Below, in pieces: positions 1 to 46,710 of a DNA stretch of 46,710 bases. Source of the stretch: a virus; the IMG/VR virus record IMGVR_UViG_3300028765_000021, positions 1 to 46,710 of that record; one strand, 5' to 3'. Each line of letters starts with the position of its first letter. The first letter of the stretch is position 1. The notes below the pieces were generated by a model. That model did no database searches and was not told the origin of the DNA. It worked only from the letters and a program-made list of their open reading frames with translations. The translations under genes and the position numbers were made by a program.

Positions 1-698
1 GTCTCCGGCTTATAAAACTGCTTCGCATAGCTTACCGTGCGCCCGGTGTGCATGGGAATCTGGACCCCCGGCAGCATGGGATGCTCGCCCATTGCCACTT
101 CCGGCTCAACCATGCGCTGCCAGTTGATCGCCATCTCTGTGCGCGGCCCGTCCCATCCCCATTCCCAGATGCCATTGCCGAGAACGACGCCATCCTCCGT
201 CATTCGGTCCACACAGGAGCGGAAGCTCTGGAACTTTACCATTCCTCCCAAAGACTTCAACTGATCCTGCATGAGAGCGCGGACCTGGTGCAACTGGGTG
301 ATGGTCGTACCGCTTGACGCCGCTTCCACGTCGAAATCAAGGTCAGCCCCGCAGATCGCGTCAATCAACTGCGGTCGTAGGGCGTTGACCTGCGTAAATG
401 CGTGCCAGATTTGCATGTTGGCGCGCGGAGTCCGTGAACCGTCCCAGTATTTCTCGCCGTTCCGCACTGCCGCATAGATACTTGCTGCATTCTGCCATTT
501 GGTCTCGTAGTTGGTCGCTCGGTCGCTCGCCGCGCGATTGAAGTCGCCCAGTACGATGCGCTTGGCTTCCTCCGCCGACCACTCGCCGCCGCCAATCGGG
601 ATGCCTTCGCTGGTTCGCTGCTCATACCCGCCAAGAGGGGGAGCAGAATTGGCGTCCGATGCCGGACTTGGGACCATCGGAGGCGGGGCATTCGCGTC
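1..698. repeat. Imperfect terminal duplication, left copy
   Basis: These bases align base for base, without gaps, to 46013-46710. Positions 1 to about 220 differ at one base, positions about 583 to 698 are identical, and the middle (about 225-582) carries many substitutions. The most economical reading is that the phage genome is circular or circularly permuted, that the contig goes once round it, and that two portal alleles were assembled at the two ends. It is not a clean terminal redundancy because the copies differ. Confidence 0.9.
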
Positions 699-710
699 TA
701 CAGTGACCAT
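1..710 (-). CDS. Portal protein, 5' part (allele A), runs off the left edge
   Basis: This is the N-terminal third of the portal, the dodecameric ring through which DNA is packaged and ejected. It continues off the window and, on a circular genome, joins the portal frame at the right end. I place the start at ATG 710, nine bases after the stop of the upstream gene and preceded by an AGTGAG Shine-Dalgarno-like stretch; ATG 677 is an internal alternative eleven codons later. Compared with the right-hand copy the protein is nearly the same. In the diverged stretch I count six amino-acid changes (for example Tyr for Leu after NGEK, Thr for Asn, His for Gln), plus one Ile/Val further on, against many silent base changes. 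This is therefore a functional allele under purifying selection and not a decaying copy. Confidence 0.85.
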   Translation of the reverse strand, partial: MVTVDANAPPPMVPSPASDANSAPPLGGYEQRTSEGIPIGGGEWSAEEAKRIVLGDFNRAASDRATNYETKWQNAASIYAAVRNGEKYWDGSRTPRANMQIWHAFTQVNALRPQLIDAICGADLDFDVEAASSGTTITQLHQVRALMQDQLKSLGGMVKFQSFRSCVDRMTEDGVVLGNGIWEWGWDGPRTEMAINWQRMVEPEVAMGEHPMLPGVQIPMHTGRTVSYAKQFYKPE

Positions 711-718
711 TGGCTCAC

Positions 719-733
719 TTTACCACCATTCAG
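719..733. repeat. 15-bp sequence shared with 7121-7135
   Basis: TTTACCACCATTCAG occurs here, covering the last codons and stop (Glu-Trp-Trp-stop) of the small gene between terminase and portal, and again at 7121-7135 in the poorly coding region. The flanks differ. It may be a scar of a duplicated gene end or chance microhomology. Confidence 0.5.
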
Positions 734-1061
734 GTTCAAGGCAGATATCAACGCACGGAAGACACATATAGGAGGTACCGAAGTGGCCTTCACATTTTCC
801 TGATTCTCGAAAAGCTCTCGTGCCTGCTGGAATTGGGTGTTGCATGTCGCCCTTCCAGCCGAAACAGGTATGCTCCTTGCGGGTCGTGACGAGCTTCGTT
901 TTTCGCGCTTCGACCTCTGCGGGGAAGTCGTCGGCCGCACCGGGATCGAAAGCCAAATATTCATCATCTGTATGGGCAGGAGCGGGACCTTTCCTATGCG
1001 CCATCACCATTCGATAAACCTCTTCAATCCAAACGGTATCACGCCGGGAACCCTGTGTCAT
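720..1061 (-). CDS. Small Cys/His-rich protein between terminase and portal
   Basis: The 113-residue product has a C-terminal half with His-Thr-Cys, Gly-Lys-Cys and Cys-Leu-Pro-Cys, spaced like the degenerate zinc-ribbon proteins often found in phage packaging regions. It starts with ATG inside the last codons of the large terminase gene (23-base overlap) and ends nine bases before the portal start, so it is translated from the same leftward message. The position between terminase and portal suggests a role in packaging or head assembly, but that is inference. I do not recognise the family by name. A competing frame (698-967) is rejected because it does not fit the overlap pattern. Confidence 0.7.
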   Translation of the reverse strand: MTQGSRRDTVWIEEVYRMVMAHRKGPAPAHTDDEYLAFDPGAADDFPAEVEARKTKLVTTRKEHTCFGWKGDMQHPIPAGTRAFRESGKCEGHFGTSYMCLPCVDICLEPEWW

Positions 1062-2799
1062 GGTCCACCTTTGGGTAAAACTGGTCCTCGTCCTGATAAT
1101 GCTCGGCCAAAAGCAGCGAAATCGGGTCTCGAAGCGCGCTCGGGACGTTATATTCCTCGGTTCGGCTCGACAGCACCCCGGAATTCACGCCTTTGCCCTC
1201 CAGCATCAAATCTGTCAGCGTATCCAGGAAGTCGTCGTGCCGGTATTTCGGGAAGCCCTTGATTTCGGTCTCGATCGCGGTACGATACGGCAATGAATCT
1301 GAAAAACGAATATTCCCCGCCTGAAACCAGGGGCGAAGTCCCCGAATTTTCGACTTTTTGGACTGCTGATTGTCCGCAGGTTCGGCTTGAATGGGCAGGA
1401 ATCGCCCGCGCTTCGACATCTCCCGCCGAAGGGATGCCAGCAACACTCTTTCGAGCGCTTGCTTTTGAATCTTCAACTTCACGATACCGGGGAACATGTC
1501 GAACACCCTGAAAATCCATTCGATAACCTCCTCAACAGGCGGACGCCCATACAGCATGAACGGCACGTACAGCCGCGCATTGGCAAACCCGCCCACCGTC
1601 AGCACAGTAAAGTCCGAATCATGCCCCTTCACGTCTTCCATGCCTGCCACGTCGAGCGCAGCATAGAGGCTCATCCTCGGCAAAAGCTGATCCATCACTT
1701 TTTCAGGCGTCCAGATCAACTGCTTCACGTCGTCAATGAGCCCCTGGCCGGCCACAATCGGATTCATCAGGTACTGGGCGGCCAATTGCGCCGGCCCCTT
1801 CATGGGATCGTCCTCAATCTCCTTCAGCGCCGCATATCCCATCCGCTCGGGCCACAGGAAGGGTCCTTCTGGCCAATTAGGAGCCGCACTCCGCACCACC
1901 AAGTTGAACGCATCCGGAAGCCCCTTCGTCCGCCGCGCCGCGTGATCGTTCCGCCGCACCTGGTACAAATCCGAGAAATCCCAAGGAGTGCCCACCATGT
2001 CCGTCCAGCCCTTCAGCGGCTTCTCCACATCCTCCGTGTTGTACTTCTCCAGCAGATCGCCCATCGAACCCGCGTGCCGGATTACCTCATCAATCCCATT
2101 CTGCGAGCTCGAATTGATCTTCTCCACCAGATCATCCGACTTCTGCACATCCCCGTGATACCCGGTGATCGCCGAGCCCACCGTGGATGCAAGAACAGTC
2201 GGCTCCTTGCCGCCCGGACCCAGTTTCTTGTTGTTGTTGTCCCGCGCCGGACACGTAAACCCGCTCAAATTCCCCAAATCCGGCACCTTCCCGTCCTTCG
2301 CCACCGGGCACAACTCAGGGAAAAGCAGCCGCAACTGATCGTTCAGAATGAAGTGGTTGCGAATCTCGATGATGATGCTTGTGACCAGCGTCTCTGTTGC
2401 GGTGGTCAGGAGAATTCGGACATTCGGGTAATTCAAAATCCACATGATGCTGTGAGCGATCGTAACCAGTGTCGACTTGATATGCCCGCGAGGAAACAGA
2501 ATCAGATTGTCCCGGCTCTGCTCGAACCCCTCGTTCGGTGGCAGCAAATCCATCTTGCACTTTGGCTCCCATAGAACCTTGCCCTCCATCGCAGCCCTGT
2601 AATCGTCCACCGTCTTATGGAACTCAGTCGCCCCCGGAAACTTCTGCAACGCCGCCAGAATCGGCCCATGCACCCGCTCGGACACATCCGGGTACCCAAG
2701 AACCACATTCGACAGCCACACGAGGTCTATGCGCGCCTTGTGCCGCTCTGCGTGCCACCATTCGAGGTAGCGGCCTACGTTCTTATCAGTGATCTGCAC
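1039..2799 (-). CDS. terL: Terminase large subunit
   Basis: This 586-residue protein is the ATP-driven DNA packaging motor with a C-terminal nuclease. A Walker-A-like loop PRGHIKST lies at residues 103-110, where His-Ile replaces the usual Gly/Ser-Gly, a variation seen in podovirus-type terminases. A Walker-B candidate acidic pair lies at about 222-223. The RNase-H-fold nuclease is marked by Asp383 (ALDVAG) and the acidic cluster Asp522/523/526 (HDDFLD). The start is GTG at 2799, which overlaps the TAG stop of the small membrane gene upstream by one base, giving coupled translation. The small terminase lies five genes upstream in the same block. Confidence 0.95.
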   Translation of the reverse strand: MQITDKNVGRYLEWWHAERHKARIDLVWLSNVVLGYPDVSERVHGPILAALQKFPGATEFHKTVDDYRAAMEGKVLWEPKCKMDLLPPNEGFEQSRDNLILFPRGHIKSTLVTIAHSIMWILNYPNVRILLTTATETLVTSIIIEIRNHFILNDQLRLLFPELCPVAKDGKVPDLGNLSGFTCPARDNNNKKLGPGGKEPTVLASTVGSAITGYHGDVQKSDDLVEKINSSSQNGIDEVIRHAGSMGDLLEKYNTEDVEKPLKGWTDMVGTPWDFSDLYQVRRNDHAARRTKGLPDAFNLVVRSAAPNWPEGPFLWPERMGYAALKEIEDDPMKGPAQLAAQYLMNPIVAGQGLIDDVKQLIWTPEKVMDQLLPRMSLYAALDVAGMEDVKGHDSDFTVLTVGGFANARLYVPFMLYGRPPVEEVIEWIFRVFDMFPGIVKLKIQKQALERVLLASLRREMSKRGRFLPIQAEPADNQQSKKSKIRGLRPWFQAGNIRFSDSLPYRTAIETEIKGFPKYRHDDFLDTLTDLMLEGKGVNSGVLSSRTEEYNVPSALRDPISLLLAEHYQDEDQFYPKVDHDTGFPA

Positions 2800-2912
2800 T
2801 AGCGCAACCGATCAGCTATTTTCCCCGCGATATTCGAGGCTATGCCAGCGAGAATCAGTCCCACAAAGCCAAGGATGCACGCCGCCACTATCAACTCGGC
2901 TAGATAAATCAT
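2799..2912 (-). CDS. 37-residue single-pass membrane peptide
   Basis: ATG 2912 overlaps the stop of the previous gene in an ATGA, and its TAG stop shares a base with the GTG start of the large terminase, so it is tightly embedded in the packaging operon. The product has one long hydrophobic segment (about residues 3-25, rich in Ile, Leu, Val, Ala and Gly) followed by a short tail ending in basic residues (Asp-Arg-Leu-Arg). Function is unknown. A membrane peptide within the packaging genes, far from the lysis genes, could be a second holin-like or anti-holin-like protein or a host-interaction peptide. Confidence 0.7.
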   Translation of the reverse strand: MIYLAELIVAACILGFVGLILAGIASNIAGKIADRLR

Positions 2913-3118
2913 TTCTTCATGCTCCGCACAGCGTCGCCAAGGCCTGGGAACTTCTTCGCAACCTTTGCGTCAATGCTTGCCCTCAATTGCGGACTCGGGC
3001 GTCCCATACGCTCCGCGGCTATACCGTGGCTCTTGTCTGGAATCGGATATGTGCGATTCGGTCCCGCGAATGCTGAATCGGGGAGTGCGTTACGCCGCGC
3101 TGCTGTCAATCTTGCCAT
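2909..3118 (-). CDS. Small conserved phage protein (DUF6582-like motif)
   Basis: The product has 69 residues. The core Leu-Pro-Asp-Ser-Ala-Phe-Ala, followed by Tyr-Pro-Ile-Pro-Asp-Lys-Ser-His and an Ala/Arg-rich helix, matches a motif common in small phage proteins and in the tails of some prohead proteins. That motif is thought to be structural; I cannot assign a reaction. It lies between the ribbon-helix-helix gene and the membrane peptide, with an ATGA overlap to the latter. Confidence 0.8.
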   Translation of the reverse strand: MARLTAARRNALPDSAFAGPNRTYPIPDKSHGIAAERMGRPSPQLRASIDAKVAKKFPGLGDAVRSMKK

Positions 3119-3185
3119 GCGTCACCTCAAGAGCATCATAACCGCTCCCGGTTTTGGTGGTAATTTTTTTGTGGCGCGCGTGGAG

Positions 3186-3458
3186 CTAGAATGGCGAGGC
3201 GTTTCTATGAAGTTTCCTCCAAGCCTCTTGTTCTACATCCCGAAGTCCCTTATACGTGCGGTCGCCATTCATGCAGCCCGACTCGTCATGCCCCGGCGAA
3301 CCACACTTCACACAACCATTCTTAGGCTCCTCGTGGATAATCACCGCGGTGCGCAGCGACGATAGGCAGAAGTCGCGAAGAGTCAGATCGCGCGACAATG
3401 CGAAAGCCTTCAGCGCCTTCACTAGATCAGGGTCAACGTTGCGAATATTTAGGTCCAT
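3186..3458 (-). CDS. Ribbon-helix-helix protein fused to a CCHC zinc knuckle
   Basis: Starting at ATG 3458 the product has 90 residues. Residues 1-40 fit a MetJ/Arc ribbon-helix-helix: a short strand with alternating polar residues, then two helices split by a Leu-Thr-Leu-Arg-Asp turn. Residues 49-62 form Cys-X2-Cys-X4-His-X4-Cys (C49, C52, H57, C62), the exact retroviral-type zinc-knuckle spacing. The combination suggests a DNA-binding regulator or a packaging accessory that also touches single-stranded nucleic acid. A longer frame starting at 3566 is open, but its extra N-terminus looks like noise. The ATG has no Shine-Dalgarno and sits six bases after a -10-like box, so the message may be leaderless. 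Confidence 0.8.
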   Translation of the reverse strand: MDLNIRNVDPDLVKALKAFALSRDLTLRDFCLSSLRTAVIIHEEPKNGCVKCGSPGHDESGCMNGDRTYKGLRDVEQEAWRKLHRNASPF

Positions 3459-3683
3459 GTGACAAGTGTAACACCGCCTCAGTTTTTGTCCAGAATTTTC
3501 TATGTCGCGGGCGTGACCATGTGCCGCCGACTCCCGCCACCAGTACCCCCGCCAGGGTCGGGCCACCCCGGCGCCTCGGCTTGGGACTCCAACCTTCCGC
3601 GCAAACGCAGTCGCGCCGCCGCTCAGTTCGAGCGTAGCTGTGGTGTTGAGTGGTGGAGGATTGGAGGAGCGAGGGTGGATTAG
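3459..3683. other. 225-base gap without a convincing gene
   Basis: Between the zinc-ribbon gene and the ribbon-helix-helix gene there is a GC-rich stretch. Frames through it give Arg/Pro-rich, low-quality proteins on either strand. Apart from the promoter candidate at 3465-3492 I see no gene, tRNA or strong hairpin. Confidence 0.6.
3465..3492 (-). promoter_or_regulatory. Candidate promoter for the ribbon-helix-helix gene
   Basis: Read on the minus strand: TGGACA, a 16-base spacer, then TACACT, then six bases to ATG 3458. The predicted start of transcription falls on the A of the ATG, which would give a leaderless mRNA. The call is by eye and no test was possible. Confidence 0.5.
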
Positions 3684-3941
3684 CTAGACAGGCTTGAGGC
3701 AGCGTGCGCAAACAGGCTTGTCGCCGTGCAGGACGCGTCCGGTGGCTCCGCAGTGCCGACAGGACCATTCAGCCTTGGCCGGCGCAGCAGCAGGCACGTG
3801 AGGCGTGCTGGGCTTTGCACCCTTATCCCATCTGCGAGATCGGCAGGCCCTGGACGCGCAATGCGACGGGTACAGCTCGGTCATAATCCACGAGTAGCCG
3901 CATTGATCACATCGCCACGCCGGAACGCTTGTCTTGCCCAT
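3684..3941 (-). CDS. Double zinc-ribbon protein
   Basis: From ATG 3941 the product has 85 residues and two cysteine clusters: C11-X2-C14 with C28 and C33, and C61-X2-C64 with C78-X2-C81. A Pro/Ala-rich linker (about residues 43-58) joins them. This is the layout of a two-domain zinc-binding protein, likely binding nucleic acid or protein. A TTG start ten codons earlier (3971) is open but would be encoded inside the perfect inverted repeat at 3942-3978, so I prefer ATG 3941. The gene follows the small terminase directly. Confidence 0.75.
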   Translation of the reverse strand: MGKTSVPAWRCDQCGYSWIMTELYPSHCASRACRSRRWDKGAKPSTPHVPAAAPAKAEWSCRHCGATGRVLHGDKPVCARCLKPV

Positions 3942-3978
3942 GTGAGCATTGTACACAGAGGGTGTGTACAATGCTCAC
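3942..3978. repeat. Perfect 15-bp inverted repeat with 7-base loop
   Basis: GTGAGCATTGTACAC (3942-3956) and its exact complement (3964-3978) flank a 7-base loop. The element lies between the stop of the small terminase gene (3983) and the ATG at 3941, and it takes up the whole place where a ribosome-binding site would be. It could be an operator (each arm holds TGTAC), an attenuator, or an RNA hairpin controlling translation of the zinc-ribbon gene. There is no T-run after it on either strand, so it is not a typical terminator. Confidence 0.85.
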
Positions 3979-3982
3979 ATTA

Positions 3983-4498
3983 CTACTCACCCAGCATAGC
4001 CGCCAGGCGCTCAGCAGCTGGCCCAGATACGCTCAGCGTGATACTCGATCCGGCATGCATCGCCTTAGCCGCATCCTGCATTCCAAGCAGCCCGGTGAGC
4101 TGATCTATAGCCTTTTGCTGCACCTTGTAATCAGGCGCGTCCGACTGCACAACCTCTTTGCCCTCAAGCGTTTGGTTCGCTCGGGCGTCCAAATGTTCAA
4201 CTATCTTATTTCCGATGCGATCAAGCGTAAGACCTTGCCTTTCAGCGATTTGCTGGAATCTTGCCCGCATCTCGTCTGGAGGGATCAATTTCCAAGGAGT
4301 TCTGCTTGCCCCGGAGCCGAAACCAGCCTCGAGCGCTGCTTGAGAGGCCGTCTTCCCATCGACTATGCCCTCAACGAGGCGTGTCTTTCGGAGTTCTAGG
4401 ACTGATTCGGGTCCTAATTTCTCTTCATCCATAGCATTCAGCATATCGTCGTAGCTCAAGCCATCCTCCTGATCGTTATATATATCTAGAGATAGCAT
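3983..4498 (-). CDS. terS: Terminase small subunit
   Basis: The 171-residue product has, at about residues 36-65, the pattern typical of small terminases: Leu-X3-Arg-Leu-Val then a Gly-Lys-Thr-Ala-Ser-Gln-Ala-Ala helix-turn-helix followed by Gly-Phe-Gly. This domain recognises the packaging site. A central helical part and a Gln/Leu-rich oligomerisation segment follow. It is the first gene of the leftward late block, consistent with the large terminase downstream. ATG 4498 has a weak AAAGG upstream; TTG 4459, with a strong AGGAGG five bases before it, is a serious alternative start giving 158 residues. Confidence 0.85.
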   Translation of the reverse strand: MLSLDIYNDQEDGLSYDDMLNAMDEEKLGPESVLELRKTRLVEGIVDGKTASQAALEAGFGSGASRTPWKLIPPDEMRARFQQIAERQGLTLDRIGNKIVEHLDARANQTLEGKEVVQSDAPDYKVQQKAIDQLTGLLGMQDAAKAMHAGSSITLSVSGPAAERLAAMLGE

Positions 4499-4512
4499 AA
4501 ACCTTTAAGAGC

Positions 4513-4540
4513 CTTGTACCCCTTGTATTCAACGTGTCAA
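4513..4540 (-). promoter_or_regulatory. Candidate late promoter, leftward
   Basis: On the minus strand TTGACA (4540-4535) is followed by 16 bases and TACAAG (4518-4513), 14 bases before ATG 4498. The -35 is perfect and the -10 is weak, which might mean activator dependence, as expected for a late promoter. It would drive the small terminase and the long virion block. Confidence 0.4.
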
Positions 4541-4593
4541 GCCCTTTCATATGTGCATGTTTGTGATAGTTTGATAACATTTGCATATTTTAC

Positions 4594-4622
4594 TTTACAT
4601 TGGAATACATATAGATTATAGT
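4594..4622 (+). promoter_or_regulatory. Strong sigma-70-like promoter, rightward
   Basis: TTTACA (4594-4599), a 17-base spacer, and TATAGT (4617-4622) lie in the most AT-rich part of the window. They end 26 bases before ATG 4649, which has AGGAG in front of it. Together with the leftward box at 4513-4540 this makes a divergent promoter region between the late block and the small-gene block. Confidence 0.7.
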
Positions 4623-4648
4623 GGATTCAGTTCAGAGGAGAAACGGCG

Positions 4649-4786
4649 ATGCAGACAGCGATCAGGAATCCTTATACCGGGCTGAGCAAGTCAGAACTTG
4701 AATCCAAACTGGATGATATGCTCCGGCGCCAATTTGAGCACACGGCTAATCTCCGCATCAACTTCGCCCGTTATGCAGTCCGCTAA
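4649..4786 (+). CDS. 45-residue first gene of the small-gene block
   Basis: ATG 4649 follows AGAGGAG by eight bases and lies just after the promoter at 4594-4622, so it would be the first protein made from that message. The product is charged, with a Ser-Glu-Leu-Glu-Ser-Lys-Leu-Asp-Asp-Met-Leu helix and a basic tail ending Ala-Val-Arg. No family is recognised. First-gene position and size are typical of early host-takeover or regulatory peptides, which is inference only. Confidence 0.65.
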   Translation: MQTAIRNPYTGLSKSELESKLDDMLRRQFEHTANLRINFARYAVR

Positions 4787-4871
4787 CGATTCGCAGTTCA
4801 ACCGCAGTGCAATATCACACTAAACGCGCACATGAACCGCTCACGGAGATGTGGGGCAGGAGATCTGGCAA

Positions 4872-5111
4872 ATGGAATACGGAATCTTGATTGCAACTGG
4901 AGCGGATGGCGTCTTTCAAATCCTTGGAGCGGTCTATTCACAGCTTGAAGCACTACAGCTTGCCGATGATTACATTCGGCTGGGACCTGATAACGATTAC
5001 CTCGCGCCGGAACGGTTCGAGATTCATCGCCGGGGAGACCGGGGAGGATACACACTCATCGAGCCTCTTACCGATGGGGAGTGGCTCATGGAAGGCAGGA
5101 AAGCACCCTAA
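4872..5111 (+). CDS. Hypothetical protein, 79 residues
   Basis: ATG 4872 is preceded by AGGAG at nine bases; the in-frame ATG at 4851 has no usable spacing. The product starts with a beta-like Tyr-Gly-Ile-Leu-Ile-Ala-Thr segment, then an amphipathic helix with Leu-Glu-Ala-Leu-Gln-Leu-Ala-Asp, then a Gly/Arg-rich turn and a hydrophilic tail. It looks like a small soluble alpha/beta protein. I do not recognise the family and propose no function. Confidence 0.65.
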   Translation: MEYGILIATGADGVFQILGAVYSQLEALQLADDYIRLGPDNDYLAPERFEIHRRGDRGGYTLIEPLTDGEWLMEGRKAP

Positions 5112-5165
5112 ACCACCACGGCTCCCAGATGCCTCACAGCGCGTCGGCAACATGAAAGGTACCCC

Positions 5166-5351
5166 ATGATCACCAAACCTCAGGAATGGATGACTGTAGC
5201 CCAATCCGCAGAGCTTTTGCAGCTCAATCCCATGACGATATTGCGCTGGATCAAGGCCGGAAAGCTGCCGAGGCGCAAGATCGGGAAAAGCTACCGACTC
5301 TCCAGGACGGAAATAACAACGTTTCTCAATAACAGGAAGGTGAAGCTATGA
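5166..5351 (+). CDS. Excisionase-type (MerR-like) helix-turn-helix protein
   Basis: The 61-residue product is almost only one winged-helix domain of the HTH_17/excisionase kind: a Trp-Met-Thr-Val-Ala-Gln-Ser-Ala-Glu-Leu-Leu start, Thr-Ile-Leu-Arg-Trp-Ile-Lys-Ala-Gly-Lys-Leu-Pro as recognition helix and turn, then Lys-Ser-Tyr-Arg-Leu. It ends in a basic tail. The GAAAGG box lies six bases before ATG 5166. Such proteins act as excisionases or small regulators. No integrase is present, so regulation of this block is the likelier job. The stop overlaps the next start (ATGA). Confidence 0.85.
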   Translation: MITKPQEWMTVAQSAELLQLNPMTILRWIKAGKLPRRKIGKSYRLSRTEITTFLNNRKVKL

Positions 5352-5533
5352 ATTGCGCGAATTGCGGTAAAGAAATCGAGCAGGCTGATTGGTTCGGCCT
5401 TTGGACGCACGTCACAAGCAAACTATACGGCTGCGGGCCCGGCGCCCAATACGGCGGCAAGATGGCCGAACCCACCCGCCCCGAAACTGAGGATGTAGTG
5501 GCCGCGACTAAGCTGGAGAAGGCAAGCCAATGA
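5348..5533 (+). CDS. Small protein with N-terminal zinc-ribbon half
   Basis: Of 61 residues, the first seven contain Cys-Ala-Asn-Cys, and one more Cys follows near residue 29, so a full four-ligand site is not evident. The C-terminal half is Pro/Thr/Glu-rich and likely disordered. It is translationally coupled to the excisionase-type gene by an ATGA overlap and to the next gene the same way. Function unknown. Confidence 0.65.
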   Translation: MNCANCGKEIEQADWFGLWTHVTSKLYGCGPGAQYGGKMAEPTRPETEDVVAATKLEKASQ

Positions 5534-5610
5534 ACACCAGGATGCAGTTTGACCCTTACGTGCTGGCCGTCCTCATCGTGGCCGGGCTCGTCATCGGATG
5601 GTGCCTATGA
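5530..5610 (+). CDS. 26-residue membrane peptide
   Basis: ATG 5530 overlaps the previous stop and its own TGA overlaps the next ATG. After about eight polar residues comes one hydrophobic segment of Val, Leu, Ile, Ala and Gly ending Trp-Cys-Leu. This is the size of very small inner-membrane phage peptides. The double stop-start overlap is the main argument that it is real. Confidence 0.5.
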   Translation: MNTRMQFDPYVLAVLIVAGLVIGWCL

Positions 5611-6026
5611 TTGATTTTCTCGCAGGCTCTTGTCGAAACGACAATAAGACCGAAGATGTGTATCCAGGTTCCGTCCTAACGGTTGTCTTTAGGCAGGGCG
5701 AAGATGGCTATATCGTCGCCGAATGCTTGCAGCTCCCGGGATGCATGTCACAGGGAAAGACAAAGGCAGAAGCAAACCGCAATATCAGGGACGCTATCCA
5801 GTCGGTGTTAATGGTTCGCCTGGGGCAGTTTCTGTCAGAATCTGTTCCATGTGATAGATCCGCTGATGATAGATGGGAACAGGAGACGTTCCGAGTCGAA
5901 AGTCCCGAACTTGTAGCCTGCGAGCGCTTTCCCTACGCGTCGCAAAACTCCTGCTCCGATATCCCGGCTTTCCTTAGCTCGGCTTTCAATAGATGCCGAT
6001 CTACGCTCCTAAGAGAAAGGGCATAA
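5607..6026 (+). CDS. Orphan HicB-like antitoxin-type protein
   Basis: Starting at ATG 5607 (ATGA overlap) the product has 139 residues. Residues 22-72 fit the HicB/UPF0150 fold: Leu-Thr-Val-Val-Phe then Asp-Gly-Tyr-Ile-Val-Ala-Glu-Cys, Leu-Pro-Gly-Cys, a Gln-Gly-Lys-Thr-Lys-Ala-Glu-Ala turn and the helix Asn-Ile-Arg-Asp-Ala-Ile. In toxin-antitoxin pairs HicB neutralises the HicA RNase and represses its own promoter. No HicA gene lies beside it. The last 65 residues are Cys/Ser/Arg-rich and have no recognised fold. It may be an antidote against a host HicA or a remnant. An ATG nine bases earlier (5598) is possible. Confidence 0.75.
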   Translation: MIDFLAGSCRNDNKTEDVYPGSVLTVVFRQGEDGYIVAECLQLPGCMSQGKTKAEANRNIRDAIQSVLMVRLGQFLSESVPCDRSADDRWEQETFRVESPELVACERFPYASQNSCSDIPAFLSSAFNRCRSTLLRERA

Positions 6027-6211
6027 TGAGGTTTGAATCTGGTTGGATTTCCGCATGTATGCACTGCCATAAACAGCTTACCGTATCCGCAGTCCCGTTC
6101 AGCGCTAAAATCACCTGTCCTGGGTGTGGAGCGGTCAACATTTTCCATAACTCCCAACATCCGCACCGCGTGGAAGAGATGTATCAATTGGAAGTACAAT
6201 CGGTGGAATGA
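6026..6211 (+). CDS. Small zinc-ribbon protein
   Basis: ATG 6026 shares a base with the previous TAA (TAATG), and AAAGG lies about five bases upstream. The 61-residue product has Cys-Met-His-Cys and Cys-Pro-Gly-Cys about twenty residues apart, a classic four-cysteine ribbon, and a Glu-rich tail. Such one-domain ribbons bind nucleic acid or partner proteins; no more specific role can be read. An ATG at 5993 adds eleven residues but loses the coupling. Confidence 0.7.
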   Translation: MRFESGWISACMHCHKQLTVSAVPFSAKITCPGCGAVNIFHNSQHPHRVEEMYQLEVQSVE

Positions 6212-6300
6212 TGGAAAAACCATCCAAAAGGTCATGGAAAGACCCAGTAATGCGTTATCTTTTCATTGCAGAACAGGCTATGAAAGGAACTTTGCATTAG
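6208..6300 (+). CDS. 30-residue peptide
   Basis: ATG 6208 overlaps the previous stop in an ATGA, with a second ATG directly after it. The product begins with basic residues (Lys-Pro-Ser-Lys-Arg-Ser) and then forms an amphipathic helix around Tyr-Leu-Phe-Ile-Ala-Glu-Gln-Ala. Evidence is limited to the overlap and position; no family is recognised. Confidence 0.4.
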   Translation: MMEKPSKRSWKDPVMRYLFIAEQAMKGTLH

Positions 6301-6304
6301 CCCG

Positions 6305-6622
6305 ATGCCGATTCATCGCAAGACCGGAGACTATTTCCAGTCAACCACAACCGGGGAGACGGTCCGCGCTTTCGTTCCCTTTCCATTGCCGCCCGCCCCG
6401 CCGCTCGAACGTTGCAAGACAGGAAAAACCATGAAAGACATCACCTCTGAGACCCCGCCAGATCCGTTTTACAACCAAACCATCTACCACGAGGAGGCAA
6501 TATGCAAGCGGATGAGATGCAACTGGCAATTTCCTATGCTGACCTCGCGAACTCGCTCACCTTTCGCGATTTACTCAAGTTTCATTCTGGAGAATGTGAG
6601 CGGCTTGAACTCGCTGCCTTAA
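6305..6622 (+). pseudogene. Fragment of a Fic-family N-terminus
   Basis: The first 36 codons encode Gly-Asp-Tyr, Thr-Gly-Glu-Thr-Val-Arg-Ala-Phe-Val-Pro and Pro-Leu-Pro-Pro-Ala-Pro-Pro-Leu-Glu, the distinctive start of Fic/DOC AMP-transferase proteins (Fic_N region). Everything after that, including the catalytic His-Pro-Phe-X-Asp/Glu-Gly-Asn-Gly motif, is missing. The frame runs on without meaning into the next gene. I read it as a remnant of a captured host gene, or a very small protein that kept only the Fic N-arm. Confidence 0.6.
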
Positions 6623-6885
6623 ATGCTCCGGCGACTGACTTTGAGGCCTGCCGTTCGGCGATCATTGCCTGGCAGCAGCAGCGACTCGTTGTGAAAACCC
6701 TTGAGAAGATGCAACTCCAGCAGCAGCGCCTTGGCGCCATGTCGCAAGATGCCCATGAGCGGGATGAAACTCAGATCATCGTGGCGACCTTGAACGCTCT
6801 GGCGCAGATTGGCGCACTGAATGAGGTGCTTGGTATCGCGCGGGATGCAGAAATCAAGGCATCGCAGATTTTAGAAGGCCAATAG
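6502..6885 (+). CDS. Chimera: N-terminus of a small virion gene fused to the portal C-terminus
   Basis: The 127-residue product has two parts. Residues 1-68 match the protein at 44078-44380 (same Met-Gln-X-Asp-Glu-Met-Gln-Leu start, long identical runs). Residues 69-127 match the last 59 residues of the portal almost perfectly. It keeps the portal stop and has a good site (GAGGAG, five to six bases) before ATG 6502. The junction sits at a GAG/GAGAAGATG microhomology present in both parents. The orientation is opposite to the virion genes and the order of the parts is reversed. It could be inert, or it could make a portal-tail mimic. The bases are about as similar to the parents as the two portal alleles are to each other. 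Confidence 0.85.
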   Translation: MQADEMQLAISYADLANSLTFRDLLKFHSGECERLELAALNAPATDFEACRSAIIAWQQQRLVVKTLEKMQLQQQRLGAMSQDAHERDETQIIVATLNALAQIGALNEVLGIARDAEIKASQILEGQ

Positions 6886-6952
6886 TGTACACTTTCTTCG
6901 GTTTGGCCGCGACCACTAGCGCATTTAGTTGATATATTTACGTTTAAATGGT

Positions 6953-6982
6953 GCTTCGAAAGGCTTCGAAGGAGGCTTCGAA
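6953..6982. repeat. Three tandem GCTTCGAA octamers
   Basis: GCTTCGAA occurs at 6953-6960, 6963-6970 and 6975-6982 with 2- and 4-base gaps. The core TTCGAA is palindromic. The last gap contains the GGAG of the ribosome-binding site for ATG 6984. The array might be a protein-binding site or an RNA element controlling that small gene. Confidence 0.7.
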
Positions 6983-6983
6983 C

Positions 6984-7118
6984 ATGGCAGGGGAGATTCA
7001 AAAAGAAACCGCCCCGGCTAAGAGGCGGTCCAGAGAGTTTGCGGGGTGTCGGTTGTTTCGCTATCGGCCAAGAGTCACGAAAACAGTGGAGTGGTTAGAC
7101 GGACCACCCCGCAAATAA
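6984..7118 (+). CDS. 44-residue basic peptide
   Basis: ATG 6984 has AAGGAGG eight to nine bases upstream, one of the best sites in this block. The product is strongly basic (Lys-Arg-Arg-Ser-Arg, Arg-Tyr-Arg-Pro-Arg) and has a single Cys. It could bind nucleic acid. It may equally be a chance frame at the end of the rightward message. Part of its sequence forms an 11-bp inverted repeat (7038-7048 with 7105-7115). Confidence 0.4.
   Translation: MAGEIQKETAPAKRRSREFAGCRLFRYRPRVTKTVEWLDGPPRK
7038..7115. repeat. 11-bp inverted repeat with long loop
   Basis: TTTGCGGGGTG at 7038-7048 is the exact complement of 7105-7115, with 56 bases between. It lies where the rightward small-gene block and the leftward methylase block converge. 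It could be a bidirectional folding element, though neither arm is followed by a T-run. Confidence 0.4.
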
Positions 7119-7624
7119 AGTTTACCACCATTCAGATTCGCCATGCTACACTTTTGTTGCCAAGAGCTTATGAAAACAGTTCCCATGACAATTCGTATCT
7201 CGTCAAGGTTCCCGCTTTCGTGCGCCTGGGCCGCTCTCCGGCATGGTGACTTCCTCCCCGGAGACTCTGGAGCGTACAGGAGCGAGCAGCCAGGTCCAGA
7301 CCGCACAAGCATTGCAGGTTCAATCTCAGGTATAGGGGCCTGAAAGGGATCAGACCGGCATGGCGCCCGGTCGATTGTCTTGGTTTTGAAAGTCTGTTCC
7401 ATCGGGGTGATGGTTTGCCTGGCTCCGGGCTGGTAGTCGATCCAGCAAAGGGCAATACGTCCAGGTCCATTAAGGCATCAACAAAAACAGACGCCATAAG
7501 AACCCAAGAGAGCTGCAAGAACAGCACAGACAATCCCCTAGATGCCGAGGGGAATTGCCCCCGGTGTGTCTTTCCTGTGACCCGCTCCGGGGAATGGAAC
7601 GGCACATTTGGAACCGTTCTGGCC
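7119..7624. other. About 500 bases without a convincing gene
   Basis: Several frames are open here on both strands. A leftward frame (stop at 7168, possible GTG 7605) gives an Arg/Ser/Leu-rich product. Another (7402 to 7061) has stretches that look natural but no start site, and one short leftward peptide has a good ribosome-binding site but only 13 codons. Natural-looking segments switch frame, which suggests a decayed gene downstream of the DUF1064 gene. It also holds the second copy of the 15-bp repeat (7121-7135). Confidence 0.5.
7121..7135. repeat. 15-bp sequence shared with 719-733
   Basis: Second copy of TTTACCACCATTCAG. In the minus-strand frame it again reads Glu-Trp-Trp-stop, but a stop codon lies a few codons upstream, so only a gene end is left. 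Confidence 0.5.
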
Positions 7625-7993
7625 TTAGACTTCTTCGATGGTGATGCCCAACAGGAGAGCGGCAAGACGCTTCTTGAGACGGTAGATGGCCGTCTTGTAT
7701 CCCTTGGCGTCAACCACGTGCGGAGTGCCGTCAAGGTCCACGTAATAGAAGTCTGCCACGTAGACAACCGGCCTGAGCTTCCCGTCTCCGGGCACCAGGG
7801 TAATCCGCATCTGCTCCTGATAGTCTTTGATCTTTCCGGCGCGGGCGAGAGCCTGATAGTTGACCGCCGCTGCCGCCTCATGCTTGGATGCGTAGCCGTT
7901 GGAACGCACGGCGCCATACTTGTTTTCCCGAGCCGGGGAGCCACCCTCGACAAAGGCTGTCCACGCTGCCCGCTCACCCATGCGCTCTCTCAT
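7625..7993 (-). CDS. DUF1064 family protein (nuclease-like fold)
   Basis: The 122-residue product has the DUF1064 marks: Asn-Lys-Tyr-Gly-Ala-Val-Arg, then Tyr-Ala-Ser-Lys-His-Glu-Ala-Ala, a Gly-Lys-Ile-Lys-Asp-Tyr-Gln-Glu-Gln segment, Tyr-Val-Ala-Asp-Phe-Tyr-Tyr, Val-Val-Asp-Ala-Lys-Gly and a Tyr-Arg-Leu-Lys-Lys-Arg-Leu helix. The Asp-Phe-Tyr and Asp-Ala-Lys-Gly pieces resemble a PD-(D/E)XK nuclease core, and the family is often placed near recombination genes. It is coupled to the HNH gene by an ATGA overlap. Whether it cuts DNA here is not shown. Confidence 0.85.
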   Translation of the reverse strand: MRERMGERAAWTAFVEGGSPARENKYGAVRSNGYASKHEAAAAVNYQALARAGKIKDYQEQMRITLVPGDGKLRPVVYVADFYYVDLDGTPHVVDAKGYKTAIYRLKKRLAALLLGITIEEV

Positions 7994-8286
7994 CGCCCCT
8001 CAGTATGGAAGCGCATGTGGCACTCATGGCATCCTGTCTCCACGTTGTCCAGAACGTCCTCACCGCCGGCCCCACGGCTGCGCTTGTGCATCATGTCATA
8101 CTTCCGGGGATGCCAGTCGGGAACCGAGTCGGTGACTGGCCGGCCACAGCAAACGCAGGTCCCACCATCACGCTTGAAGCAGGCTTCCCGTAGTTTGGAG
8201 AGCGCATCGCCCTTGAGCCGGATGATGGTTGGCTTTGGGAACATTCCGCCCCAGGCTGACTTTGTTCGCATCTTGCGGGGGCTCAC
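7990..8286 (-). CDS. HNH endonuclease
   Basis: The 98-residue product carries a compact HNH nuclease: Cys-Val-Cys-Cys near residue 44, the Asp-Met-Met-His-Lys-Arg-Ser-Arg-Gly-Ala-Gly-Gly first catalytic His region, Asp-Asn-Val-Glu-Thr (the N), and Cys-His-Glu-Cys-His-Met-Arg-Phe-His (zinc and last His). Start is GTG 8286, whose GTGA overlaps the methyltransferase stop. A phage HNH beside a methyltransferase may act in packaging, in homing, or as a nuclease from which methylation protects the phage. The operon order makes the last idea attractive, but it is inference. Confidence 0.9.
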   Translation of the reverse strand: MSPRKMRTKSAWGGMFPKPTIIRLKGDALSKLREACFKRDGGTCVCCGRPVTDSVPDWHPRKYDMMHKRSRGAGGEDVLDNVETGCHECHMRFHTEGR

Positions 8287-9170
8287 AGAGAAACCGGATA
8301 GAAGCTATGCGCCAGACAGCTCGATAGCGCCAGTGGGATTTTGGCGATCATGGCGGATGCGGCCTTGCGGGAGTTGGACTTGCTGCCGTGCCGTGCCGCG
8401 CCGTCCTGAAACCACGCATCGCCTTTGCCGTTCTCGCGCATCCCGCCGATACCCGGCTGCTTCACCGCATCGCTCTGGAACGACCCGCCGCTGCCATCTA
8501 AGCGGAAGCCGGGAACCTTCTCTGCATTGGCACCGCGCTCTTTGCTGTCTGCGATTGCAAACCATGAGCCGGTACCGTGCGCGGTGCCATCTGGGTTGCG
8601 CTTCTGCGCCCGAACTGGTGCAATCCCCCGCCCCAGTATCTTCCCCTCCACAATCGCCACCACGCGGTTGTCGACCATGCCCACGTCGCCCCAAAGGTAA
8701 AAGCTGCCATAGTTAGCTTTCGCGCGTCCCACCCACTTCTGCGCCCCGCGAACGTTCTCAATCACCATCGGAATGTAGCGGCCGGCAGCTTCGCAAGCCT
8801 CACGCTGGATGCGGTAGCAGGCATTGAATAGCTCGTTCAACTGCTCGATAGTGCGCGATCCGCGGTAGCCAGCCGAAAACTGGCCCTGCCCCTGTAACGC
8901 TCTCGCGATCTGCTTGCCTCTCTCCCACGGCATCGCCATGTAGCTGTACTCCTGGCACGGCGGCGAGAACACCAGACACGCCGCATCCTTGAGCAGACTG
9001 CCGTGGACCTGGCGCATGTCGCGGAGGATCAGTTCACCGGGATAGCCGCCTGAGCCGTAGTCGTGCGCCTCAATGTCGAAGCCGATACATCGATACCCGG
9101 CCGCGAGGAATCCTTCGCTCCATCCCCCTAAACCGCAGTAACCGTCATAGACAATCGGCGCTTCGCTCAT
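8283..9170 (-). CDS. C5-cytosine DNA methyltransferase
   Basis: Start ATG 9170 has GGAGGGG five bases before it; the frame is open further upstream but the extra part is not protein-like. The 295-residue enzyme shows motif I (Asp-Gly-Tyr-Cys-Gly-Leu-Gly-Gly, 9-16), motif II (Gly-Phe-Asp-Ile-Glu, 30-34), the nucleophile motif Ser-Pro-Pro-Cys-Gln (Cys72) and Ile-Glu-Asn-Val (motif VI, about 138-141). It would transfer methyl from S-adenosylmethionine to C5 of cytosine. The C-terminal third is short and Gly/Lys-rich, so target recognition is not predictable. Likely role: protecting phage DNA from host restriction or from the adjacent HNH nuclease. Confidence 0.9.
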   Translation of the reverse strand: MSEAPIVYDGYCGLGGWSEGFLAAGYRCIGFDIEAHDYGSGGYPGELILRDMRQVHGSLLKDAACLVFSPPCQEYSYMAMPWERGKQIARALQGQGQFSAGYRGSRTIEQLNELFNACYRIQREACEAAGRYIPMVIENVRGAQKWVGRAKANYGSFYLWGDVGMVDNRVVAIVEGKILGRGIAPVRAQKRNPDGTAHGTGSWFAIADSKERGANAEKVPGFRLDGSGGSFQSDAVKQPGIGGMRENGKGDAWFQDGAARHGSKSNSRKAASAMIAKIPLALSSCLAHSFYPVSL

Positions 9171-9208
9171 GCTTTCCCCTCCTTGGTTGCGCCTTACTTC
9201 ATGCCATG

Positions 9209-9526
9209 CTATTCCAAGATCACGGCTGTCACCGGGTATCCACGTCCTTCTTCGGTGCAGTCCATCACGCCCCAGTCCCCGCCCCATGCTTTCGCCTCGG
9301 ATGGACTCATCGGCCTGAAACGCATGTGCTTCACGTCACTCACGGTCAAGCGAATAAGCACGTCTTTCGGAGTGTCAAGTCCGGGCGCAAGTTGAATGTC
9401 AGTGATAAACTTCGCCCTGTCCAGATGGCCATTATCGTAGATGCAACTTTCATCATCGGATGCGTTGTATCCCCACCCTATCTCGCGTATTCCCTTACGA
9501 CTCTTTCGCATCGCTTTCTCGCTCAT
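9209..9526 (-). CDS. Hypothetical protein, 105 residues
   Basis: ATG 9526 has GAGGAGG six bases upstream. The product is a mixed soluble protein with a basic start (Met-Ser-Glu-Lys-Ala-Met-Arg-Lys-Ser-Arg-Lys) and a C-terminal Met-Arg-Phe-Arg-Pro-Met-Ser-Pro then Trp-Gly-Gly-Asp-Trp-Gly stretch. It sits between the repressor-like gene and the methyltransferase. I do not recognise the family. Confidence 0.7.
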   Translation of the reverse strand: MSEKAMRKSRKGIREIGWGYNASDDESCIYDNGHLDRAKFITDIQLAPGLDTPKDVLIRLTVSDVKHMRFRPMSPSEAKAWGGDWGVMDCTEEGRGYPVTAVILE

Positions 9527-9536
9527 GCCGTCCTCC

Positions 9537-9794
9537 TCATGCCTCTCGGTGCTCGTCCTCTACCAGCCCATCGACAAGCTGGATGCCGGTTATCTCGCGG
9601 AACACCTGTTTGAACTTCGGTCCGGGGCTCAACTTCTGATTCGTCATGGCATCGCAATAGGTTCGGGTAATCTCGATGCCGTGCCCCGAAAGCCACCGCT
9701 GGAAGGTGGTTGATGACATGCCGCGCTCAGTGAGCCAGTTTACTAGCACCCGCTGCGCTTCACCGTGAGTGTAGGAACGCCGTTGCTTCTTCAT
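9537..9794 (-). CDS. Helix-turn-helix regulator, repressor-like, predicted leaderless
   Basis: From ATG 9794 the product has 85 residues. It begins Met-Lys-Lys-Gln-Arg-Arg, and residues of about 15-60 fit an XRE-like bundle: Val-Leu-Val-Asn-Trp-Leu-Thr-Glu, Ser-Ser-Thr-Thr-Phe-Gln-Arg-Trp-Leu-Ser, Tyr-Cys-Asp-Ala-Met-Thr-Asn-Gln-Lys-Leu-Ser-Pro, then Phe-Lys-Gln-Val-Phe. It is the first gene of the leftward methylase block and faces the ERF operon across a shared promoter region with one dyad. There is no Shine-Dalgarno, and the -10 box ends six bases before ATG. This is the arrangement of a lysogeny repressor or a Cro-like switch protein, with lambda cI as the known leaderless precedent. Confidence 0.75.
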   Translation of the reverse strand: MKKQRRSYTHGEAQRVLVNWLTERGMSSTTFQRWLSGHGIEITRTYCDAMTNQKLSPGPKFKQVFREITGIQLVDGLVEDEHREA

Positions 9795-9800
9795 GGACCT

Positions 9801-9829
9801 ATATAAACACACCACCAAAATAAAAGCAA
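9801..9829 (-). promoter_or_regulatory. Leftward promoter of the repressor-like gene
   Basis: On the minus strand TTGCTT (9829-9824), 17 bases, TTATAT (9806-9801), then six bases to ATG 9794. The start of transcription should fall on or next to the ATG. The -35 box overlaps the left half of the dyad at 9826-9841. Confidence 0.6.
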
Positions 9830-9841
9830 GAAACTTCTTGC
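9826..9841. promoter_or_regulatory. 16-bp dyad operator between divergent promoters
   Basis: GCAAGAA-AC-TTCTTGC is a perfect 7-bp dyad around two bases. It overlaps both the leftward -35 box (9824-9829) and the rightward -35 box (9838-9843). A dimeric helix-turn-helix protein bound here would block both promoters. The adjacent repressor-like protein is the obvious candidate binder, but this is inference. Confidence 0.75.
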
Positions 9842-9866
9842 AATCCCACGCGGCTCATGTTTTAAT
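9838..9866 (+). promoter_or_regulatory. Rightward promoter of the recombination/replication block
   Basis: TTGCAA (9838-9843), a 17-base spacer and TTTAAT (9861-9866), 22 bases before ATG 9889, which has GGGAG seven bases upstream. It is the only good promoter ahead of the ERF-helicase genes and is overlapped by the dyad at 9826-9841. Confidence 0.7.
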
Positions 9867-9888
9867 CCGTAAAGAAGGGAGTTCGGCA

Positions 9889-10170
9889 ATGAAGTTTATC
9901 AAGGATGATGGAACAATCGAAGAGGGTACGCCGCTCACAGACAACACCGCAAAGCTGCGGGATGAGTTGGAGGCGTATCTGCATACGGTGGTGTGCTTCA
10001 ACATCTACCACGGCCCCTACGGCAGGAAGAAGTGTGCGATGGCGGCAAAATTCCTCGCCCTCACCGTCAACAACAATCAGGACGATCCGGGAGACTACGC
10101 CTTTGCCGTCGAAGCGGAGAACTTGCGGCTGAACCCGCCACCGGAGACGATCGACGATCAAGACTCCTGA
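9889..10170 (+). CDS. Hypothetical protein, first gene of the ERF block
   Basis: Starting at ATG 9889 the product has 93 residues. It is acidic, with an N-terminal Lys-Asp-Asp-Gly-Thr-Ile-Glu-Glu-Gly stretch, a helix Leu-Arg-Asp-Glu-Leu-Glu-Ala-Tyr-Leu, Tyr-Gly-Arg-Lys-Lys-Cys and a Pro/Asp-rich tail. The frame is open to 9793, but that part overlaps the promoters. As the first gene from the switch promoter it holds the position of a Cro-like or early regulatory gene, yet no DNA-binding fold is visible. Confidence 0.75.
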   Translation: MKFIKDDGTIEEGTPLTDNTAKLRDELEAYLHTVVCFNIYHGPYGRKKCAMAAKFLALTVNNNQDDPGDYAFAVEAENLRLNPPPETIDDQDS

Positions 10171-10177
10171 AACTGCC

Positions 10178-10195
10178 GGCGTGGACGTTCACGCC
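10178..10195 (+). terminator. Weak hairpin after the first gene of the ERF block
   Basis: GGCGTG and CACGCC pair around a 6-base loop, eight bases after the stop at 10170. No T-run follows, so at best it is an attenuator or RNA processing point in the 136-base gap before the ERF gene, where I see no other feature. Confidence 0.3.
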
Positions 10196-10306
10196 TAACC
10201 ACATTCCCGCCCCCGTAAAGGTGGAAGCCTAGCTTGGAACGTAGCGGAGACCGGCTCCTTGCACAAGTCACTGGGCAGGCGGGATTCACTTCAAGAGGGG
10301 AAACAC

Positions 10307-11272
10307 ATGAGCACAGATTTGGTAACTCTTCAACCGGAGCGCGACATAACTCCGATGGACATGCTTCGGATCGCCTTGACCCAAGGCGCAGACATCGACA
10401 AACTCCAGCAGCTTATGGAGTTCAAAGAGCGGTGGGAAGCGAACGAGGCTCGCAAGGAGTTCGACAACGCGATGGCCGAATTCAAGTCAACCGTTCTCAG
10501 GATCGCCAAGAATCAAACGGCGAAGTTTGAGACACAGAAGGGCACGACTCAGTACGCCTACGCGACACTGGACAACGTGAACGCAACCATCATCCCAGCA
10601 TTGAGCGCAGTTGGCATTAACCATCGGTGGAAGGTCGAGCAGAATGCCACCGAAATATGTGTCACCTGCGTCCTCAAGCACCGGAAGGGTCACAGTGAAG
10701 AAACCACCCTCCGGTCATTGGCTGACAGTTCCGGTGGAAAGAATGCTATCCAGTCCATCGGGTCGGCAGTCACATACCTCGAACGTTACACGCTGCTTGC
10801 CGCCACAGGCATGGCTGTAGGCGGAACAGACGATGATGGGAACAACTCAAGCCCTCACCCTCAAGCCGTCACCCCTGCGTCGGTCATGCCGAAAGTGCAG
10901 CCTCCGGCTAGTGCAATATCGCACGACGACTCCGAGCCCGTAATTACGCCCCGCAGTCGCAAGGGTGCTCAACCCTCCACCCAAGCCCCATCGACGCAGC
11001 CAGCAGACTCCCAGGGCCCGGAGCAAAACCTTTCCGGTGTCTTTCCCGAGGGCGAGGTCCTGCAACCTGGGAAGTTTGAACTTCCCATCAGCAAGCCGCA
11101 ATCGAATCGCTACTTCGCCATCATGAAGTCAGTATCGGTTACGGATGAGCAGTCGGCTCGGCAGTTGGCAAGTCTCGGCTGGAATGGAAGCCGGGATGAG
11201 ATGCCGAAGCGGATTTACAACCAGGCAATCGATCTGCTCGATCCTGAATTTCGCTTTCACCAAAACAAGTAA
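10307..11272 (+). CDS. ERF-family single-strand annealing protein
   Basis: ATG 10307 follows GAGGGG by six bases; an in-frame ATG at 10259 lacks a site. In the 321-residue product the first 190 residues fit the ERF superfamily: a helical Gln-Gln-Leu-Met-Glu-Phe-Lys-Glu-Arg-Trp start, a Tyr-Ala-Tyr-Ala-Thr-Leu-Asp-Asn-Val core, then Ile-Gln-Ser-Ile-Gly-Ser-Ala-Val-Thr-Tyr-Leu-Glu-Arg-Tyr. The middle (about 200-260) is Pro/Ser/Gln-rich and disordered, and a short C-terminal helical domain follows. ERF proteins anneal single strands during phage recombination, working with the exonuclease encoded three genes downstream. Confidence 0.92.
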   Translation: MSTDLVTLQPERDITPMDMLRIALTQGADIDKLQQLMEFKERWEANEARKEFDNAMAEFKSTVLRIAKNQTAKFETQKGTTQYAYATLDNVNATIIPALSAVGINHRWKVEQNATEICVTCVLKHRKGHSEETTLRSLADSSGGKNAIQSIGSAVTYLERYTLLAATGMAVGGTDDDGNNSSPHPQAVTPASVMPKVQPPASAISHDDSEPVITPRSRKGAQPSTQAPSTQPADSQGPEQNLSGVFPEGEVLQPGKFELPISKPQSNRYFAIMKSVSVTDEQSARQLASLGWNGSRDEMPKRIYNQAIDLLDPEFRFHQNK

Positions 11273-11286
11273 AGGAAAATCCGGCA

Positions 11287-11520
11287 ATGAAATACAAGGC
11301 AGTTGAATCTTCGCAGATTGAGGCCGTGGCACACGACCCCGAAACCAACACGCTTGGCATCCGGTTCAAGTCCAAGAAGGGACCGTCCGAGTACCACTAC
11401 CAGAACGTCTCAGACAAGCTCCACGAGGGGCTGGTGGGCGCGGTCAGCGTCGGCCAATTCTTCGCTGAGCATATCAAGAACGATCCAGTCAGCTTTCCGT
11501 TTACCAAGGTTCCATTCTGA
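11287..11520 (+). CDS. KTSC-domain protein
   Basis: The 77-residue product is one KTSC domain: a Glu-Ser-Ser-Gln-Ile start, Thr-Leu-Gly-Ile-Arg-Phe strand, Tyr-His-Tyr-Gln-Asn-Val-Ser, and Ala-Val-Ser-Val-Gly-Gln-Phe-Phe. This family is common in phages, sometimes fused to lysyl-tRNA synthetase, and of unclear activity. It lies between ERF and a second KTSC domain. GGAAAATCCGGCA precedes ATG 11287. Confidence 0.9.
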   Translation: MKYKAVESSQIEAVAHDPETNTLGIRFKSKKGPSEYHYQNVSDKLHEGLVGAVSVGQFFAEHIKNDPVSFPFTKVPF

Positions 11521-11525
11521 GGCAG

Positions 11526-12581
11526 ATGCACGGCGTCCGAGACCCCAACCATCAACTCATCGCCGTAGGGTGGGAAGACGGGACTCTGCGGTGCCGATGG
11601 CGGAAAGGCGAAGGGGAGCACACTGGAGTTCCAGAGGATGTGTTTCTATCTCTGCGGCGTGTTCCCTTCGCCTACAGCTACTACCAAAAAGCCATCAAGG
11701 GAAAGTTCCCTTACACCAAGATCGAAGACCCACAGGAGGAACCAAATGGAAGCACCGGAACCAACATACAAAACACTGCGGGACGAGTTTGCGATGGTGG
11801 CGTTGGCAGCACTCATGCAGAACTATCGGGGGGATACGGACGGTATATACGCAGCAGCGTACCGGATAGCCGATGCAATGCTGGCAGCACGGGAGGCGGA
11901 CTGATGGAATTCTTTCGCGCAGAAGACGGCCTCACGTTTGAACCCAATGGCCACAAGTACCATCTCCAAGGCAAGCCACTCATCAGCCTGACGCAAATCC
12001 TCGGTGCGGCTGGCCTCGTGGACTACTCAGCCGTCGCTCCTGACGTGCTGGCAAACAAGGCGGCGTTCGGTACTCGGGTTCACGAGTACACCGCGTTGCA
12101 TGACCAGGACGACCTGGAGCCGGAAGACTGGACGAAGCTGATCAACCATCCGAAGTACGGGCCGCGTCTCAAGGGCTGGGTGCAGTTCTGCGAAGACTTT
12201 CACTTCACTCCCGACCCCAACTGGATTGAGGAGCCTTGCGCGGTTCGCGTGAACGGCATGACCTACGCCATGACGATTGACCGCTTCGGCTTTCTCGGAC
12301 CCAAGGACGCCAGCGGTGCAGCGATCCCAGCCGTAGTCGAGTTGAAAACGTGCTGTGACCGGGAGCCAAGCCACCAAATCCAGACTGCCGGCCAAGCCAT
12401 TCCGTTCCGGGGCGACGGTTCGGTGTCGTGCAAGCGCATGGCGGTGTACCTCTTAGACAAGCCGAACGGTGTTGGGAAGTTCTACTTCGCGCAAGAGCAT
12501 GAGGACCGGCAGGACGAGAAAATCTTCTTGGCTGCGTTGATGTTGACGCAGTTCCGCATTAACCAGAAACTCTTGAAATGA
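11526..12581 (+). CDS. KTSC domain continuous with a RecB/Cas4-type exonuclease
   Basis: One open frame of 351 codons holds three parts. Residues 1-68 are a second KTSC domain (Gly-Thr-Leu-Arg-Cys-Arg-Trp, Val-Pro-Glu-Asp-Val-Phe, Tyr-Tyr-Gln-Lys-Ala-Ile). Residues about 74-126 are a Gly/Ser/Thr-rich linker that is the shifted translation of a nested gene. Residues 127-351 are a PD-(D/E)XK exonuclease: His60, Asp126 (Thr-Ile-Asp-Arg-Phe) and Glu146-Leu-Lys148, counted from ATG 11904. That ATG overlaps the nested gene stop in TGATG, so the nuclease can also be made alone (225 residues). The nuclease would supply 3' strands for ERF. Either a true fusion or a KTSC gene that lost its stop. Confidence 0.85.
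   Translation: MHGVRDPNHQLIAVGWEDGTLRCRWRKGEGEHTGVPEDVFLSLRRVPFAYSYYQKAIKGKFPYTKIEDPQEEPNGSTGTNIQNTAGRVCDGGVGSTHAELSGGYGRYIRSSVPDSRCNAGSTGGGLMEFFRAEDGLTFEPNGHKYHLQGKPLISLTQILGAAGLVDYSAVAPDVLANKAAFGTRVHEYTALHDQDDLEPEDWTKLINHPKYGPRLKGWVQFCEDFHFTPDPNWIEEPCAVRVNGMTYAMTIDRFGFLGPKDASGAAIPAVVELKTCCDREPSHQIQTAGQAIPFRGDGSVSCKRMAVYLLDKPNGVGKFYFAQEHEDRQDEKIFLAALMLTQFRINQKLLK
11746..11904 (+). CDS. 52-residue gene nested in the KTSC-nuclease frame
   Basis: ATG 11746 has a perfect AGGAGG six bases upstream and lies in the +1 frame relative to the 351-codon frame around it. The product resembles the common phage family with Thr-Leu-Arg-Asp-Glu-Phe-Ala-Met then an Ala-rich helix and Ala-Tyr-Arg-Ile-Ala-Asp-Ala-Met-Leu. 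Its TGA overlaps the nuclease ATG. The real protein-like frame here is this one; the surrounding frame is low complexity. Confidence 0.85.
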   Translation: MEAPEPTYKTLRDEFAMVALAALMQNYRGDTDGIYAAAYRIADAMLAAREAD

Positions 12582-13588
12582 ACACGATTACCAACCGCGA
12601 ATGGATTAAGTGGTACGAGACGGTGGGCCGGAAGCCGATAGCTCACCTGTCGAAAGAGCAGCGCAAAAGAATCGTTCGCGGGTGCCAAGGGAAAGTGGTT
12701 TACTCCAGCCACGAAGAAGCGAAACCAGTAGTTGATTCTCTGCCCCTGATAGACGGGATGTTTCCCCGCTCTTATCGCTGCCAACTCTGCCACGGAATCC
12801 ATATCGGCAACAGCGCAACACGAAAGGCTGAAACCATGTCCACATCACTTGTCTCCATCGAAGCGCAGGCGACAAGCTTGCAAGTTGACTTGAAGAATCA
12901 GATTGAATCCTTTTTCAAGTCACTCCCCGAACTCAAGTCACTCGTCTCCATGAGCGAGGCTCTTGTTGTCCAGTCCAAGGCCATCAAGGTCGGGCGCAAC
13001 GACCCTGACGATTCCAACTACCGCGCGGCCACCGAGCAGACTCAGGCGCTCAAGTCCGTGGTGGATGAGATCACCGAACTCTTTGAACCGTTCGCGGCTG
13101 GACTGTTCAAGGCGCACAGGACGGTGACTAAGCTCCGGGGCGACAACCTGGAGGCGGCCGAGGGCGAAGTGAAGCGCCTCAAGACCGAGCGTGAGGGATT
13201 CGCCGCGGAACAGGAGCGGATGCGCCGTGAAGCCGCGCAGAAGGCCCAGCAAGAGGCTTACGAGCGGGAACAGACCCGATTGATGGAGGAAGCCCGTCAA
13301 GTCGCCGCTACGGGCAACGCAGCCGCCGCAGAGGAGATTCTGGAAGAGGCTGTAAATCTCGAAGTTGCTCCGGTGGTGTTGCCGTCAACCGTTCCAGAGA
13401 TTCAGGGAACGTCCTTTCGGACAAAGTGGAACTGGGAGATGGTGGATGCTACCAAGCTCAAGGCTGAATTCATCACGCCGAAGGAAAAGGAAATCGGCCA
13501 GTTGGTGAGGTCGATGAACAAGGCGGCGGAAACTCTCGTGGGCTCCGGCGCAATCCGGGTGTGGGAATCAAAGATCATTGTGGGGTAG
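12578..13588 (+). CDS. Zinc-ribbon domain joined to a coiled-coil recombination-block protein
   Basis: The 336-residue frame starts in an ATGA overlap with the nuclease. Residues 1-80 look like a stand-alone small phage protein: Gly-Cys-Gln-Gly-Lys-Val-Val-Tyr, then Tyr-Arg-Cys-Gln-Leu-Cys-His-Gly-Ile-His-Ile-Gly. Residues 87-336 form a second unit with its own ATG (12836, AAAGG eight to nine bases before it), with a long charged coiled coil (about 180-265, Glu/Arg/Ala/Gln-rich) and a C-terminal globular end. The second unit resembles DUF1351-type proteins that sit near annealing proteins. No stop separates the two, so they are either fused or made from two starts. Confidence 0.75.
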   Translation: MNTITNREWIKWYETVGRKPIAHLSKEQRKRIVRGCQGKVVYSSHEEAKPVVDSLPLIDGMFPRSYRCQLCHGIHIGNSATRKAETMSTSLVSIEAQATSLQVDLKNQIESFFKSLPELKSLVSMSEALVVQSKAIKVGRNDPDDSNYRAATEQTQALKSVVDEITELFEPFAAGLFKAHRTVTKLRGDNLEAAEGEVKRLKTEREGFAAEQERMRREAAQKAQQEAYEREQTRLMEEARQVAATGNAAAAEEILEEAVNLEVAPVVLPSTVPEIQGTSFRTKWNWEMVDATKLKAEFITPKEKEIGQLVRSMNKAAETLVGSGAIRVWESKIIVG

Positions 13589-13590
13589 GC

Positions 13591-15240
13591 GTGGAAGATC
13601 GGGGTTATCAGTCGGATTGTCTACTGGCGAGTGTCAAGCACCGTCGAGCTGGCCTAAACCGCCAACTCATAGTGATGGCGACCGGACTCGGCAAAACACG
13701 GGTGGCATCTCGCGTTAGGGAGTATCACGGATTCCACAAGCGGGGGATGTTTTTAGTTCACATGGAAACGCTGGCGGTTCAGGGATCGATGGCGTTCCAG
13801 AAAGCCAACCCGCAACTCCGCATCGGGGTAGAAATGGCAGGGTCATGGGTCGATATGGATAGCCTGTATCCTCCAGACATAATCATCGCGTCGGTGCCGA
13901 CATTAGGGAGAAAGGGATCGGATCGCCTCCGGCGTTTCGATCCCTTCGACTTCGACTTCATCATCCAAGACGAGGCGCACATTGGCATCTCAGATTCCTT
14001 CAAGCGGGTCTATGACCACTTCGGCCTACTTGAGCCCAACCCTGACGGGCTGCTGTTTCTCGGCATCACCGCCACGCCGAACCGCTCAGACGGCAAGGGC
14101 TTGCGGGAACTGTTCGATGTGATCGTCTTTGACATGGGCATCCAGAAGGGTATAGCCGACGGCTGGCTGTGCGATCTGGTGGGATACCGGGTGGACGGCA
14201 ACGCGAAGCTCGACGGCATCAAGACCCGGCTCGGAGACTTCGCGCAGGATGAGCTAGAGAAGTCTGTCAACACTCCAGAGCGGAACGCCATCATCGTAAA
14301 AGAGTGGTACAAGGTTGCCTACGGGAAACGGACCCTAGCGTTCACGGTGGACGTGCAACACGCGCTCGATCTGGCGGCGGCGTTCACGGCCCATGGAGAG
14401 CCAGCGGAAGCGGTTTGGGGAGACGACCCGCAGCGGCATGAAAAGATTCGCCGGCATAAGACCGGGGAGTACAAAGTCCTTTGCAACTGCAACGTCCTTG
14501 CCATTGGCTACGACGATCCTGAAATCCAGTGCATCATCTCAGCGGCGCCGACTAAAAGCGAACTGCGCTATGTCCAGCAGATCGGGCGCGGCACTCGCAT
14601 CTGCGACGGGAAAGAAAACTGCATCGTGATTGATGTCGTGGACAACTGTAAGAAGCACTCCCTGACGACCATCTCTACCCTGCTCGGACTGCCAAAAGAC
14701 TTGGACATGAAAGGCGAGTCGTACTCGAAGGCGAAGCAAAAACTCGACCGGATGGCGGCTGAGTTCCCAACGGCCAACGTGCAGGACATCAAGAGCCTCG
14801 ACCAACTCAAGAGCATCGCAGAGAACATCTCCCTTTTCCAAGTCAACTACCCTCCAGAGATTGCGCGATTGAGTGAACTGGCGTGGCGGAAATCTACGGA
14901 TGGGTACATGCTGGCAGTGGGTCGGGATCTCGTGCAGGTGGCTCAAGACTTGCGCGGCGACTGGGCAGTGAAGGGGAAGGTAGGGGAAGCGGTAGCAGAC
15001 TTCACTTCGCAGAACTTGCCGGGAGCGATGAGCCTTGCAGACCGGTGGGTGCTCGACAATGGAGGCGTGAAGCCGTTGCTGGCGCGGGATGCACGATGGA
15101 GAACCAGACCAGACCCGCCGACAGAAAAGCAGTTGGGACTCGCGAGAATACTTCGGATAACAGTTCCTCCCGGCACCACCAAAGCGCAATTATCTAACGC
15201 GATTGATATCAAGAAAGCACAGATGAGGGTGAACGCATGA
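13591..15240 (+). CDS. SF2 DEAD/DEAH-type helicase
   Basis: GTG 13591 lies three bases after the previous stop. The 549-residue product has motif I Ala-Thr-Gly-Leu-Gly-Lys-Thr (30-36), motif II Asp-Glu-Ala-His (127-130), motif III Thr-Ala-Thr (160-162) and motif VI Gln-Gln-Ile-Gly-Arg-Gly-Thr-Arg (329-336). The two RecA domains take up about 350 residues, and a C-terminal 200-residue part ends in a basic helix. It resembles UvsW/RAD25-like phage helicases that unwind branched DNA. With no replicative helicase or polymerase in sight, it probably acts in recombination-dependent replication. The stop overlaps the next ATG. Confidence 0.93.
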   Translation: MEDRGYQSDCLLASVKHRRAGLNRQLIVMATGLGKTRVASRVREYHGFHKRGMFLVHMETLAVQGSMAFQKANPQLRIGVEMAGSWVDMDSLYPPDIIIASVPTLGRKGSDRLRRFDPFDFDFIIQDEAHIGISDSFKRVYDHFGLLEPNPDGLLFLGITATPNRSDGKGLRELFDVIVFDMGIQKGIADGWLCDLVGYRVDGNAKLDGIKTRLGDFAQDELEKSVNTPERNAIIVKEWYKVAYGKRTLAFTVDVQHALDLAAAFTAHGEPAEAVWGDDPQRHEKIRRHKTGEYKVLCNCNVLAIGYDDPEIQCIISAAPTKSELRYVQQIGRGTRICDGKENCIVIDVVDNCKKHSLTTISTLLGLPKDLDMKGESYSKAKQKLDRMAAEFPTANVQDIKSLDQLKSIAENISLFQVNYPPEIARLSELAWRKSTDGYMLAVGRDLVQVAQDLRGDWAVKGKVGEAVADFTSQNLPGAMSLADRWVLDNGGVKPLLARDARWRTRPDPPTEKQLGLARILRITVPPGTTKAQLSNAIDIKKAQMRVNA

Positions 15241-17549
15241 GGGAAATGGTAATCACATCGCACGATACGGTCATGGGGGCCGAGATGATTCTACCCATGC
15301 AACGCCAGTGGGGAGAATACGACAAGTTCCTCGAGGCCAAGCGATTCACGCCGGTTGTCTCCGGCCTTACCGAAGTGCCTCCGCTGTGCCCTGCGATGTT
15401 CCCGCACCAGCGCGACGTGACGGGGTGGGCATTGCGCCTGGGCCGTGCGGCTGCGTTTCTGGGCACGGGCATGGGAAAGAGCTTGATTGAGTTGGAGTGG
15501 GCGCGATGCGTCTACGAACATACTGGGGTGCCGGTACTGCTGTTGGCCCCGCTCGCCGTGGCCTACCAGATGGTCACAGAGGGCCAGAAGTTCGGCATCC
15601 ACACTAAATACTGCAAACATCCCGAAGACGCAGCAGATGAGCATATCGTGGTCACAAACTACGAGCGGTTGGAGCACTTCGATGCGGAGGATTATTCCGG
15701 GGTGGTGCTGGACGAATCGAGCATATTGAAATCGTTCGACGGGGCAACACGGCAAGCACTGATTGACACCTTCCGCGACACCCCATACAAATTGGCGGCG
15801 ACGGCGACCCCAGCCCCGAACGATCACATGGAACTAGGCAACCACGCGGAGTTCCTAGGGGTTATGACCGCGACTGAGATGCTCTCGATGTTCTTTACAC
15901 ACGATGGGGGGGAGACGCAGAAGTGGCGACTCAAAGGCCATGCCCGCACGGAGTTCTGGAAGTGGGTTTGCTCATGGGCCGTCAACATTCGCAAGCCGTC
16001 AGACGTGGGTTACGACGATGGGCCGTTCATTTTGCCCCCGCTTCGATATCACGAGCACATCGTGGACGTGGACACGCCGAGCGAAGGGATGCTGTTCGCT
16101 ATGCCAGCGGAGACGTTAGGCGAGAGGCTGGCTGCGAGACGTTCCACTGTGGATGATCGCGTGAGGGAAGTTGTGCGGATCGTGGAAGCGGAGCCGGAAG
16201 AGACTTGGCTGATTTGGTGCAATCTTAATCGGGAGAGCGAGGCCATCAATGCGGCCATCCCTGATTCGGTTGAATTGACCGGCTCAGATCCACCAGAAGA
16301 GAAAGCGCGTCTTTCCTTGGAGTTCGCACAAGGCGAGATTCCCGTGATGGTGAGCAAGGCTTCAATCCTGGGGTTTGGAGTGAACTATCAGGTTTGCTCG
16401 CACATGATATTCGCCGGGGTAAATGACTCATGGGAGCAGTTCTTTCAGGCAATCCGCCGTTGCTGGCGATTCGGGCAAACCGAGCCCGTTCACGTTCACA
16501 TCATCGCCGCATCGACAGAGGGAAACGTACTCGAAAACCTGAAACGGAAAGAAAGAGAGGCTGAGAACATGGCGGAAGAGATGCAAGCCAACATGCAGGA
16601 CTTGACGCGGATGAACTTGCACGGCACGGTGCGGAGCGTCTCAACTTACGAGCGGGAGTGCAATAAAGAAGACGATTGGGAGATGCACCTTGCCGATTGC
16701 GTAGAACTGGCGCGGGAGCTTCCCGAGAACAGCATCCACTATTCTGTCTACTCCCCACCATTTGAATCGCTCTACACCTACTCCAATTCAGAGCGCGACA
16801 TGGGAAACGCGAAGAATACGGATGAGTTTTGGCAGCATTACAAGTTCCTGATTGCCGAGCAGTACCGCGCACTCATGCCGGGGCGACTCGTCTCCATCCA
16901 TTGCATGAACCTGCCCACGTCCAAAGTCCGCAATGGGTTTATCGGGATCAGGGACTTTCGGGGCGAGATTATCCGCGCATTTGAAGAGGCTGGATTCATC
17001 TACCATTCCGAGGTCTGTATCTGGAAAGACCCTGTTACCGCTATGCAGCGCACCAAAGCCCTTGGGCTGCTCCATAAGCAGATTCGCAAGGACTCGTGCA
17101 TGAGCCGTCAGGGGGTGCCGGATTATCTTGTGACCATGCGGAAGCCGGGAGAAAACCCGGAGCGCGTAGGGCACACGTCCGAAGAGTTCCCGGTCCAACT
17201 ATGGCAGCAATACGCATCCCCAGTCTGGATGGACATTAACCCGTCCGATACGCTGCAATACCGTTCGGCGCGGGAACACAACGATGAGCGCCATATCTGC
17301 CCTTTGCAGTTGGAAGTCATTCGCCGTGCCGTCAAACTGTGGACGAATCCAGGCGATGTGGTTTGGAGTCCGTTCGCGGGAATCGGCTCTGAGGGTTTCG
17401 TTGCGCTGGAGATGGGCCGCAAGTTCATCGGGAGCGAATTGAAGCCGAGCTACTATCGCCAAGCGTGCAAGAATCTGGCGGCAGCACTGAGCGCGACGGC
17501 GGGGCTGTTCGCTGATAGGGAGGATAGTGACGACTCTCCAGATTGTTAG
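15237..17549 (+). CDS. SNF2-type helicase fused to an N4/N6 DNA methyltransferase
   Basis: The 770-residue protein has two enzymes in one chain. Residues 50-440 are an SNF2/SF2 ATPase: motif I Gly-Thr-Gly-Met-Gly-Lys-Ser (76-82), motif II Asp-Glu-Ser-Ser (159-162), Ala-Thr-Ala-Thr-Pro (188-192), and motif VI Arg-Arg-Cys-Trp-Arg-Phe-Gly-Gln (407-414). Residues 480-760 are an amino-methyltransferase with Ser-Pro-Pro-Phe (506-509, motif IV) ahead of Pro-Phe-Ala-Gly-Ile-Gly (712-717, motif I), the beta-class order for adenine-N6 or cytosine-N4. A charged helix (435-465) joins them. A motor-driven methylase could modify DNA as it moves. It follows another helicase with an ATGA overlap. Confidence 0.93.
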   Translation: MREMVITSHDTVMGAEMILPMQRQWGEYDKFLEAKRFTPVVSGLTEVPPLCPAMFPHQRDVTGWALRLGRAAAFLGTGMGKSLIELEWARCVYEHTGVPVLLLAPLAVAYQMVTEGQKFGIHTKYCKHPEDAADEHIVVTNYERLEHFDAEDYSGVVLDESSILKSFDGATRQALIDTFRDTPYKLAATATPAPNDHMELGNHAEFLGVMTATEMLSMFFTHDGGETQKWRLKGHARTEFWKWVCSWAVNIRKPSDVGYDDGPFILPPLRYHEHIVDVDTPSEGMLFAMPAETLGERLAARRSTVDDRVREVVRIVEAEPEETWLIWCNLNRESEAINAAIPDSVELTGSDPPEEKARLSLEFAQGEIPVMVSKASILGFGVNYQVCSHMIFAGVNDSWEQFFQAIRRCWRFGQTEPVHVHIIAASTEGNVLENLKRKEREAENMAEEMQANMQDLTRMNLHGTVRSVSTYERECNKEDDWEMHLADCVELARELPENSIHYSVYSPPFESLYTYSNSERDMGNAKNTDEFWQHYKFLIAEQYRALMPGRLVSIHCMNLPTSKVRNGFIGIRDFRGEIIRAFEEAGFIYHSEVCIWKDPVTAMQRTKALGLLHKQIRKDSCMSRQGVPDYLVTMRKPGENPERVGHTSEEFPVQLWQQYASPVWMDINPSDTLQYRSAREHNDERHICPLQLEVIRRAVKLWTNPGDVVWSPFAGIGSEGFVALEMGRKFIGSELKPSYYRQACKNLAAALSATAGLFADREDSDDSPDC

Positions 17550-18141
17550 ACTCTTCCACGGAAAGCCTTCCGGCAACTGGAAGGGGCGGCCCTGCTTTCA
17601 GGCTAAGTGCCCATCACACAAAGACCGTATGCCCAGTCTCAGCATCACCCAGGCCCGGGAAGGGGCGACGTTCTTGCATTGCTTCCGTGGATGCACCATA
17701 GAAGAAATCATGGGAGCCAAAGGGCTGACGTTCTCAGACCTGTTTGAAACCAAGCGGGAGATGACACCTGCCATCCGGCAGCAGATGCGGGATGAGGAAC
17801 TGTTGACCTACTGGACTAATCGAAGAAAAGAAGCAGTGTTGGCGTTTGCCGCTACACGTCCAAAGGTTCCGCGTGAACTGTGGGGTGATGCGACTGATCC
17901 TGATGACTTCATACGCAAGGGAGGGGATTACCGGAAAGTCCTTAGATGTTTGGGGGCTGGCTGGGGTGCCTCCGATGTGCCAGGGTACGCGGATTTCACT
18001 AAAAGAATTGAGCATATTCGCTGTAAACTCTATCCAGATGAAGCCGCACGAGCCCGCCGTGAATCAGAAACCCAACGCATCATCCGAGACTATGGATTTG
18101 AGGAGTTATGGGAATGTCTTCCGAAAAACCTGTTCGTGTAA
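17527..18141 (+). CDS. CHC2-type zinc protein, primase-like N-terminus only
   Basis: GTG 17527 overlaps the previous gene by 23 bases. In the 204-residue product the first 75 residues fit the primase zinc module: Cys-Pro-Ser-His near residue 29, Met-Pro-Ser-Leu-Ser-Ile, Phe-Leu-His-Cys-Phe-Arg-Gly-Cys, and Thr-Phe-Ser-Asp-Leu-Phe. The TOPRIM catalytic domain of DnaG-like primases is absent, and the rest is a charged helical part with Trp-Gly repeats. It may recruit or regulate host primase or recognise single-stranded DNA. It cannot be a complete primase on this evidence. Confidence 0.8.
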   Translation: MTTLQIVRLFHGKPSGNWKGRPCFQAKCPSHKDRMPSLSITQAREGATFLHCFRGCTIEEIMGAKGLTFSDLFETKREMTPAIRQQMRDEELLTYWTNRRKEAVLAFAATRPKVPRELWGDATDPDDFIRKGGDYRKVLRCLGAGWGASDVPGYADFTKRIEHIRCKLYPDEAARARRESETQRIIRDYGFEELWECLPKNLFV

Positions 18142-18770
18142 TTTCGCATGACCCGCTACAAGCCCCTGATTGGTCCGAACTGAGGTCGATGGTCGCAGAA
18201 GTGGCAGGGAAGCGTCTGACGGGCTTCCTGCGCGGCCTAGATGGGGTAGAGAAGCAAGTCTTCGCGCTCCGCGGCATGGCAATGCTGATTGTCGAGGAGC
18301 GGGAGTTGTACCGCTGGGTACTCGATGAGGAAGTGGGGGACTACTACACCAGTTTTGACCGCTGGATGAAGCAGGAGCTACCAACAAGCTGGGGATATTG
18401 CCGGGACGCTCTCCGGGCCGTCAAAGAACTCAAGGATATGCCGTTTGAAGACCTTCTCCAGATCAAACGAGCGAACCTGGAACAACTCAAGAAAGTCTCA
18501 TCCAACGTTCGCATCCTTCCTGAAGTCGTCGCCGCGGCAAAATCCCTCCCCGAAAAGGCGTTCGTCAGCCAGATGAACGAAAAGCACAACCAACATCTCG
18601 AAACGAAGATCCCTATCGTCATGGCCCCCACTGAGGACGTTGCCGAGTTTAAGACGGCGTTGGCACTGGCGATACTGTGTGAGGGCTGCACAACCCGCGC
18701 AGAGGCCATCCGCGCCGTGAGTGTCAGCTACATACAGAATCACCAAGACCAACTGGAGCACAGCGCATGA
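18108..18770 (+). CDS. Hypothetical helical protein of the replication block
   Basis: The frame begins at ATG 18108; ATG 18114, with GGAG eight bases before it, is the better start (218 residues). The product is mainly alpha-helical and charged, with Asp-Arg-Trp-Met-Lys-Gln-Glu-Leu-Pro, Ala-Leu-Arg-Ala-Val-Lys-Glu-Leu and a Lys-Lys-Val-Ser-Ser-Asn-Val-Arg segment, and a C-terminal helix ending in Asn-His-Gln-Asp-Gln-Leu. No family is recognised. It overlaps the zinc gene by 34 bases, so it is in the same operon, and replication or partition roles are possible. Confidence 0.75.
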   Translation: MGMSSEKPVRVISHDPLQAPDWSELRSMVAEVAGKRLTGFLRGLDGVEKQVFALRGMAMLIVEERELYRWVLDEEVGDYYTSFDRWMKQELPTSWGYCRDALRAVKELKDMPFEDLLQIKRANLEQLKKVSSNVRILPEVVAAAKSLPEKAFVSQMNEKHNQHLETKIPIVMAPTEDVAEFKTALALAILCEGCTTRAEAIRAVSVSYIQNHQDQLEHSA

Positions 18771-18976
18771 AACACGCTGGCGGTAGACCGTGCCAACCTG
18801 AGCCTTACGCATGGATGATGCGATTCGGAGTCGTGCTCACAAGTCCACGGCGATTGTTGACCTCTCGCTTGTGCTGGCAGCTCTGCCAGTGCAGGAGCGA
18901 TGAGGCGTGGCGCTTGATATTGGGAGTGTCGCTTAAGAATCGAACAAAGCAACCTCTGCCCCTCGGCGAGCGGTGA
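18767..18976 (+). CDS. Possible last gene of the rightward block, 69 residues
   Basis: ATG 18767 overlaps the previous stop (ATGA). The product has several Cys and Arg residues but no ordered zinc pattern. Its last 44 bases overlap the convergent lysozyme gene. A small hairpin (18874-18889, CTGGCA/TGCCAG) lies inside it. The case rests only on the start overlap. Confidence 0.4.
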   Translation: MKHAGGRPCQPEPYAWMMRFGVVLTSPRRLLTSRLCWQLCQCRSDEAWRLILGVSLKNRTKQPLPLGER

Positions 18977-19346
18977 GCCCAATGTTCGTCACGCCATTCA
19001 CATGATTCCAGCGGGGGATTTGATTCGGCACCTCATCCCACCCGTGTGCCACCATAATTCTAAGCGATGCTATCCCTAAGTTGTAGGCAAAATCTACCAG
19101 CGCGTCGAACTGGTTTTGTGTGCAGTCGGTTGGAATGACCGCGTTTACTGCTGGCTCGTACCTGGTGGCAAGGTCTTGGCGAAGAAGCAGGTCGGCCTGA
19201 TCCCGAGAGATTTGCAGTGGGGCGGCCTCTCCGGCTTGCTGATCGTGCCCATATCCCCATTGCAGACGGCCGTTATCGCTACAGGGAAGCGCAGAGAATC
19301 CTTCGTTGCTTTTGATGAGCGTGATTCCGTTGTCGCTGGTCTGCAT
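18933..19346 (-). CDS. Endolysin, GH24-type lysozyme
   Basis: From ATG 19346 the product has 137 residues and is the cell-wall hydrolase that ends infection. Glu15 (Ser-Asn-Glu-Gly-Phe) is followed nine residues on by Asp24, as in T4-type lysozymes, and Trp-Gly-Tyr-Gly-His (30-34) and Phe-Asp-Ala-Leu-Val-Asp-Phe-Ala-Tyr-Asn-Leu-Gly are the other family marks. The catalytic threonine position reads Gln/Trp (Leu-Gln-Trp) instead of Thr-Ile. There is no signal peptide, so a holin is needed for release. It is the last gene of the leftward block. The frame is open to 19418, but the added part is Arg-rich noise. Confidence 0.92.
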   Translation of the reverse strand: MQTSDNGITLIKSNEGFSALPCSDNGRLQWGYGHDQQAGEAAPLQISRDQADLLLRQDLATRYEPAVNAVIPTDCTQNQFDALVDFAYNLGIASLRIMVAHGWDEVPNQIPRWNHVNGVTNIGLTARRGAEVALFDS

Positions 19347-19347
19347 G

Positions 19348-19545
19348 CTACGCGCTCGGCGCCGTGAGTTTGGCGATTTCCGCCTGCGCGGTTGCGGTAA
19401 TGTTGGCATCGACCGCATTTGCTGCGGCGAGAATATCGGCCAGCGGCTTGAGGGCGTTTGCGTTCGCCTGCTGGATGCCGTTGTAAATCTGGCTGAATAT
19501 CTGGATGCCGAGGGCGGCGAGATTGGCGATGGCTACCGGGTCCAT
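19348..19545 (-). CDS. Small Ala-rich amphipathic/membrane protein of the lysis block
   Basis: ATG 19545 shares its first base with the previous TAA (TAATG). The 65-residue product is rich in Ala, Ile, Leu and Asn, starts with a hydrophobic helix (Ala-Ile-Ala-Asn-Leu-Ala-Ala-Leu-Gly-Ile-Gln-Ile-Phe) and continues with an Ala-rich helix. It lies directly before the lysozyme, where a pinholin or an accessory would be expected, but it has no clear membrane anchor besides the N-terminus. Confidence 0.7.
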   Translation of the reverse strand: MDPVAIANLAALGIQIFSQIYNGIQQANANALKPLADILAAANAVDANITATAQAEIAKLTAPSA

Positions 19546-20012
19546 TAGTTTCCTCCCAGAACGGTTGCGATGACGTTCAGTGCGGTTTTCGCGCCAATCA
19601 TGGCGAGATCGAAGTCTTGCCTGGCAGTAGCGGACTTGATGTGCAAATCGCCATCGGCCTGCAACTGCGCGATGCCGGTGATTGCTGTATTGGCGCAGGT
19701 CACAGCCGCCCCAGCGGTCCCAGCTGCTCCAATACAGGTGTTGGTGGTCTGGTCGAGCGTTGCGATAGTCTCGACAGATTGCTGGATGAACAGGTGGTCG
19801 GAGTCTGAAATGACCACACATCCGGCAGTTCCCGCTTGCGCGCATGCCTTGCCCTGATTGTAGGCCGCGATCTCGCCCTGCTGAAGGCCTTGGACGACGA
19901 TCATTGCCTGTTCTGAGGCTGTGGCTGCTTTCTGGAGTTGCGATTGGTTGGCGGGGCAGCCAGTAAGCAGGCTGGCGCATAGGACGCAAAGAAAGACGGC
20001 GATTCTCTTCAT
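19545..20012 (-). CDS. Lipoprotein of the lysis block, possible outer-membrane spanin
   Basis: From ATG 20012 (AAGGAG five bases before it) the product has 155 residues. Residues 1-19 are a lipoprotein signal peptide: Met-Lys-Arg, a hydrophobic core, and the lipobox Leu-Thr-Gly-Cys, so Cys19 would be acylated. The mature part is Gln/Ala/Thr-rich with four cysteines. In phages of Gram-negative hosts the lipoprotein of the lysis cassette is usually the outer-membrane spanin that fuses the membranes. This one is longer and less Pro-rich than Rz1. An ATGA overlap joins it to the gene upstream. Confidence 0.8.
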   Translation of the reverse strand: MKRIAVFLCVLCASLLTGCPANQSQLQKAATASEQAMIVVQGLQQGEIAAYNQGKACAQAGTAGCVVISDSDHLFIQQSVETIATLDQTTNTCIGAAGTAGAAVTCANTAITGIAQLQADGDLHIKSATARQDFDLAMIGAKTALNVIATVLGGN

Positions 20013-20329
20013 GATTTCTCCTTCACCGGCACTGCTGCCGGGTCGATGGGTTCGAGTTCCGCCGCGACGTTCTCTACTTTCGTAGCAGGCGGGAACGTGG
20101 CGGGCATGGTTAGATTGGGCGGCATCCGGTAGAGATGCGCGAGCGCGGCAATGGCGGCAGTGGCAGCGTATCCAGTGAGCTTGTTGATTCCGCCCCGCGT
20201 CCAGTCGATCTTCCCGGAGGCCATCTCGTCCTGAATCCCTGAGACAATAGCGCCGACCGCCGCGCTGGATACAGTAACGAAAATCGGATTGCTGCGAATC
20301 TTTGCCCACAACGCAGTCAGCTTATTCAT
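20009..20329 (-). CDS. Membrane protein of the lysis block, candidate holin
   Basis: Starting at ATG 20329 the product has 106 residues, with a hydrophobic segment around residues 18-34 (Phe-Val-Thr-Val-Ser-Ser-Ala-Ala-Val-Gly-Ala-Ile-Val) and a second around 50-65 (Ala-Thr-Ala-Ala-Ile-Ala-Ala-Leu-Ala), then a Pro-rich acidic tail ending Lys-Glu-Lys-Ser. Two helices and the place beside the lysozyme suit a class II holin. It overlaps both neighbours. Confidence 0.65.
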   Translation of the reverse strand: MNKLTALWAKIRSNPIFVTVSSAAVGAIVSGIQDEMASGKIDWTRGGINKLTGYAATAAIAALAHLYRMPPNLTMPATFPPATKVENVAAELEPIDPAAVPVKEKS

Positions 20330-20537
20330 GGTTGTCCTTTTTGTCTGCGCGGTCCATTGCAGAGTCGCGGCCTTCAATGTTGCCCTCTGCGCGGTCTGCT
20401 CTGCTGCGATATTCCAGCAAGCCATCGGTTTTGATCGCCAATCTTCGAATACCTAAGCGATTCCAGATTACACCGGCAGAGCCAAGGATGCCAAGTACCC
20501 ACCCGCCCCATCCTTCGATGTTTTCCTTGGTAATCAT
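20322..20537 (-). CDS. Single-pass membrane protein with charged helix
   Basis: ATG 20537 overlaps the previous TGA. The 71-residue product has one hydrophobic segment (Gly-Trp-Val-Leu-Gly-Ile-Leu-Gly-Ser-Ala-Gly-Val-Ile-Trp, about 10-24) followed by a strongly charged helix with Arg-Ala-Asp-Arg-Ala-Glu and Ala-Met-Asp-Arg-Ala-Asp-Lys-Lys. This N-in, helical periplasmic layout is what an inner-membrane spanin looks like, so with the lipoprotein downstream it could form a two-component spanin. The assignment is tentative. Confidence 0.65.
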   Translation of the reverse strand: MITKENIEGWGGWVLGILGSAGVIWNRLGIRRLAIKTDGLLEYRSRADRAEGNIEGRDSAMDRADKKDNHE

Positions 20538-20689
20538 TTTGGCTTCACTCCCTGCTCTGCGAGCCATTCCGCATGCTTCTTGTCCAGTTCGATTCCCGTC
20601 TTGGTTGCGGGCGTCGGCTGTGGCGGAACAGGGAGCGGACTCGGGTTATTGGGATCAGGCTGGATCGGCGGGTTCGGCTTCGTGGGCAT
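20534..20689 (-). CDS. 51-residue proline-rich peptide
   Basis: ATG 20689 opens a frame of 52 codons ending in an ATGA overlap with the next gene. The first half is almost only Pro, Asn, Thr and Gln (Pro-Asn-Pro-Pro-Ile-Gln-Pro-Asp-Pro), and the second half is a helix with Lys-Lys-His-Ala-Glu-Trp-Leu-Ala-Glu-Gln-Gly. Embedded between membrane protein genes, it may be a spacer-like lysis accessory. Function unknown. Confidence 0.6.
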   Translation of the reverse strand: MPTKPNPPIQPDPNNPSPLPVPPQPTPATKTGIELDKKHAEWLAEQGVKPK

Positions 20690-20697
20690 TGGTCACC

Positions 20698-21006
20698 TCA
20701 GTGGGAATGGACTGTCGAGGTCTGCGGAGGAAACTGCGTAGAGGATACCACCGACGGGTCAAGTCTGCTTACCTTTCCACGTGCTTCGAGCGAGCCGAAC
20801 CAGACACCCAGCGCCACTATCGAGATGCTGATAACCCACGCCACCACCTTGAGCACTAAAGTAGCGCCGCTGATCTGGCCGGCGAGGTTGGACATCTCTG
20901 TACCCAGATGAGCCTGGCCTTGCTTGAGCGATTCAATGTCGCCCCGGTTCTGCGCGTGATGAGCGTCCATCAGTTGCCGCAAGCCGTCCGCTTCAGTGCT
21001 TCCCAT
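20698..21006 (-). CDS. XhlA-like membrane protein, candidate holin or holin partner
   Basis: ATG 21006 has AAGGAG six bases before it. The 102-residue product begins with a helical coiled-coil part (Leu-Arg-Gln-Leu-Met-Asp, Ile-Glu-Ser-Leu-Lys-Gln), continues with one membrane helix (about 49-70, Val-Leu-Lys-Val-Val-Ala-Trp-Val-Ile-Ser-Ile-Ser-Ile-Val-Ala) and ends with a Ser/Thr tail. A coiled coil before one membrane helix is the XhlA/haemolysin layout found beside phage lysins. It heads the lysis cluster, directly after the fibre genes. Confidence 0.7.
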   Translation of the reverse strand: MGSTEADGLRQLMDAHHAQNRGDIESLKQGQAHLGTEMSNLAGQISGATLVLKVVAWVISISIVALGVWFGSLEARGKVSRLDPSVVSSTQFPPQTSTVHSH

Positions 21007-21055
21007 CTGCGTCTCCTTGTTGACCACGTTCCCTCTTCCTTTGCGGGCCAAGTTT

Positions 21056-22294
21056 TTATACCGGGCCATAAACCCAGAAGATCTTCCCGCTCTGGCACTT
21101 CGCGAACACCACATTCTTTGCCCACTGACTCTGATGCTGGAAGACCTCGGCGTTCGATCCGGTGCAATTTGTATTTGGAATCGTGCCGGTGTTCTGCCAT
21201 GTCACACCGTTGTCGCTGGAGACTAGATTCCATTTCGTGTTCGAGGTGTGCTCTTGAACGCTCCAATAGAATTTAGTCCCATAGAGCCATCCCATTGAGG
21301 AAATCCCATTCTGGAAGGCCACGCAATGAGTCCCGTCATAGGGGTAAACGCACGTGCTATTGGTCACGGCTCCAGTGGAGAGGTTCATTGACGAGACGCC
21401 ATTGGGGTACGTCGACGTCTGCTGGATGAGCAGCACAGAGGAATCGGACGCAAGGCTGTTGCCATTGCCTGTGTAGCCTGAAGTTAAATACTGGCCACAG
21501 GAAGCAAAGCTGGTGGGGAAGCCAAGCAGCACGCCCTCGCCGAAGGTGAATAGGCGCTCCGTTCCGCTAAGCACCGCGTCGTTGATCGTATAAAGACTGC
21601 CGGCAGTGCGCGAACCGCAGATGGAGAGCGTGTAGACATTCGCCGCCACATTTGAAAATGTCGTCCCGCCAACAGACGTAGACCGCCAGATATTGCCGCT
21701 CCGGGCGGGGATGAAATAGCTGTATCCAGCCACGTCTTGCGCGAATTGATAGATATCGCTCCCGCCCGTGGTGGAGGAAGTGTACCCGCCAACCGGACTC
21801 CACGACGGCGATACCGTGGAACCGTTCCAGACAAGAACATCCAGAGCGGTCGCGTTGTTGGTGCTCGTGTTATTGCTCATCGAAAATAACACGTTTCCGC
21901 TCCCATCGACGAACAAACTTACTCCGTATTCGGTCCCGCACGCTGTGCATGTGGCCGATGTGATCGTACCCAGAGCGACCCAGCTATTCGCTGAGGGATT
22001 TGCAGCGAGAGACGCTGTATCCCAACGGTACAAATAAGTGACCCAGTTTGGACTGGTGCCTGTCGTCACTTCTGCATAGGTGTAATTGTCAGCCTGGTTC
22101 GAGAACAGATTCCCGCCTGCCGATAGAGATGTGAAAATGGACGGCATGGCGATCTGATTCCACGCAGGGACGGGCGTTATCGGCGCTGGCGCCGGGCCTA
22201 GAAAGACACTTCCATTCACCAGCGTGTCATTCTGCGCCAGCGCTATCGAGCAACAGAGGATCGCGAATATCAGGATGTTTTTTACTGTATCCAT
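21056..22294 (-). CDS. Secreted Asp-box (BNR) beta-propeller-like protein
   Basis: From ATG 22294 the product has 412 residues. Residues 1-20 are a Sec signal peptide: Met-Asp-Thr-Val-Lys-Asn, a core of Ile, Leu, Phe and Ala, and cleavage after Ala-Leu-Ala before Gln. The mature chain is rich in Ser, Thr, Asn, Gly and Trp, with a clear Asp-box Ser-Ser-Asp-Asn-Gly-Val-Thr-Trp near the C-terminus and several looser ones, as in sialidase-type propellers. It overlaps the end of the giant fibre gene and comes before the lysis genes. It may bind or cut host surface sugars. A phage virion protein would not normally carry a signal peptide. Confidence 0.8.
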   Translation of the reverse strand: MDTVKNILIFAILCCSIALAQNDTLVNGSVFLGPAPAPITPVPAWNQIAMPSIFTSLSAGGNLFSNQADNYTYAEVTTGTSPNWVTYLYRWDTASLAANPSANSWVALGTITSATCTACGTEYGVSLFVDGSGNVLFSMSNNTSTNNATALDVLVWNGSTVSPSWSPVGGYTSSTTGGSDIYQFAQDVAGYSYFIPARSGNIWRSTSVGGTTFSNVAANVYTLSICGSRTAGSLYTINDAVLSGTERLFTFGEGVLLGFPTSFASCGQYLTSGYTGNGNSLASDSSVLLIQQTSTYPNGVSSMNLSTGAVTNSTCVYPYDGTHCVAFQNGISSMGWLYGTKFYWSVQEHTSNTKWNLVSSDNGVTWQNTGTIPNTNCTGSNAEVFQHQSQWAKNVVFAKCQSGKIFWVYGPV

Positions 22295-25200
22295 GTCGGC
22301 ACCATCGCTGTCGCTGCTGCGCAGTTCGTTCCTGAAGTTGCTTGCCCCAGACAAGTTGCACTCGCTGTTGCGCTGTAGACAAACCCCATCATGAACGAGT
22401 AACTACTGCCACCCGTGCATGCGGACCCGCAGCTAATTAACGATCCAGTGTTGGGATTGCCACCTAGACCATTCACCCCGAGCCGCACAAACGAGGTCGA
22501 GAACTCGCCCGGCGTTGCTGTGGCAACCACCGTAAATTCCGCTCCGTTGCCTATAGCCGTGGCCGAAGTGATGGTTCCCGCCGTCTGCTGATAAAGATTC
22601 ACGAAACCGCTAGAACACGTGTGTCCTGAGATGTTAGCGGTGGGGCAGATCCCGAATGTAAGCTGCCACGTTGGCGTGGCATTTGAGGTAAAGTCGAATG
22701 TCCACTTTAGATCAATGCCATGATGAGTTCCGTCTATCGTGTTCGCAGTCGAAGCCGTGGTGACGGTGCAGTAGTCGTTGAAGACCTGAAGCACTGTAGC
22801 GCCCGATTGATTGCCCACAAGATCGGTTCCCAAGGACGTGTTCGTGGTGGGAGTGCAGGCATTGAAGAGCGCTGAAAGCGAGGTCTGCCCGGTGCCTCCA
22901 TTCGCTACGGGAAGTGTACCCGTGATCGAGTGAGCAAGATCCAATTTCCCGTAAGTTGGGGCTGCTGAGCCGCTCGTATCGTTCTGTAGCACATCATAGG
23001 CCGGAGCGTTTGCAAGAGTTGCGGTAACGCTCCCGGTTGAAGCGCTGTTGTTGAGAACTACCGAATCGCCAGTGAAACTGTTTACCCCTCCGCTGGTAAG
23101 GTTGGCTGTGCAATATCCAGCCGCAGCCGCGGATAGGAAACTCGGGGTGACTGTGGAAACGTAAGTCGCTCCGGTTGCATAGGCATAGGACGTGATGGCG
23201 AGAGTAGTTTGTGTCGTGCTTGCTCCCGTCCAGCATTGGGTGATGATCGAATTGTAGTTCGCATTCGGGACCGTCAAACCGGCAACGGAGATAGTGCAAC
23301 TTGTAGCCGAGGCGCTAAAGGTGCAGTCTGGATTCAATGCGCTGCCGCCGCTTCCCCCACCGCCGCCACTGCTGTTGATTGTCTGGTTTGGCCATGAGCC
23401 GGTGATTGTAACGTTGGTTCCGGCAACAAGCGCTGGAGAGGATGTTCCGGTTCCCCCATTCGCTACAGCGAGCGGCGTGGTAACTGCGACTAGCTGCTTG
23501 CTTGAATTAGTGCCCACCAGTGTTGCCGATGCTGGAATGGCCGCGCCTTCAATCTGCACCACCGTGGCTGCGTTGGAGCCGCTGGTTGTTACGTCGCCAC
23601 TCAGTTCAGCCGCCGTCATAGCACTAGAGTTGCCGCGCATGAGTCCAGTAAGCGTGCTCCCAGTTCCAGTGCCGCCGTTGGCGATAGATACTGGTGTCGT
23701 GATTCCACCACCCGAAGAATTGTACTGCGGCGTCAACAGCACATTTTGGGTTCCCGTTCCCGCTGTGACCGCGATTCCTACTATCCAGACGCCGGTTGGC
23801 GGTGCTGATGTATAAGCCGTTCCTGAGTCGTGAACGTCGCCCCTCGTGGTTGTTCCTGTCACTACCCAGTCGTTGGCCACTGCGGTATTTTCAAAAACAA
23901 GATTTTGCACGCCAATGGGCGAGAGATAGCAGTTGCCGGTTGTGCCATATCCCGTTTCGACGGGGAAGGCAGGGACTGTGGTATCCGTGGTGAGAGGAAG
24001 AATGCAGTTCCCGGCGCTGTTGATCTTGGCCAGGTGCGCCTGTAAGGTTCCCGTGGTTCCGTCATTTGCGATTCCGCCGCCAGACTTGACGCTAACTACC
24101 GTCAGATTTCCGGCGCCGTCTGAAAGCGATTGCGGATCGCAAGTTGCGGTCGTTCCTGTCGAAGCCGCGCGGAACATTCCGCCCGCAGTTCCGCAACTGC
24201 TCACGGTCCCAGAACCTGCCGCGTTGGCCAGAACGAATTGGTCCGTAGCGATGTCGGTTGAGTTATCAGCGAGAGCCTGCGTAGTCGCAGTAGTTCCATT
24301 CGGCAGTGCGGGGGTTCCGCTGAGATTGGATGCGGTTCCTGTCGTGTTCTGGTTGAGCGTCGGAAAGCTGGTCATGTTCGCCGCGCTTATCGTCGGAGCC
24401 GTCTGGTAAGAGGGTGCGCCCGCTCCCCCGCTCGCCGGACCCGCCAGGACCGAGTTCTGCGCCGCATTGGACAGGGAAAAACTGAGGGCCGGTGTGCTCG
24501 TTGCCGTGGCCACGCTGCTCGTAAACAGCGGCGAAAGATTTCCCGCGCTGAAGCTGGTCACCGTTCCCGCTCCACTCGGCGTATGCCAGTTGCCGTCAGC
24601 TCCGCAATACTGCGTTGACGTTCCTCCGGTTGCGCAAGTCACCACCTGGCTGTTTGCGCTGCTCTCCGATGTGATGGCAGTGCCGCTGTTAATAGCAATG
24701 GAGTTGGTTTGGATCCCTCCGGCTGGCAACGATCCCCACCCATTATCATTCTCTGTGTACCGATCCCCTTGCTGAGTTGTCAGAAGAGGTTCGCTGACGG
24801 TTAAAGTCCCGGTCCCAGTCACGCCCTGTAAATAAATGGCAAAATACGGCCCCCCTGTATTTGTGGCGACGTTCGCAGCTGACATAACACGTTGATTTGT
24901 GCCGTTCACAGCCTGGTAGCTGTGGTAAAAGGTTCCGCATGAAGTTGTTGTGCAAAGGCCCACATAAACATGGCCTCCGGTGATGGTCGAAGCGTTGACC
25001 CCTGCACCAAAATAGTAGGAGGTTCCAAGTTGAAAATTGGGGATGGCAGTGGGAACGACAATAACGCCTGTTCCCGCAGTGCCGGATAGATTGTAACTGA
25101 ATGCGTTGTCACCATTCGCACCAACCCCGCCAACCACCGTAACCCCGCTTGGGCAGGTCCAGTAGATTCCACAACCAGACTTCATGTCCGTATCTGGGAG

Positions 25201-28200
25201 CAGGTTCACGGCCTGCTTGGCGGGGTTGACAAGCAACCAGTAAGTTCCATATTGGTCCTGAACGTCAACGCAGGTAAATGGCTGGAGTACGTTGGGCACA
25301 TTCAGATTTGTCGATCCCACCGTCAATGTTTGCGTGACTGAGGTCTCGCTGCAAGCCCTAAACTCGCGCCCATTGGCGAAAGCGGTTGCTGCGGGAATCA
25401 CTATCGGGACCGTACTCCAAATTGTTCCATCGGCAGGGCCAAAAGTGGCAGTCCCGCTGGTTACGTTTCTCAGATTCGGCAAAAGCCCCGCTCCGGGTCC
25501 GAACATCGGCTGCATTACCGATAGAAAGGCGTCGGCGAGGTGAGGGTGACCACCGATAAAGAATGTGTTCCCAGCTATAGTGCAAGTGGTGCTGTTGGGG
25601 TGCAAGCCGGGGAGTGACGACGCGATTGTCGCGCATCCGTTGGGCAACGTCGCGGCGGCCATGTCGCTATTCAGCGTAGCGTAGTCAAGATCGACAAATG
25701 CTCGTACATTCACGAAGAAGTCGAGCGCGCCATCGGCGAGAAGCTGATTGGCCACCGTTTGCACCACAGTGTCATACGCTGCCGTAGCGGCAGAAGAGGT
25801 GTCTGCGCTTTGGCGGATGGTTCCACCTAAAGCGAGCCGCGGGGGATTCTGCGTCAAGCTCGAAAGGTTGGTGTTGATTATCTGGGTAGGCGCCCCTTCC
25901 CAACCAAACACAAAGCCATTGCCGCTCGTGCAGTTGGCTGTGCATGTAACGATAAACGTGTGTGTCCCGCTTCCCGTGCCAACGAACCTTTGCGCAAACA
26001 TGGTTGGGTTGGTCGGATTGTTTATCGTCCCTACCGTTTGCCCACTGAACCCATAGCCGTTCACCGTGACTGGGCTTCCCCCATCCACTACAACTGTCGC
26101 CTGCTGAGTTCCGTTGTAGGTGGCGAGCCAGTTGAGATAGAGGGCCGTCGATGAGGTAAGCGTGGTGCAGCTAAGCGATGCCCCGGCTGATTGCAACTGA
26201 AGCGTGGTCACATTGCCGTAGGTGCCCGTTGCCACGGTTCCACTTGTAGTACAGGAGGCCGCAGAGTAGTTTCCCCCGCTGATTGTGTTCTCGACAGGGA
26301 TGGTCCTATTGGCCGCCAGAGAATATAGCTCCGCAGTGGCGTTCGCCACGCCGCCAGCGTTGGTACCCAGAGTGTTGGCGTCGTTGACGCAGCACAAAAC
26401 TGTGCTCCACATATTTCCAGTTCGCGAAGGCGCCGACAGCGAGTATGCCTGAGCCACCATATCTGCCGCTTGCGATCCGGTCACAGCGACATTTGTACCA
26501 TTCGCTCCAAGCTGAGCGTTCATCAAATTGACGTAGCATCCGCCTGGGTTGTCCGGCGCAAATGACCCGTTGCAACCCGTGATCGAATCACCTATATAAT
26601 TATTTCCCGGCAGAGAGTATGCATTGCCGCCATTGCCCCAGGATGGATTTGTACTTCCATTCTGAATCACCGTTCCGTAACCGCCTCCAGCGGGCAAACT
26701 CCCGCCGCCAGCGCAGCCCGCAATAATGCTCCCGTCTGTCGCCCAGCAGTTCGATCCTGATCCGCCGCTCGGCGCGCTTACCCCGGAAATCGTCAATATG
26801 CCAGCCGGGGAGATGGTAGATACAACGCCACTGTTCGATTCAGCGGCCTGCGTTGACACAAAGAAATTTTGAGACAGATCGAACCCGAAAGAGCCAGCAA
26901 TGCTGTTTGGATTCGCTATACCCACACTCCCGCTTACGATAGCGCCGCTTCCGCCGGAAGCTCCCGTTATCGTCAATGTTGGCGGGATTGTCCATATACC
27001 GTTTGTTGTGACAGTGCAGGCCAGGCCTCCAGTGCCCGACAGGCTGACCGAGCAAGTATCGGCACTTCCTCCGGTTCGCGTACCACCGGAAAGAGCGCAA
27101 GTTCCCGGAACTGTATAGCTGCTTCCTCCGCAAACTCCTTTGCTTGGGTTTAAGGTTCCTCCCGTGTTCTTGTTGGAGGCTGTTATGCCTACCCTCTGAG
27201 GGAGTGCCAGAGTTGGGCTAACCATGGGGTTGAGATCAATTCCATTGAACCCCGCCGACGTCTGCGACACGGCGTTTATTTGAATACTAGCTTGGCTCTG
27301 TGTCCCCGAATTCAAACTGTTTCGGCCAAACGTTATTGCGGGAAGCGAGTAGATACTGTTGAACGAGAAAGGGGAAAACGTGAGGTTCCCTTGACAGGGA
27401 TTGTAGATATTCATGGAGTATACGGGGTTTGTTCCTGGGAAGTAGATCCACGGGAAGATGTTGGTGCCCAGACCGCCGCAGTCAACGCTTTCGTAGGCAG
27501 TGTTGTTTCCACTCGCTACGATTGGCTCTAGGACTGGGTTATGAAGAAAGGGCCGGTCGATGAGGGGCGTAATGGAACCGAGCACCGGGCCCCCACCATT
27601 TTGAGTTTGATTCCCATTGAAGAGGCCGGTAAATCCGATAGTAGGCCAGCTAGGCTGAACCTCGAGGGTAACCGTTGCCCCAGTCCCCGCCCCATCGTTT
27701 ACAGTGACGCTTGGGGCCAGCGTGCAGGACGCGCTCGAAGCATTAGTTATATATGGATTTACGGAGCCGTGGATTTGGAGTGCGCTCACATCGTAACCAA
27801 GAACAGGCGGCGTGGTGCATGTCCCTCCGGTAACCGAGAAGGACGGGGACGTGTAGCCTGAGCCCACCGTATAAGATTGGATTTCCACGCTGTAATTGGA
27901 TTGCGTCTGATTGGAGCCGGAGGCGGCCGACCCAATCTGCACAAAGTTCGTTCCATCATTCCAGACACTCACGGTAGCGCCATTAGGAATGGTGACGCCG
28001 GTTCCACTTGCCCCTATGATCTGGATTGCCTGGGCACCTGTAGTGGCGTTCTCAATCGTGAAAGGAAAAGCCCCGGTGGGGGAGATGAGATTGCGCGTGG
28101 CGGTGAGGCTGGTCGAAGAAGTCGCTTTGATATAGAACGCGCTTGTCTCCTGCGCCGTCATCGTGCGGTCGGCATCTGAGGAAAAGATGAGAATGCCATT

Positions 28201-28317
28201 GTTGACGCACGGGAACCCCTGACATCCAATGTTGCCAGTCAGGTTGATCTGCGGGGCCGGAATCTGGGCAGCGCATGACGCGCAAACCGCCAGCACGAAT
28301 CCAATCAGCTTCCTCAT
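22282..28317 (-). CDS. Giant fibre-like protein with signal peptide and SGNH hydrolase domain
   Basis: The longest gene encodes 2011 residues and abuts the previous stop. Residues 1-17 form a Sec signal peptide (Met-Arg-Lys-Leu-Ile-Gly-Phe-Val-Leu, cleavage near Cys-Ala-Ala|Gln). Around residues 570-930 lies an SGNH/GDSL esterase-like domain: Ile-Gly-Asp-Ser-Ile-Thr with Ser578, Val-Asn-Asp-Ala-Asn and Gly-Gly-His-Pro-His with His924; the usual Asp three residues before this His is replaced by Ile. The C-terminal third has tail-fibre repeats (Ala-Asn-Gly-Gly-Thr-Gly at least three times) and a beta-rich tip. It probably deacetylates or binds host polysaccharide. The signal peptide is the odd part. 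Confidence 0.88.
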   Translation of the reverse strand: MRKLIGFVLAVCASCAAQIPAPQINLTGNIGCQGFPCVNNGILIFSSDADRTMTAQETSAFYIKATSSTSLTATRNLISPTGAFPFTIENATTGAQAIQIIGASGTGVTIPNGATVSVWNDGTNFVQIGSAASGSNQTQSNYSVEIQSYTVGSGYTSPSFSVTGGTCTTPPVLGYDVSALQIHGSVNPYITNASSASCTLAPSVTVNDGAGTGATVTLEVQPSWPTIGFTGLFNGNQTQNGGGPVLGSITPLIDRPFLHNPVLEPIVASGNNTAYESVDCGGLGTNIFPWIYFPGTNPVYSMNIYNPCQGNLTFSPFSFNSIYSLPAITFGRNSLNSGTQSQASIQINAVSQTSAGFNGIDLNPMVSPTLALPQRVGITASNKNTGGTLNPSKGVCGGSSYTVPGTCALSGGTRTGGSADTCSVSLSGTGGLACTVTTNGIWTIPPTLTITGASGGSGAIVSGSVGIANPNSIAGSFGFDLSQNFFVSTQAAESNSGVVSTISPAGILTISGVSAPSGGSGSNCWATDGSIIAGCAGGGSLPAGGGYGTVIQNGSTNPSWGNGGNAYSLPGNNYIGDSITGCNGSFAPDNPGGCYVNLMNAQLGANGTNVAVTGSQAADMVAQAYSLSAPSRTGNMWSTVLCCVNDANTLGTNAGGVANATAELYSLAANRTIPVENTISGGNYSAASCTTSGTVATGTYGNVTTLQLQSAGASLSCTTLTSSTALYLNWLATYNGTQQATVVVDGGSPVTVNGYGFSGQTVGTINNPTNPTMFAQRFVGTGSGTHTFIVTCTANCTSGNGFVFGWEGAPTQIINTNLSSLTQNPPRLALGGTIRQSADTSSAATAAYDTVVQTVANQLLADGALDFFVNVRAFVDLDYATLNSDMAAATLPNGCATIASSLPGLHPNSTTCTIAGNTFFIGGHPHLADAFLSVMQPMFGPGAGLLPNLRNVTSGTATFGPADGTIWSTVPIVIPAATAFANGREFRACSETSVTQTLTVGSTNLNVPNVLQPFTCVDVQDQYGTYWLLVNPAKQAVNLLPDTDMKSGCGIYWTCPSGVTVVGGVGANGDNAFSYNLSGTAGTGVIVVPTAIPNFQLGTSYYFGAGVNASTITGGHVYVGLCTTTSCGTFYHSYQAVNGTNQRVMSAANVATNTGGPYFAIYLQGVTGTGTLTVSEPLLTTQQGDRYTENDNGWGSLPAGGIQTNSIAINSGTAITSESSANSQVVTCATGGTSTQYCGADGNWHTPSGAGTVTSFSAGNLSPLFTSSVATATSTPALSFSLSNAAQNSVLAGPASGGAGAPSYQTAPTISAANMTSFPTLNQNTTGTASNLSGTPALPNGTTATTQALADNSTDIATDQFVLANAAGSGTVSSCGTAGGMFRAASTGTTATCDPQSLSDGAGNLTVVSVKSGGGIANDGTTGTLQAHLAKINSAGNCILPLTTDTTVPAFPVETGYGTTGNCYLSPIGVQNLVFENTAVANDWVVTGTTTRGDVHDSGTAYTSAPPTGVWIVGIAVTAGTGTQNVLLTPQYNSSGGGITTPVSIANGGTGTGSTLTGLMRGNSSAMTAAELSGDVTTSGSNAATVVQIEGAAIPASATLVGTNSSKQLVAVTTPLAVANGGTGTSSPALVAGTNVTITGSWPNQTINSSGGGGGSGGSALNPDCTFSASATSCTISVAGLTVPNANYNSIITQCWTGASTTQTTLAITSYAYATGATYVSTVTPSFLSAAAAGYCTANLTSGGVNSFTGDSVVLNNSASTGSVTATLANAPAYDVLQNDTSGSAAPTYGKLDLAHSITGTLPVANGGTGQTSLSALFNACTPTTNTSLGTDLVGNQSGATVLQVFNDYCTVTTASTANTIDGTHHGIDLKWTFDFTSNATPTWQLTFGICPTANISGHTCSSGFVNLYQQTAGTITSATAIGNGAEFTVVATATPGEFSTSFVRLGVNGLGGNPNTGSLISCGSACTGGSSYSFMMGFVYSATASATCLGQATSGTNCAAATAMVPTWIQ

Positions 28318-29148
28318 TTAGCTTGCCACCTTGATATTGAATGTGCCAGTCAGCGGATTCGTAGACTGGTAAAGGAACATACTCACCACCACGCCATTGA
28401 CGTTTGTAAAGCTGACGGCGGTCGGTGTGTTGAACGCGAAAGGAAATCCAGTTCCGGTATCCACGAAAGTATGCGAACCGCCAATAAGCAGCAGATAGAC
28501 ATTTTGACCGGAGGGTGCGAAAGGTCCGAACACGGAGCCTACCGATTCAGATCCTAATTGGAGGGTCCCCAGTGCTGCGCTATTGCTGAGAATGGCCGTT
28601 GTGCCGGAAGCGGTGACTGTGGAGGTCGCGCCAGAAGCGCCCAATCCGCCGAAGATGCGTGGCTGCCACTGATAAGCCTGCGTTGCGGTCTGCGTAGACG
28701 TTCCAATGGCCGTCAGGGTGAACGTCGTTGTGGCGATAGCGTTATGTGAGAAGCTCCCGGTGATCGTTCCGCTGGCAAACGGACTTGTCAGGTTGGTAGG
28801 AGAACTAATTCCGTCCGTATTGGTGATCGCCGCGCTCGATGGAAGCGCCGAGTAGGTAGCGGAACAAGCCGGATTAACCACATGAAAACCCAGCTCCACA
28901 GTCCCGTTGCAGCCAGTAAAGCTGGTGATGGAGAACGGCGCGCTGGATGCACAATTGGCTGGACTCACGGACCACACTCCTGAATCTACGCGCGGACACC
29001 CGGTAAGCGCGTGGCTGTCGAGTCCCAAGCCGCCGTTGACTGGCTGCACTACGCCCTTGACCTGGGGCGCTGGGATGGTCGTATTGAGGTTCACCTGGGC
29101 GTGGGCGATGCCGCCAAGCAGTGCAATCAAGAGAAGCAGTTTCTTCAC
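28318..29148 (-). CDS. Secreted fibre-like protein, 276 residues
   Basis: GTG 29148 has a strong AGGAGG five bases before it. The first 18 residues are a textbook signal peptide: Met-Lys-Lys, seven hydrophobic residues, and Ala-His-Ala|Gln. The mature chain is Ser/Thr/Gly-rich and beta-like. It shares Ile-Pro-Ala-Pro-Gln and a Val-Asn-Gly-Gly-Leu-Gly element with the giant fibre gene that follows directly, so the two are related. It has four to five cysteines, which would form disulphides in the periplasm. Likely role: fibre base or receptor-binding accessory. Confidence 0.82.
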   Translation of the reverse strand: MKKLLLLIALLGGIAHAQVNLNTTIPAPQVKGVVQPVNGGLGLDSHALTGCPRVDSGVWSVSPANCASSAPFSITSFTGCNGTVELGFHVVNPACSATYSALPSSAAITNTDGISSPTNLTSPFASGTITGSFSHNAIATTTFTLTAIGTSTQTATQAYQWQPRIFGGLGASGATSTVTASGTTAILSNSAALGTLQLGSESVGSVFGPFAPSGQNVYLLLIGGSHTFVDTGTGFPFAFNTPTAVSFTNVNGVVVSMFLYQSTNPLTGTFNIKVAS

Positions 29149-29157
29149 GTCGGCCTC

Positions 29158-29484
29158 CTAAGCCAGCGAATACCAGATTGTGCCGACCAGCGTTCCACCA
29201 GTGGCCAGATTCCACACCAAAGACTGTCCGGGCAGGCATTCCATCCATGGGACGCCCGTCGCTGGCAATGCCAGATTCCCCGCTGCGCTGAAAATGATCT
29301 CACCCGGAATCGCAGTCGTGCCCGATTTTGGGATGATCGTTTCAGCCGCGCTCGAATGTAGCTCGATCTGCCAGACGCGGATGGAGCCGATGCCAGTTCC
29401 GAGTTGGCCGCCGGTGACCAGCGTATTGTCGCCCGCGGTGACGGCCGTTGTAATTGCCAAGCGAAGTAGATTGTCCTTTTGCAT
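29158..29484 (-). CDS. Small beta-rich structural protein
   Basis: ATG 29484 follows GGGAGG by four bases. The 108-residue product is beta-rich (Ser-Ile-Arg-Val-Trp-Gln-Ile-Glu-Leu, Leu-Val-Trp-Asn-Leu-Ala-Thr-Gly-Gly) and lacks charges in the middle, like phage cement or baseplate knob proteins that trimerise. It has no signal peptide, unlike the three genes downstream. It lies between the ejection proteins and the fibres. Confidence 0.7.
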   Translation of the reverse strand: MQKDNLLRLAITTAVTAGDNTLVTGGQLGTGIGSIRVWQIELHSSAAETIIPKSGTTAIPGEIIFSAAGNLALPATGVPWMECLPGQSLVWNLATGGTLVGTIWYSLA

Positions 29485-29493
29485 GGTGCCTCC

Positions 29494-29694
29494 CTAGAAT
29501 TGCCCGGTAAGTGCTTTCAGTGTAGCCGAAGTTGAGTTCTTTGCAGGTTTCTTCTGCGCGTTGACCCTCGCCGCTGCGCCCTGCACCGCTGCCAACATCC
29601 GGGGCGTGAACTGCTGAAGGCTTGGCGAGTTGAGTTGCGCGGAGAGCCGGGGGCGTGCGCCTGCGAGTTTTGGGGTGAATGGCTTGGTGATCAC
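29494..29694 (-). CDS. Small basic protein after the ejection proteins
   Basis: GTG 29694 overlaps the previous TGA (GTGA). The 66-residue product is Lys/Arg/Pro/Ala-rich (Phe-Thr-Pro-Lys-Leu-Ala-Gly-Ala-Arg-Pro-Arg) with a helix Met-Leu-Ala-Ala-Val-Gln-Gly-Ala. No family is recognised; it may be an internal virion protein or DNA-associated. Confidence 0.65.
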   Translation of the reverse strand: MITKPFTPKLAGARPRLSAQLNSPSLQQFTPRMLAAVQGAAARVNAQKKPAKNSTSATLKALTGQF

Positions 29695-31289
29695 TGCTGG
29701 CCTCTGGTAAGAGCAAGTATGCGCTGAATTTCAGGCGGCAGGGTAACTTGCGGGATCGCAACGCCACTCTGCGGAACATTCGCGGGAATCTGGGGAGCAT
29801 TTGCCGGCAGCACGGTAGGAGCGGATGGCGTCTGTGGCGTCGGGTCCGGCAAATCCGATAGGAATTTGCGAATCAGGTAGTTCGGCTGCGTGAGTGGCTT
29901 CTGGCCTAGTAGCTTCTCCGCGATCAACTGTCCAGCGCCAGCAACGGGTCCGGCCTTCAACGCGCGACCCCCTGTAACAACTTCCGCAGCTCGGGTAGCG
30001 ATATTCTTAGGCTCGTCCGCGATGGCCTGCTGAGCGGAGAGAGTCTGGCCGAGCTTGGCCGCGCCCTCCTGCTGATCGAGAAGCGCTGACTGTTGAGCCT
30101 TGATGGGACGGAAGTCAACGCCGCTGGCTTGCTGCATCTGATCGAAATAGGCGTTTCGGGCCGCATCCGCGGCTTGACGGATTCCAGCCTTTGTCGCGGT
30201 TCCTCGTGCTGCCGCAACGCCGTCCTGCTTGTATCCCGCAGCCGCTTCGTTGTTCAGCCATTGACGCAGATCATTCAAGCCGCCCAAGTCCTTCACGGTT
30301 CCGAGGCGCTGACTCATCTCCTGCAATGCCGCTGCATCTTCCGGCGCCACTCCGTCGAGGCTCTGCGGAAGAGCGGACCGCACCGCTGCTTGCGTGCTTG
30401 TCAAATCGGCAGGGACTCCGGCAAATTTTGCTAGGGTCGCGGCGTGCGGAGCTTCGAGAGCGGAATTCGCTTTCTGCAGAATGGCCTGAAATGCAGCGAT
30501 GTTGTTCGTCGTGCTGCCGGGCGCTGTCGCCCCGGTTGGGCCTGTCGCAGTCTTTCCAGCAACCAAGTTAGGGTTGTCCGCAGCCGCCTGCCGAATCGCG
30601 GAAAGCGTCGAGGTGGCATTGTCCTGCGGAATGAAGTTATCGCCCAAGCCGTTCATGCGGCCCAGTAAGCCGGTATGCGCGGCGAGTTGCGGCTGAGTGT
30701 AGTTCTGACCCGGAACAGTGGGAGCGGGCATCAGTTTATTGATTAGTGCCCCAGTTGCCTGTCCAATTCCTACATCCGTTCCCATTCCGACAAGTGCTGA
30801 CAATGCGCCGCGCTTGTGGGCGTCATTTTCAATCGACCTTGCCCAAGGTCCGGCAATCGGAATGGCATCTTCAAGGCTGCTGAGGCCGGTCGGCTGGTAG
30901 TTGCCTTGCGCGTCATAGGGGTCTGCCATATTCAGTCCGCGATTGCCAGCGGCAGATTGCGCACGACCCTGCAACACCGCCGAGACCGATGGCCTTATCA
31001 GCATCTTGTAAGCAGTTCCCGCTGGCCCAGCTAGCGCTTCCACCGGGTTCTGAGGCTCGACAAGTTCAGGCAGAGATTTGGCCGCGCTGGTGATGTGATC
31101 GATAGCCGTCTGGATGGGACCCATGATGGGATGGTCGCCTAGAAGGCGCTGCAATGCAGTTTGGGGAGCAGCAGGCGAGGGCGCGGCAGAGATGCGCTCT
31201 CCAGTCACGGGATCGATCTGCGGCGCAGATGGAGGCGGGGTAGCGATGCGCTCGCCGGTTTGGGGGTCGATTTGGACAGGGGTAGGCAT
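29691..31289 (-). CDS. Probable internal (ejection) virion protein, 532 residues
   Basis: ATG 31289 shares a base with the previous TAA (TAATG); six more codons upstream are open. The N-terminus carries two copies of Gln-Ile-Asp-Pro-X-Thr-Gly-Glu-Arg-Ile, and the middle is Ala/Gln-rich and helical with long amphipathic stretches. The C-terminus is Pro-rich and ends in a short helix. Size, composition and position after the tail genes fit podovirus ejection proteins that leave the capsid with the DNA. I cannot assign it to a named family. Confidence 0.7.
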   Translation of the reverse strand: MPTPVQIDPQTGERIATPPPSAPQIDPVTGERISAAPSPAAPQTALQRLLGDHPIMGPIQTAIDHITSAAKSLPELVEPQNPVEALAGPAGTAYKMLIRPSVSAVLQGRAQSAAGNRGLNMADPYDAQGNYQPTGLSSLEDAIPIAGPWARSIENDAHKRGALSALVGMGTDVGIGQATGALINKLMPAPTVPGQNYTQPQLAAHTGLLGRMNGLGDNFIPQDNATSTLSAIRQAAADNPNLVAGKTATGPTGATAPGSTTNNIAAFQAILQKANSALEAPHAATLAKFAGVPADLTSTQAAVRSALPQSLDGVAPEDAAALQEMSQRLGTVKDLGGLNDLRQWLNNEAAAGYKQDGVAAARGTATKAGIRQAADAARNAYFDQMQQASGVDFRPIKAQQSALLDQQEGAAKLGQTLSAQQAIADEPKNIATRAAEVVTGGRALKAGPVAGAGQLIAEKLLGQKPLTQPNYLIRKFLSDLPDPTPQTPSAPTVLPANAPQIPANVPQSGVAIPQVTLPPEIQRILALTRGQQ

Positions 31290-32824
31290 TAGGGCTTGAG
31301 CACCCATTTTGTGCCATCTGAGACAAGGCTGTCGCCCGCCGCGTTAGTTTTGGGTGTTCCCGCTGCTGGGAAGCCCGACTGAGGGGCCACATTCGGAGGC
31401 CCAGTCTTCCCTTGCGCGACATGACCTTGGAGGATGCCGATATTGTTCAAAGCCTTCTGCGTGAACGCGCGATCGTTCGCCACCAAATCCTGATTGAGTT
31501 GCAGCGAGTTGAGCGGCGCGGCCTGATTGGACATAATGCGGTTCATTAGCCCTTCAGTGCCGTTCATGTTGCCGCCATACTTCCGAGCCACGCCGCCAAA
31601 CTCGCGGGCCTGCATAATCCCAGCGGTCAACTGAGCGCCCTGCGGACTCAAAGCGCCCTCCTGCAAAGCGGATGTGAGCAGCGCCTGCATCGCGCCGGGA
31701 TTCTTGTCCACTTCGCTCAAGGTGTGCGCAATGGCGATGCGCTGGGCATTATCGTTCAGCACGGCTAGATTGGGTGCAATCTTGTTATCGAGAATGTCCT
31801 GGTACTGGAGCACGCCCGTTTTGTCTGACTGGATACCCTTTGCCTGAGTGAACGGGATGTGCGCGGCTCCGCCTTGCAGCGCATCGAGGCCCGAGATGGT
31901 AACCGGAGCGCCGTTGGCGTCGGTGGTGTCAAAGGTGCGGTATTTCGCCATCGCCTGAGCGCGCGCATCGGCATTGCGTGGGCCGGTAATCATGGCGGTA
32001 TCAGGTCCGAGAACTTTCGTCAGATCGGGATTGGTCGGGTCCCCTTTGTCGTAGGAAACGATTTGGCCGCCCACTGAACGCACCCCACGCCGGAGGTAGG
32101 AGCCGGGGCCGTACTGAATCTGCTTGCCTTGAAGCGCGGTCGCATTCTTTCCAGCCGCGATATCCTTGGCGTTCTGCAGGGCTTCCATCTTCTGCATGAT
32201 GGCGGTCGCGGCAGTCATGGGGAGCGTCGTCCCAGCGAATGCACCATACTTCGGATCGTTCGGAATGGCTGTGGGAGCCAGTTGCGATTGCAGTTGGTCG
32301 AGCTTCCCGCTGTACAAATCCTGCTGTGACTGCCTCAGTCCTTCCAGCGAATTCTGCTGTTGCTGCTGCAGCCCAATCTTGAGCGCGTTCTGCTGCTTTT
32401 CGTAATCGGTAGGGATGCCGAGCTTTTGGAGAGCACCCTGCGTTCCCGCGTAGGCCGCTCCGCCCAGTCCTGAGACAAGCTGCTGGAGAAATGACTTCAC
32501 TGGACCCGGCTTCGATGGCCCGACCACGTTAGCGGGTGCCGATGGCGGCAACTGCGGGGCAGATGGATCGGGCAGCGATGGAGTCGGCGGAGGCGGTCCC
32601 TGCTGAGGGATGATCTGCGACGCCAGCGACGGCATCCCCGGCATTGATGGAGTGGGAGGAGGTTGTTGCTGCGCTATCGGAGCATCAGCGGTAGGAGTCT
32701 GCGGCTGCGCGGATGCACTGGACCGCGCCGCCTGAACGAGCGCCAGTATCTTCGCCACTCGCGGGTCGGCGGCGGTGATCGGCTGCTGCTGCGAAAGATC
32801 AGGTGTTACCGCAGGTGTGCCCAT
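31289..32824 (-). CDS. Probable internal (ejection) virion protein, 511 residues
   Basis: The first 110 residues are Pro/Gln/Ser-rich and disordered (Pro-Pro-Thr-Pro-Ser repeats). A helical Gln-rich part follows (several consecutive Gln, about 170-180), then a globular Ala/Gly-rich domain, and a final segment ending Ser-Asp-Gly-Thr-Lys-Trp-Val-Leu-Lys-Pro. Such Gln-rich helical proteins are typical of DNA-ejection machinery. TAATG overlaps link it to both neighbours, so the three are translated together. Confidence 0.7.
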   Translation of the reverse strand: MGTPAVTPDLSQQQPITAADPRVAKILALVQAARSSASAQPQTPTADAPIAQQQPPPTPSMPGMPSLASQIIPQQGPPPPTPSLPDPSAPQLPPSAPANVVGPSKPGPVKSFLQQLVSGLGGAAYAGTQGALQKLGIPTDYEKQQNALKIGLQQQQQNSLEGLRQSQQDLYSGKLDQLQSQLAPTAIPNDPKYGAFAGTTLPMTAATAIMQKMEALQNAKDIAAGKNATALQGKQIQYGPGSYLRRGVRSVGGQIVSYDKGDPTNPDLTKVLGPDTAMITGPRNADARAQAMAKYRTFDTTDANGAPVTISGLDALQGGAAHIPFTQAKGIQSDKTGVLQYQDILDNKIAPNLAVLNDNAQRIAIAHTLSEVDKNPGAMQALLTSALQEGALSPQGAQLTAGIMQAREFGGVARKYGGNMNGTEGLMNRIMSNQAAPLNSLQLNQDLVANDRAFTQKALNNIGILQGHVAQGKTGPPNVAPQSGFPAAGTPKTNAAGDSLVSDGTKWVLKP

Positions 32825-33465
32825 TACCAGCCCCAGTTTCCAGAGCCAACTTTGCTCACTGCCGTTCCAAGATTACCGAATCCTTGAGCGCCAGCCGCGC
32901 CCGCAAATCCCGCCGTCGCGCCGCCGAGAGCTCCGCCCAGCGCCTTCCCGAATTGGCTCCCGAATGTGTTGCCCTGCGCCTGAGTCAGATCACCCAGCGC
33001 CGCGTTTGCGCCCTGTCCGTAAGTGCCGACATTCCCCGCATAGGTCTGCGCATTTCCGCTAAGTACCGATGCCGCATTGAACTTGTTTGCGAGTCCCTGC
33101 TGGGCATTGTTCAGTGTCACGGTGCGGAGCGAGTCAGCCAGATCGCCAGCCTTCGCCGCTTGCAGGTTGCCGTAGCCAGTCGCCGCCACGCCGGAACCCG
33201 GAGTGTTGCCGAGACCCTCACCCCGCGCTGCAAGTTGCGAATTCGCCTGCTGGGTGGCTCCGTTGTACTGGAGCGCATTCTGGTCGAGCGCCTGCGAGTT
33301 CAGCGCCGCCATCTGCTGAGGAGTAAAGCCTTGATTGCCGGTAAGATACGGGGAAAGCGCGGTGTTGTTCTGCTGGAGCAGGGAATTTTGCGACGCCTGC
33401 TGCTGCTGCTGAAGTTGATTCTGTGTCTGAAGTTGTGCCTTCTGATCCCCGGTAGGCTGGCTCAT
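32824..33465 (-). CDS. Gln/Ala/Gly-rich virion protein, candidate ejection protein
   Basis: From ATG 33465 (ATGA overlap with the GNAT-like gene) the product has 213 residues. It begins with a Gln-rich helix (five Gln in a row), continues with Asn/Ala-rich amphipathic stretches and ends with an Ala-Gly glycine-zipper-like segment (Ala-Leu-Gly-Gly-Ala-Leu-Gly-Gly-Ala, about 175-200) that could insert into a membrane. It is the first of three adjacent ejection-like proteins, as in P22-like phages (gp7, gp20, gp16), though homology is not shown. Confidence 0.7.
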   Translation of the reverse strand: MSQPTGDQKAQLQTQNQLQQQQQASQNSLLQQNNTALSPYLTGNQGFTPQQMAALNSQALDQNALQYNGATQQANSQLAARGEGLGNTPGSGVAATGYGNLQAAKAGDLADSLRTVTLNNAQQGLANKFNAASVLSGNAQTYAGNVGTYGQGANAALGDLTQAQGNTFGSQFGKALGGALGGATAGFAGAAGAQGFGNLGTAVSKVGSGNWGW

Positions 33466-33857
33466 CGAATCCTCAGTTTCAGTCCGTCTCCCCACGCGGT
33501 GAATCCATGACGCAAAGCAAAATCGCGGGTGTTCGGATCACTTGAAAATGCAATCACATCGGCCAATCCTTCAGCGTGAGCACGAGTGAAAGCCGCCGCG
33601 GTGAGCTGGTGCTGCGCCGAAGCAAGTTCCATTGGAGTCAAACTGCCGACTGGAACCAGTGATCCCAAGGTCATTGAGAGAAACTGGGGCTGATACATGA
33701 TAATCCGATTTTCGACTTCGGCGACCATAATTCTCGTGCAAGGCAAAGTAAACACGTCATTAGGGAACCCTTTTCCGCTAGAATCGACGGCCAGAACGAA
33801 GGCCGCTTTGTCTTCCTCGTCGTACATTCGGAGAGGACGCACCCAGACGTGCTTCAT
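33462..33857 (-). CDS. GNAT-like acyltransferase-fold protein in the tail block
   Basis: The 131-residue product looks like a short GNAT: Val-Leu-Ala-Val-Asp near 22, a central beta-strand region, Thr-Arg-Ala-His-Ala-Glu-Gly (helix), Val-Ile-Ala-Phe-Ser, and Phe-Ala-Leu-Arg-His-Gly-Phe near the end, the usual last motif. The pyrophosphate-binding Arg/Gln-X2-Gly-X-Gly/Ala loop is not evident, so it may be structural rather than catalytic. It is coupled by ATGA overlaps on both sides, deep within virion genes. Similar small GNAT-like genes occur in other podovirus tail regions. Confidence 0.65.
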   Translation of the reverse strand: MKHVWVRPLRMYDEEDKAAFVLAVDSSGKGFPNDVFTLPCTRIMVAEVENRIIMYQPQFLSMTLGSLVPVGSLTPMELASAQHQLTAAAFTRAHAEGLADVIAFSSDPNTRDFALRHGFTAWGDGLKLRIR

Positions 33858-34471
33858 ACGCTCTGCCCCGTATAGGTGCCAGTTCCGAGCCCCGAAGCGC
33901 CGACGTTCGCAGTGAAGAATATCAGCCCTTCCGTGATGCGCTCGTTGGTGGTAAGCCTTTGGGTTCGACTTGCAGCCGAGATAAGAAGCGGCGTTGCTGC
34001 CGGCGAGAACGCGAAGCCTGGGGCACCTGCATCGCCAGCAGCAAAGGATAGGCTCTGCGGCTGCGCGATGGCCACGAACGAGGAGAATCCATACTGCACC
34101 CCAGCCGTCAAGCCGCCAATGGTCATCGAGCCGGAGGTAATCGAGTAGTTTGACCCGTCAGCACGGCGGATTGCAAGTAGTTTAGAGCCGTTCGATCCAT
34201 CCCAGTGGATTGTGATCGCGCTTCCGGTGGATGTGAAGGCGAAATTTCCCTGCACCACGAATGCAAATGTGGAGCCGGTTGCAGTGATTCCGGTCGGGGC
34301 AATCGTGCCGGAGGTGGTTACAGCCCCTTTTGCTGGCACCGCAAGCGTCGAGTTTGAGAACGTCTGCCGTCCAGCGATTGAGGTAGGATAGCCAGCCTCA
34401 AGACGCGACAGACGCGCATCATCGGTGTTCGATAGCTTCGAGTTGTCGGGAAATGCCAGAAAATTATTCAT
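33854..34471 (-). CDS. Beta-rich structural protein
   Basis: ATG 34471 overlaps the stop of the large gene upstream (ATGA). The 205-residue product has an N-terminal Asn-Phe-Leu-Ala-Phe-Pro-Asp segment, a short helix, then about 150 Gly/Thr/Ser-rich residues with fibronectin-like strands (Ala-Ile-Thr-Ile-His-Trp-Asp, Leu-Thr-Ala-Gly-Val-Gln-Tyr-Gly). It fits a tail-tip or head-decoration protein; no family is named. Confidence 0.7.
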   Translation of the reverse strand: MNNFLAFPDNSKLSNTDDARLSRLEAGYPTSIAGRQTFSNSTLAVPAKGAVTTSGTIAPTGITATGSTFAFVVQGNFAFTSTGSAITIHWDGSNGSKLLAIRRADGSNYSITSGSMTIGGLTAGVQYGFSSFVAIAQPQSLSFAAGDAGAPGFAFSPAATPLLISAASRTQRLTTNERITEGLIFFTANVGASGLGTGTYTGQSV

Positions 34472-37400
34472 GTTCGCCAGGCCAAATCGAAACTGTACAT
34501 CACCCATCCATCCGCGGACTCTCCCCACTGAGATTGGAATGCAATGCGCCTGCCACTCGGTACCGCCTGGTCAACCATCCAGCGCTTCGGGATGATATAC
34601 CGCTTCTGGACTGTCTGGTCCTGATATTGCGGGTCGCAGATGTTCGCGGAAAGGTCAAAGAATTGGTCCTGAGTCGATTGGCCCGGATCGTCGTCCACGA
34701 TGCAGCCGAAGAATTGGGGGATGAGCGGAATGTATTCCTGTCCCTGCTGAACCGTCGAGACTTCCATGTCAAACTGAGACACTTTGCGCACTTCCGCTGC
34801 ATTTCGCGCCATTGTGCCGCGCCCCGGAACGATGGCCAGCAGATTTGACACCACCGTATCCCTATAGAGCGTCCCGTCATCGTCGAATAGGTCGGGGTCC
34901 AGATACATCACATGCCCGCCGTCGAAGGCTGCAATGAGTTCGATATTGCCCTCCGTCAATTCGCCCGATGTGATCGCGGTCATGCGTCCACCGAACAGCC
35001 AGGGCGTGTTCCACTGGTTCAGATCGAGGTTGTAGACATAGAGAATCGAGCGCACTGCATCGAGAACGTAAATCCAGTTGAACAGTTTGGACTTGTGGAA
35101 GCCGATGAATGCTTGCGAAAGCGTCAAGGAAGCCAAGTCGGGGCGGATGTTATCACCGAATTCGCCATCGGACGATGACCATCCCTGCTTCGATGTGTCA
35201 ATCCAGTAAACATTGTCGCCCACAGAGAGGATGTTTACTGGATACCGCGTCCCGCCGCCCTGCAACAGTTTCGACTTACGGAACGTAGCCAGAGAATCGC
35301 CGGAAACCTGCCAGAACTGCTCATCGAGCCCAATATCGACCCCATTTGACGTTACCGCCATGCCGCCAACCTGCGACGGCCAAGCATAATAATTGCCGTT
35401 GATGGCATCCGACATGCACTCGGCCGGTATTCCGTTCGTAATTTCCTCGTTCCCGGTAAACCATGTATTTGCGCCATTTTTTCCCCATATGCGGCCATTT
35501 GACCACACAAATCCATTTAGCGGCTGTGGAGGGTCATTCACATAGAGCGCGGGGCCTGTCTGAAAGCCGAGATCAATATCGAGGGTTGAATCGGTGTAGG
35601 ACGCATCGACATTAGGCAGAGAGGCCACAAGGCGCATGGCTTCTGGGTCCATATCGCCGCCGTCTGTCGTCCTGTAGAGGTTGATACCATTCACTTGAAG
35701 ATCGGCAGAGGAAAGCACGTTGGTCTGCACGGCGAGATCGGTGAAAATTCCCGTTGATACAGAGAGCGCCGACATCGAAGACTCGTGTCCGTAGATCGAA
35801 GTAAAGGTCTGCCCGTAGGCATATCCCGTTTGAGCAGTTATCCCATTAGAAGATGCCGTGACGGTGACGCCCGCGGGGGGGATTGAATAATACACGGTCA
35901 TTTGGACTGGGACACTTATGAACACTCTCGGCCCTACATTCACAGCAATGGAAACTCCGGCAGAGGGATTGTTCACAAGGGCAAGCAGATCAGAGGGACT
36001 CAACCCCCACATATCGGTAGGACTGCCCCATGTCTGGGTAGTTAGCGCTGGGGTGAATCCAGTCCCAGGAGTCTTGATAGTCCCCGCAGGAGCGCCGGAT
36101 TGATACAGCGCAATTTGCGTTACAGTGCCACCGCTTATGCCCTGTGACACCAGTTGAGCTGTGACCAAAATGCCATTGACGATTGCCGTAGCGGGAAGCG
36201 CCGTAAAACCAGAAAATAGAAGGTCGCTAAGTGCAGTGGTAGCCGGTTCGAAATGAGTTCTTACCTGAGTGCCAACATGCTCCCAATCGCCGGAAATCGT
36301 TAGATTGGTAGATGAACTTGTTTGGATTCCAATACCGACGCTGGCAAATGGCGTGAAGCTATAGGCGTATCCAACCTTCCCGGCCGGCGGGGATGGTTGT
36401 GTGGCGATGTTGAGCGCCGTGGAAGAAATAGTGAAGGTGGCAGATGCATGATTGGACACGCCAAGGCTATCGGTGACTTGAAAGGTCACTGGATATATAC
36501 CGGAAACTGAAGGCGTTCCTGTTACGTGGCCGAGCGCATCCATGAGCATCCCCGGAGGCAGGCTTCCCGCAACCACGATAAACGCATAGGGCGCTGTGCC
36601 TCCTGCGGGAGTTACGGCTCCCGAATAGGCAGTGCCGATGGTCCCTGTATTCGGGGCAGGAGGCGCGATGGCTAATGTCGGGTTGCCGATGAATACCGAG
36701 AATACTCGGGTGAGAGTCGTAGCTGCCGAGTCGGTTACCCTTATCGCGAAAGTGAAGTTCCCAGACGCGGTAGGCGTACCCGAAAGGATGCCTGTAACCG
36801 GATCGATAGTGAGGCCGGGAGGAATGGCGCCCGAAGCAACCACATAACCGTACGCGGGAGCTCCGCCCCAGGCCTGCATCGCTGAGCTAGAATAGGCGAT
36901 GCCCTTTTCCCCGAAGGCTATGGGGCCGGAAACCGACTGCCAGTCGAGCGTAGGTGCGGAAATTGCGAATGGCAGCGACTGCGAAACCGTGTCGCCTGCA
37001 AGATCGGTAGCCGTGAACGTGACTGTATAGTTTCCGGCAGTGATCGGAATTCCGACAAGCGATGTGCCGTTGAACGTTAGGCCCGGAGGCGGAGTTGGAC
37101 TAACGAGCGCCCGCGACGGACCCGTCACCGGGAAATCCAACCCCCAGAGCGATGCCCTATATCCATCGCTGATGAAGGTTCCGTCGAACTTGCGCATGTT
37201 CTGGCGTGTCGTCGCATTGCCGAAGAAGACGAAGTTGTTGGACGTGATGAAATCGAATGGCTGGGCACTCGTGGAAGTATTGTCAGTGTAGATTTTGACG
37301 AATGACTGGTCTACACCAACCTCATACTTCCAGACCTGATTGAGCGCGCCGGGAGTCGTTGACTCAACCGATACCATGACGAAGAATGACCCAGAAAACC

Positions 37401-37632
37401 GCCTCCAGGTATAGAGCCTGCGGACGATTCCGGGAATGATGCTCAAGGCGCTCTCAACCGCCAGTGCGAATCCAGGGCGTTTCTCCATCTCGCCCACAAT
37501 CGTAGCCATGGTATTCGCAGAGCCAAATACCCAGTGCGGAGACTCATCGACCGGAGACGTATTAGTGCGATAGCCGAGAGTCGGCTTGTCGATGCCCAAA
37601 TACGTCAGTTGGTTGAGAGGGGCGTCCGCCAT
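34468..37632 (-). CDS. P22 gp10-like DNA-stabilisation/tail protein with Ig-like insertions
   Basis: The 1054-residue protein resembles packaged-DNA stabilisation (tail-hub) proteins: a start Leu-Gly-Ile-Asp-Lys-Pro-Thr, Glu-Lys-Arg-Pro-Gly-Phe (50-55), Phe-Phe-Gly-Asn-Ala (136-140), and a C-terminal beta-propeller (about 640-930) with Asn-Gly-Arg-Ile-Trp-Gly and Asn-Val-Tyr-Trp-Ile-Asp. Between them are three to four putative-Ig (He_PIG) repeats, at about 178-225, 243-316 and 330-403, marked by Leu-Pro-Pro-Gly, Gly-Thr-Pro and Val-Thr-Asp-Ser. Such domains bind carbohydrate or give weak adhesion. The gene is unusually long because of them. It abuts the connector genes. Confidence 0.82.
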   Translation of the reverse strand: MADAPLNQLTYLGIDKPTLGYRTNTSPVDESPHWVFGSANTMATIVGEMEKRPGFALAVESALSIIPGIVRRLYTWRRFSGSFFVMVSVESTTPGALNQVWKYEVGVDQSFVKIYTDNTSTSAQPFDFITSNNFVFFGNATTRQNMRKFDGTFISDGYRASLWGLDFPVTGPSRALVSPTPPPGLTFNGTSLVGIPITAGNYTVTFTATDLAGDTVSQSLPFAISAPTLDWQSVSGPIAFGEKGIAYSSSAMQAWGGAPAYGYVVASGAIPPGLTIDPVTGILSGTPTASGNFTFAIRVTDSAATTLTRVFSVFIGNPTLAIAPPAPNTGTIGTAYSGAVTPAGGTAPYAFIVVAGSLPPGMLMDALGHVTGTPSVSGIYPVTFQVTDSLGVSNHASATFTISSTALNIATQPSPPAGKVGYAYSFTPFASVGIGIQTSSSTNLTISGDWEHVGTQVRTHFEPATTALSDLLFSGFTALPATAIVNGILVTAQLVSQGISGGTVTQIALYQSGAPAGTIKTPGTGFTPALTTQTWGSPTDMWGLSPSDLLALVNNPSAGVSIAVNVGPRVFISVPVQMTVYYSIPPAGVTVTASSNGITAQTGYAYGQTFTSIYGHESSMSALSVSTGIFTDLAVQTNVLSSADLQVNGINLYRTTDGGDMDPEAMRLVASLPNVDASYTDSTLDIDLGFQTGPALYVNDPPQPLNGFVWSNGRIWGKNGANTWFTGNEEITNGIPAECMSDAINGNYYAWPSQVGGMAVTSNGVDIGLDEQFWQVSGDSLATFRKSKLLQGGGTRYPVNILSVGDNVYWIDTSKQGWSSSDGEFGDNIRPDLASLTLSQAFIGFHKSKLFNWIYVLDAVRSILYVYNLDLNQWNTPWLFGGRMTAITSGELTEGNIELIAAFDGGHVMYLDPDLFDDDGTLYRDTVVSNLLAIVPGRGTMARNAAEVRKVSQFDMEVSTVQQGQEYIPLIPQFFGCIVDDDPGQSTQDQFFDLSANICDPQYQDQTVQKRYIIPKRWMVDQAVPSGRRIAFQSQWGESADGWVMYSFDLAWRT

Positions 37633-37634
37633 GG

Positions 37635-38249
37635 CTAATACCAGCCGTGCGATTCTAGTTCATCCCCCACCTGTGGAGCTGAATTGAACGTGATGGTATT
37701 GTTCAGCGTGGTGTAGCCATAGGGCGTGGTCAGGAACGGGCTGACAATCACTGTATTCTGCACCACCACCCAGAGCGCGGGAGTGTTGCCGAAAGGGAGC
37801 GAAAACGTCTTATTCGTTCCGTCGATTGCGCCGACGAGCTGCACATAGAATGCCGTGCCACCAGCCCCATTTGGCCCCGGAGGACCGGTCGGCCCCTGGA
37901 TCACGCCAGCCTGCCAGGGAGGGGTTGTAACGTTGGCCAGGTTAGCCAGATTGAACGTGCCCGGCGGCAGTTCCACGTTCTTGATGAATGTGGTTACGCC
38001 GCCGCTTACCAGTTGGAACTGGTAGTAACTGAGCATGTTCCCGTCGCAGCAAATCTGCGTAATGTTGTCATAGAGCGTGCAGATGACCACGCCGTTGAAT
38101 GGGTAGAACTTCTGCGTGATCGGGGCCGGGGTAGAAGTATTGACTACCGATGGCTCAGACCCGCAGTTGAGCAGCGTGATGAGGATGTATGCGCCGGGTG
38201 TTAACCCGCCCGAAAGGGAACTGACGTTCACCGTTACTGAAACCGACAT
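37635..38249 (-). CDS. Tail/connector protein with a collagen-like stretch
   Basis: ATG 38249 is preceded by GAGAGG at seven to eight bases; GTG 38255 is two codons earlier. The 204-residue product has a beta-rich N-terminal half, a short collagen-like run Gly-Pro-Thr-Gly-Pro-Pro-Gly-Pro (about 120-128) and a C-terminal domain with Thr-Phe-Ser-Leu-Pro-Phe-Gly-Asn. The C-terminal domain resembles small fibre or spike tips. It lies just before the stabilisation protein. Confidence 0.75.
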   Translation of the reverse strand: MSVSVTVNVSSLSGGLTPGAYILITLLNCGSEPSVVNTSTPAPITQKFYPFNGVVICTLYDNITQICCDGNMLSYYQFQLVSGGVTTFIKNVELPPGTFNLANLANVTTPPWQAGVIQGPTGPPGPNGAGGTAFYVQLVGAIDGTNKTFSLPFGNTPALWVVVQNTVIVSPFLTTPYGYTTLNNTITFNSAPQVGDELESHGWY

Positions 38250-38271
38250 CCCCACACCTCTCCATCGATCT

Positions 38272-38523
38272 TTACTTGCCTTCGGGCCGCTTGTCTAAGC
38301 CTTTGTCTGCGAGAACTTCAGCCACGTCGTTTACGTGCAGGCAGTCGCACATGCATGCGTAGTCATTCGGGGGCTGAATCGCGGCGATATTGCCATTGCA
38401 GTAGTCGTTCCCCGGTGTCCCCGGTGTCGCGCTATGGAGAACACCAAAAGACACAACTTTCCCGCCTTCCAACTTGACAATTTTGTCGCCATTCTTTGCT
38501 TCACGTCCGTTGCGATAATGCAT
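38272..38523 (-). CDS. Hypothetical protein, 83 residues, with Cys-X-Cys
   Basis: ATG 38523 has AGGAGG eight bases upstream; the frame is open two codons earlier from TTG. The product starts Met-His-Tyr-Arg-Asn-Gly-Arg-Glu-Ala-Lys-Asn-Gly-Asp-Lys and contains Ala-Cys-Met-Cys-Asp-Cys, a tight cysteine group. It resembles small phage proteins found near the tail connector. Function unknown. Confidence 0.75.
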   Translation of the reverse strand: MHYRNGREAKNGDKIVKLEGGKVVSFGVLHSATPGTPGNDYCNGNIAAIQPPNDYACMCDCLHVNDVAEVLADKGLDKRPEGK

Positions 38524-38545
38524 TTTCAAATCCTCCTAGATCATC

Positions 38546-39424
38546 TTACGGAATCCAGATACCTTGTCCACAAGTTTCTGCGCCCAACGAGTCTTCGGGA
38601 ACAAACGTATCCACGGAACCTTCGCGCTCTTCCTCTGCCGCTGATTCAATCTCACCCATCCACACAGCCAACTGACCCGAATAGACCATGCGATCGTCTT
38701 GGAACGATGCTGCCCCGGCGCGCGGATCGTTGTTGGCCTTGTAGAGATAGTAAAGGATGCCCGACTCCGCAAGGTTCGTATAGTTCTCGGGCAGCCAGAG
38801 CAGCTTGCCGAGATCGGCCAGCTTAGGCGCGAATGGCTGATATTGCCCGAACAGTTCAAAGGGCTGGTCGGCTGGAACGTAGGTCGCCCTGCTGAGCCGC
38901 CATGTCCCAGAGTTCCCAATCTGCGTGATTTGCCGAATCCGCTGGGCCGTGTTGGGGTAAAGGTTGTTGTCCAGCGTCTTTACCACGTCTAGCGGGTAGA
39001 AAAAGAAGGCAGGGGAGTCAACTGTCACATCCTGCCCCTGGACATATTGCTGCGAGAGGATTGCTGCTTGCAGCGCCCAGTAAGCCGGGTCGTCAAAGGG
39101 CGGGACAGTGTTCGACGAGCCTGCGATGGGCTGCGGATAGCGCAGCCATGCCTTGACGAGCCGATAGCAGTCCGCGGGCATAGGGTAGTTCTGCTGTCCG
39201 TTGACGCATTCGATCTTCGGCGTGGTGGTCAGCGTGAACTGCCATGAGTGCGCCGTCCAGATGCGACTCGATACCAATTGGCAGATGATTAGCGTGTCTT
39301 TGGGAGACACCTGGACCGAGGATGCGCCCTGTCGGCGCGTGAAGTCGAAGATGTCTTGCCACTTCATCGACGACGGCGCAAAGATGCCGACAGGGGCGCT
39401 CGGATTGGTGGAGAGAGTGGGCAT
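38546..39424 (-). CDS. Tail tubular/head-tail adaptor-like protein
   Basis: The 292-residue product has an aromatic-rich, beta-turn-rich middle and Trp-Leu-Pro-Glu-Asn-Tyr near 215, features of gp4/tail-tubular adaptor proteins that join the portal to the tail. It starts directly after the previous stop (TAG-ATG). The C-terminal part (Glu-Ser-Ala-Ala-Glu-Glu-Glu-Arg-Glu) is acidic. The order capsid - small proteins - adaptor - stabilisation protein is that of podoviruses. Confidence 0.7.
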   Translation of the reverse strand: MPTLSTNPSAPVGIFAPSSMKWQDIFDFTRRQGASSVQVSPKDTLIICQLVSSRIWTAHSWQFTLTTTPKIECVNGQQNYPMPADCYRLVKAWLRYPQPIAGSSNTVPPFDDPAYWALQAAILSQQYVQGQDVTVDSPAFFFYPLDVVKTLDNNLYPNTAQRIRQITQIGNSGTWRLSRATYVPADQPFELFGQYQPFAPKLADLGKLLWLPENYTNLAESGILYYLYKANNDPRAGAASFQDDRMVYSGQLAVWMGEIESAAEEEREGSVDTFVPEDSLGAETCGQGIWIP

Positions 39425-39778
39425 CTATTCCTTCGGCGAAATGGACGGCAATGGTTCCTTTGGCGCTTCAGATGGGAGCGGCGCCGGGGCGAGATGCGGA
39501 GGAAAGTGAATGCCGTGAATATCGCGCAGCCAGCGAAGAACCGCATCGAATCTATCTTCAAGAGTGAGGGGCTTCTCGGCACCGGGAGGAAGCGCTCCAT
39601 TCATTGAATAGGCGTAGTTCTCCGCGTCCTGCTTCTGAGCGAATTCATATCCGTTGATGTAGTATTTCCCGTCAAGGACATAAATGGTTTGGTGGTTGCG
39701 GCCATAGGTTTCAGTGGCCTTCTCCACATAGAAACCATCGACGGGTTGTGCTCCCTGCGGAACAGATGGATCGCTCAT
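39425..39778 (-). CDS. Hypothetical virion-block protein, 117 residues
   Basis: ATG 39778 has AAGGAG six bases before it; the open frame runs to 40072 but the added part is Arg-rich. The product has a beta-rich N-terminal half (Gln-Thr-Ile-Tyr-Val-Leu-Asp-Gly-Lys-Tyr-Tyr-Ile), a helix with Asp-Ala-Val-Leu-Arg-Trp-Leu-Arg, and a Pro-rich tail. No family is recognised. Confidence 0.7.
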   Translation of the reverse strand: MSDPSVPQGAQPVDGFYVEKATETYGRNHQTIYVLDGKYYINGYEFAQKQDAENYAYSMNGALPPGAEKPLTLEDRFDAVLRWLRDIHGIHFPPHLAPAPLPSEAPKEPLPSISPKE

Positions 39779-39788
39779 TTGAAACTCC

Positions 39789-40385
39789 TTATCCAAAGAT
39801 GATGGTTGCGCCAGCCGGAACACGCGGCACCGGCGGGGGGGTGATGTTGCGGGAAGCGGCAACGCGGTTGCGGATGATCGCGTGCGCGCTCGGCCCCCAC
39901 TTATCGACATTGAGGCCGCTCTTGTTGGCTTCCACGTCGGTAGCCTCGAAATCGTAGCTCTTGTGGCAGTGCGAGCAAAACACATGCGCCCAGCCGTTCG
40001 AGAGCACCTGGCCGCGAAAATTCGTCTGGCCATTGGGCATCGCGTGTGAGCAAGATTCCTGCCGCTCGGCAATCTCGGCCTCCTGCGCCTTGGCCGCTTC
40101 GACCCGGCGCAGAGTCTGCTCCATGAGTTGCTGCTTCTCGCGGTCGGCCTTCTCCTGATCTTCCGCAGATGGAGCCTTGAGTTCCCGGATGGCGGCGAGG
40201 GTCGTTTCGCGGTTCTCGGCGCTCATCTGCTGCATGGCGGCGATAAAAGCAGCCACGAGGTCATTGGATCCGGTCGAGGGGGTAACTGCCTGCGTCACAG
40301 CCGCTTCAAGAATTGGCTCATTGAGTCCTTCGGTTTGCACTGATGCCTCCTGCGGCTTGCGCGATTTTCCTTTGGGCCATGCCAT
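39789..40385 (-). CDS. Coiled-coil protein with Cys-X2-Cys
   Basis: ATG 40385 has GGAG five bases before it. The 198-residue product begins with a basic patch (Trp-Pro-Lys-Gly-Lys-Ser-Arg-Lys), continues with a coiled coil of Glu/Gln/Lys/Ala (about 70-115) and has Cys-Ser-His near 120 and Cys-Ser-His-Cys near 147, which might bind zinc. The C-terminal part is Pro/Ala-rich. Its place among head-tail genes suggests an assembly factor or tail component. Confidence 0.7.
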   Translation of the reverse strand: MAWPKGKSRKPQEASVQTEGLNEPILEAAVTQAVTPSTGSNDLVAAFIAAMQQMSAENRETTLAAIRELKAPSAEDQEKADREKQQLMEQTLRRVEAAKAQEAEIAERQESCSHAMPNGQTNFRGQVLSNGWAHVFCSHCHKSYDFEATDVEANKSGLNVDKWGPSAHAIIRNRVAASRNITPPPVPRVPAGATIIFG

Positions 40386-40410
40386 GAGAACTCCATTCAA
40401 CGAAATCGTA

Positions 40411-40968
40411 TCACGACAGGACTTCATACCACCGCTGCGAGTCGCGTCCCTTGGAAATGGCGAACTCGCGCTCGGCGCCTTCGATGGTGATAAGCCGCTC
40501 TTTGATGAGCCGCTGGAGCACCATCCGCCACCCGCGAATCTGCCCAACCATGCGCTTGACGCCGAACCTGTCATCGGCTACCTTGCGCACCGTGAATTCG
40601 GGGCTTAGCCCGGTCCATTCCATCCCGACGATGTGACGAAGGCCAGAATAGATCAAGTCGTCCAGATTCGTCACTCCGTCGTAGTGGTAAACCGCGCCGA
40701 TGGTGGGATATTTAATCGACTGGAAGAACCGTAGATTCGGATTCAGTCGGGTGAGCCGGTCGATGATCTGCTGGCGGGTGAGCGGTCGGCCCAACTGCTC
40801 TTGCGCCGACGTCGTATCAACGCCGCCGTCCTTGCCCTCAACCGCGGCGAGGCGCTTGGATTCGGCATCCTGCAAGGCGTCGGCTTGGCGCTCAATCTCG
40901 CTATCGTGGATGGCGCGTTCGATCTGCCGGTCCAGTTTCGCGCTGTCGATTACCTGCGGTGAACTCAT
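40411..40968 (-). CDS. Hypothetical helical virion-block protein, 185 residues
   Basis: The product starts with a charged helix (Lys-Leu-Asp-Arg-Gln-Ile-Glu-Arg-Ala-Ile-His) and ends in a globular half with Arg-Met-Val-Leu-Gln-Arg-Leu-Ile-Lys-Glu-Arg-Leu and Gln-Arg-Trp-Tyr-Glu-Val. A terminator-like hairpin lies just before it, so it may have its own expression level. I do not recognise the family. Confidence 0.7.
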   Translation of the reverse strand: MSSPQVIDSAKLDRQIERAIHDSEIERQADALQDAESKRLAAVEGKDGGVDTTSAQEQLGRPLTRQQIIDRLTRLNPNLRFFQSIKYPTIGAVYHYDGVTNLDDLIYSGLRHIVGMEWTGLSPEFTVRKVADDRFGVKRMVGQIRGWRMVLQRLIKERLITIEGAEREFAISKGRDSQRWYEVLS

Positions 40969-40989
40969 GCAACTATCCTAATGCAAGAA

Positions 40990-41009
40990 CGGCCTCCCGA
41001 AAGAGGCCG
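40990..41009 (-). terminator. Terminator-like hairpin after the capsid genes
   Basis: CGGCCTC and GAGGCCG pair around a 6-base loop; on the minus strand TTCTT follows. It lies 23 bases after the stop at 41032 and 22 bases before the next ATG (40968). It probably reduces transcription of the downstream tail genes relative to the capsid and decoration genes. Confidence 0.65.
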
Positions 41010-41031
41010 CTTTGCTTGCTACGGGAGAAAA

Positions 41032-41490
41032 TTATAAACCAATCTGCCCGCGATTGATGGTGTTGGCGTAGAGCGTGAACGGAATCGTCGGGGTTGCAGT
41101 GCCCCCAACGGTATAAGCCAGCCGCACAAACTTGACGCTGACGGGCGTATTGGTTGCGGTCGCGCCTCCGGTCGCAGCCGTTACGCCAGCCGAGGCCGCA
41201 TCCGAAATCGAGACCATCTTGAAGATAATCCAAGGATCGGTTGCAGCGGTGCCGGTCGCCGTAACCTGCGTGAACCGCAAAGGCAGGTTGACCCAGGTGG
41301 TGCCGCCGTCGGGCGAGTCCTGAAGAACCGCGTCAAAGGTCGGGTTAGTGCCGCTCACGGTGCCAATGGCCAGCAAGAGGCGATAGGCGTCCGCATAGGG
41401 CAGCACGAAAGATGCGGTGTTTCCGGTCGCCAGGGCGGTGCCGCTGGTGAGCTTCGTGTAGCCGGGTTGAATCATTCCTGCGCTTGGCAT
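41032..41490 (-). CDS. Beta-rich capsid decoration-like protein
   Basis: The 152-residue product is Thr/Ala/Gly-rich and beta-like (Phe-Val-Leu-Pro-Tyr-Ala-Asp-Ala, Phe-Thr-Gln-Val-Thr-Ala-Thr-Gly-Thr-Ala) with almost no charge. It lies one gene after the decoration-like protein at 41500 and two after the major capsid protein, and the hairpin at 40990-41009 closes the group. It is a likely high-copy head protein. Confidence 0.75.
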   Translation of the reverse strand: MPSAGMIQPGYTKLTSGTALATGNTASFVLPYADAYRLLLAIGTVSGTNPTFDAVLQDSPDGGTTWVNLPLRFTQVTATGTAATDPWIIFKMVSISDAASAGVTAATGGATATNTPVSVKFVRLAYTVGGTATPTIPFTLYANTINRGQIGL

Positions 41491-41499
41491 GAATTACTC

Positions 41500-42171
41500 C
41501 TAGACCGCTTCGGTCTGTAGAACGTCCTGAATCGCGACGTTGTTCGCGTTGCTGGTATTGAAAATACCTGAAATCGCGAAGAAGAGGGCGAGTTCCGCTG
41601 TGGGTGCCGGGATAGCCACCACCGTGGTATTGGACTGGGTTGAAACCGCCTGCGTGGTCAGGTAGCCGGTCAGCGGGGTGATCGCAGCCGATGCCGTCAA
41701 GGTCGTCGCCGCCGAGCCCGCCACGAGGGTCGTCTCCGAACCGGAGATGGTTCCCGAGATAACGCCGGTATTGGGGTCCCAGTAGAGATTAGCCGCAATC
41801 TGCCAGATCCCCGTACCTGCGGCGGATGCCGTGGCAGCACTGAGCGCGCCGACGTTGTTGGTCGAAGTGGCGGCGAGAAAGTTCGGCCCCGTCCCAACCG
41901 CGCCGATAACCAGCGTCGGAATGAAGGTGCCGGACACGCCGTAGGTCACGCGGCCAGCCGCCCGAACGATCAATTCCACCAGGTCGATCTGATTCGACAC
42001 GCCAGAGCCGGTCTGGTTATAGCCGCGATAAGTGGCGTAGGCCACCTTCAGGACTTGGGTTGACGCGACGGTAGCGATGGGCGACGGAGCCTGAAGGAAA
42101 AGCGTTCCCGAGGTCGGGTTGACGAGATTCCCTGCGGCTTTTGCGATATAAGGACTGTTGCCGTTTGCCAT
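41500..42171 (-). CDS. Beta-rich head or tail structural protein, 223 residues
   Basis: ATG 42171 has AAGGAG five bases upstream. The product is Ala/Thr/Gly/Ser-rich, with Trp-Asp-Pro-Asn-Thr-Gly-Val-Ile-Ser-Gly-Thr (about 135-145) and a hydrophobic C-terminal part. It follows the major capsid protein directly and has the composition of capsid decoration proteins. The precise role is inferred from position. Confidence 0.75.
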   Translation of the reverse strand: MANGNSPYIAKAAGNLVNPTSGTLFLQAPSPIATVASTQVLKVAYATYRGYNQTGSGVSNQIDLVELIVRAAGRVTYGVSGTFIPTLVIGAVGTGPNFLAATSTNNVGALSAATASAAGTGIWQIAANLYWDPNTGVISGTISGSETTLVAGSAATTLTASAAITPLTGYLTTQAVSTQSNTTVVAIPAPTAELALFFAISGIFNTSNANNVAIQDVLQTEAV

Positions 42172-42181
42172 AGGGTCTCCT

Positions 42182-43141
42182 TTAGACCAAGCTCGCATCG
42201 CAAGTGATGATGCGCATACGCTGAGGATCGGTGATCTTGGACGCCATCACGAAGCGGTAGCTTGCAATGGTGCCGATTTCGCCGGTTGGATTGCTGGGGC
42301 CGATTCCGGGCTTGACCACCGAAACCTTAAACCGCTGATTCTTGGGGTCGGTGACGGTCGAGGGGCCAGAGCCTGCCAGCGGAATCACGCAGAAGCTCTG
42401 ATAGCCGAAGACATACGCCGAGAAAAGCTGGTTCGGGGCGGTGCCTGTGATGTTGACGTTGGTGGAAGACATGATGCGGCAACCGGCCACCTTGCCGATC
42501 TCGCCATTCAGCAACTTCATGCCGTTCTGGTACTTCATGCAGTCGATGAATCCGCCCGCCGTGTTGTCCGACATAATGTCGTATTCGACGTATGGATGAA
42601 TGACCGCCATCCAGTCGCCCGAACCGTAGGGCCGCACATTTGAGCCTTTCATCAGGCTCGTGTTCGCCTTGAAGTCGGCAACCGAGAGGTTCGCGCCGAT
42701 GGTCGGCACGGTGTAGGCGGTATTGGAATCAATCTCCGCGCGGGTGATCGAATCGGTCGAGAGCGCAGCGCGGAAGGACAAATCCTCAACCATCTGCGCA
42801 GCCGCACCGATGGAGTTGATGTCCGTCTCGTCGTAGAGGGTGGAGGAGTCCATGTAATCCGAATATTGCTCGACAATCGAGGTAATCGGATAGCTGGACT
42901 GTGGCACTGGGTTGGGGTTCACGCCTTCTGCCGCCGGTACTGTGTTCTGGCCGGGGAGATTGAAGCGGAACATCTGAATCGTGCGCCCCACATTGCGGGG
43001 CAGGGGAACCTTGAAGCCGAGTTGCCAGAAGTAAAGCTCCGGCATGAGGCGGTCAAGTCCCTTTTTCACGAAGTAGATCGCGGATGCCTGATGCAACAGG
43101 CCCGGATTGTTCGTAGTTGTTCCAACGGGAACTGCGGGCAT
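42182..43141 (-). CDS. Major capsid protein, N4-gp56 family
   Basis: The 319-residue product has the family features: Leu-Leu-His-Gln-Ala-Ser-Ala-Ile-Tyr-Phe-Val-Lys-Lys-Gly-Leu start, Pro-Leu-Pro-Arg-Asn-Val-Gly-Arg-Thr-Ile, Glu-Gly-Val-Asn-Pro, a Val-Glu-Gln-Tyr segment and Ala-Leu-Ser-Thr-Asp. These form the HK97-fold shell in N4-type and related phages. GGAG lies seven bases before ATG 43141. A promoter candidate stands upstream (43255-43283), fitting very high expression. Confidence 0.92.
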   Translation of the reverse strand: MPAVPVGTTTNNPGLLHQASAIYFVKKGLDRLMPELYFWQLGFKVPLPRNVGRTIQMFRFNLPGQNTVPAAEGVNPNPVPQSSYPITSIVEQYSDYMDSSTLYDETDINSIGAAAQMVEDLSFRAALSTDSITRAEIDSNTAYTVPTIGANLSVADFKANTSLMKGSNVRPYGSGDWMAVIHPYVEYDIMSDNTAGGFIDCMKYQNGMKLLNGEIGKVAGCRIMSSTNVNITGTAPNQLFSAYVFGYQSFCVIPLAGSGPSTVTDPKNQRFKVSVVKPGIGPSNPTGEIGTIASYRFVMASKITDPQRMRIITCDASLV

Positions 43142-43290
43142 AGCATATCTCCGAGGTGAGGAATGATGGTCAGCGTTTTACCGCAAATCCACTTCCGGGG
43201 GTCACTCGGAGTGCTTAGCTCGGTGGCGGGGTCGCCTTCACTTCGCTGTGCTAAAGATAAACACAATTCCCGCAATTCTGCAAACTTTAT
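43142..43290. other. Intergenic stretch before the capsid gene
   Basis: This 149-base gap between scaffold and capsid is the widest in the virion block. It has an AT-rich part next to the scaffold stop with the promoter candidate, then a GC-rich untranslated leader of about 100 bases. I see no small gene in it. Confidence 0.6.
43255..43283 (-). promoter_or_regulatory. Candidate capsid promoter
   Basis: On the minus strand TTGCAG (43283-43278), 17 bases, TTATCT (43260-43255). Transcription would start near 43248 and give a leader of about 107 bases before the capsid ATG at 43141. A separate promoter would boost capsid over scaffold. Confidence 0.45.
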
Positions 43291-44121
43291 TTACTGCGTG
43301 CTCCCCCCTGTCAGCAATTCCTGCAACTGATCGGCGCTCATTGCCCAGAGATCAGTCTCAGTTGGCGCACCTTTCCCTGTGTTGGCGGGGGCAGTCCCGG
43401 CGGGAGGCGGGGGCATCGCATTCCTGGGCGCGGCCGGGCGAGCCGGGGAAGCAAGAGCAACACTCATCTCGCCCTTGGCCTTGAGCGTGTAGTAGGCCAT
43501 TTCCGCCGTCTTTGCATTGAAGGGAAGCTGATTCGATTGCAGGAACTGGTCAATTTTGTCGGCATCGGCCTGTGATTTCGAGAACTCGGGCACGGCGCGG
43601 AAGAAGTTAGCTGCCTCGAAGTTGGCTTGCTGCGCTGCCATGAACTCCTGCTGAGCCTGCGCCGTTTCCTGTTGTTTGGCAAATGCGGCCACCAATTCTG
43701 CGCCATTCTTGACGCCAAACGCCGGGGCCATCAAGTCGGCAATGGCGAGGGCTGTTGGATCAACGGTGGGAGCGGCAACCGGGGCCACTGGCGCAACGGG
43801 TTCAGGAGTTCGGGAAAGCTCGGTGATGCGCCGGGAAGCGGCAACCTGGGCCTTGGCAAGCTGCGCGTATAGCTCGGTATCGTCCTTGCCGCGATAGACC
43901 TGCCCGGTAGCGAGGCGCATCTCGCGCTGCCCATTTTCGAGCGTGGCGAAGGTAAAGTCGGGGTCCGGTGCCGGAGAGTCCATAGTCGCTGGGTCGGCAG
44001 CGGGAGGGTCAGCAACGGGCTCAGGTTCGGCGGGTGCGCCAGCTTCCAAGAGTGCTGCGTCAAAATCTGCGTCTCCGCTACCAGCCGGAACGGTCGGTTC
44101 TGCTTGGATCGGGTCGGGCAT
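43291..44121 (-). CDS. Scaffolding protein
   Basis: From ATG 44121 (GGAG seven bases before it; ATG 44127 is too close to that site) the product has 276 residues. It is Ala/Pro/Glu/Asp-rich, with a disordered N-terminal third, a helical Gln/Ala-rich middle (Lys-Gln-Gln-Glu-Thr-Ala-Gln-Ala-Gln-Gln-Glu) and a Pro-rich end with a final helix. It lies between portal and capsid, the usual place for scaffolds that shape the procapsid and then leave. Its first 44 bases overlap the end of the small gene before it. Confidence 0.85.
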   Translation of the reverse strand: MPDPIQAEPTVPAGSGDADFDAALLEAGAPAEPEPVADPPAADPATMDSPAPDPDFTFATLENGQREMRLATGQVYRGKDDTELYAQLAKAQVAASRRITELSRTPEPVAPVAPVAAPTVDPTALAIADLMAPAFGVKNGAELVAAFAKQQETAQAQQEFMAAQQANFEAANFFRAVPEFSKSQADADKIDQFLQSNQLPFNAKTAEMAYYTLKAKGEMSVALASPARPAAPRNAMPPPPAGTAPANTGKGAPTETDLWAMSADQLQELLTGGSTQ

Positions 44122-44380
44122 CTTCATTCTCCAGTTCTGCTGATTTTAGCGCAAAGGCCGAATCCATCACGGTCTGCTCAAGGGTTTTGATTACCAATCG
44201 CCGCTGCTGCCAGGCAATGATCGCCGAGCGACAAGCCTCGAAGTCAGTAGCGGGGGCGTTCAATGCCGCCAATTCCAGCCGTTCGCACTCCGCTGCCTGA
44301 AATTGCAGGAAATCGCGGAAGGCTAATGAATTGGCGAGGTCGGCGTAGCTGATGGCCAGTTGCATTTCGTCCGGCTGCAT
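44078..44380 (-). CDS. Small protein between portal and scaffold; parent of the 6502 chimera
   Basis: ATG 44380 comes one base after the previous stop; a GTG at 44398 is open, but the homologous chimera at 6502 begins at the equivalent ATG, which supports 44380. The 100-residue product is helical: Met-Gln-Leu-Ala-Ile-Ser-Tyr-Ala-Asp-Leu-Ala, Glu-Cys-Glu-Arg-Leu-Glu-Leu-Ala-Ala, Phe-Glu-Ala-Cys-Arg, then Trp-Gln-Gln-Arg-Arg-Leu and a polar tail. It may be a portal or scaffold accessory. Function unknown. Confidence 0.75.
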   Translation of the reverse strand: MQPDEMQLAISYADLANSLAFRDFLQFQAAECERLELAALNAPATDFEACRSAIIAWQQRRLVIKTLEQTVMDSAFALKSAELENEDARPDPSRTDRSGW

Positions 44381-44381
44381 T

Positions 44382-44570
44382 TTATCCCAACTTCGCACGG
44401 ACGAAACAATCCTTGGCCTCCAGCAGTTTGCGAAGTCCAGCAGACTTCTCCGCTCCGTCTGGAAGGGTGGTGTCGAATGCGACGGCCATCTCTCCGATAG
44501 GTTTTGATACTTCCTGCAAATGTGAGGGCAAGTGGTCGAAAGCGAAATACTTGAGAATTGGCGATGCCAT
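44382..44570 (-). CDS. 62-residue helical-hairpin protein, possibly Acb2-like
   Basis: GGAGG lies eight bases before ATG 44570. The product has Tyr-Phe-Ala-Phe-Asp-His-Leu-Pro, then His-Leu-Gln-Glu-Val-Ser-Lys-Pro, a Leu-Pro-Asp-Gly-Ala-Glu-Lys-Ser turn and the helix Leu-Arg-Lys-Leu-Leu-Glu-Ala-Lys-Asp. Small phage proteins with this Pro-Asp-X2-Glu-Lys-Ser-X2-Leu-X-Lys-Leu-X-Glu-Ala pattern recall the helical hairpin of Acb2/Tad1 cyclic-nucleotide sponges that block CBASS. That link is from memory of the pattern and is not proven. Otherwise it is a conserved small protein of the portal region. Confidence 0.7.
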   Translation of the reverse strand: MASPILKYFAFDHLPSHLQEVSKPIGEMAVAFDTTLPDGAEKSAGLRKLLEAKDCFVRAKLG

Positions 44571-44583
44571 TTTTGTTTCCTCC

Positions 44584-46710
44584 TTATTGGCCTTCTAAAA
44601 TCTGCGATGCCTTGATCTCCGCATCCCGCGCAATGCCCAGCACTTCATTCAGCGCCCCGATCTGCGCCAGAGCGTTCAAGGTCGCCACGATGATCTGCGT
44701 TTCATCCCGCTCATGGGCATCTTGCGACATGGCGCCAAGGCGCTGCTGCTGAAGCGCCATCTTCTCTTGGCCGGCCTGTTGCGAGCGCTGCTGCTGGGCC
44801 TGCATCTCCTGCGGGGTCATGGGCCGGAAAAGGTTGAACGCCTTCACGTTGTAAACATCCAGATAGAACTCGGTGAATTGCTCAATATCGAGCGTCTTCT
44901 GCTGCTGCTCGCCCATCGCGGTGATGATTTCAGGGTTGAGCACGTACTGCGTCAAAGTCTGAAGGCCACCGCCCTGCATCGCCGCCCGCATTTTCATGTT
45001 GTTCGCGGTCTTGAGCTTGAACTTGGGGTCTGCATTGAGAATGTCCACTGGGTCAACCTGGAAGTTCTGCCCATCGGGTCCGAGGATCGTCAGAATCTGC
45101 TGGGGGTCCATGAACATACAGATCAACTGCCAGAGTTGGGTGAGCATTGGGCTTAAGGTCTGATCCTCGATATTCGCCACGAGGCCATGAACGCGCGTAT
45201 TGCTCGCATTAGTCTGCGCCTGAACGCCAGTCGCTGTTCGGTTGGCAGAATTACCGCCAGATGAAGGCGAACCAAGAACGGCGAGGTCCGTGATCCCGGT
45301 AACTTTCTGGTCGTTGTTTTCGACAATCTGCACCTCCGTAAACGCCTGCTGGGTGACGTTGCCCATTTCGAGCCGCACCACATCCTTGCTGGGGTCTTCC
45401 GCTTCCCAGTTCGCACCTGGCCGCAATTTCATCTTGCTCTGCGTCCGCGCCATGCCCAGTTTGGTGATGAATGGAGGGTGCAGGATAAGGTTCAACTCGT
45501 CCAGGCGGCCGTCAATGAGCGTTTTCTTGAGCTTCTGCCCAGATTCCAGCAATTCGGGGATCGAGTATCCGTAGAAGCTGCCCAGGGCGTTGACATAGCA
45601 CCAGTTGAGAAATGGCATCGCCTGATACTGATTCGGCATGTTTCTCGCCACATGCTCGCGGCCAATCAGCCAGACATGATGATCGCGCTGCCAATATCGC
45701 AGCACTTCTACCCGCGCCAGTCTCGGATCAACCGACTGATCCTGTCCGGGCTGATAATTGACCCCTCGATAGCTCTGAATTGCCTGCCGGGTGGTGTCGC
45801 CGTCCGTGAAAGTCTTTTGCTGCGAGAGACGATATAGCGTCACATCGTGGGGGATATCGAAGCCATCCTGCCCGCGATAACTGGCCAGCTCCGCAATCGT
45901 CATCATCTTGCGGCGAATCGTAAAACCTGCCTGCTGGGGATTAGTTGACCGGCAATTCGGGTCGATGTAGAAGTCCATCAAATCAACCGGATCGAGAAAG
46001 AACTGGCTTACCGTCTCCGGCTTATAAAACTGCTTCGCATAGCTTACCGTGCGCCCGGTGTGCATGGGAATCTGGACCCCCGGCAGCATGGGATGCTCGC
46101 CCATTGCCACTTCCGGCTCAACCATGCGCTGCCAGTTGACCGCCATCTCTGTGCGCGGCCCGTCCCATCCCCATTCCCAGATGCCATTGCCGAGAACGAC
46201 GCCATCCTCCGTCATTCGGTCCACACAGGAGCGGAAAGACTGGAATTTCACCATGCCCCCCAGGGAGCGCAACTGATTCTCCATCAGCGCCCTGACCTGC
46301 TGCAGTTGGGTGATGTTTGTTCCGCTAGAAGCCGCTTCTACATCGAAATCCAGGTCGGCGCCGCAGATTGCATCGATCAACTGGGGACGAAGCGCGTTTA
46401 CCTGCGTGAAAGCGTGCCAGATTTGCATGTTGGCGCGCGGAGTTCTCGACCCATCCCACAACTTCTCCCCGTTCCGCACCGCCGCATAGATCGAGGCCGC
46501 ATTCTGCCATTTGGTCTCGTAGTTGGTCGCTCGGTCGCTCGCGGCACGGTTGAAATCACCCAGAACAATGCGCTTGGCCTCTTCCGCCGACCATTCGCCG
46601 CCGCCAATCGGGATGCCTTCGCTGGTTCGCTGCTCATACCCGCCAAGAGGGGGAGCAGAATTGGCGTCCGATGCCGGACTTGGGACCATCGGAGGCGGGG
46701 CATTCGCGTC
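44584..46710 (-). CDS. Portal protein, allele B (5' end just outside the window)
   Basis: The frame is open from the right edge to the stop at 44584; within the window the first ATG is 46689 (701 residues). The left-hand copy shows a better start eleven codons further out, so the full protein would be 712 residues. Features: Trp-Ser-Ala-Glu-Glu-Ala-Lys-Arg (N-terminus), Trp-Glu-Trp-Gly-Trp-Asp-Gly-Pro (about 170), and a Gln-rich helical C-terminus that ends Ile-Leu-Glu-Gly-Gln, where portals form the barrel. Size matches P22-like portals (about 725). The terminal 59 residues recur in the chimera at 6502-6885. Confidence 0.9.
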   Translation of the reverse strand, partial: DANAPPPMVPSPASDANSAPPLGGYEQRTSEGIPIGGGEWSAEEAKRIVLGDFNRAASDRATNYETKWQNAASIYAAVRNGEKLWDGSRTPRANMQIWHAFTQVNALRPQLIDAICGADLDFDVEAASSGTNITQLQQVRALMENQLRSLGGMVKFQSFRSCVDRMTEDGVVLGNGIWEWGWDGPRTEMAVNWQRMVEPEVAMGEHPMLPGVQIPMHTGRTVSYAKQFYKPETVSQFFLDPVDLMDFYIDPNCRSTNPQQAGFTIRRKMMTIAELASYRGQDGFDIPHDVTLYRLSQQKTFTDGDTTRQAIQSYRGVNYQPGQDQSVDPRLARVEVLRYWQRDHHVWLIGREHVARNMPNQYQAMPFLNWCYVNALGSFYGYSIPELLESGQKLKKTLIDGRLDELNLILHPPFITKLGMARTQSKMKLRPGANWEAEDPSKDVVRLEMGNVTQQAFTEVQIVENNDQKVTGITDLAVLGSPSSGGNSANRTATGVQAQTNASNTRVHGLVANIEDQTLSPMLTQLWQLICMFMDPQQILTILGPDGQNFQVDPVDILNADPKFKLKTANNMKMRAAMQGGGLQTLTQYVLNPEIITAMGEQQQKTLDIEQFTEFYLDVYNVKAFNLFRPMTPQEMQAQQQRSQQAGQEKMALQQQRLGAMSQDAHERDETQIIVATLNALAQIGALNEVLGIARDAEIKASQILEGQ
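46013..46710. repeat. Imperfect terminal duplication, right copy
   Basis: Counterpart of 1-698 with no gaps. The contig stops here at the base matching 698, whereas the left copy continues into the true portal start and the gene at 720-1061. This supports circular closure with two alleles. Confidence 0.9.

Follow-up and report, generated by a model that had tools for sequence, protein, structure and literature searches.

The divergent gene junction at 9794-9889 of this phage DNA raises the question of whether it holds a lysogeny switch or a control region for early genes. An earlier note had described it as a compact divergent switch, with one dyad over the -35 boxes of a leftward promoter (repressor-like gene) and of a rightward promoter (recombination and replication genes), and had read it as a single-operator decision circuit in a phage with no visible integrase or partition genes, whose prophage state, if any, would be unusual. 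Our analysis of the whole 46,710-nucleotide stretch (hereafter the window, G000) points to a bidirectional early-gene control region, in which the 85-aa product of the first leftward gene (HTH85) would act at the dyad as a Cro-like or C-protein-like early autoregulator, and we give this reading a probability of about 0.5. The divergent control region, the HTH-like protein and the single candidate operator of the earlier description are retained here, but a role in a lysogeny decision and an unusual prophage state found no support.

The window ends (1-698 and 46013-46710) repeat at 90.4% identity over 698 bp and carry the portal N-terminus twice, with substitutions, so the genome looks like an essentially complete circle of ~46.0 kb derived from more than one strain. 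Portal sequence also appears at 6499-6885, where the chimeric ORF 6502-6885, on the opposite strand, resembles 44173-44383 (76%) in its first half and, in its second, the C-terminal part of the portal gene at 44585-44766 (92%). No annotated phage matched the first 25 kb of the window at the DNA level, and the terminase found them only as distant matches (22-26% identity among the matches listed). Terminase relatives at 86-92% identity include two complete genomes, G007, whose ends overlap exactly over 127 bp, and G010, where the overlap is 140 bp at 98%. The terminase large subunit homologue of another contig (L027, 10001-12547) is one 848-aa ORF with ~260 extra residues near residue 340, a possible intein. 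Just downstream of gene 3983-4498 of the window, small-terminase-like by position and with no family match, lies an inverted repeat (3940-3980) whose 18-bp arms pair perfectly around a 5-nt loop, and no perfect repeat of comparable length was present in the 16 relatives' loci scanned.

Leftward from the junction, on the same strand as the packaging and structural genes, the operon runs in the order HTH85 (9537-9794, minus strand), a 105-aa protein (9209-9526, minus; 52% identity in G005, near the HTH85 homologue of that genome), a C5 DNA methyltransferase-like protein (8283-9170, minus; phrog_363, 2.8e-10; Pfam DNA_methylase, 0.0014, below cutoff), an HNH endonuclease (7990-8286, minus; Pfam HNH, 4.5e-05; phrog HNH families) and a DUF1064 or Holliday-junction-resolvase-like protein (7625-7993, minus; Pfam DUF1064, 1.5e-08; phrog_190, 2.1e-21). 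No lysogeny gene or cassette was recognisable in this operon. The rightward operon starts at 9889 with a 93-aa ORF (9889-10170, plus strand), followed by ERF, exonuclease, helicase and primase genes; it includes the ERF single-strand annealing recombinase (10307-11272, plus; Pfam ERF, 2.1e-16; phrog_155, 2.4e-33) and a KTSC-domain protein (11287-11520, plus; Pfam KTSC, 7.9e-16). HTH85 was the only candidate repressor found at the junction, and the 93-aa protein opposite it had no convincing family match. Elsewhere in the window, a HicB-like antitoxin-type protein is encoded at 5598-6026, with no HicA partner identified, and a single 770-aa ORF (15237-17549) joins an SNF2-like helicase to an N6/N4 DNA methyltransferase.

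HTH85 is a small protein with a probable lambda-repressor-type HTH fold. Its AlphaFold2 model has four helices (10-24, 28-37, 44-51 and 59-69) with a mean pLDDT of 76-77, with or without homologues. The best PDB matches of the model were HigA, TP901-1 CI, HipB, SinR, C.Esp1396I and XRE/POU domains, with C.AhdI also among the structural neighbours; none was individually significant (no Foldseek E below 0.2; VIA-align Z of at most 7.0), and since nearly all of them are of this one fold the comparison leans strongly towards it. Searching solved structures by sequence gave nothing useful, HTH85 matched no family profile of Pfam, PHROGs or NCBIfam, and PF01381 was not found in the window.

Two outward-facing promoter-like elements occupy the junction, their -35 boxes 8 bp apart. 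The leftward one (9801-9829, minus) consists of TTGCTT (9829-9824), a 17-bp spacer and TTATAT (9806-9801), followed after 6 nt by the ATG of HTH85, and the rightward one (9838-9866, plus) of TTGCAA (9838-9843), a 17-bp spacer and TTTAAT (9861-9866), with a Shine-Dalgarno-like AGAAGGGAG (9873-9881, plus), read from the sequence, preceding the ATG at 9889. The claim of two divergent promoters holds for the boxes and their 17-bp spacing, but a sigma-70 consensus scan of 9500-10400 returned no promoters; neither outward element passes, the rightward one matching 9/12 consensus positions and failing the rule of an A at -10 position 2, so that both are weak by consensus. The -10-like hexamer 6 nt from the ATG predicts a leaderless HTH85 transcript. 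The same TTGnnn-17-hexamer-6-ATG geometry precedes the HTH gene in the window (TTGCTT/TTATAT) and in two genomes with HTH85 homologues, G015 (TTGCCT/TATATT) and G005 (TTGACA/GACGAT), and in all three it implies a leaderless HTH transcript. Across five genomes, only ~17 of the 7,726 ATGs have this geometry, a rarity that is indicative and carries no formal P value, since the pattern was set after the three cases had been seen and was widened to admit GACGAT. In the direction corresponding to the rightward element, G015 has TTGCAA-17-TACCTT.

Between these elements lies a perfect dyad, GCAAGAA-AC-TTCTTGC (9826-9841, assigned to neither strand; 7-bp arms, 2-bp centre), which re-reading recovered exactly in sequence and position as first described. 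The TTGC of each -35-like box forms one end of the dyad, which thus overlaps both boxes as had been claimed. This overlap raises a real, if doubtful, possibility, namely that the dyad is a by-product of the promoters, most of the palindrome coming from two outward -35 boxes with TTGC at their start, and that HTH85 acts elsewhere or at another site. Four of the seven arm bases are -35 sequence, and because the boxes supply them the evidence from the dyad shrinks to three matching pairs. The window holds a chance number of perfect dyads of this kind (13 whose arms are 7 or longer and whose gap does not exceed 4, against 14.6 expected under a Markov model), by which count the one at 9826-9841 is unexceptional, and even when one mismatch is allowed the dyad occurs only once in the window. 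The identical sequence occurs only in L002 and L003, two contigs of the window's own strain, and is absent from the homologous HTH loci examined. An extended form of the pattern had 15 matches in viral contigs, two in the window's own strain and 13 in unrelated, lower-GC contigs, where by ORF calls it lies mostly inside an ORF and in 0 of 13 between divergent genes. On the other side, the inner three pairs match too (~1 in 64), shuffles of the intergenic stretch gave a dyad as good in 2-3% of cases, and its placement falls exactly over both -35 boxes before a probable HTH gene. Footprinting by conservation was tried and set aside, L002 and L003 offering no variation and the other homologues having different predicted recognition helices and no common dyad. 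Given the chance-level count, the three informative pairs and the lack of a second copy, we regard the dyad as a reasonable candidate operator rather than a demonstrated one; it is weak evidence when taken alone, and the control region is better supported than the dyad itself.

The dyad could also be read on the minus strand, where it is followed by TTTTATTTT, as an intrinsic terminator against stray leftward transcription. It is terminator-like by scan, and folded alone its hairpin has -7.0 to -7.6 kcal/mol, but terminator-like matches occur at chance (20 against 18.9 expected in 1-20000, and 2 against 0.9 locally), the element is placed ahead of where leftward transcription is predicted to begin, and just upstream there is no leftward gene that would need a stop, all of which makes this function extremely improbable.

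Homologues of HTH85 were found in three viral contigs, at 56% (G003, L004), 51% (G005, L013) and 43% identity (G015, L053); a fourth candidate, L005, was rejected because stop codons interrupt the matching frame. The C-terminal block GPKF-K-F-EITGI-LVDGL is kept among the homologues, and the predicted recognition helix varies across the family (ITRTYCDAM, ITRQYCQQL, ASKQYIHQL and VSTQYLNDV), so different operators are expected. G015, a 55-kb genome that is probably complete as its ends overlap by an exact 123 bp, repeats the layout of the window. Its HTH gene is divergent from genes for a 133-aa protein, ERF, a homologue of the 93-aa protein (L053:4130-4405; 40% identity in the alignment, tblastn 9.5e-10) and a KTSC protein (44% identity), with helicase and primase homologues further along. 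A palindrome, TATTTTAAAATA, lies between its two -35 boxes, and a 6-bp arm of this kind arises in 14% of shuffles, which is not significant. In G003 and G005, the HTH gene instead sits between co-directional genes of one operon and adjoins a gene that resembles a VRR-NUC nuclease by reading of its translation; the divergent arrangement is thus one context of this gene among others.

HTH85 is absent from the complete close relatives G007 and G010 (terminase 88-92% identical), and these appear to have DNA-binding genes unrelated to HTH85 at a divergent early junction. One arm of that region is headed in G010 by an XRE-like protein of 64 aa that matches HTH_3 weakly and in G007 by a 61-aa protein that reads as ribbon-helix-helix-like. 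The G007 gene (L035, ~8630-8760) has a promoter-like TTGCAT-17-TATTAT-7-ATG facing away from a TTGACA promoter, and an 8-bp inverted repeat, AATAATAG/CTATTATT, crosses it (5% of shuffles).

Among known regulators, the controller (C) proteins of type II restriction-modification systems, such as C.Csp231I and C.Esp1396I, offer one comparison. C proteins are autoregulating, both activate and repress, commonly have leaderless transcripts and mostly use paired operators (PMC4824078). HTH85 resembles them as a small HTH protein, first in its operon, with a palindrome in its own promoter, a methyltransferase gene nearby and a predicted leaderless transcript. This likeness allows a reading in which HTH85 mainly autoregulates its own operon and any rightward effect is secondary, and the C5 methyltransferase-like, HNH and DUF1064 genes of that operon, the presence of C.Esp1396I and C.AhdI among the structural neighbours, the leaderless transcripts and own-promoter palindromes often seen with C genes (PMC4824078), and a C5 methyltransferase-like gene close to the HTH gene in G005 as well are consistent with it. 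It is nevertheless unlikely, as no restriction endonuclease partner was identified in the window beside the methyltransferase-like and HNH genes, some homologues have no methyltransferase operon behind them (the G015 HTH gene stands alone), and a single dyad contrasts with the paired sites that most C proteins use (PMC4824078).

The lambdoid switches are a second comparison. In lambda, OR comprises three operators and CI is built of two domains. The junction is like the Cro/CI region in having a candidate operator between divergent promoter-like elements, with a repressor-like gene opposite recombination and replication genes; it differs in its one dyad, its one 85-aa protein and the lack of an integrase. 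A lone palindromic operator has a precedent in the telomere phage PY54. Its immB region has one of 16 bp and gives cI and cro mRNAs that are both leaderless; the cI and cro repressors are separate, the authors of that work infer that Cro represses cI and not cro, and the prophage is a linear plasmid (PMC4488713). The window shares with PY54 one 16-bp palindrome beside a small HTH repressor gene, an absence of chromosomal integration that is probable here, and a leaderless mRNA, shown in PY54 and predicted here, but it has one repressor-like gene, no protelomerase match and a dyad that overlaps both -35 boxes. SA97 was considered as a precedent and dropped, having an integrase but no cI/Cro (PMC4632378).

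The lifestyle of the phage bears on whether such a junction could decide lysogeny. As the earlier note had claimed, this phage has no integrase and no partition genes that profile searches could find. Tyrosine integrase (PF00589) was found neither in the window nor in the records of ten relatives, including the complete G007, G010 and G015, and serine recombinase (PF00239) neither in the window nor in the searched relatives other than G015 (both searches at E up to 1, with positive controls); eight other G015 ORFs, including larger unexplained ones, had no integrase match in PHROGs. ParA (PF13614) and ParB (PF02195) gave no match in the window, G007 or G010, protelomerase (PF16684) none in these three, G005 or G003, and a search of 84,980 host genomes found nothing related to HTH85 or the terminase. 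These negatives are only modest because the scans rest on short conserved peptides. The portal had no plasmid match. The absence of integrase is as well explained by a phage that is lytic or does not integrate as by an exotic prophage.

The proposal that the junction is a true lysogeny switch, in a temperate phage maintained as a plasmid or by pseudolysogeny, draws on the divergent HTH gene opposite early genes, on the G015 HTH gene, which stands by itself on the plus strand with modules of the minus strand on either side, on the single-operator switch of PY54 with its linear-plasmid prophage (PMC4488713), and on an excisionase-family HTH_17 protein at 5166-5351 (Pfam, 4.2e-14; TIGR01764, 1.3e-11) in this integrase-less genome, which has a weak homologue in G015 at 28302-28451. 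We consider it quite unlikely. The absences of ParA/ParB and protelomerase speak against it, and the search of host genomes and plasmids revealed no prophage or plasmid form; the leftward operon has no lysogeny cassette, relatives lack the HTH gene, have another in its place or carry it among co-directional genes, and at 85 aa HTH85 is too small for the oligomerisation/cleavage domain of lambda CI. Less likely again is that the module common to distant phages, a leaderless small HTH gene divergent from ERF, 9889-like and KTSC genes, works as a minimal one-repressor, one-operator decision circuit in phages that persist without integrase, partition genes or protelomerase. Lysogeny is unsupported rather than disproved, and the phage is probably lytic, or at least non-integrating.

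Returning to the early-gene control region, we infer the following course. HTH85 would be made early, probably from a leaderless mRNA beginning at its own ATG, and as it accumulates its dimer would most likely bind the 16-bp dyad between the -35 boxes. Bound there, it could block RNA polymerase leftward as well as rightward, which would hold down its own operon (the 105-aa, C5 methyltransferase-like, HNH and DUF1064 genes) and turn off the ERF/replication operon, and the circuit would then serve as a Cro-like or C-protein-like device for timing and homeostasis.

A divergent repressor-like gene and one dyad are insufficient to show a temperate life, and binding and reporter tests on the HTH85 region would cost little. 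Lastly, these data bring to light a small HTH-like protein family without a database profile, placed at early control regions of uncultured phages, whose HTH gene has a predicted leaderless promoter that is kept across 43-51% protein identity.

Follow-up and report, generated by a model that had tools for sequence, protein, structure and literature searches.

The window, by which we mean the whole stretch of 46,710 nucleotides analysed here (positions 1 to 46,710 of IMG/VR virus record IMGVR_UViG_3300028765_000021), carries three consecutive genes for fibre-like or otherwise predicted exported proteins next to its lysis region (Table 1). Gene 1 starts with GTG behind a GGAGG and gene 2 with ATG behind an AAGGTGG; gene 3 overlaps the end of gene 2 and starts with an ATG that has no strong ribosome site. 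The window also encodes a terminase large subunit, a portal of the head-tail-adaptor type, a major head protein, an internal-virion-type protein, Erf, helicases and a lysozyme, a gene content that fits a podovirus-like phage. The three genes lie after the internal virion/core genes and before the lysis genes, as expected of tail fibres. The host is most likely a member of the Acidobacteriota. We infer this because, among deposited phages, Tunturiibacter phage Tunturi_3 gives the best coverage for the window portal (21% identity over 81%), and because an Edaphobacter MAG encodes a relative of the N-terminal domain of gene 2; four further genomes of that class have weaker relatives, and the best two of these weaker ones carry a leader.

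Table 1. Features of the fibre block, the lysis region and a collagen-like gene in the window
Feature	Position	Strand	Basis
Gene 1: predicted exported fibre-like protein, 276 aa, C-terminal receptor-type domain	28318..29148	-	ORF, domain homology, BFVD fold matches
Gene 2: predicted exported fibre-like protein, 2011 aa, SGNH-like motifs	22282..28317	-	ORF and N-terminal domain homology
Gene 3: predicted exported protein, 412 aa, one exact Asp-box	21056..22294	-	ORF
Sec leader of gene 1, MKKLLLLIALLGGIAHA, predicted cut before Q18	29098..29148	-	Rule-based predictor and homologous genes of relatives
Sec leader of gene 2, MRKLIGFVLAVCASCAA, predicted cut before Q18	28267..28317	-	Sequence and aligned homologues
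Sec leader of gene 3, MDTVKNILIFAILCCSIALA, predicted cut before Q21	22235..22294	-	Rule-based predictor
206-aa leaderless protein, short collagen-like stretch GPTGPPGP	37635..38255	-	Sequence
Lysis region adjoining the fibre block	18933..20425	-	Pfam and lipobox-like leader
Lysozyme	18933-19418	-	Pfam Phage_lysozyme, E 6e-22
Lipoprotein-like ORF	19545-20309	-	Lipobox-like leader

Leaders and motifs of the three products

An earlier note, made from the sequence of the window, had described Sec signal peptides on all three products, each with a glutamine directly after the cut. Both observations stand: every product begins with a leader of the Sec/signal-peptidase-I type, in which an n-region, a hydrophobic core and a small-X-small site are followed by Gln (MKKLLLLIALLGGIAHA by QVN, MRKLIGFVLAVCASCAA by QIP and MDTVKNILIFAILCCSIALA by QND). 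The n-region is basic and residues -3 and -1 are small, the n-region of gene 3 being the weakest of the three (one Asp, one Lys, net 0). Signal peptides were called with a rule-based predictor of our own. It accepts all three window genes; of 866 shadow ORFs, with any start permitted, it accepts 24, and three leaders in a row are therefore not due to chance. Export of the three products is strongly supported by these features, and the leaders are probably cleaved in vivo. Lipoprotein export of gene 2, suggested by its VCASC, was considered and rejected, as the residues at -3 and -1 are unlike a lipobox and cleavage ahead of Q agrees with the family as a whole.

The motifs that the same note had read in the mature proteins fared unevenly. 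The Asp-box of gene 3 is exact (SSDNGVTW, residues 359-366) and NGGTG occurs three times in gene 2. For the SGNH domain of gene 2 there are matching motifs (GDS at 576, CVND at 643, His near 907/923), but the DxxH position has no Asp and Pfam gives no match, so the call is putative and based on motifs only. A relative, L062, matches Lipase_GDSL below the cut-off (E 0.0012).

Leaders, fibre modules and cysteines in related phages

The note had held that absence of the leaders from all close relatives would speak against its proposal; in almost all related phages the homologous genes turned out to have them. Most fibre-block genes of viral contigs G007-G013, L047-L064 and L068 have one, in some contigs 3-6 genes in succession, and fibre blocks with signal peptides also occur in prophage-like regions of Acidobacteriota genomes. 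What occupies the third slot in relatives varies, from an Asp-box protein to a G8-like one (by eye) or a beta-helix joined to a chitobiase-C-like domain, and in most cases a leader stands before it. G011 and L056 each have one leaderless fibre alongside leader-bearing ones. Identity within the gene 2 family is 23% in the leader versus 59% in the mature N-terminal domain, and among relatives of gene 1 it is 42% versus 71%; Q at +1 is nonetheless invariant across seven aligned homologues of the gene 2 family (the A1 set). Such fast drift around a kept Q is the pattern of a region maintained for its physical character. Judged from these comparisons, leader-directed export is a predicted property of the whole phage group and not of a single genome.

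Behind the leaders, the bodies of genes 1 and 2 are, by homology, genuine tail-fibre modules. The N-terminal domain of gene 2 turns up again, leaderless and with 0-2 Cys, in marine-phage contigs; through one of them (L065) it is connected with a protein of Roseobacter phage CRP-901 annotated as a tail fibre. The receptor-type domain of gene 1 recurs in L136, a leaderless protein with 0 Cys, where it is joined to a tail-fibre anchor; the first 113 residues of L136 match the N-termini of tail-fibre profiles (phrog_1640, E 7e-11; phrog_5510, E 9e-7). L139 and L142 both combine a head-binding-like module with the receptor domain and are 55% identical across these two parts, L139 having no leader and 0 Cys and L142 a leader and 6 mature Cys. 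CRP-901 gp50, Klebsiella KA2-1 gp15, the Serratia MTx tailspike and the Xanthomonas PBR31 tail spike have N-terminal modules homologous to those of leader-bearing fibres (the A1 domain, the type-i VYLTxTT..NPF module or the type-ii NGKPLSGGKLYTY module); unlike the window genes, these four fibres have no signal peptide, and the CRP-901 fibre has zero Cys. In phages of Klebsiella, Escherichia, Serratia and Pseudomonas the type-i module is found close to the N-terminus of fibres that have no leader, while at the loci surveyed here a leader precedes it in 22 of 23 cases. A leader also precedes the type-ii module in an Acidobacteriota chromosome (L087), so that leaders are fused to at least three different fibre N-modules. 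Head-binding modules directly follow the leader in L064/L143, L087, L142 and Tunturi_1 gp12. Leaderless fibre versions occupy the same gene slot, and the slot of gene 1 holds anchored fibres in relatives.

For the three window products themselves, Pfam and PHROG searches returned no family and no recognised virion-anchoring N-terminal domain. The AlphaFold model of gene 1 is mediocre (pLDDT 60, about 80 in the middle domain); its fold matches are generic Ig-like domains in the PDB and include phage tail fibres in BFVD. Gene 3 has no homologue in the viral contigs searched, and its AlphaFold model (pLDDT 33) is unusable.

The strongest evidence comes from the number and pairing of the cysteines, which the earlier note had left unexploited beyond calling the proteins Cys-rich. 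That description is accurate, and the mature counts are all even: 4 in gene 1, 46 in gene 2 and 8 in gene 3. The four of gene 1 (positions 51, 66, 80 and 95) are retained in its five closest orthologues. The discovery set comprised leader-bearing fibre proteins that are complete and 200 aa or longer, clustered at 30% identity and half coverage. The mature Cys number was even in all 39 independent cluster representatives (P 1.8e-12), the single odd member of the set being G011:37470 with 15 Cys, while 114 of 215 leaderless ORFs from the same genomes were odd. When a new set was then retrieved, 26 of its 33 clusters were even and 7 odd (P 6.6e-4), with 60 of 115 controls odd; its odd counts were left unedited, including L153:7806, which probably reflects a misplaced cut. 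Leaderless fibres from other phages were odd in 10 of 17 cases, and in fibres without a leader the homologous domains usually have few or zero Cys. Individual residues also come and go together: the two Cys of GNIGCxGFPC in the gene 2 N-terminal domain are both present in 12 sequences, both absent in 7 and single in none, and the Cys pair of the gene 1 domain is mostly kept as a pair, the exception being L134 with one of the two.

A passage in PMC7678975, citing Dutton 2008, treats an even Cys number as an accepted mark of exported, disulfide-bonded proteins. Exported host proteins of one Acidobacteriota genome showed no even-Cys bias in a small sample with few Cys per protein and with lipoproteins included, so as a positive control this is weak and the parity argument leans on the phage controls. 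In line with oxidative folding in the periplasm, 19 of 26 genomes in the host family encode VKOR. At the level of sequence, disulfide bonding of the exported fibres is strongly supported.

Possible routes from export to the virion

According to the model that we favour, and consider moderately probable, genes 1-3 encode tail-fibre or receptor-binding proteins that are made as Sec precursors, fold in the periplasm and join virions at lysis. The precursors would leave the cytoplasm via Sec, signal peptidase I would cut off the leader, and disulfide bonds would form as the fibres fold in the oxidising periplasm. There they would stay separate from the virions under construction in the cytoplasm until the inner membrane fails at lysis and brings the two together; docking on the tail would take place either ahead of cell burst or during it. 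A wider version, which we find plausible but somewhat less secure, is an assembly in two compartments, with capsid and tail made in the cytoplasm and fibres matured in the periplasm by the Sec and disulfide machinery; the two would be joined by lysis, and infectivity would arise only once the cell opens.

The earlier note had suggested that exported fibre-like proteins might be added to virions during lysis, act as a secreted polysaccharide-degrading or decoy system, or block superinfection. Export itself is well supported by the leaders, the relatives and the cysteines. Addition to virions is favoured by the retained head-binding modules and the leaderless versions in the same slot, and also because neither the window nor the portion of Tunturi_1 that we inspected offers another candidate for receptor binding; the other two functions are less favoured. 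The main rival is that the proteins are exported and disulfide-bonded but never part of the virion, being secreted or surface proteins built from fibre modules that bind or degrade glycans, with removal of exopolysaccharide, release of progeny from debris or a block on superinfection as the outcome. We think this rather unlikely, though it deserves real weight. Leaders and paired Cys would fit any exported protein, SGNH-like, beta-helix and Asp-box bodies suit polysaccharide processing, and an exported enzyme with a tailspike fold and a Tat leader is known in WceF of Pantoea (PMC7949094). Gene 1, moreover, is without the anchor of L136, so that a protein of this kind might be either exported or anchored in the virion; together with G011 and L056, where leaderless fibres occur beside leader-bearing ones, this keeps the non-virion reading alive. 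Against it, the window phage and Tunturi_1 would then be left without a visible receptor-binding protein, several of the exported proteins keep N-terminal modules common to virion-attached fibres, and the slot of gene 1 is one that anchored fibres also occupy.

The remaining explanations concern the leaders themselves. An uncleaved hydrophobic N-terminus, serving as an inner-membrane anchor during infection or as a hydrophobic plug in the virion tail, would agree with the weak n-region of gene 3 and with some unusual c-regions, but a structural plug should keep its sequence, and here the leader residues drift fast while the hydrophobic core and the small-X-small site before Q persist and all sequences of the A1 set have Q at +1; we regard this reading as improbable. 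Even more doubtful is the idea that the leaders bring the fibres to the membrane or Sec just to slow their folding or to stop them binding material in the cytoplasm, or are chance host cargo, with no true periplasmic phase: they are host-like in composition, often also in the Q after the cut, but the paired Cys suggest an oxidising compartment, and chance capture would not readily be repeated on at least three unrelated fibre N-modules. That the leader-like starts are start-codon artefacts, with the true starts downstream, is scarcely credible, as ribosome sites precede the leader starts of genes 1 and 2, neither gene has a start codon just after its leader, and the leaders are kept in relatives; only gene 3, with no clear ribosome site, would suit it. 

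Well-studied tailed phages complete their virions within the cytoplasm. If the favoured model is true, receptor-binding proteins exit the cytoplasm first, which would change the order of virion assembly, and infectivity would depend on lysis as well as on the signal peptidase and disulfide enzymes of the host. It would also suggest a route by which phages gain disulfide-hardened fibres, and for annotation it would mean that genes of soil viromes whose products look secreted may be tail-fibre genes rather than auxiliary metabolic genes.

Comparison with known systems

The closest parallel is provided by Tunturi_1 and Tunturi_2 (PP887698, PP885685; PMC11924767), cultured podoviruses of Acidobacteriota that, like the window, have a block of leader-bearing, mostly even-Cys fibre or spike genes upstream of the endolysin, with bodies mostly unrelated to those of the window. 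Leaders are found on their ORFs 12, 13, 14, 16 and 17, which have 1-34 mature Cys; the four large leader-bearing ORFs have 10-34, all even. The fibres of Tunturi_3, from the same host strain, are leaderless with 0-7 Cys. The paper that describes the Tunturi phages (PMC11924767) mentions neither signal peptides nor tail fibres in its main text. As Tunturi_1 and Tunturi_2 are cultured on a named host, Tunturiibacter psychrotolerans X5P2 in the case of Tunturi_1, the export model is directly testable now.

Phage proteins with export signals are known in SAR endolysins, lambda Lom and the T4 antiholin RI (PMC3765740, PMC12309495, PMC8385771), which are lysis or membrane proteins and not tail-fibre modules. 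WceF of Pantoea stewartii (PMC7949094) resembles the proposed fibres in being an exported protein with a phage tailspike fold, and differs from the window genes in being a bacterial enzyme with a Tat leader and not a phage-encoded protein. A paper on Bacteroides DGRs states that the variable proteins of phages are without signal peptides. A literature search whose coverage mostly excluded subscription journals found no case of a tail fibre with a signal peptide; export signals in phages and an exported enzyme of tailspike fold are already known, and Sec-exported tail fibres have no precedent in the literature searched.

The leader of the G013 gene at 20213-22648 is uncertain; it entered the parity count as leader-bearing, with 12 Cys, and no conclusion depends on G013. 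The 206-aa collagen-like protein of the window might, at a guess, be a virion socket for the fibres; in G013 a domain similar to it is, by eye, fused to a beta-helix-type fibre.

Ends of the window and helicase-like ORFs

The two ends of the window (1-698 and 46013-46710) are near-identical, with shared k-mers spaced 46012 bases apart; the repeat is not exact. The start of the portal gene was also found at both ends. Together, these matches suggest that the window is a complete genome, either circular or circularly permuted. Two adjacent helicase-like ORFs each match the phage protein family profile phrog_16, and the second runs on into a DNA methyltransferase-like region.

Fibre genes with and without leaders

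The longest run observed of fibre-like genes bearing a leader (predicted Sec signal peptide) comprises six in a row on a single contig (L068). Three leader-bearing fibre genes adjoin phage-like core genes on a 6.4 Mb Acidobacteriota contig, and this chromosomal region (L087) is a prophage or remnant.

The sole leaderless locus with a type-i head-binding module (L158) encodes a protein with six cysteines, whose C-terminal region matches phrog_28536/17490. In the related contig G011, the slot equivalent to gene 1 of the window is occupied by a leaderless fibre with an anchor, immediately preceding leader-bearing fibres; thus, one phage has both kinds.

A 206-aa structural-region protein

The domain following the collagen-like stretch of this protein is seemingly repeated in G012. 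The protein's N-domain is similar to the N-terminal part of a fibre encoded by G013, another relative.

Locations of the features described
Feature	Contig or locus	Coordinates	Detail
206-aa protein, structural region	window	37635-38255	short collagen-like stretch GPTGPPGPNGAGG
Seemingly repeated domain	G012	11031-12182	
Helicase-like ORFs	window	13561-17549	
Six-gene run	L068	4878-15538	
Three fibre genes	L087 (G154:C1)	8693-14680	
Leaderless type-i locus	L158	7920-10724	
Leaderless anchored fibre	G011 (L136)	~33038-34117
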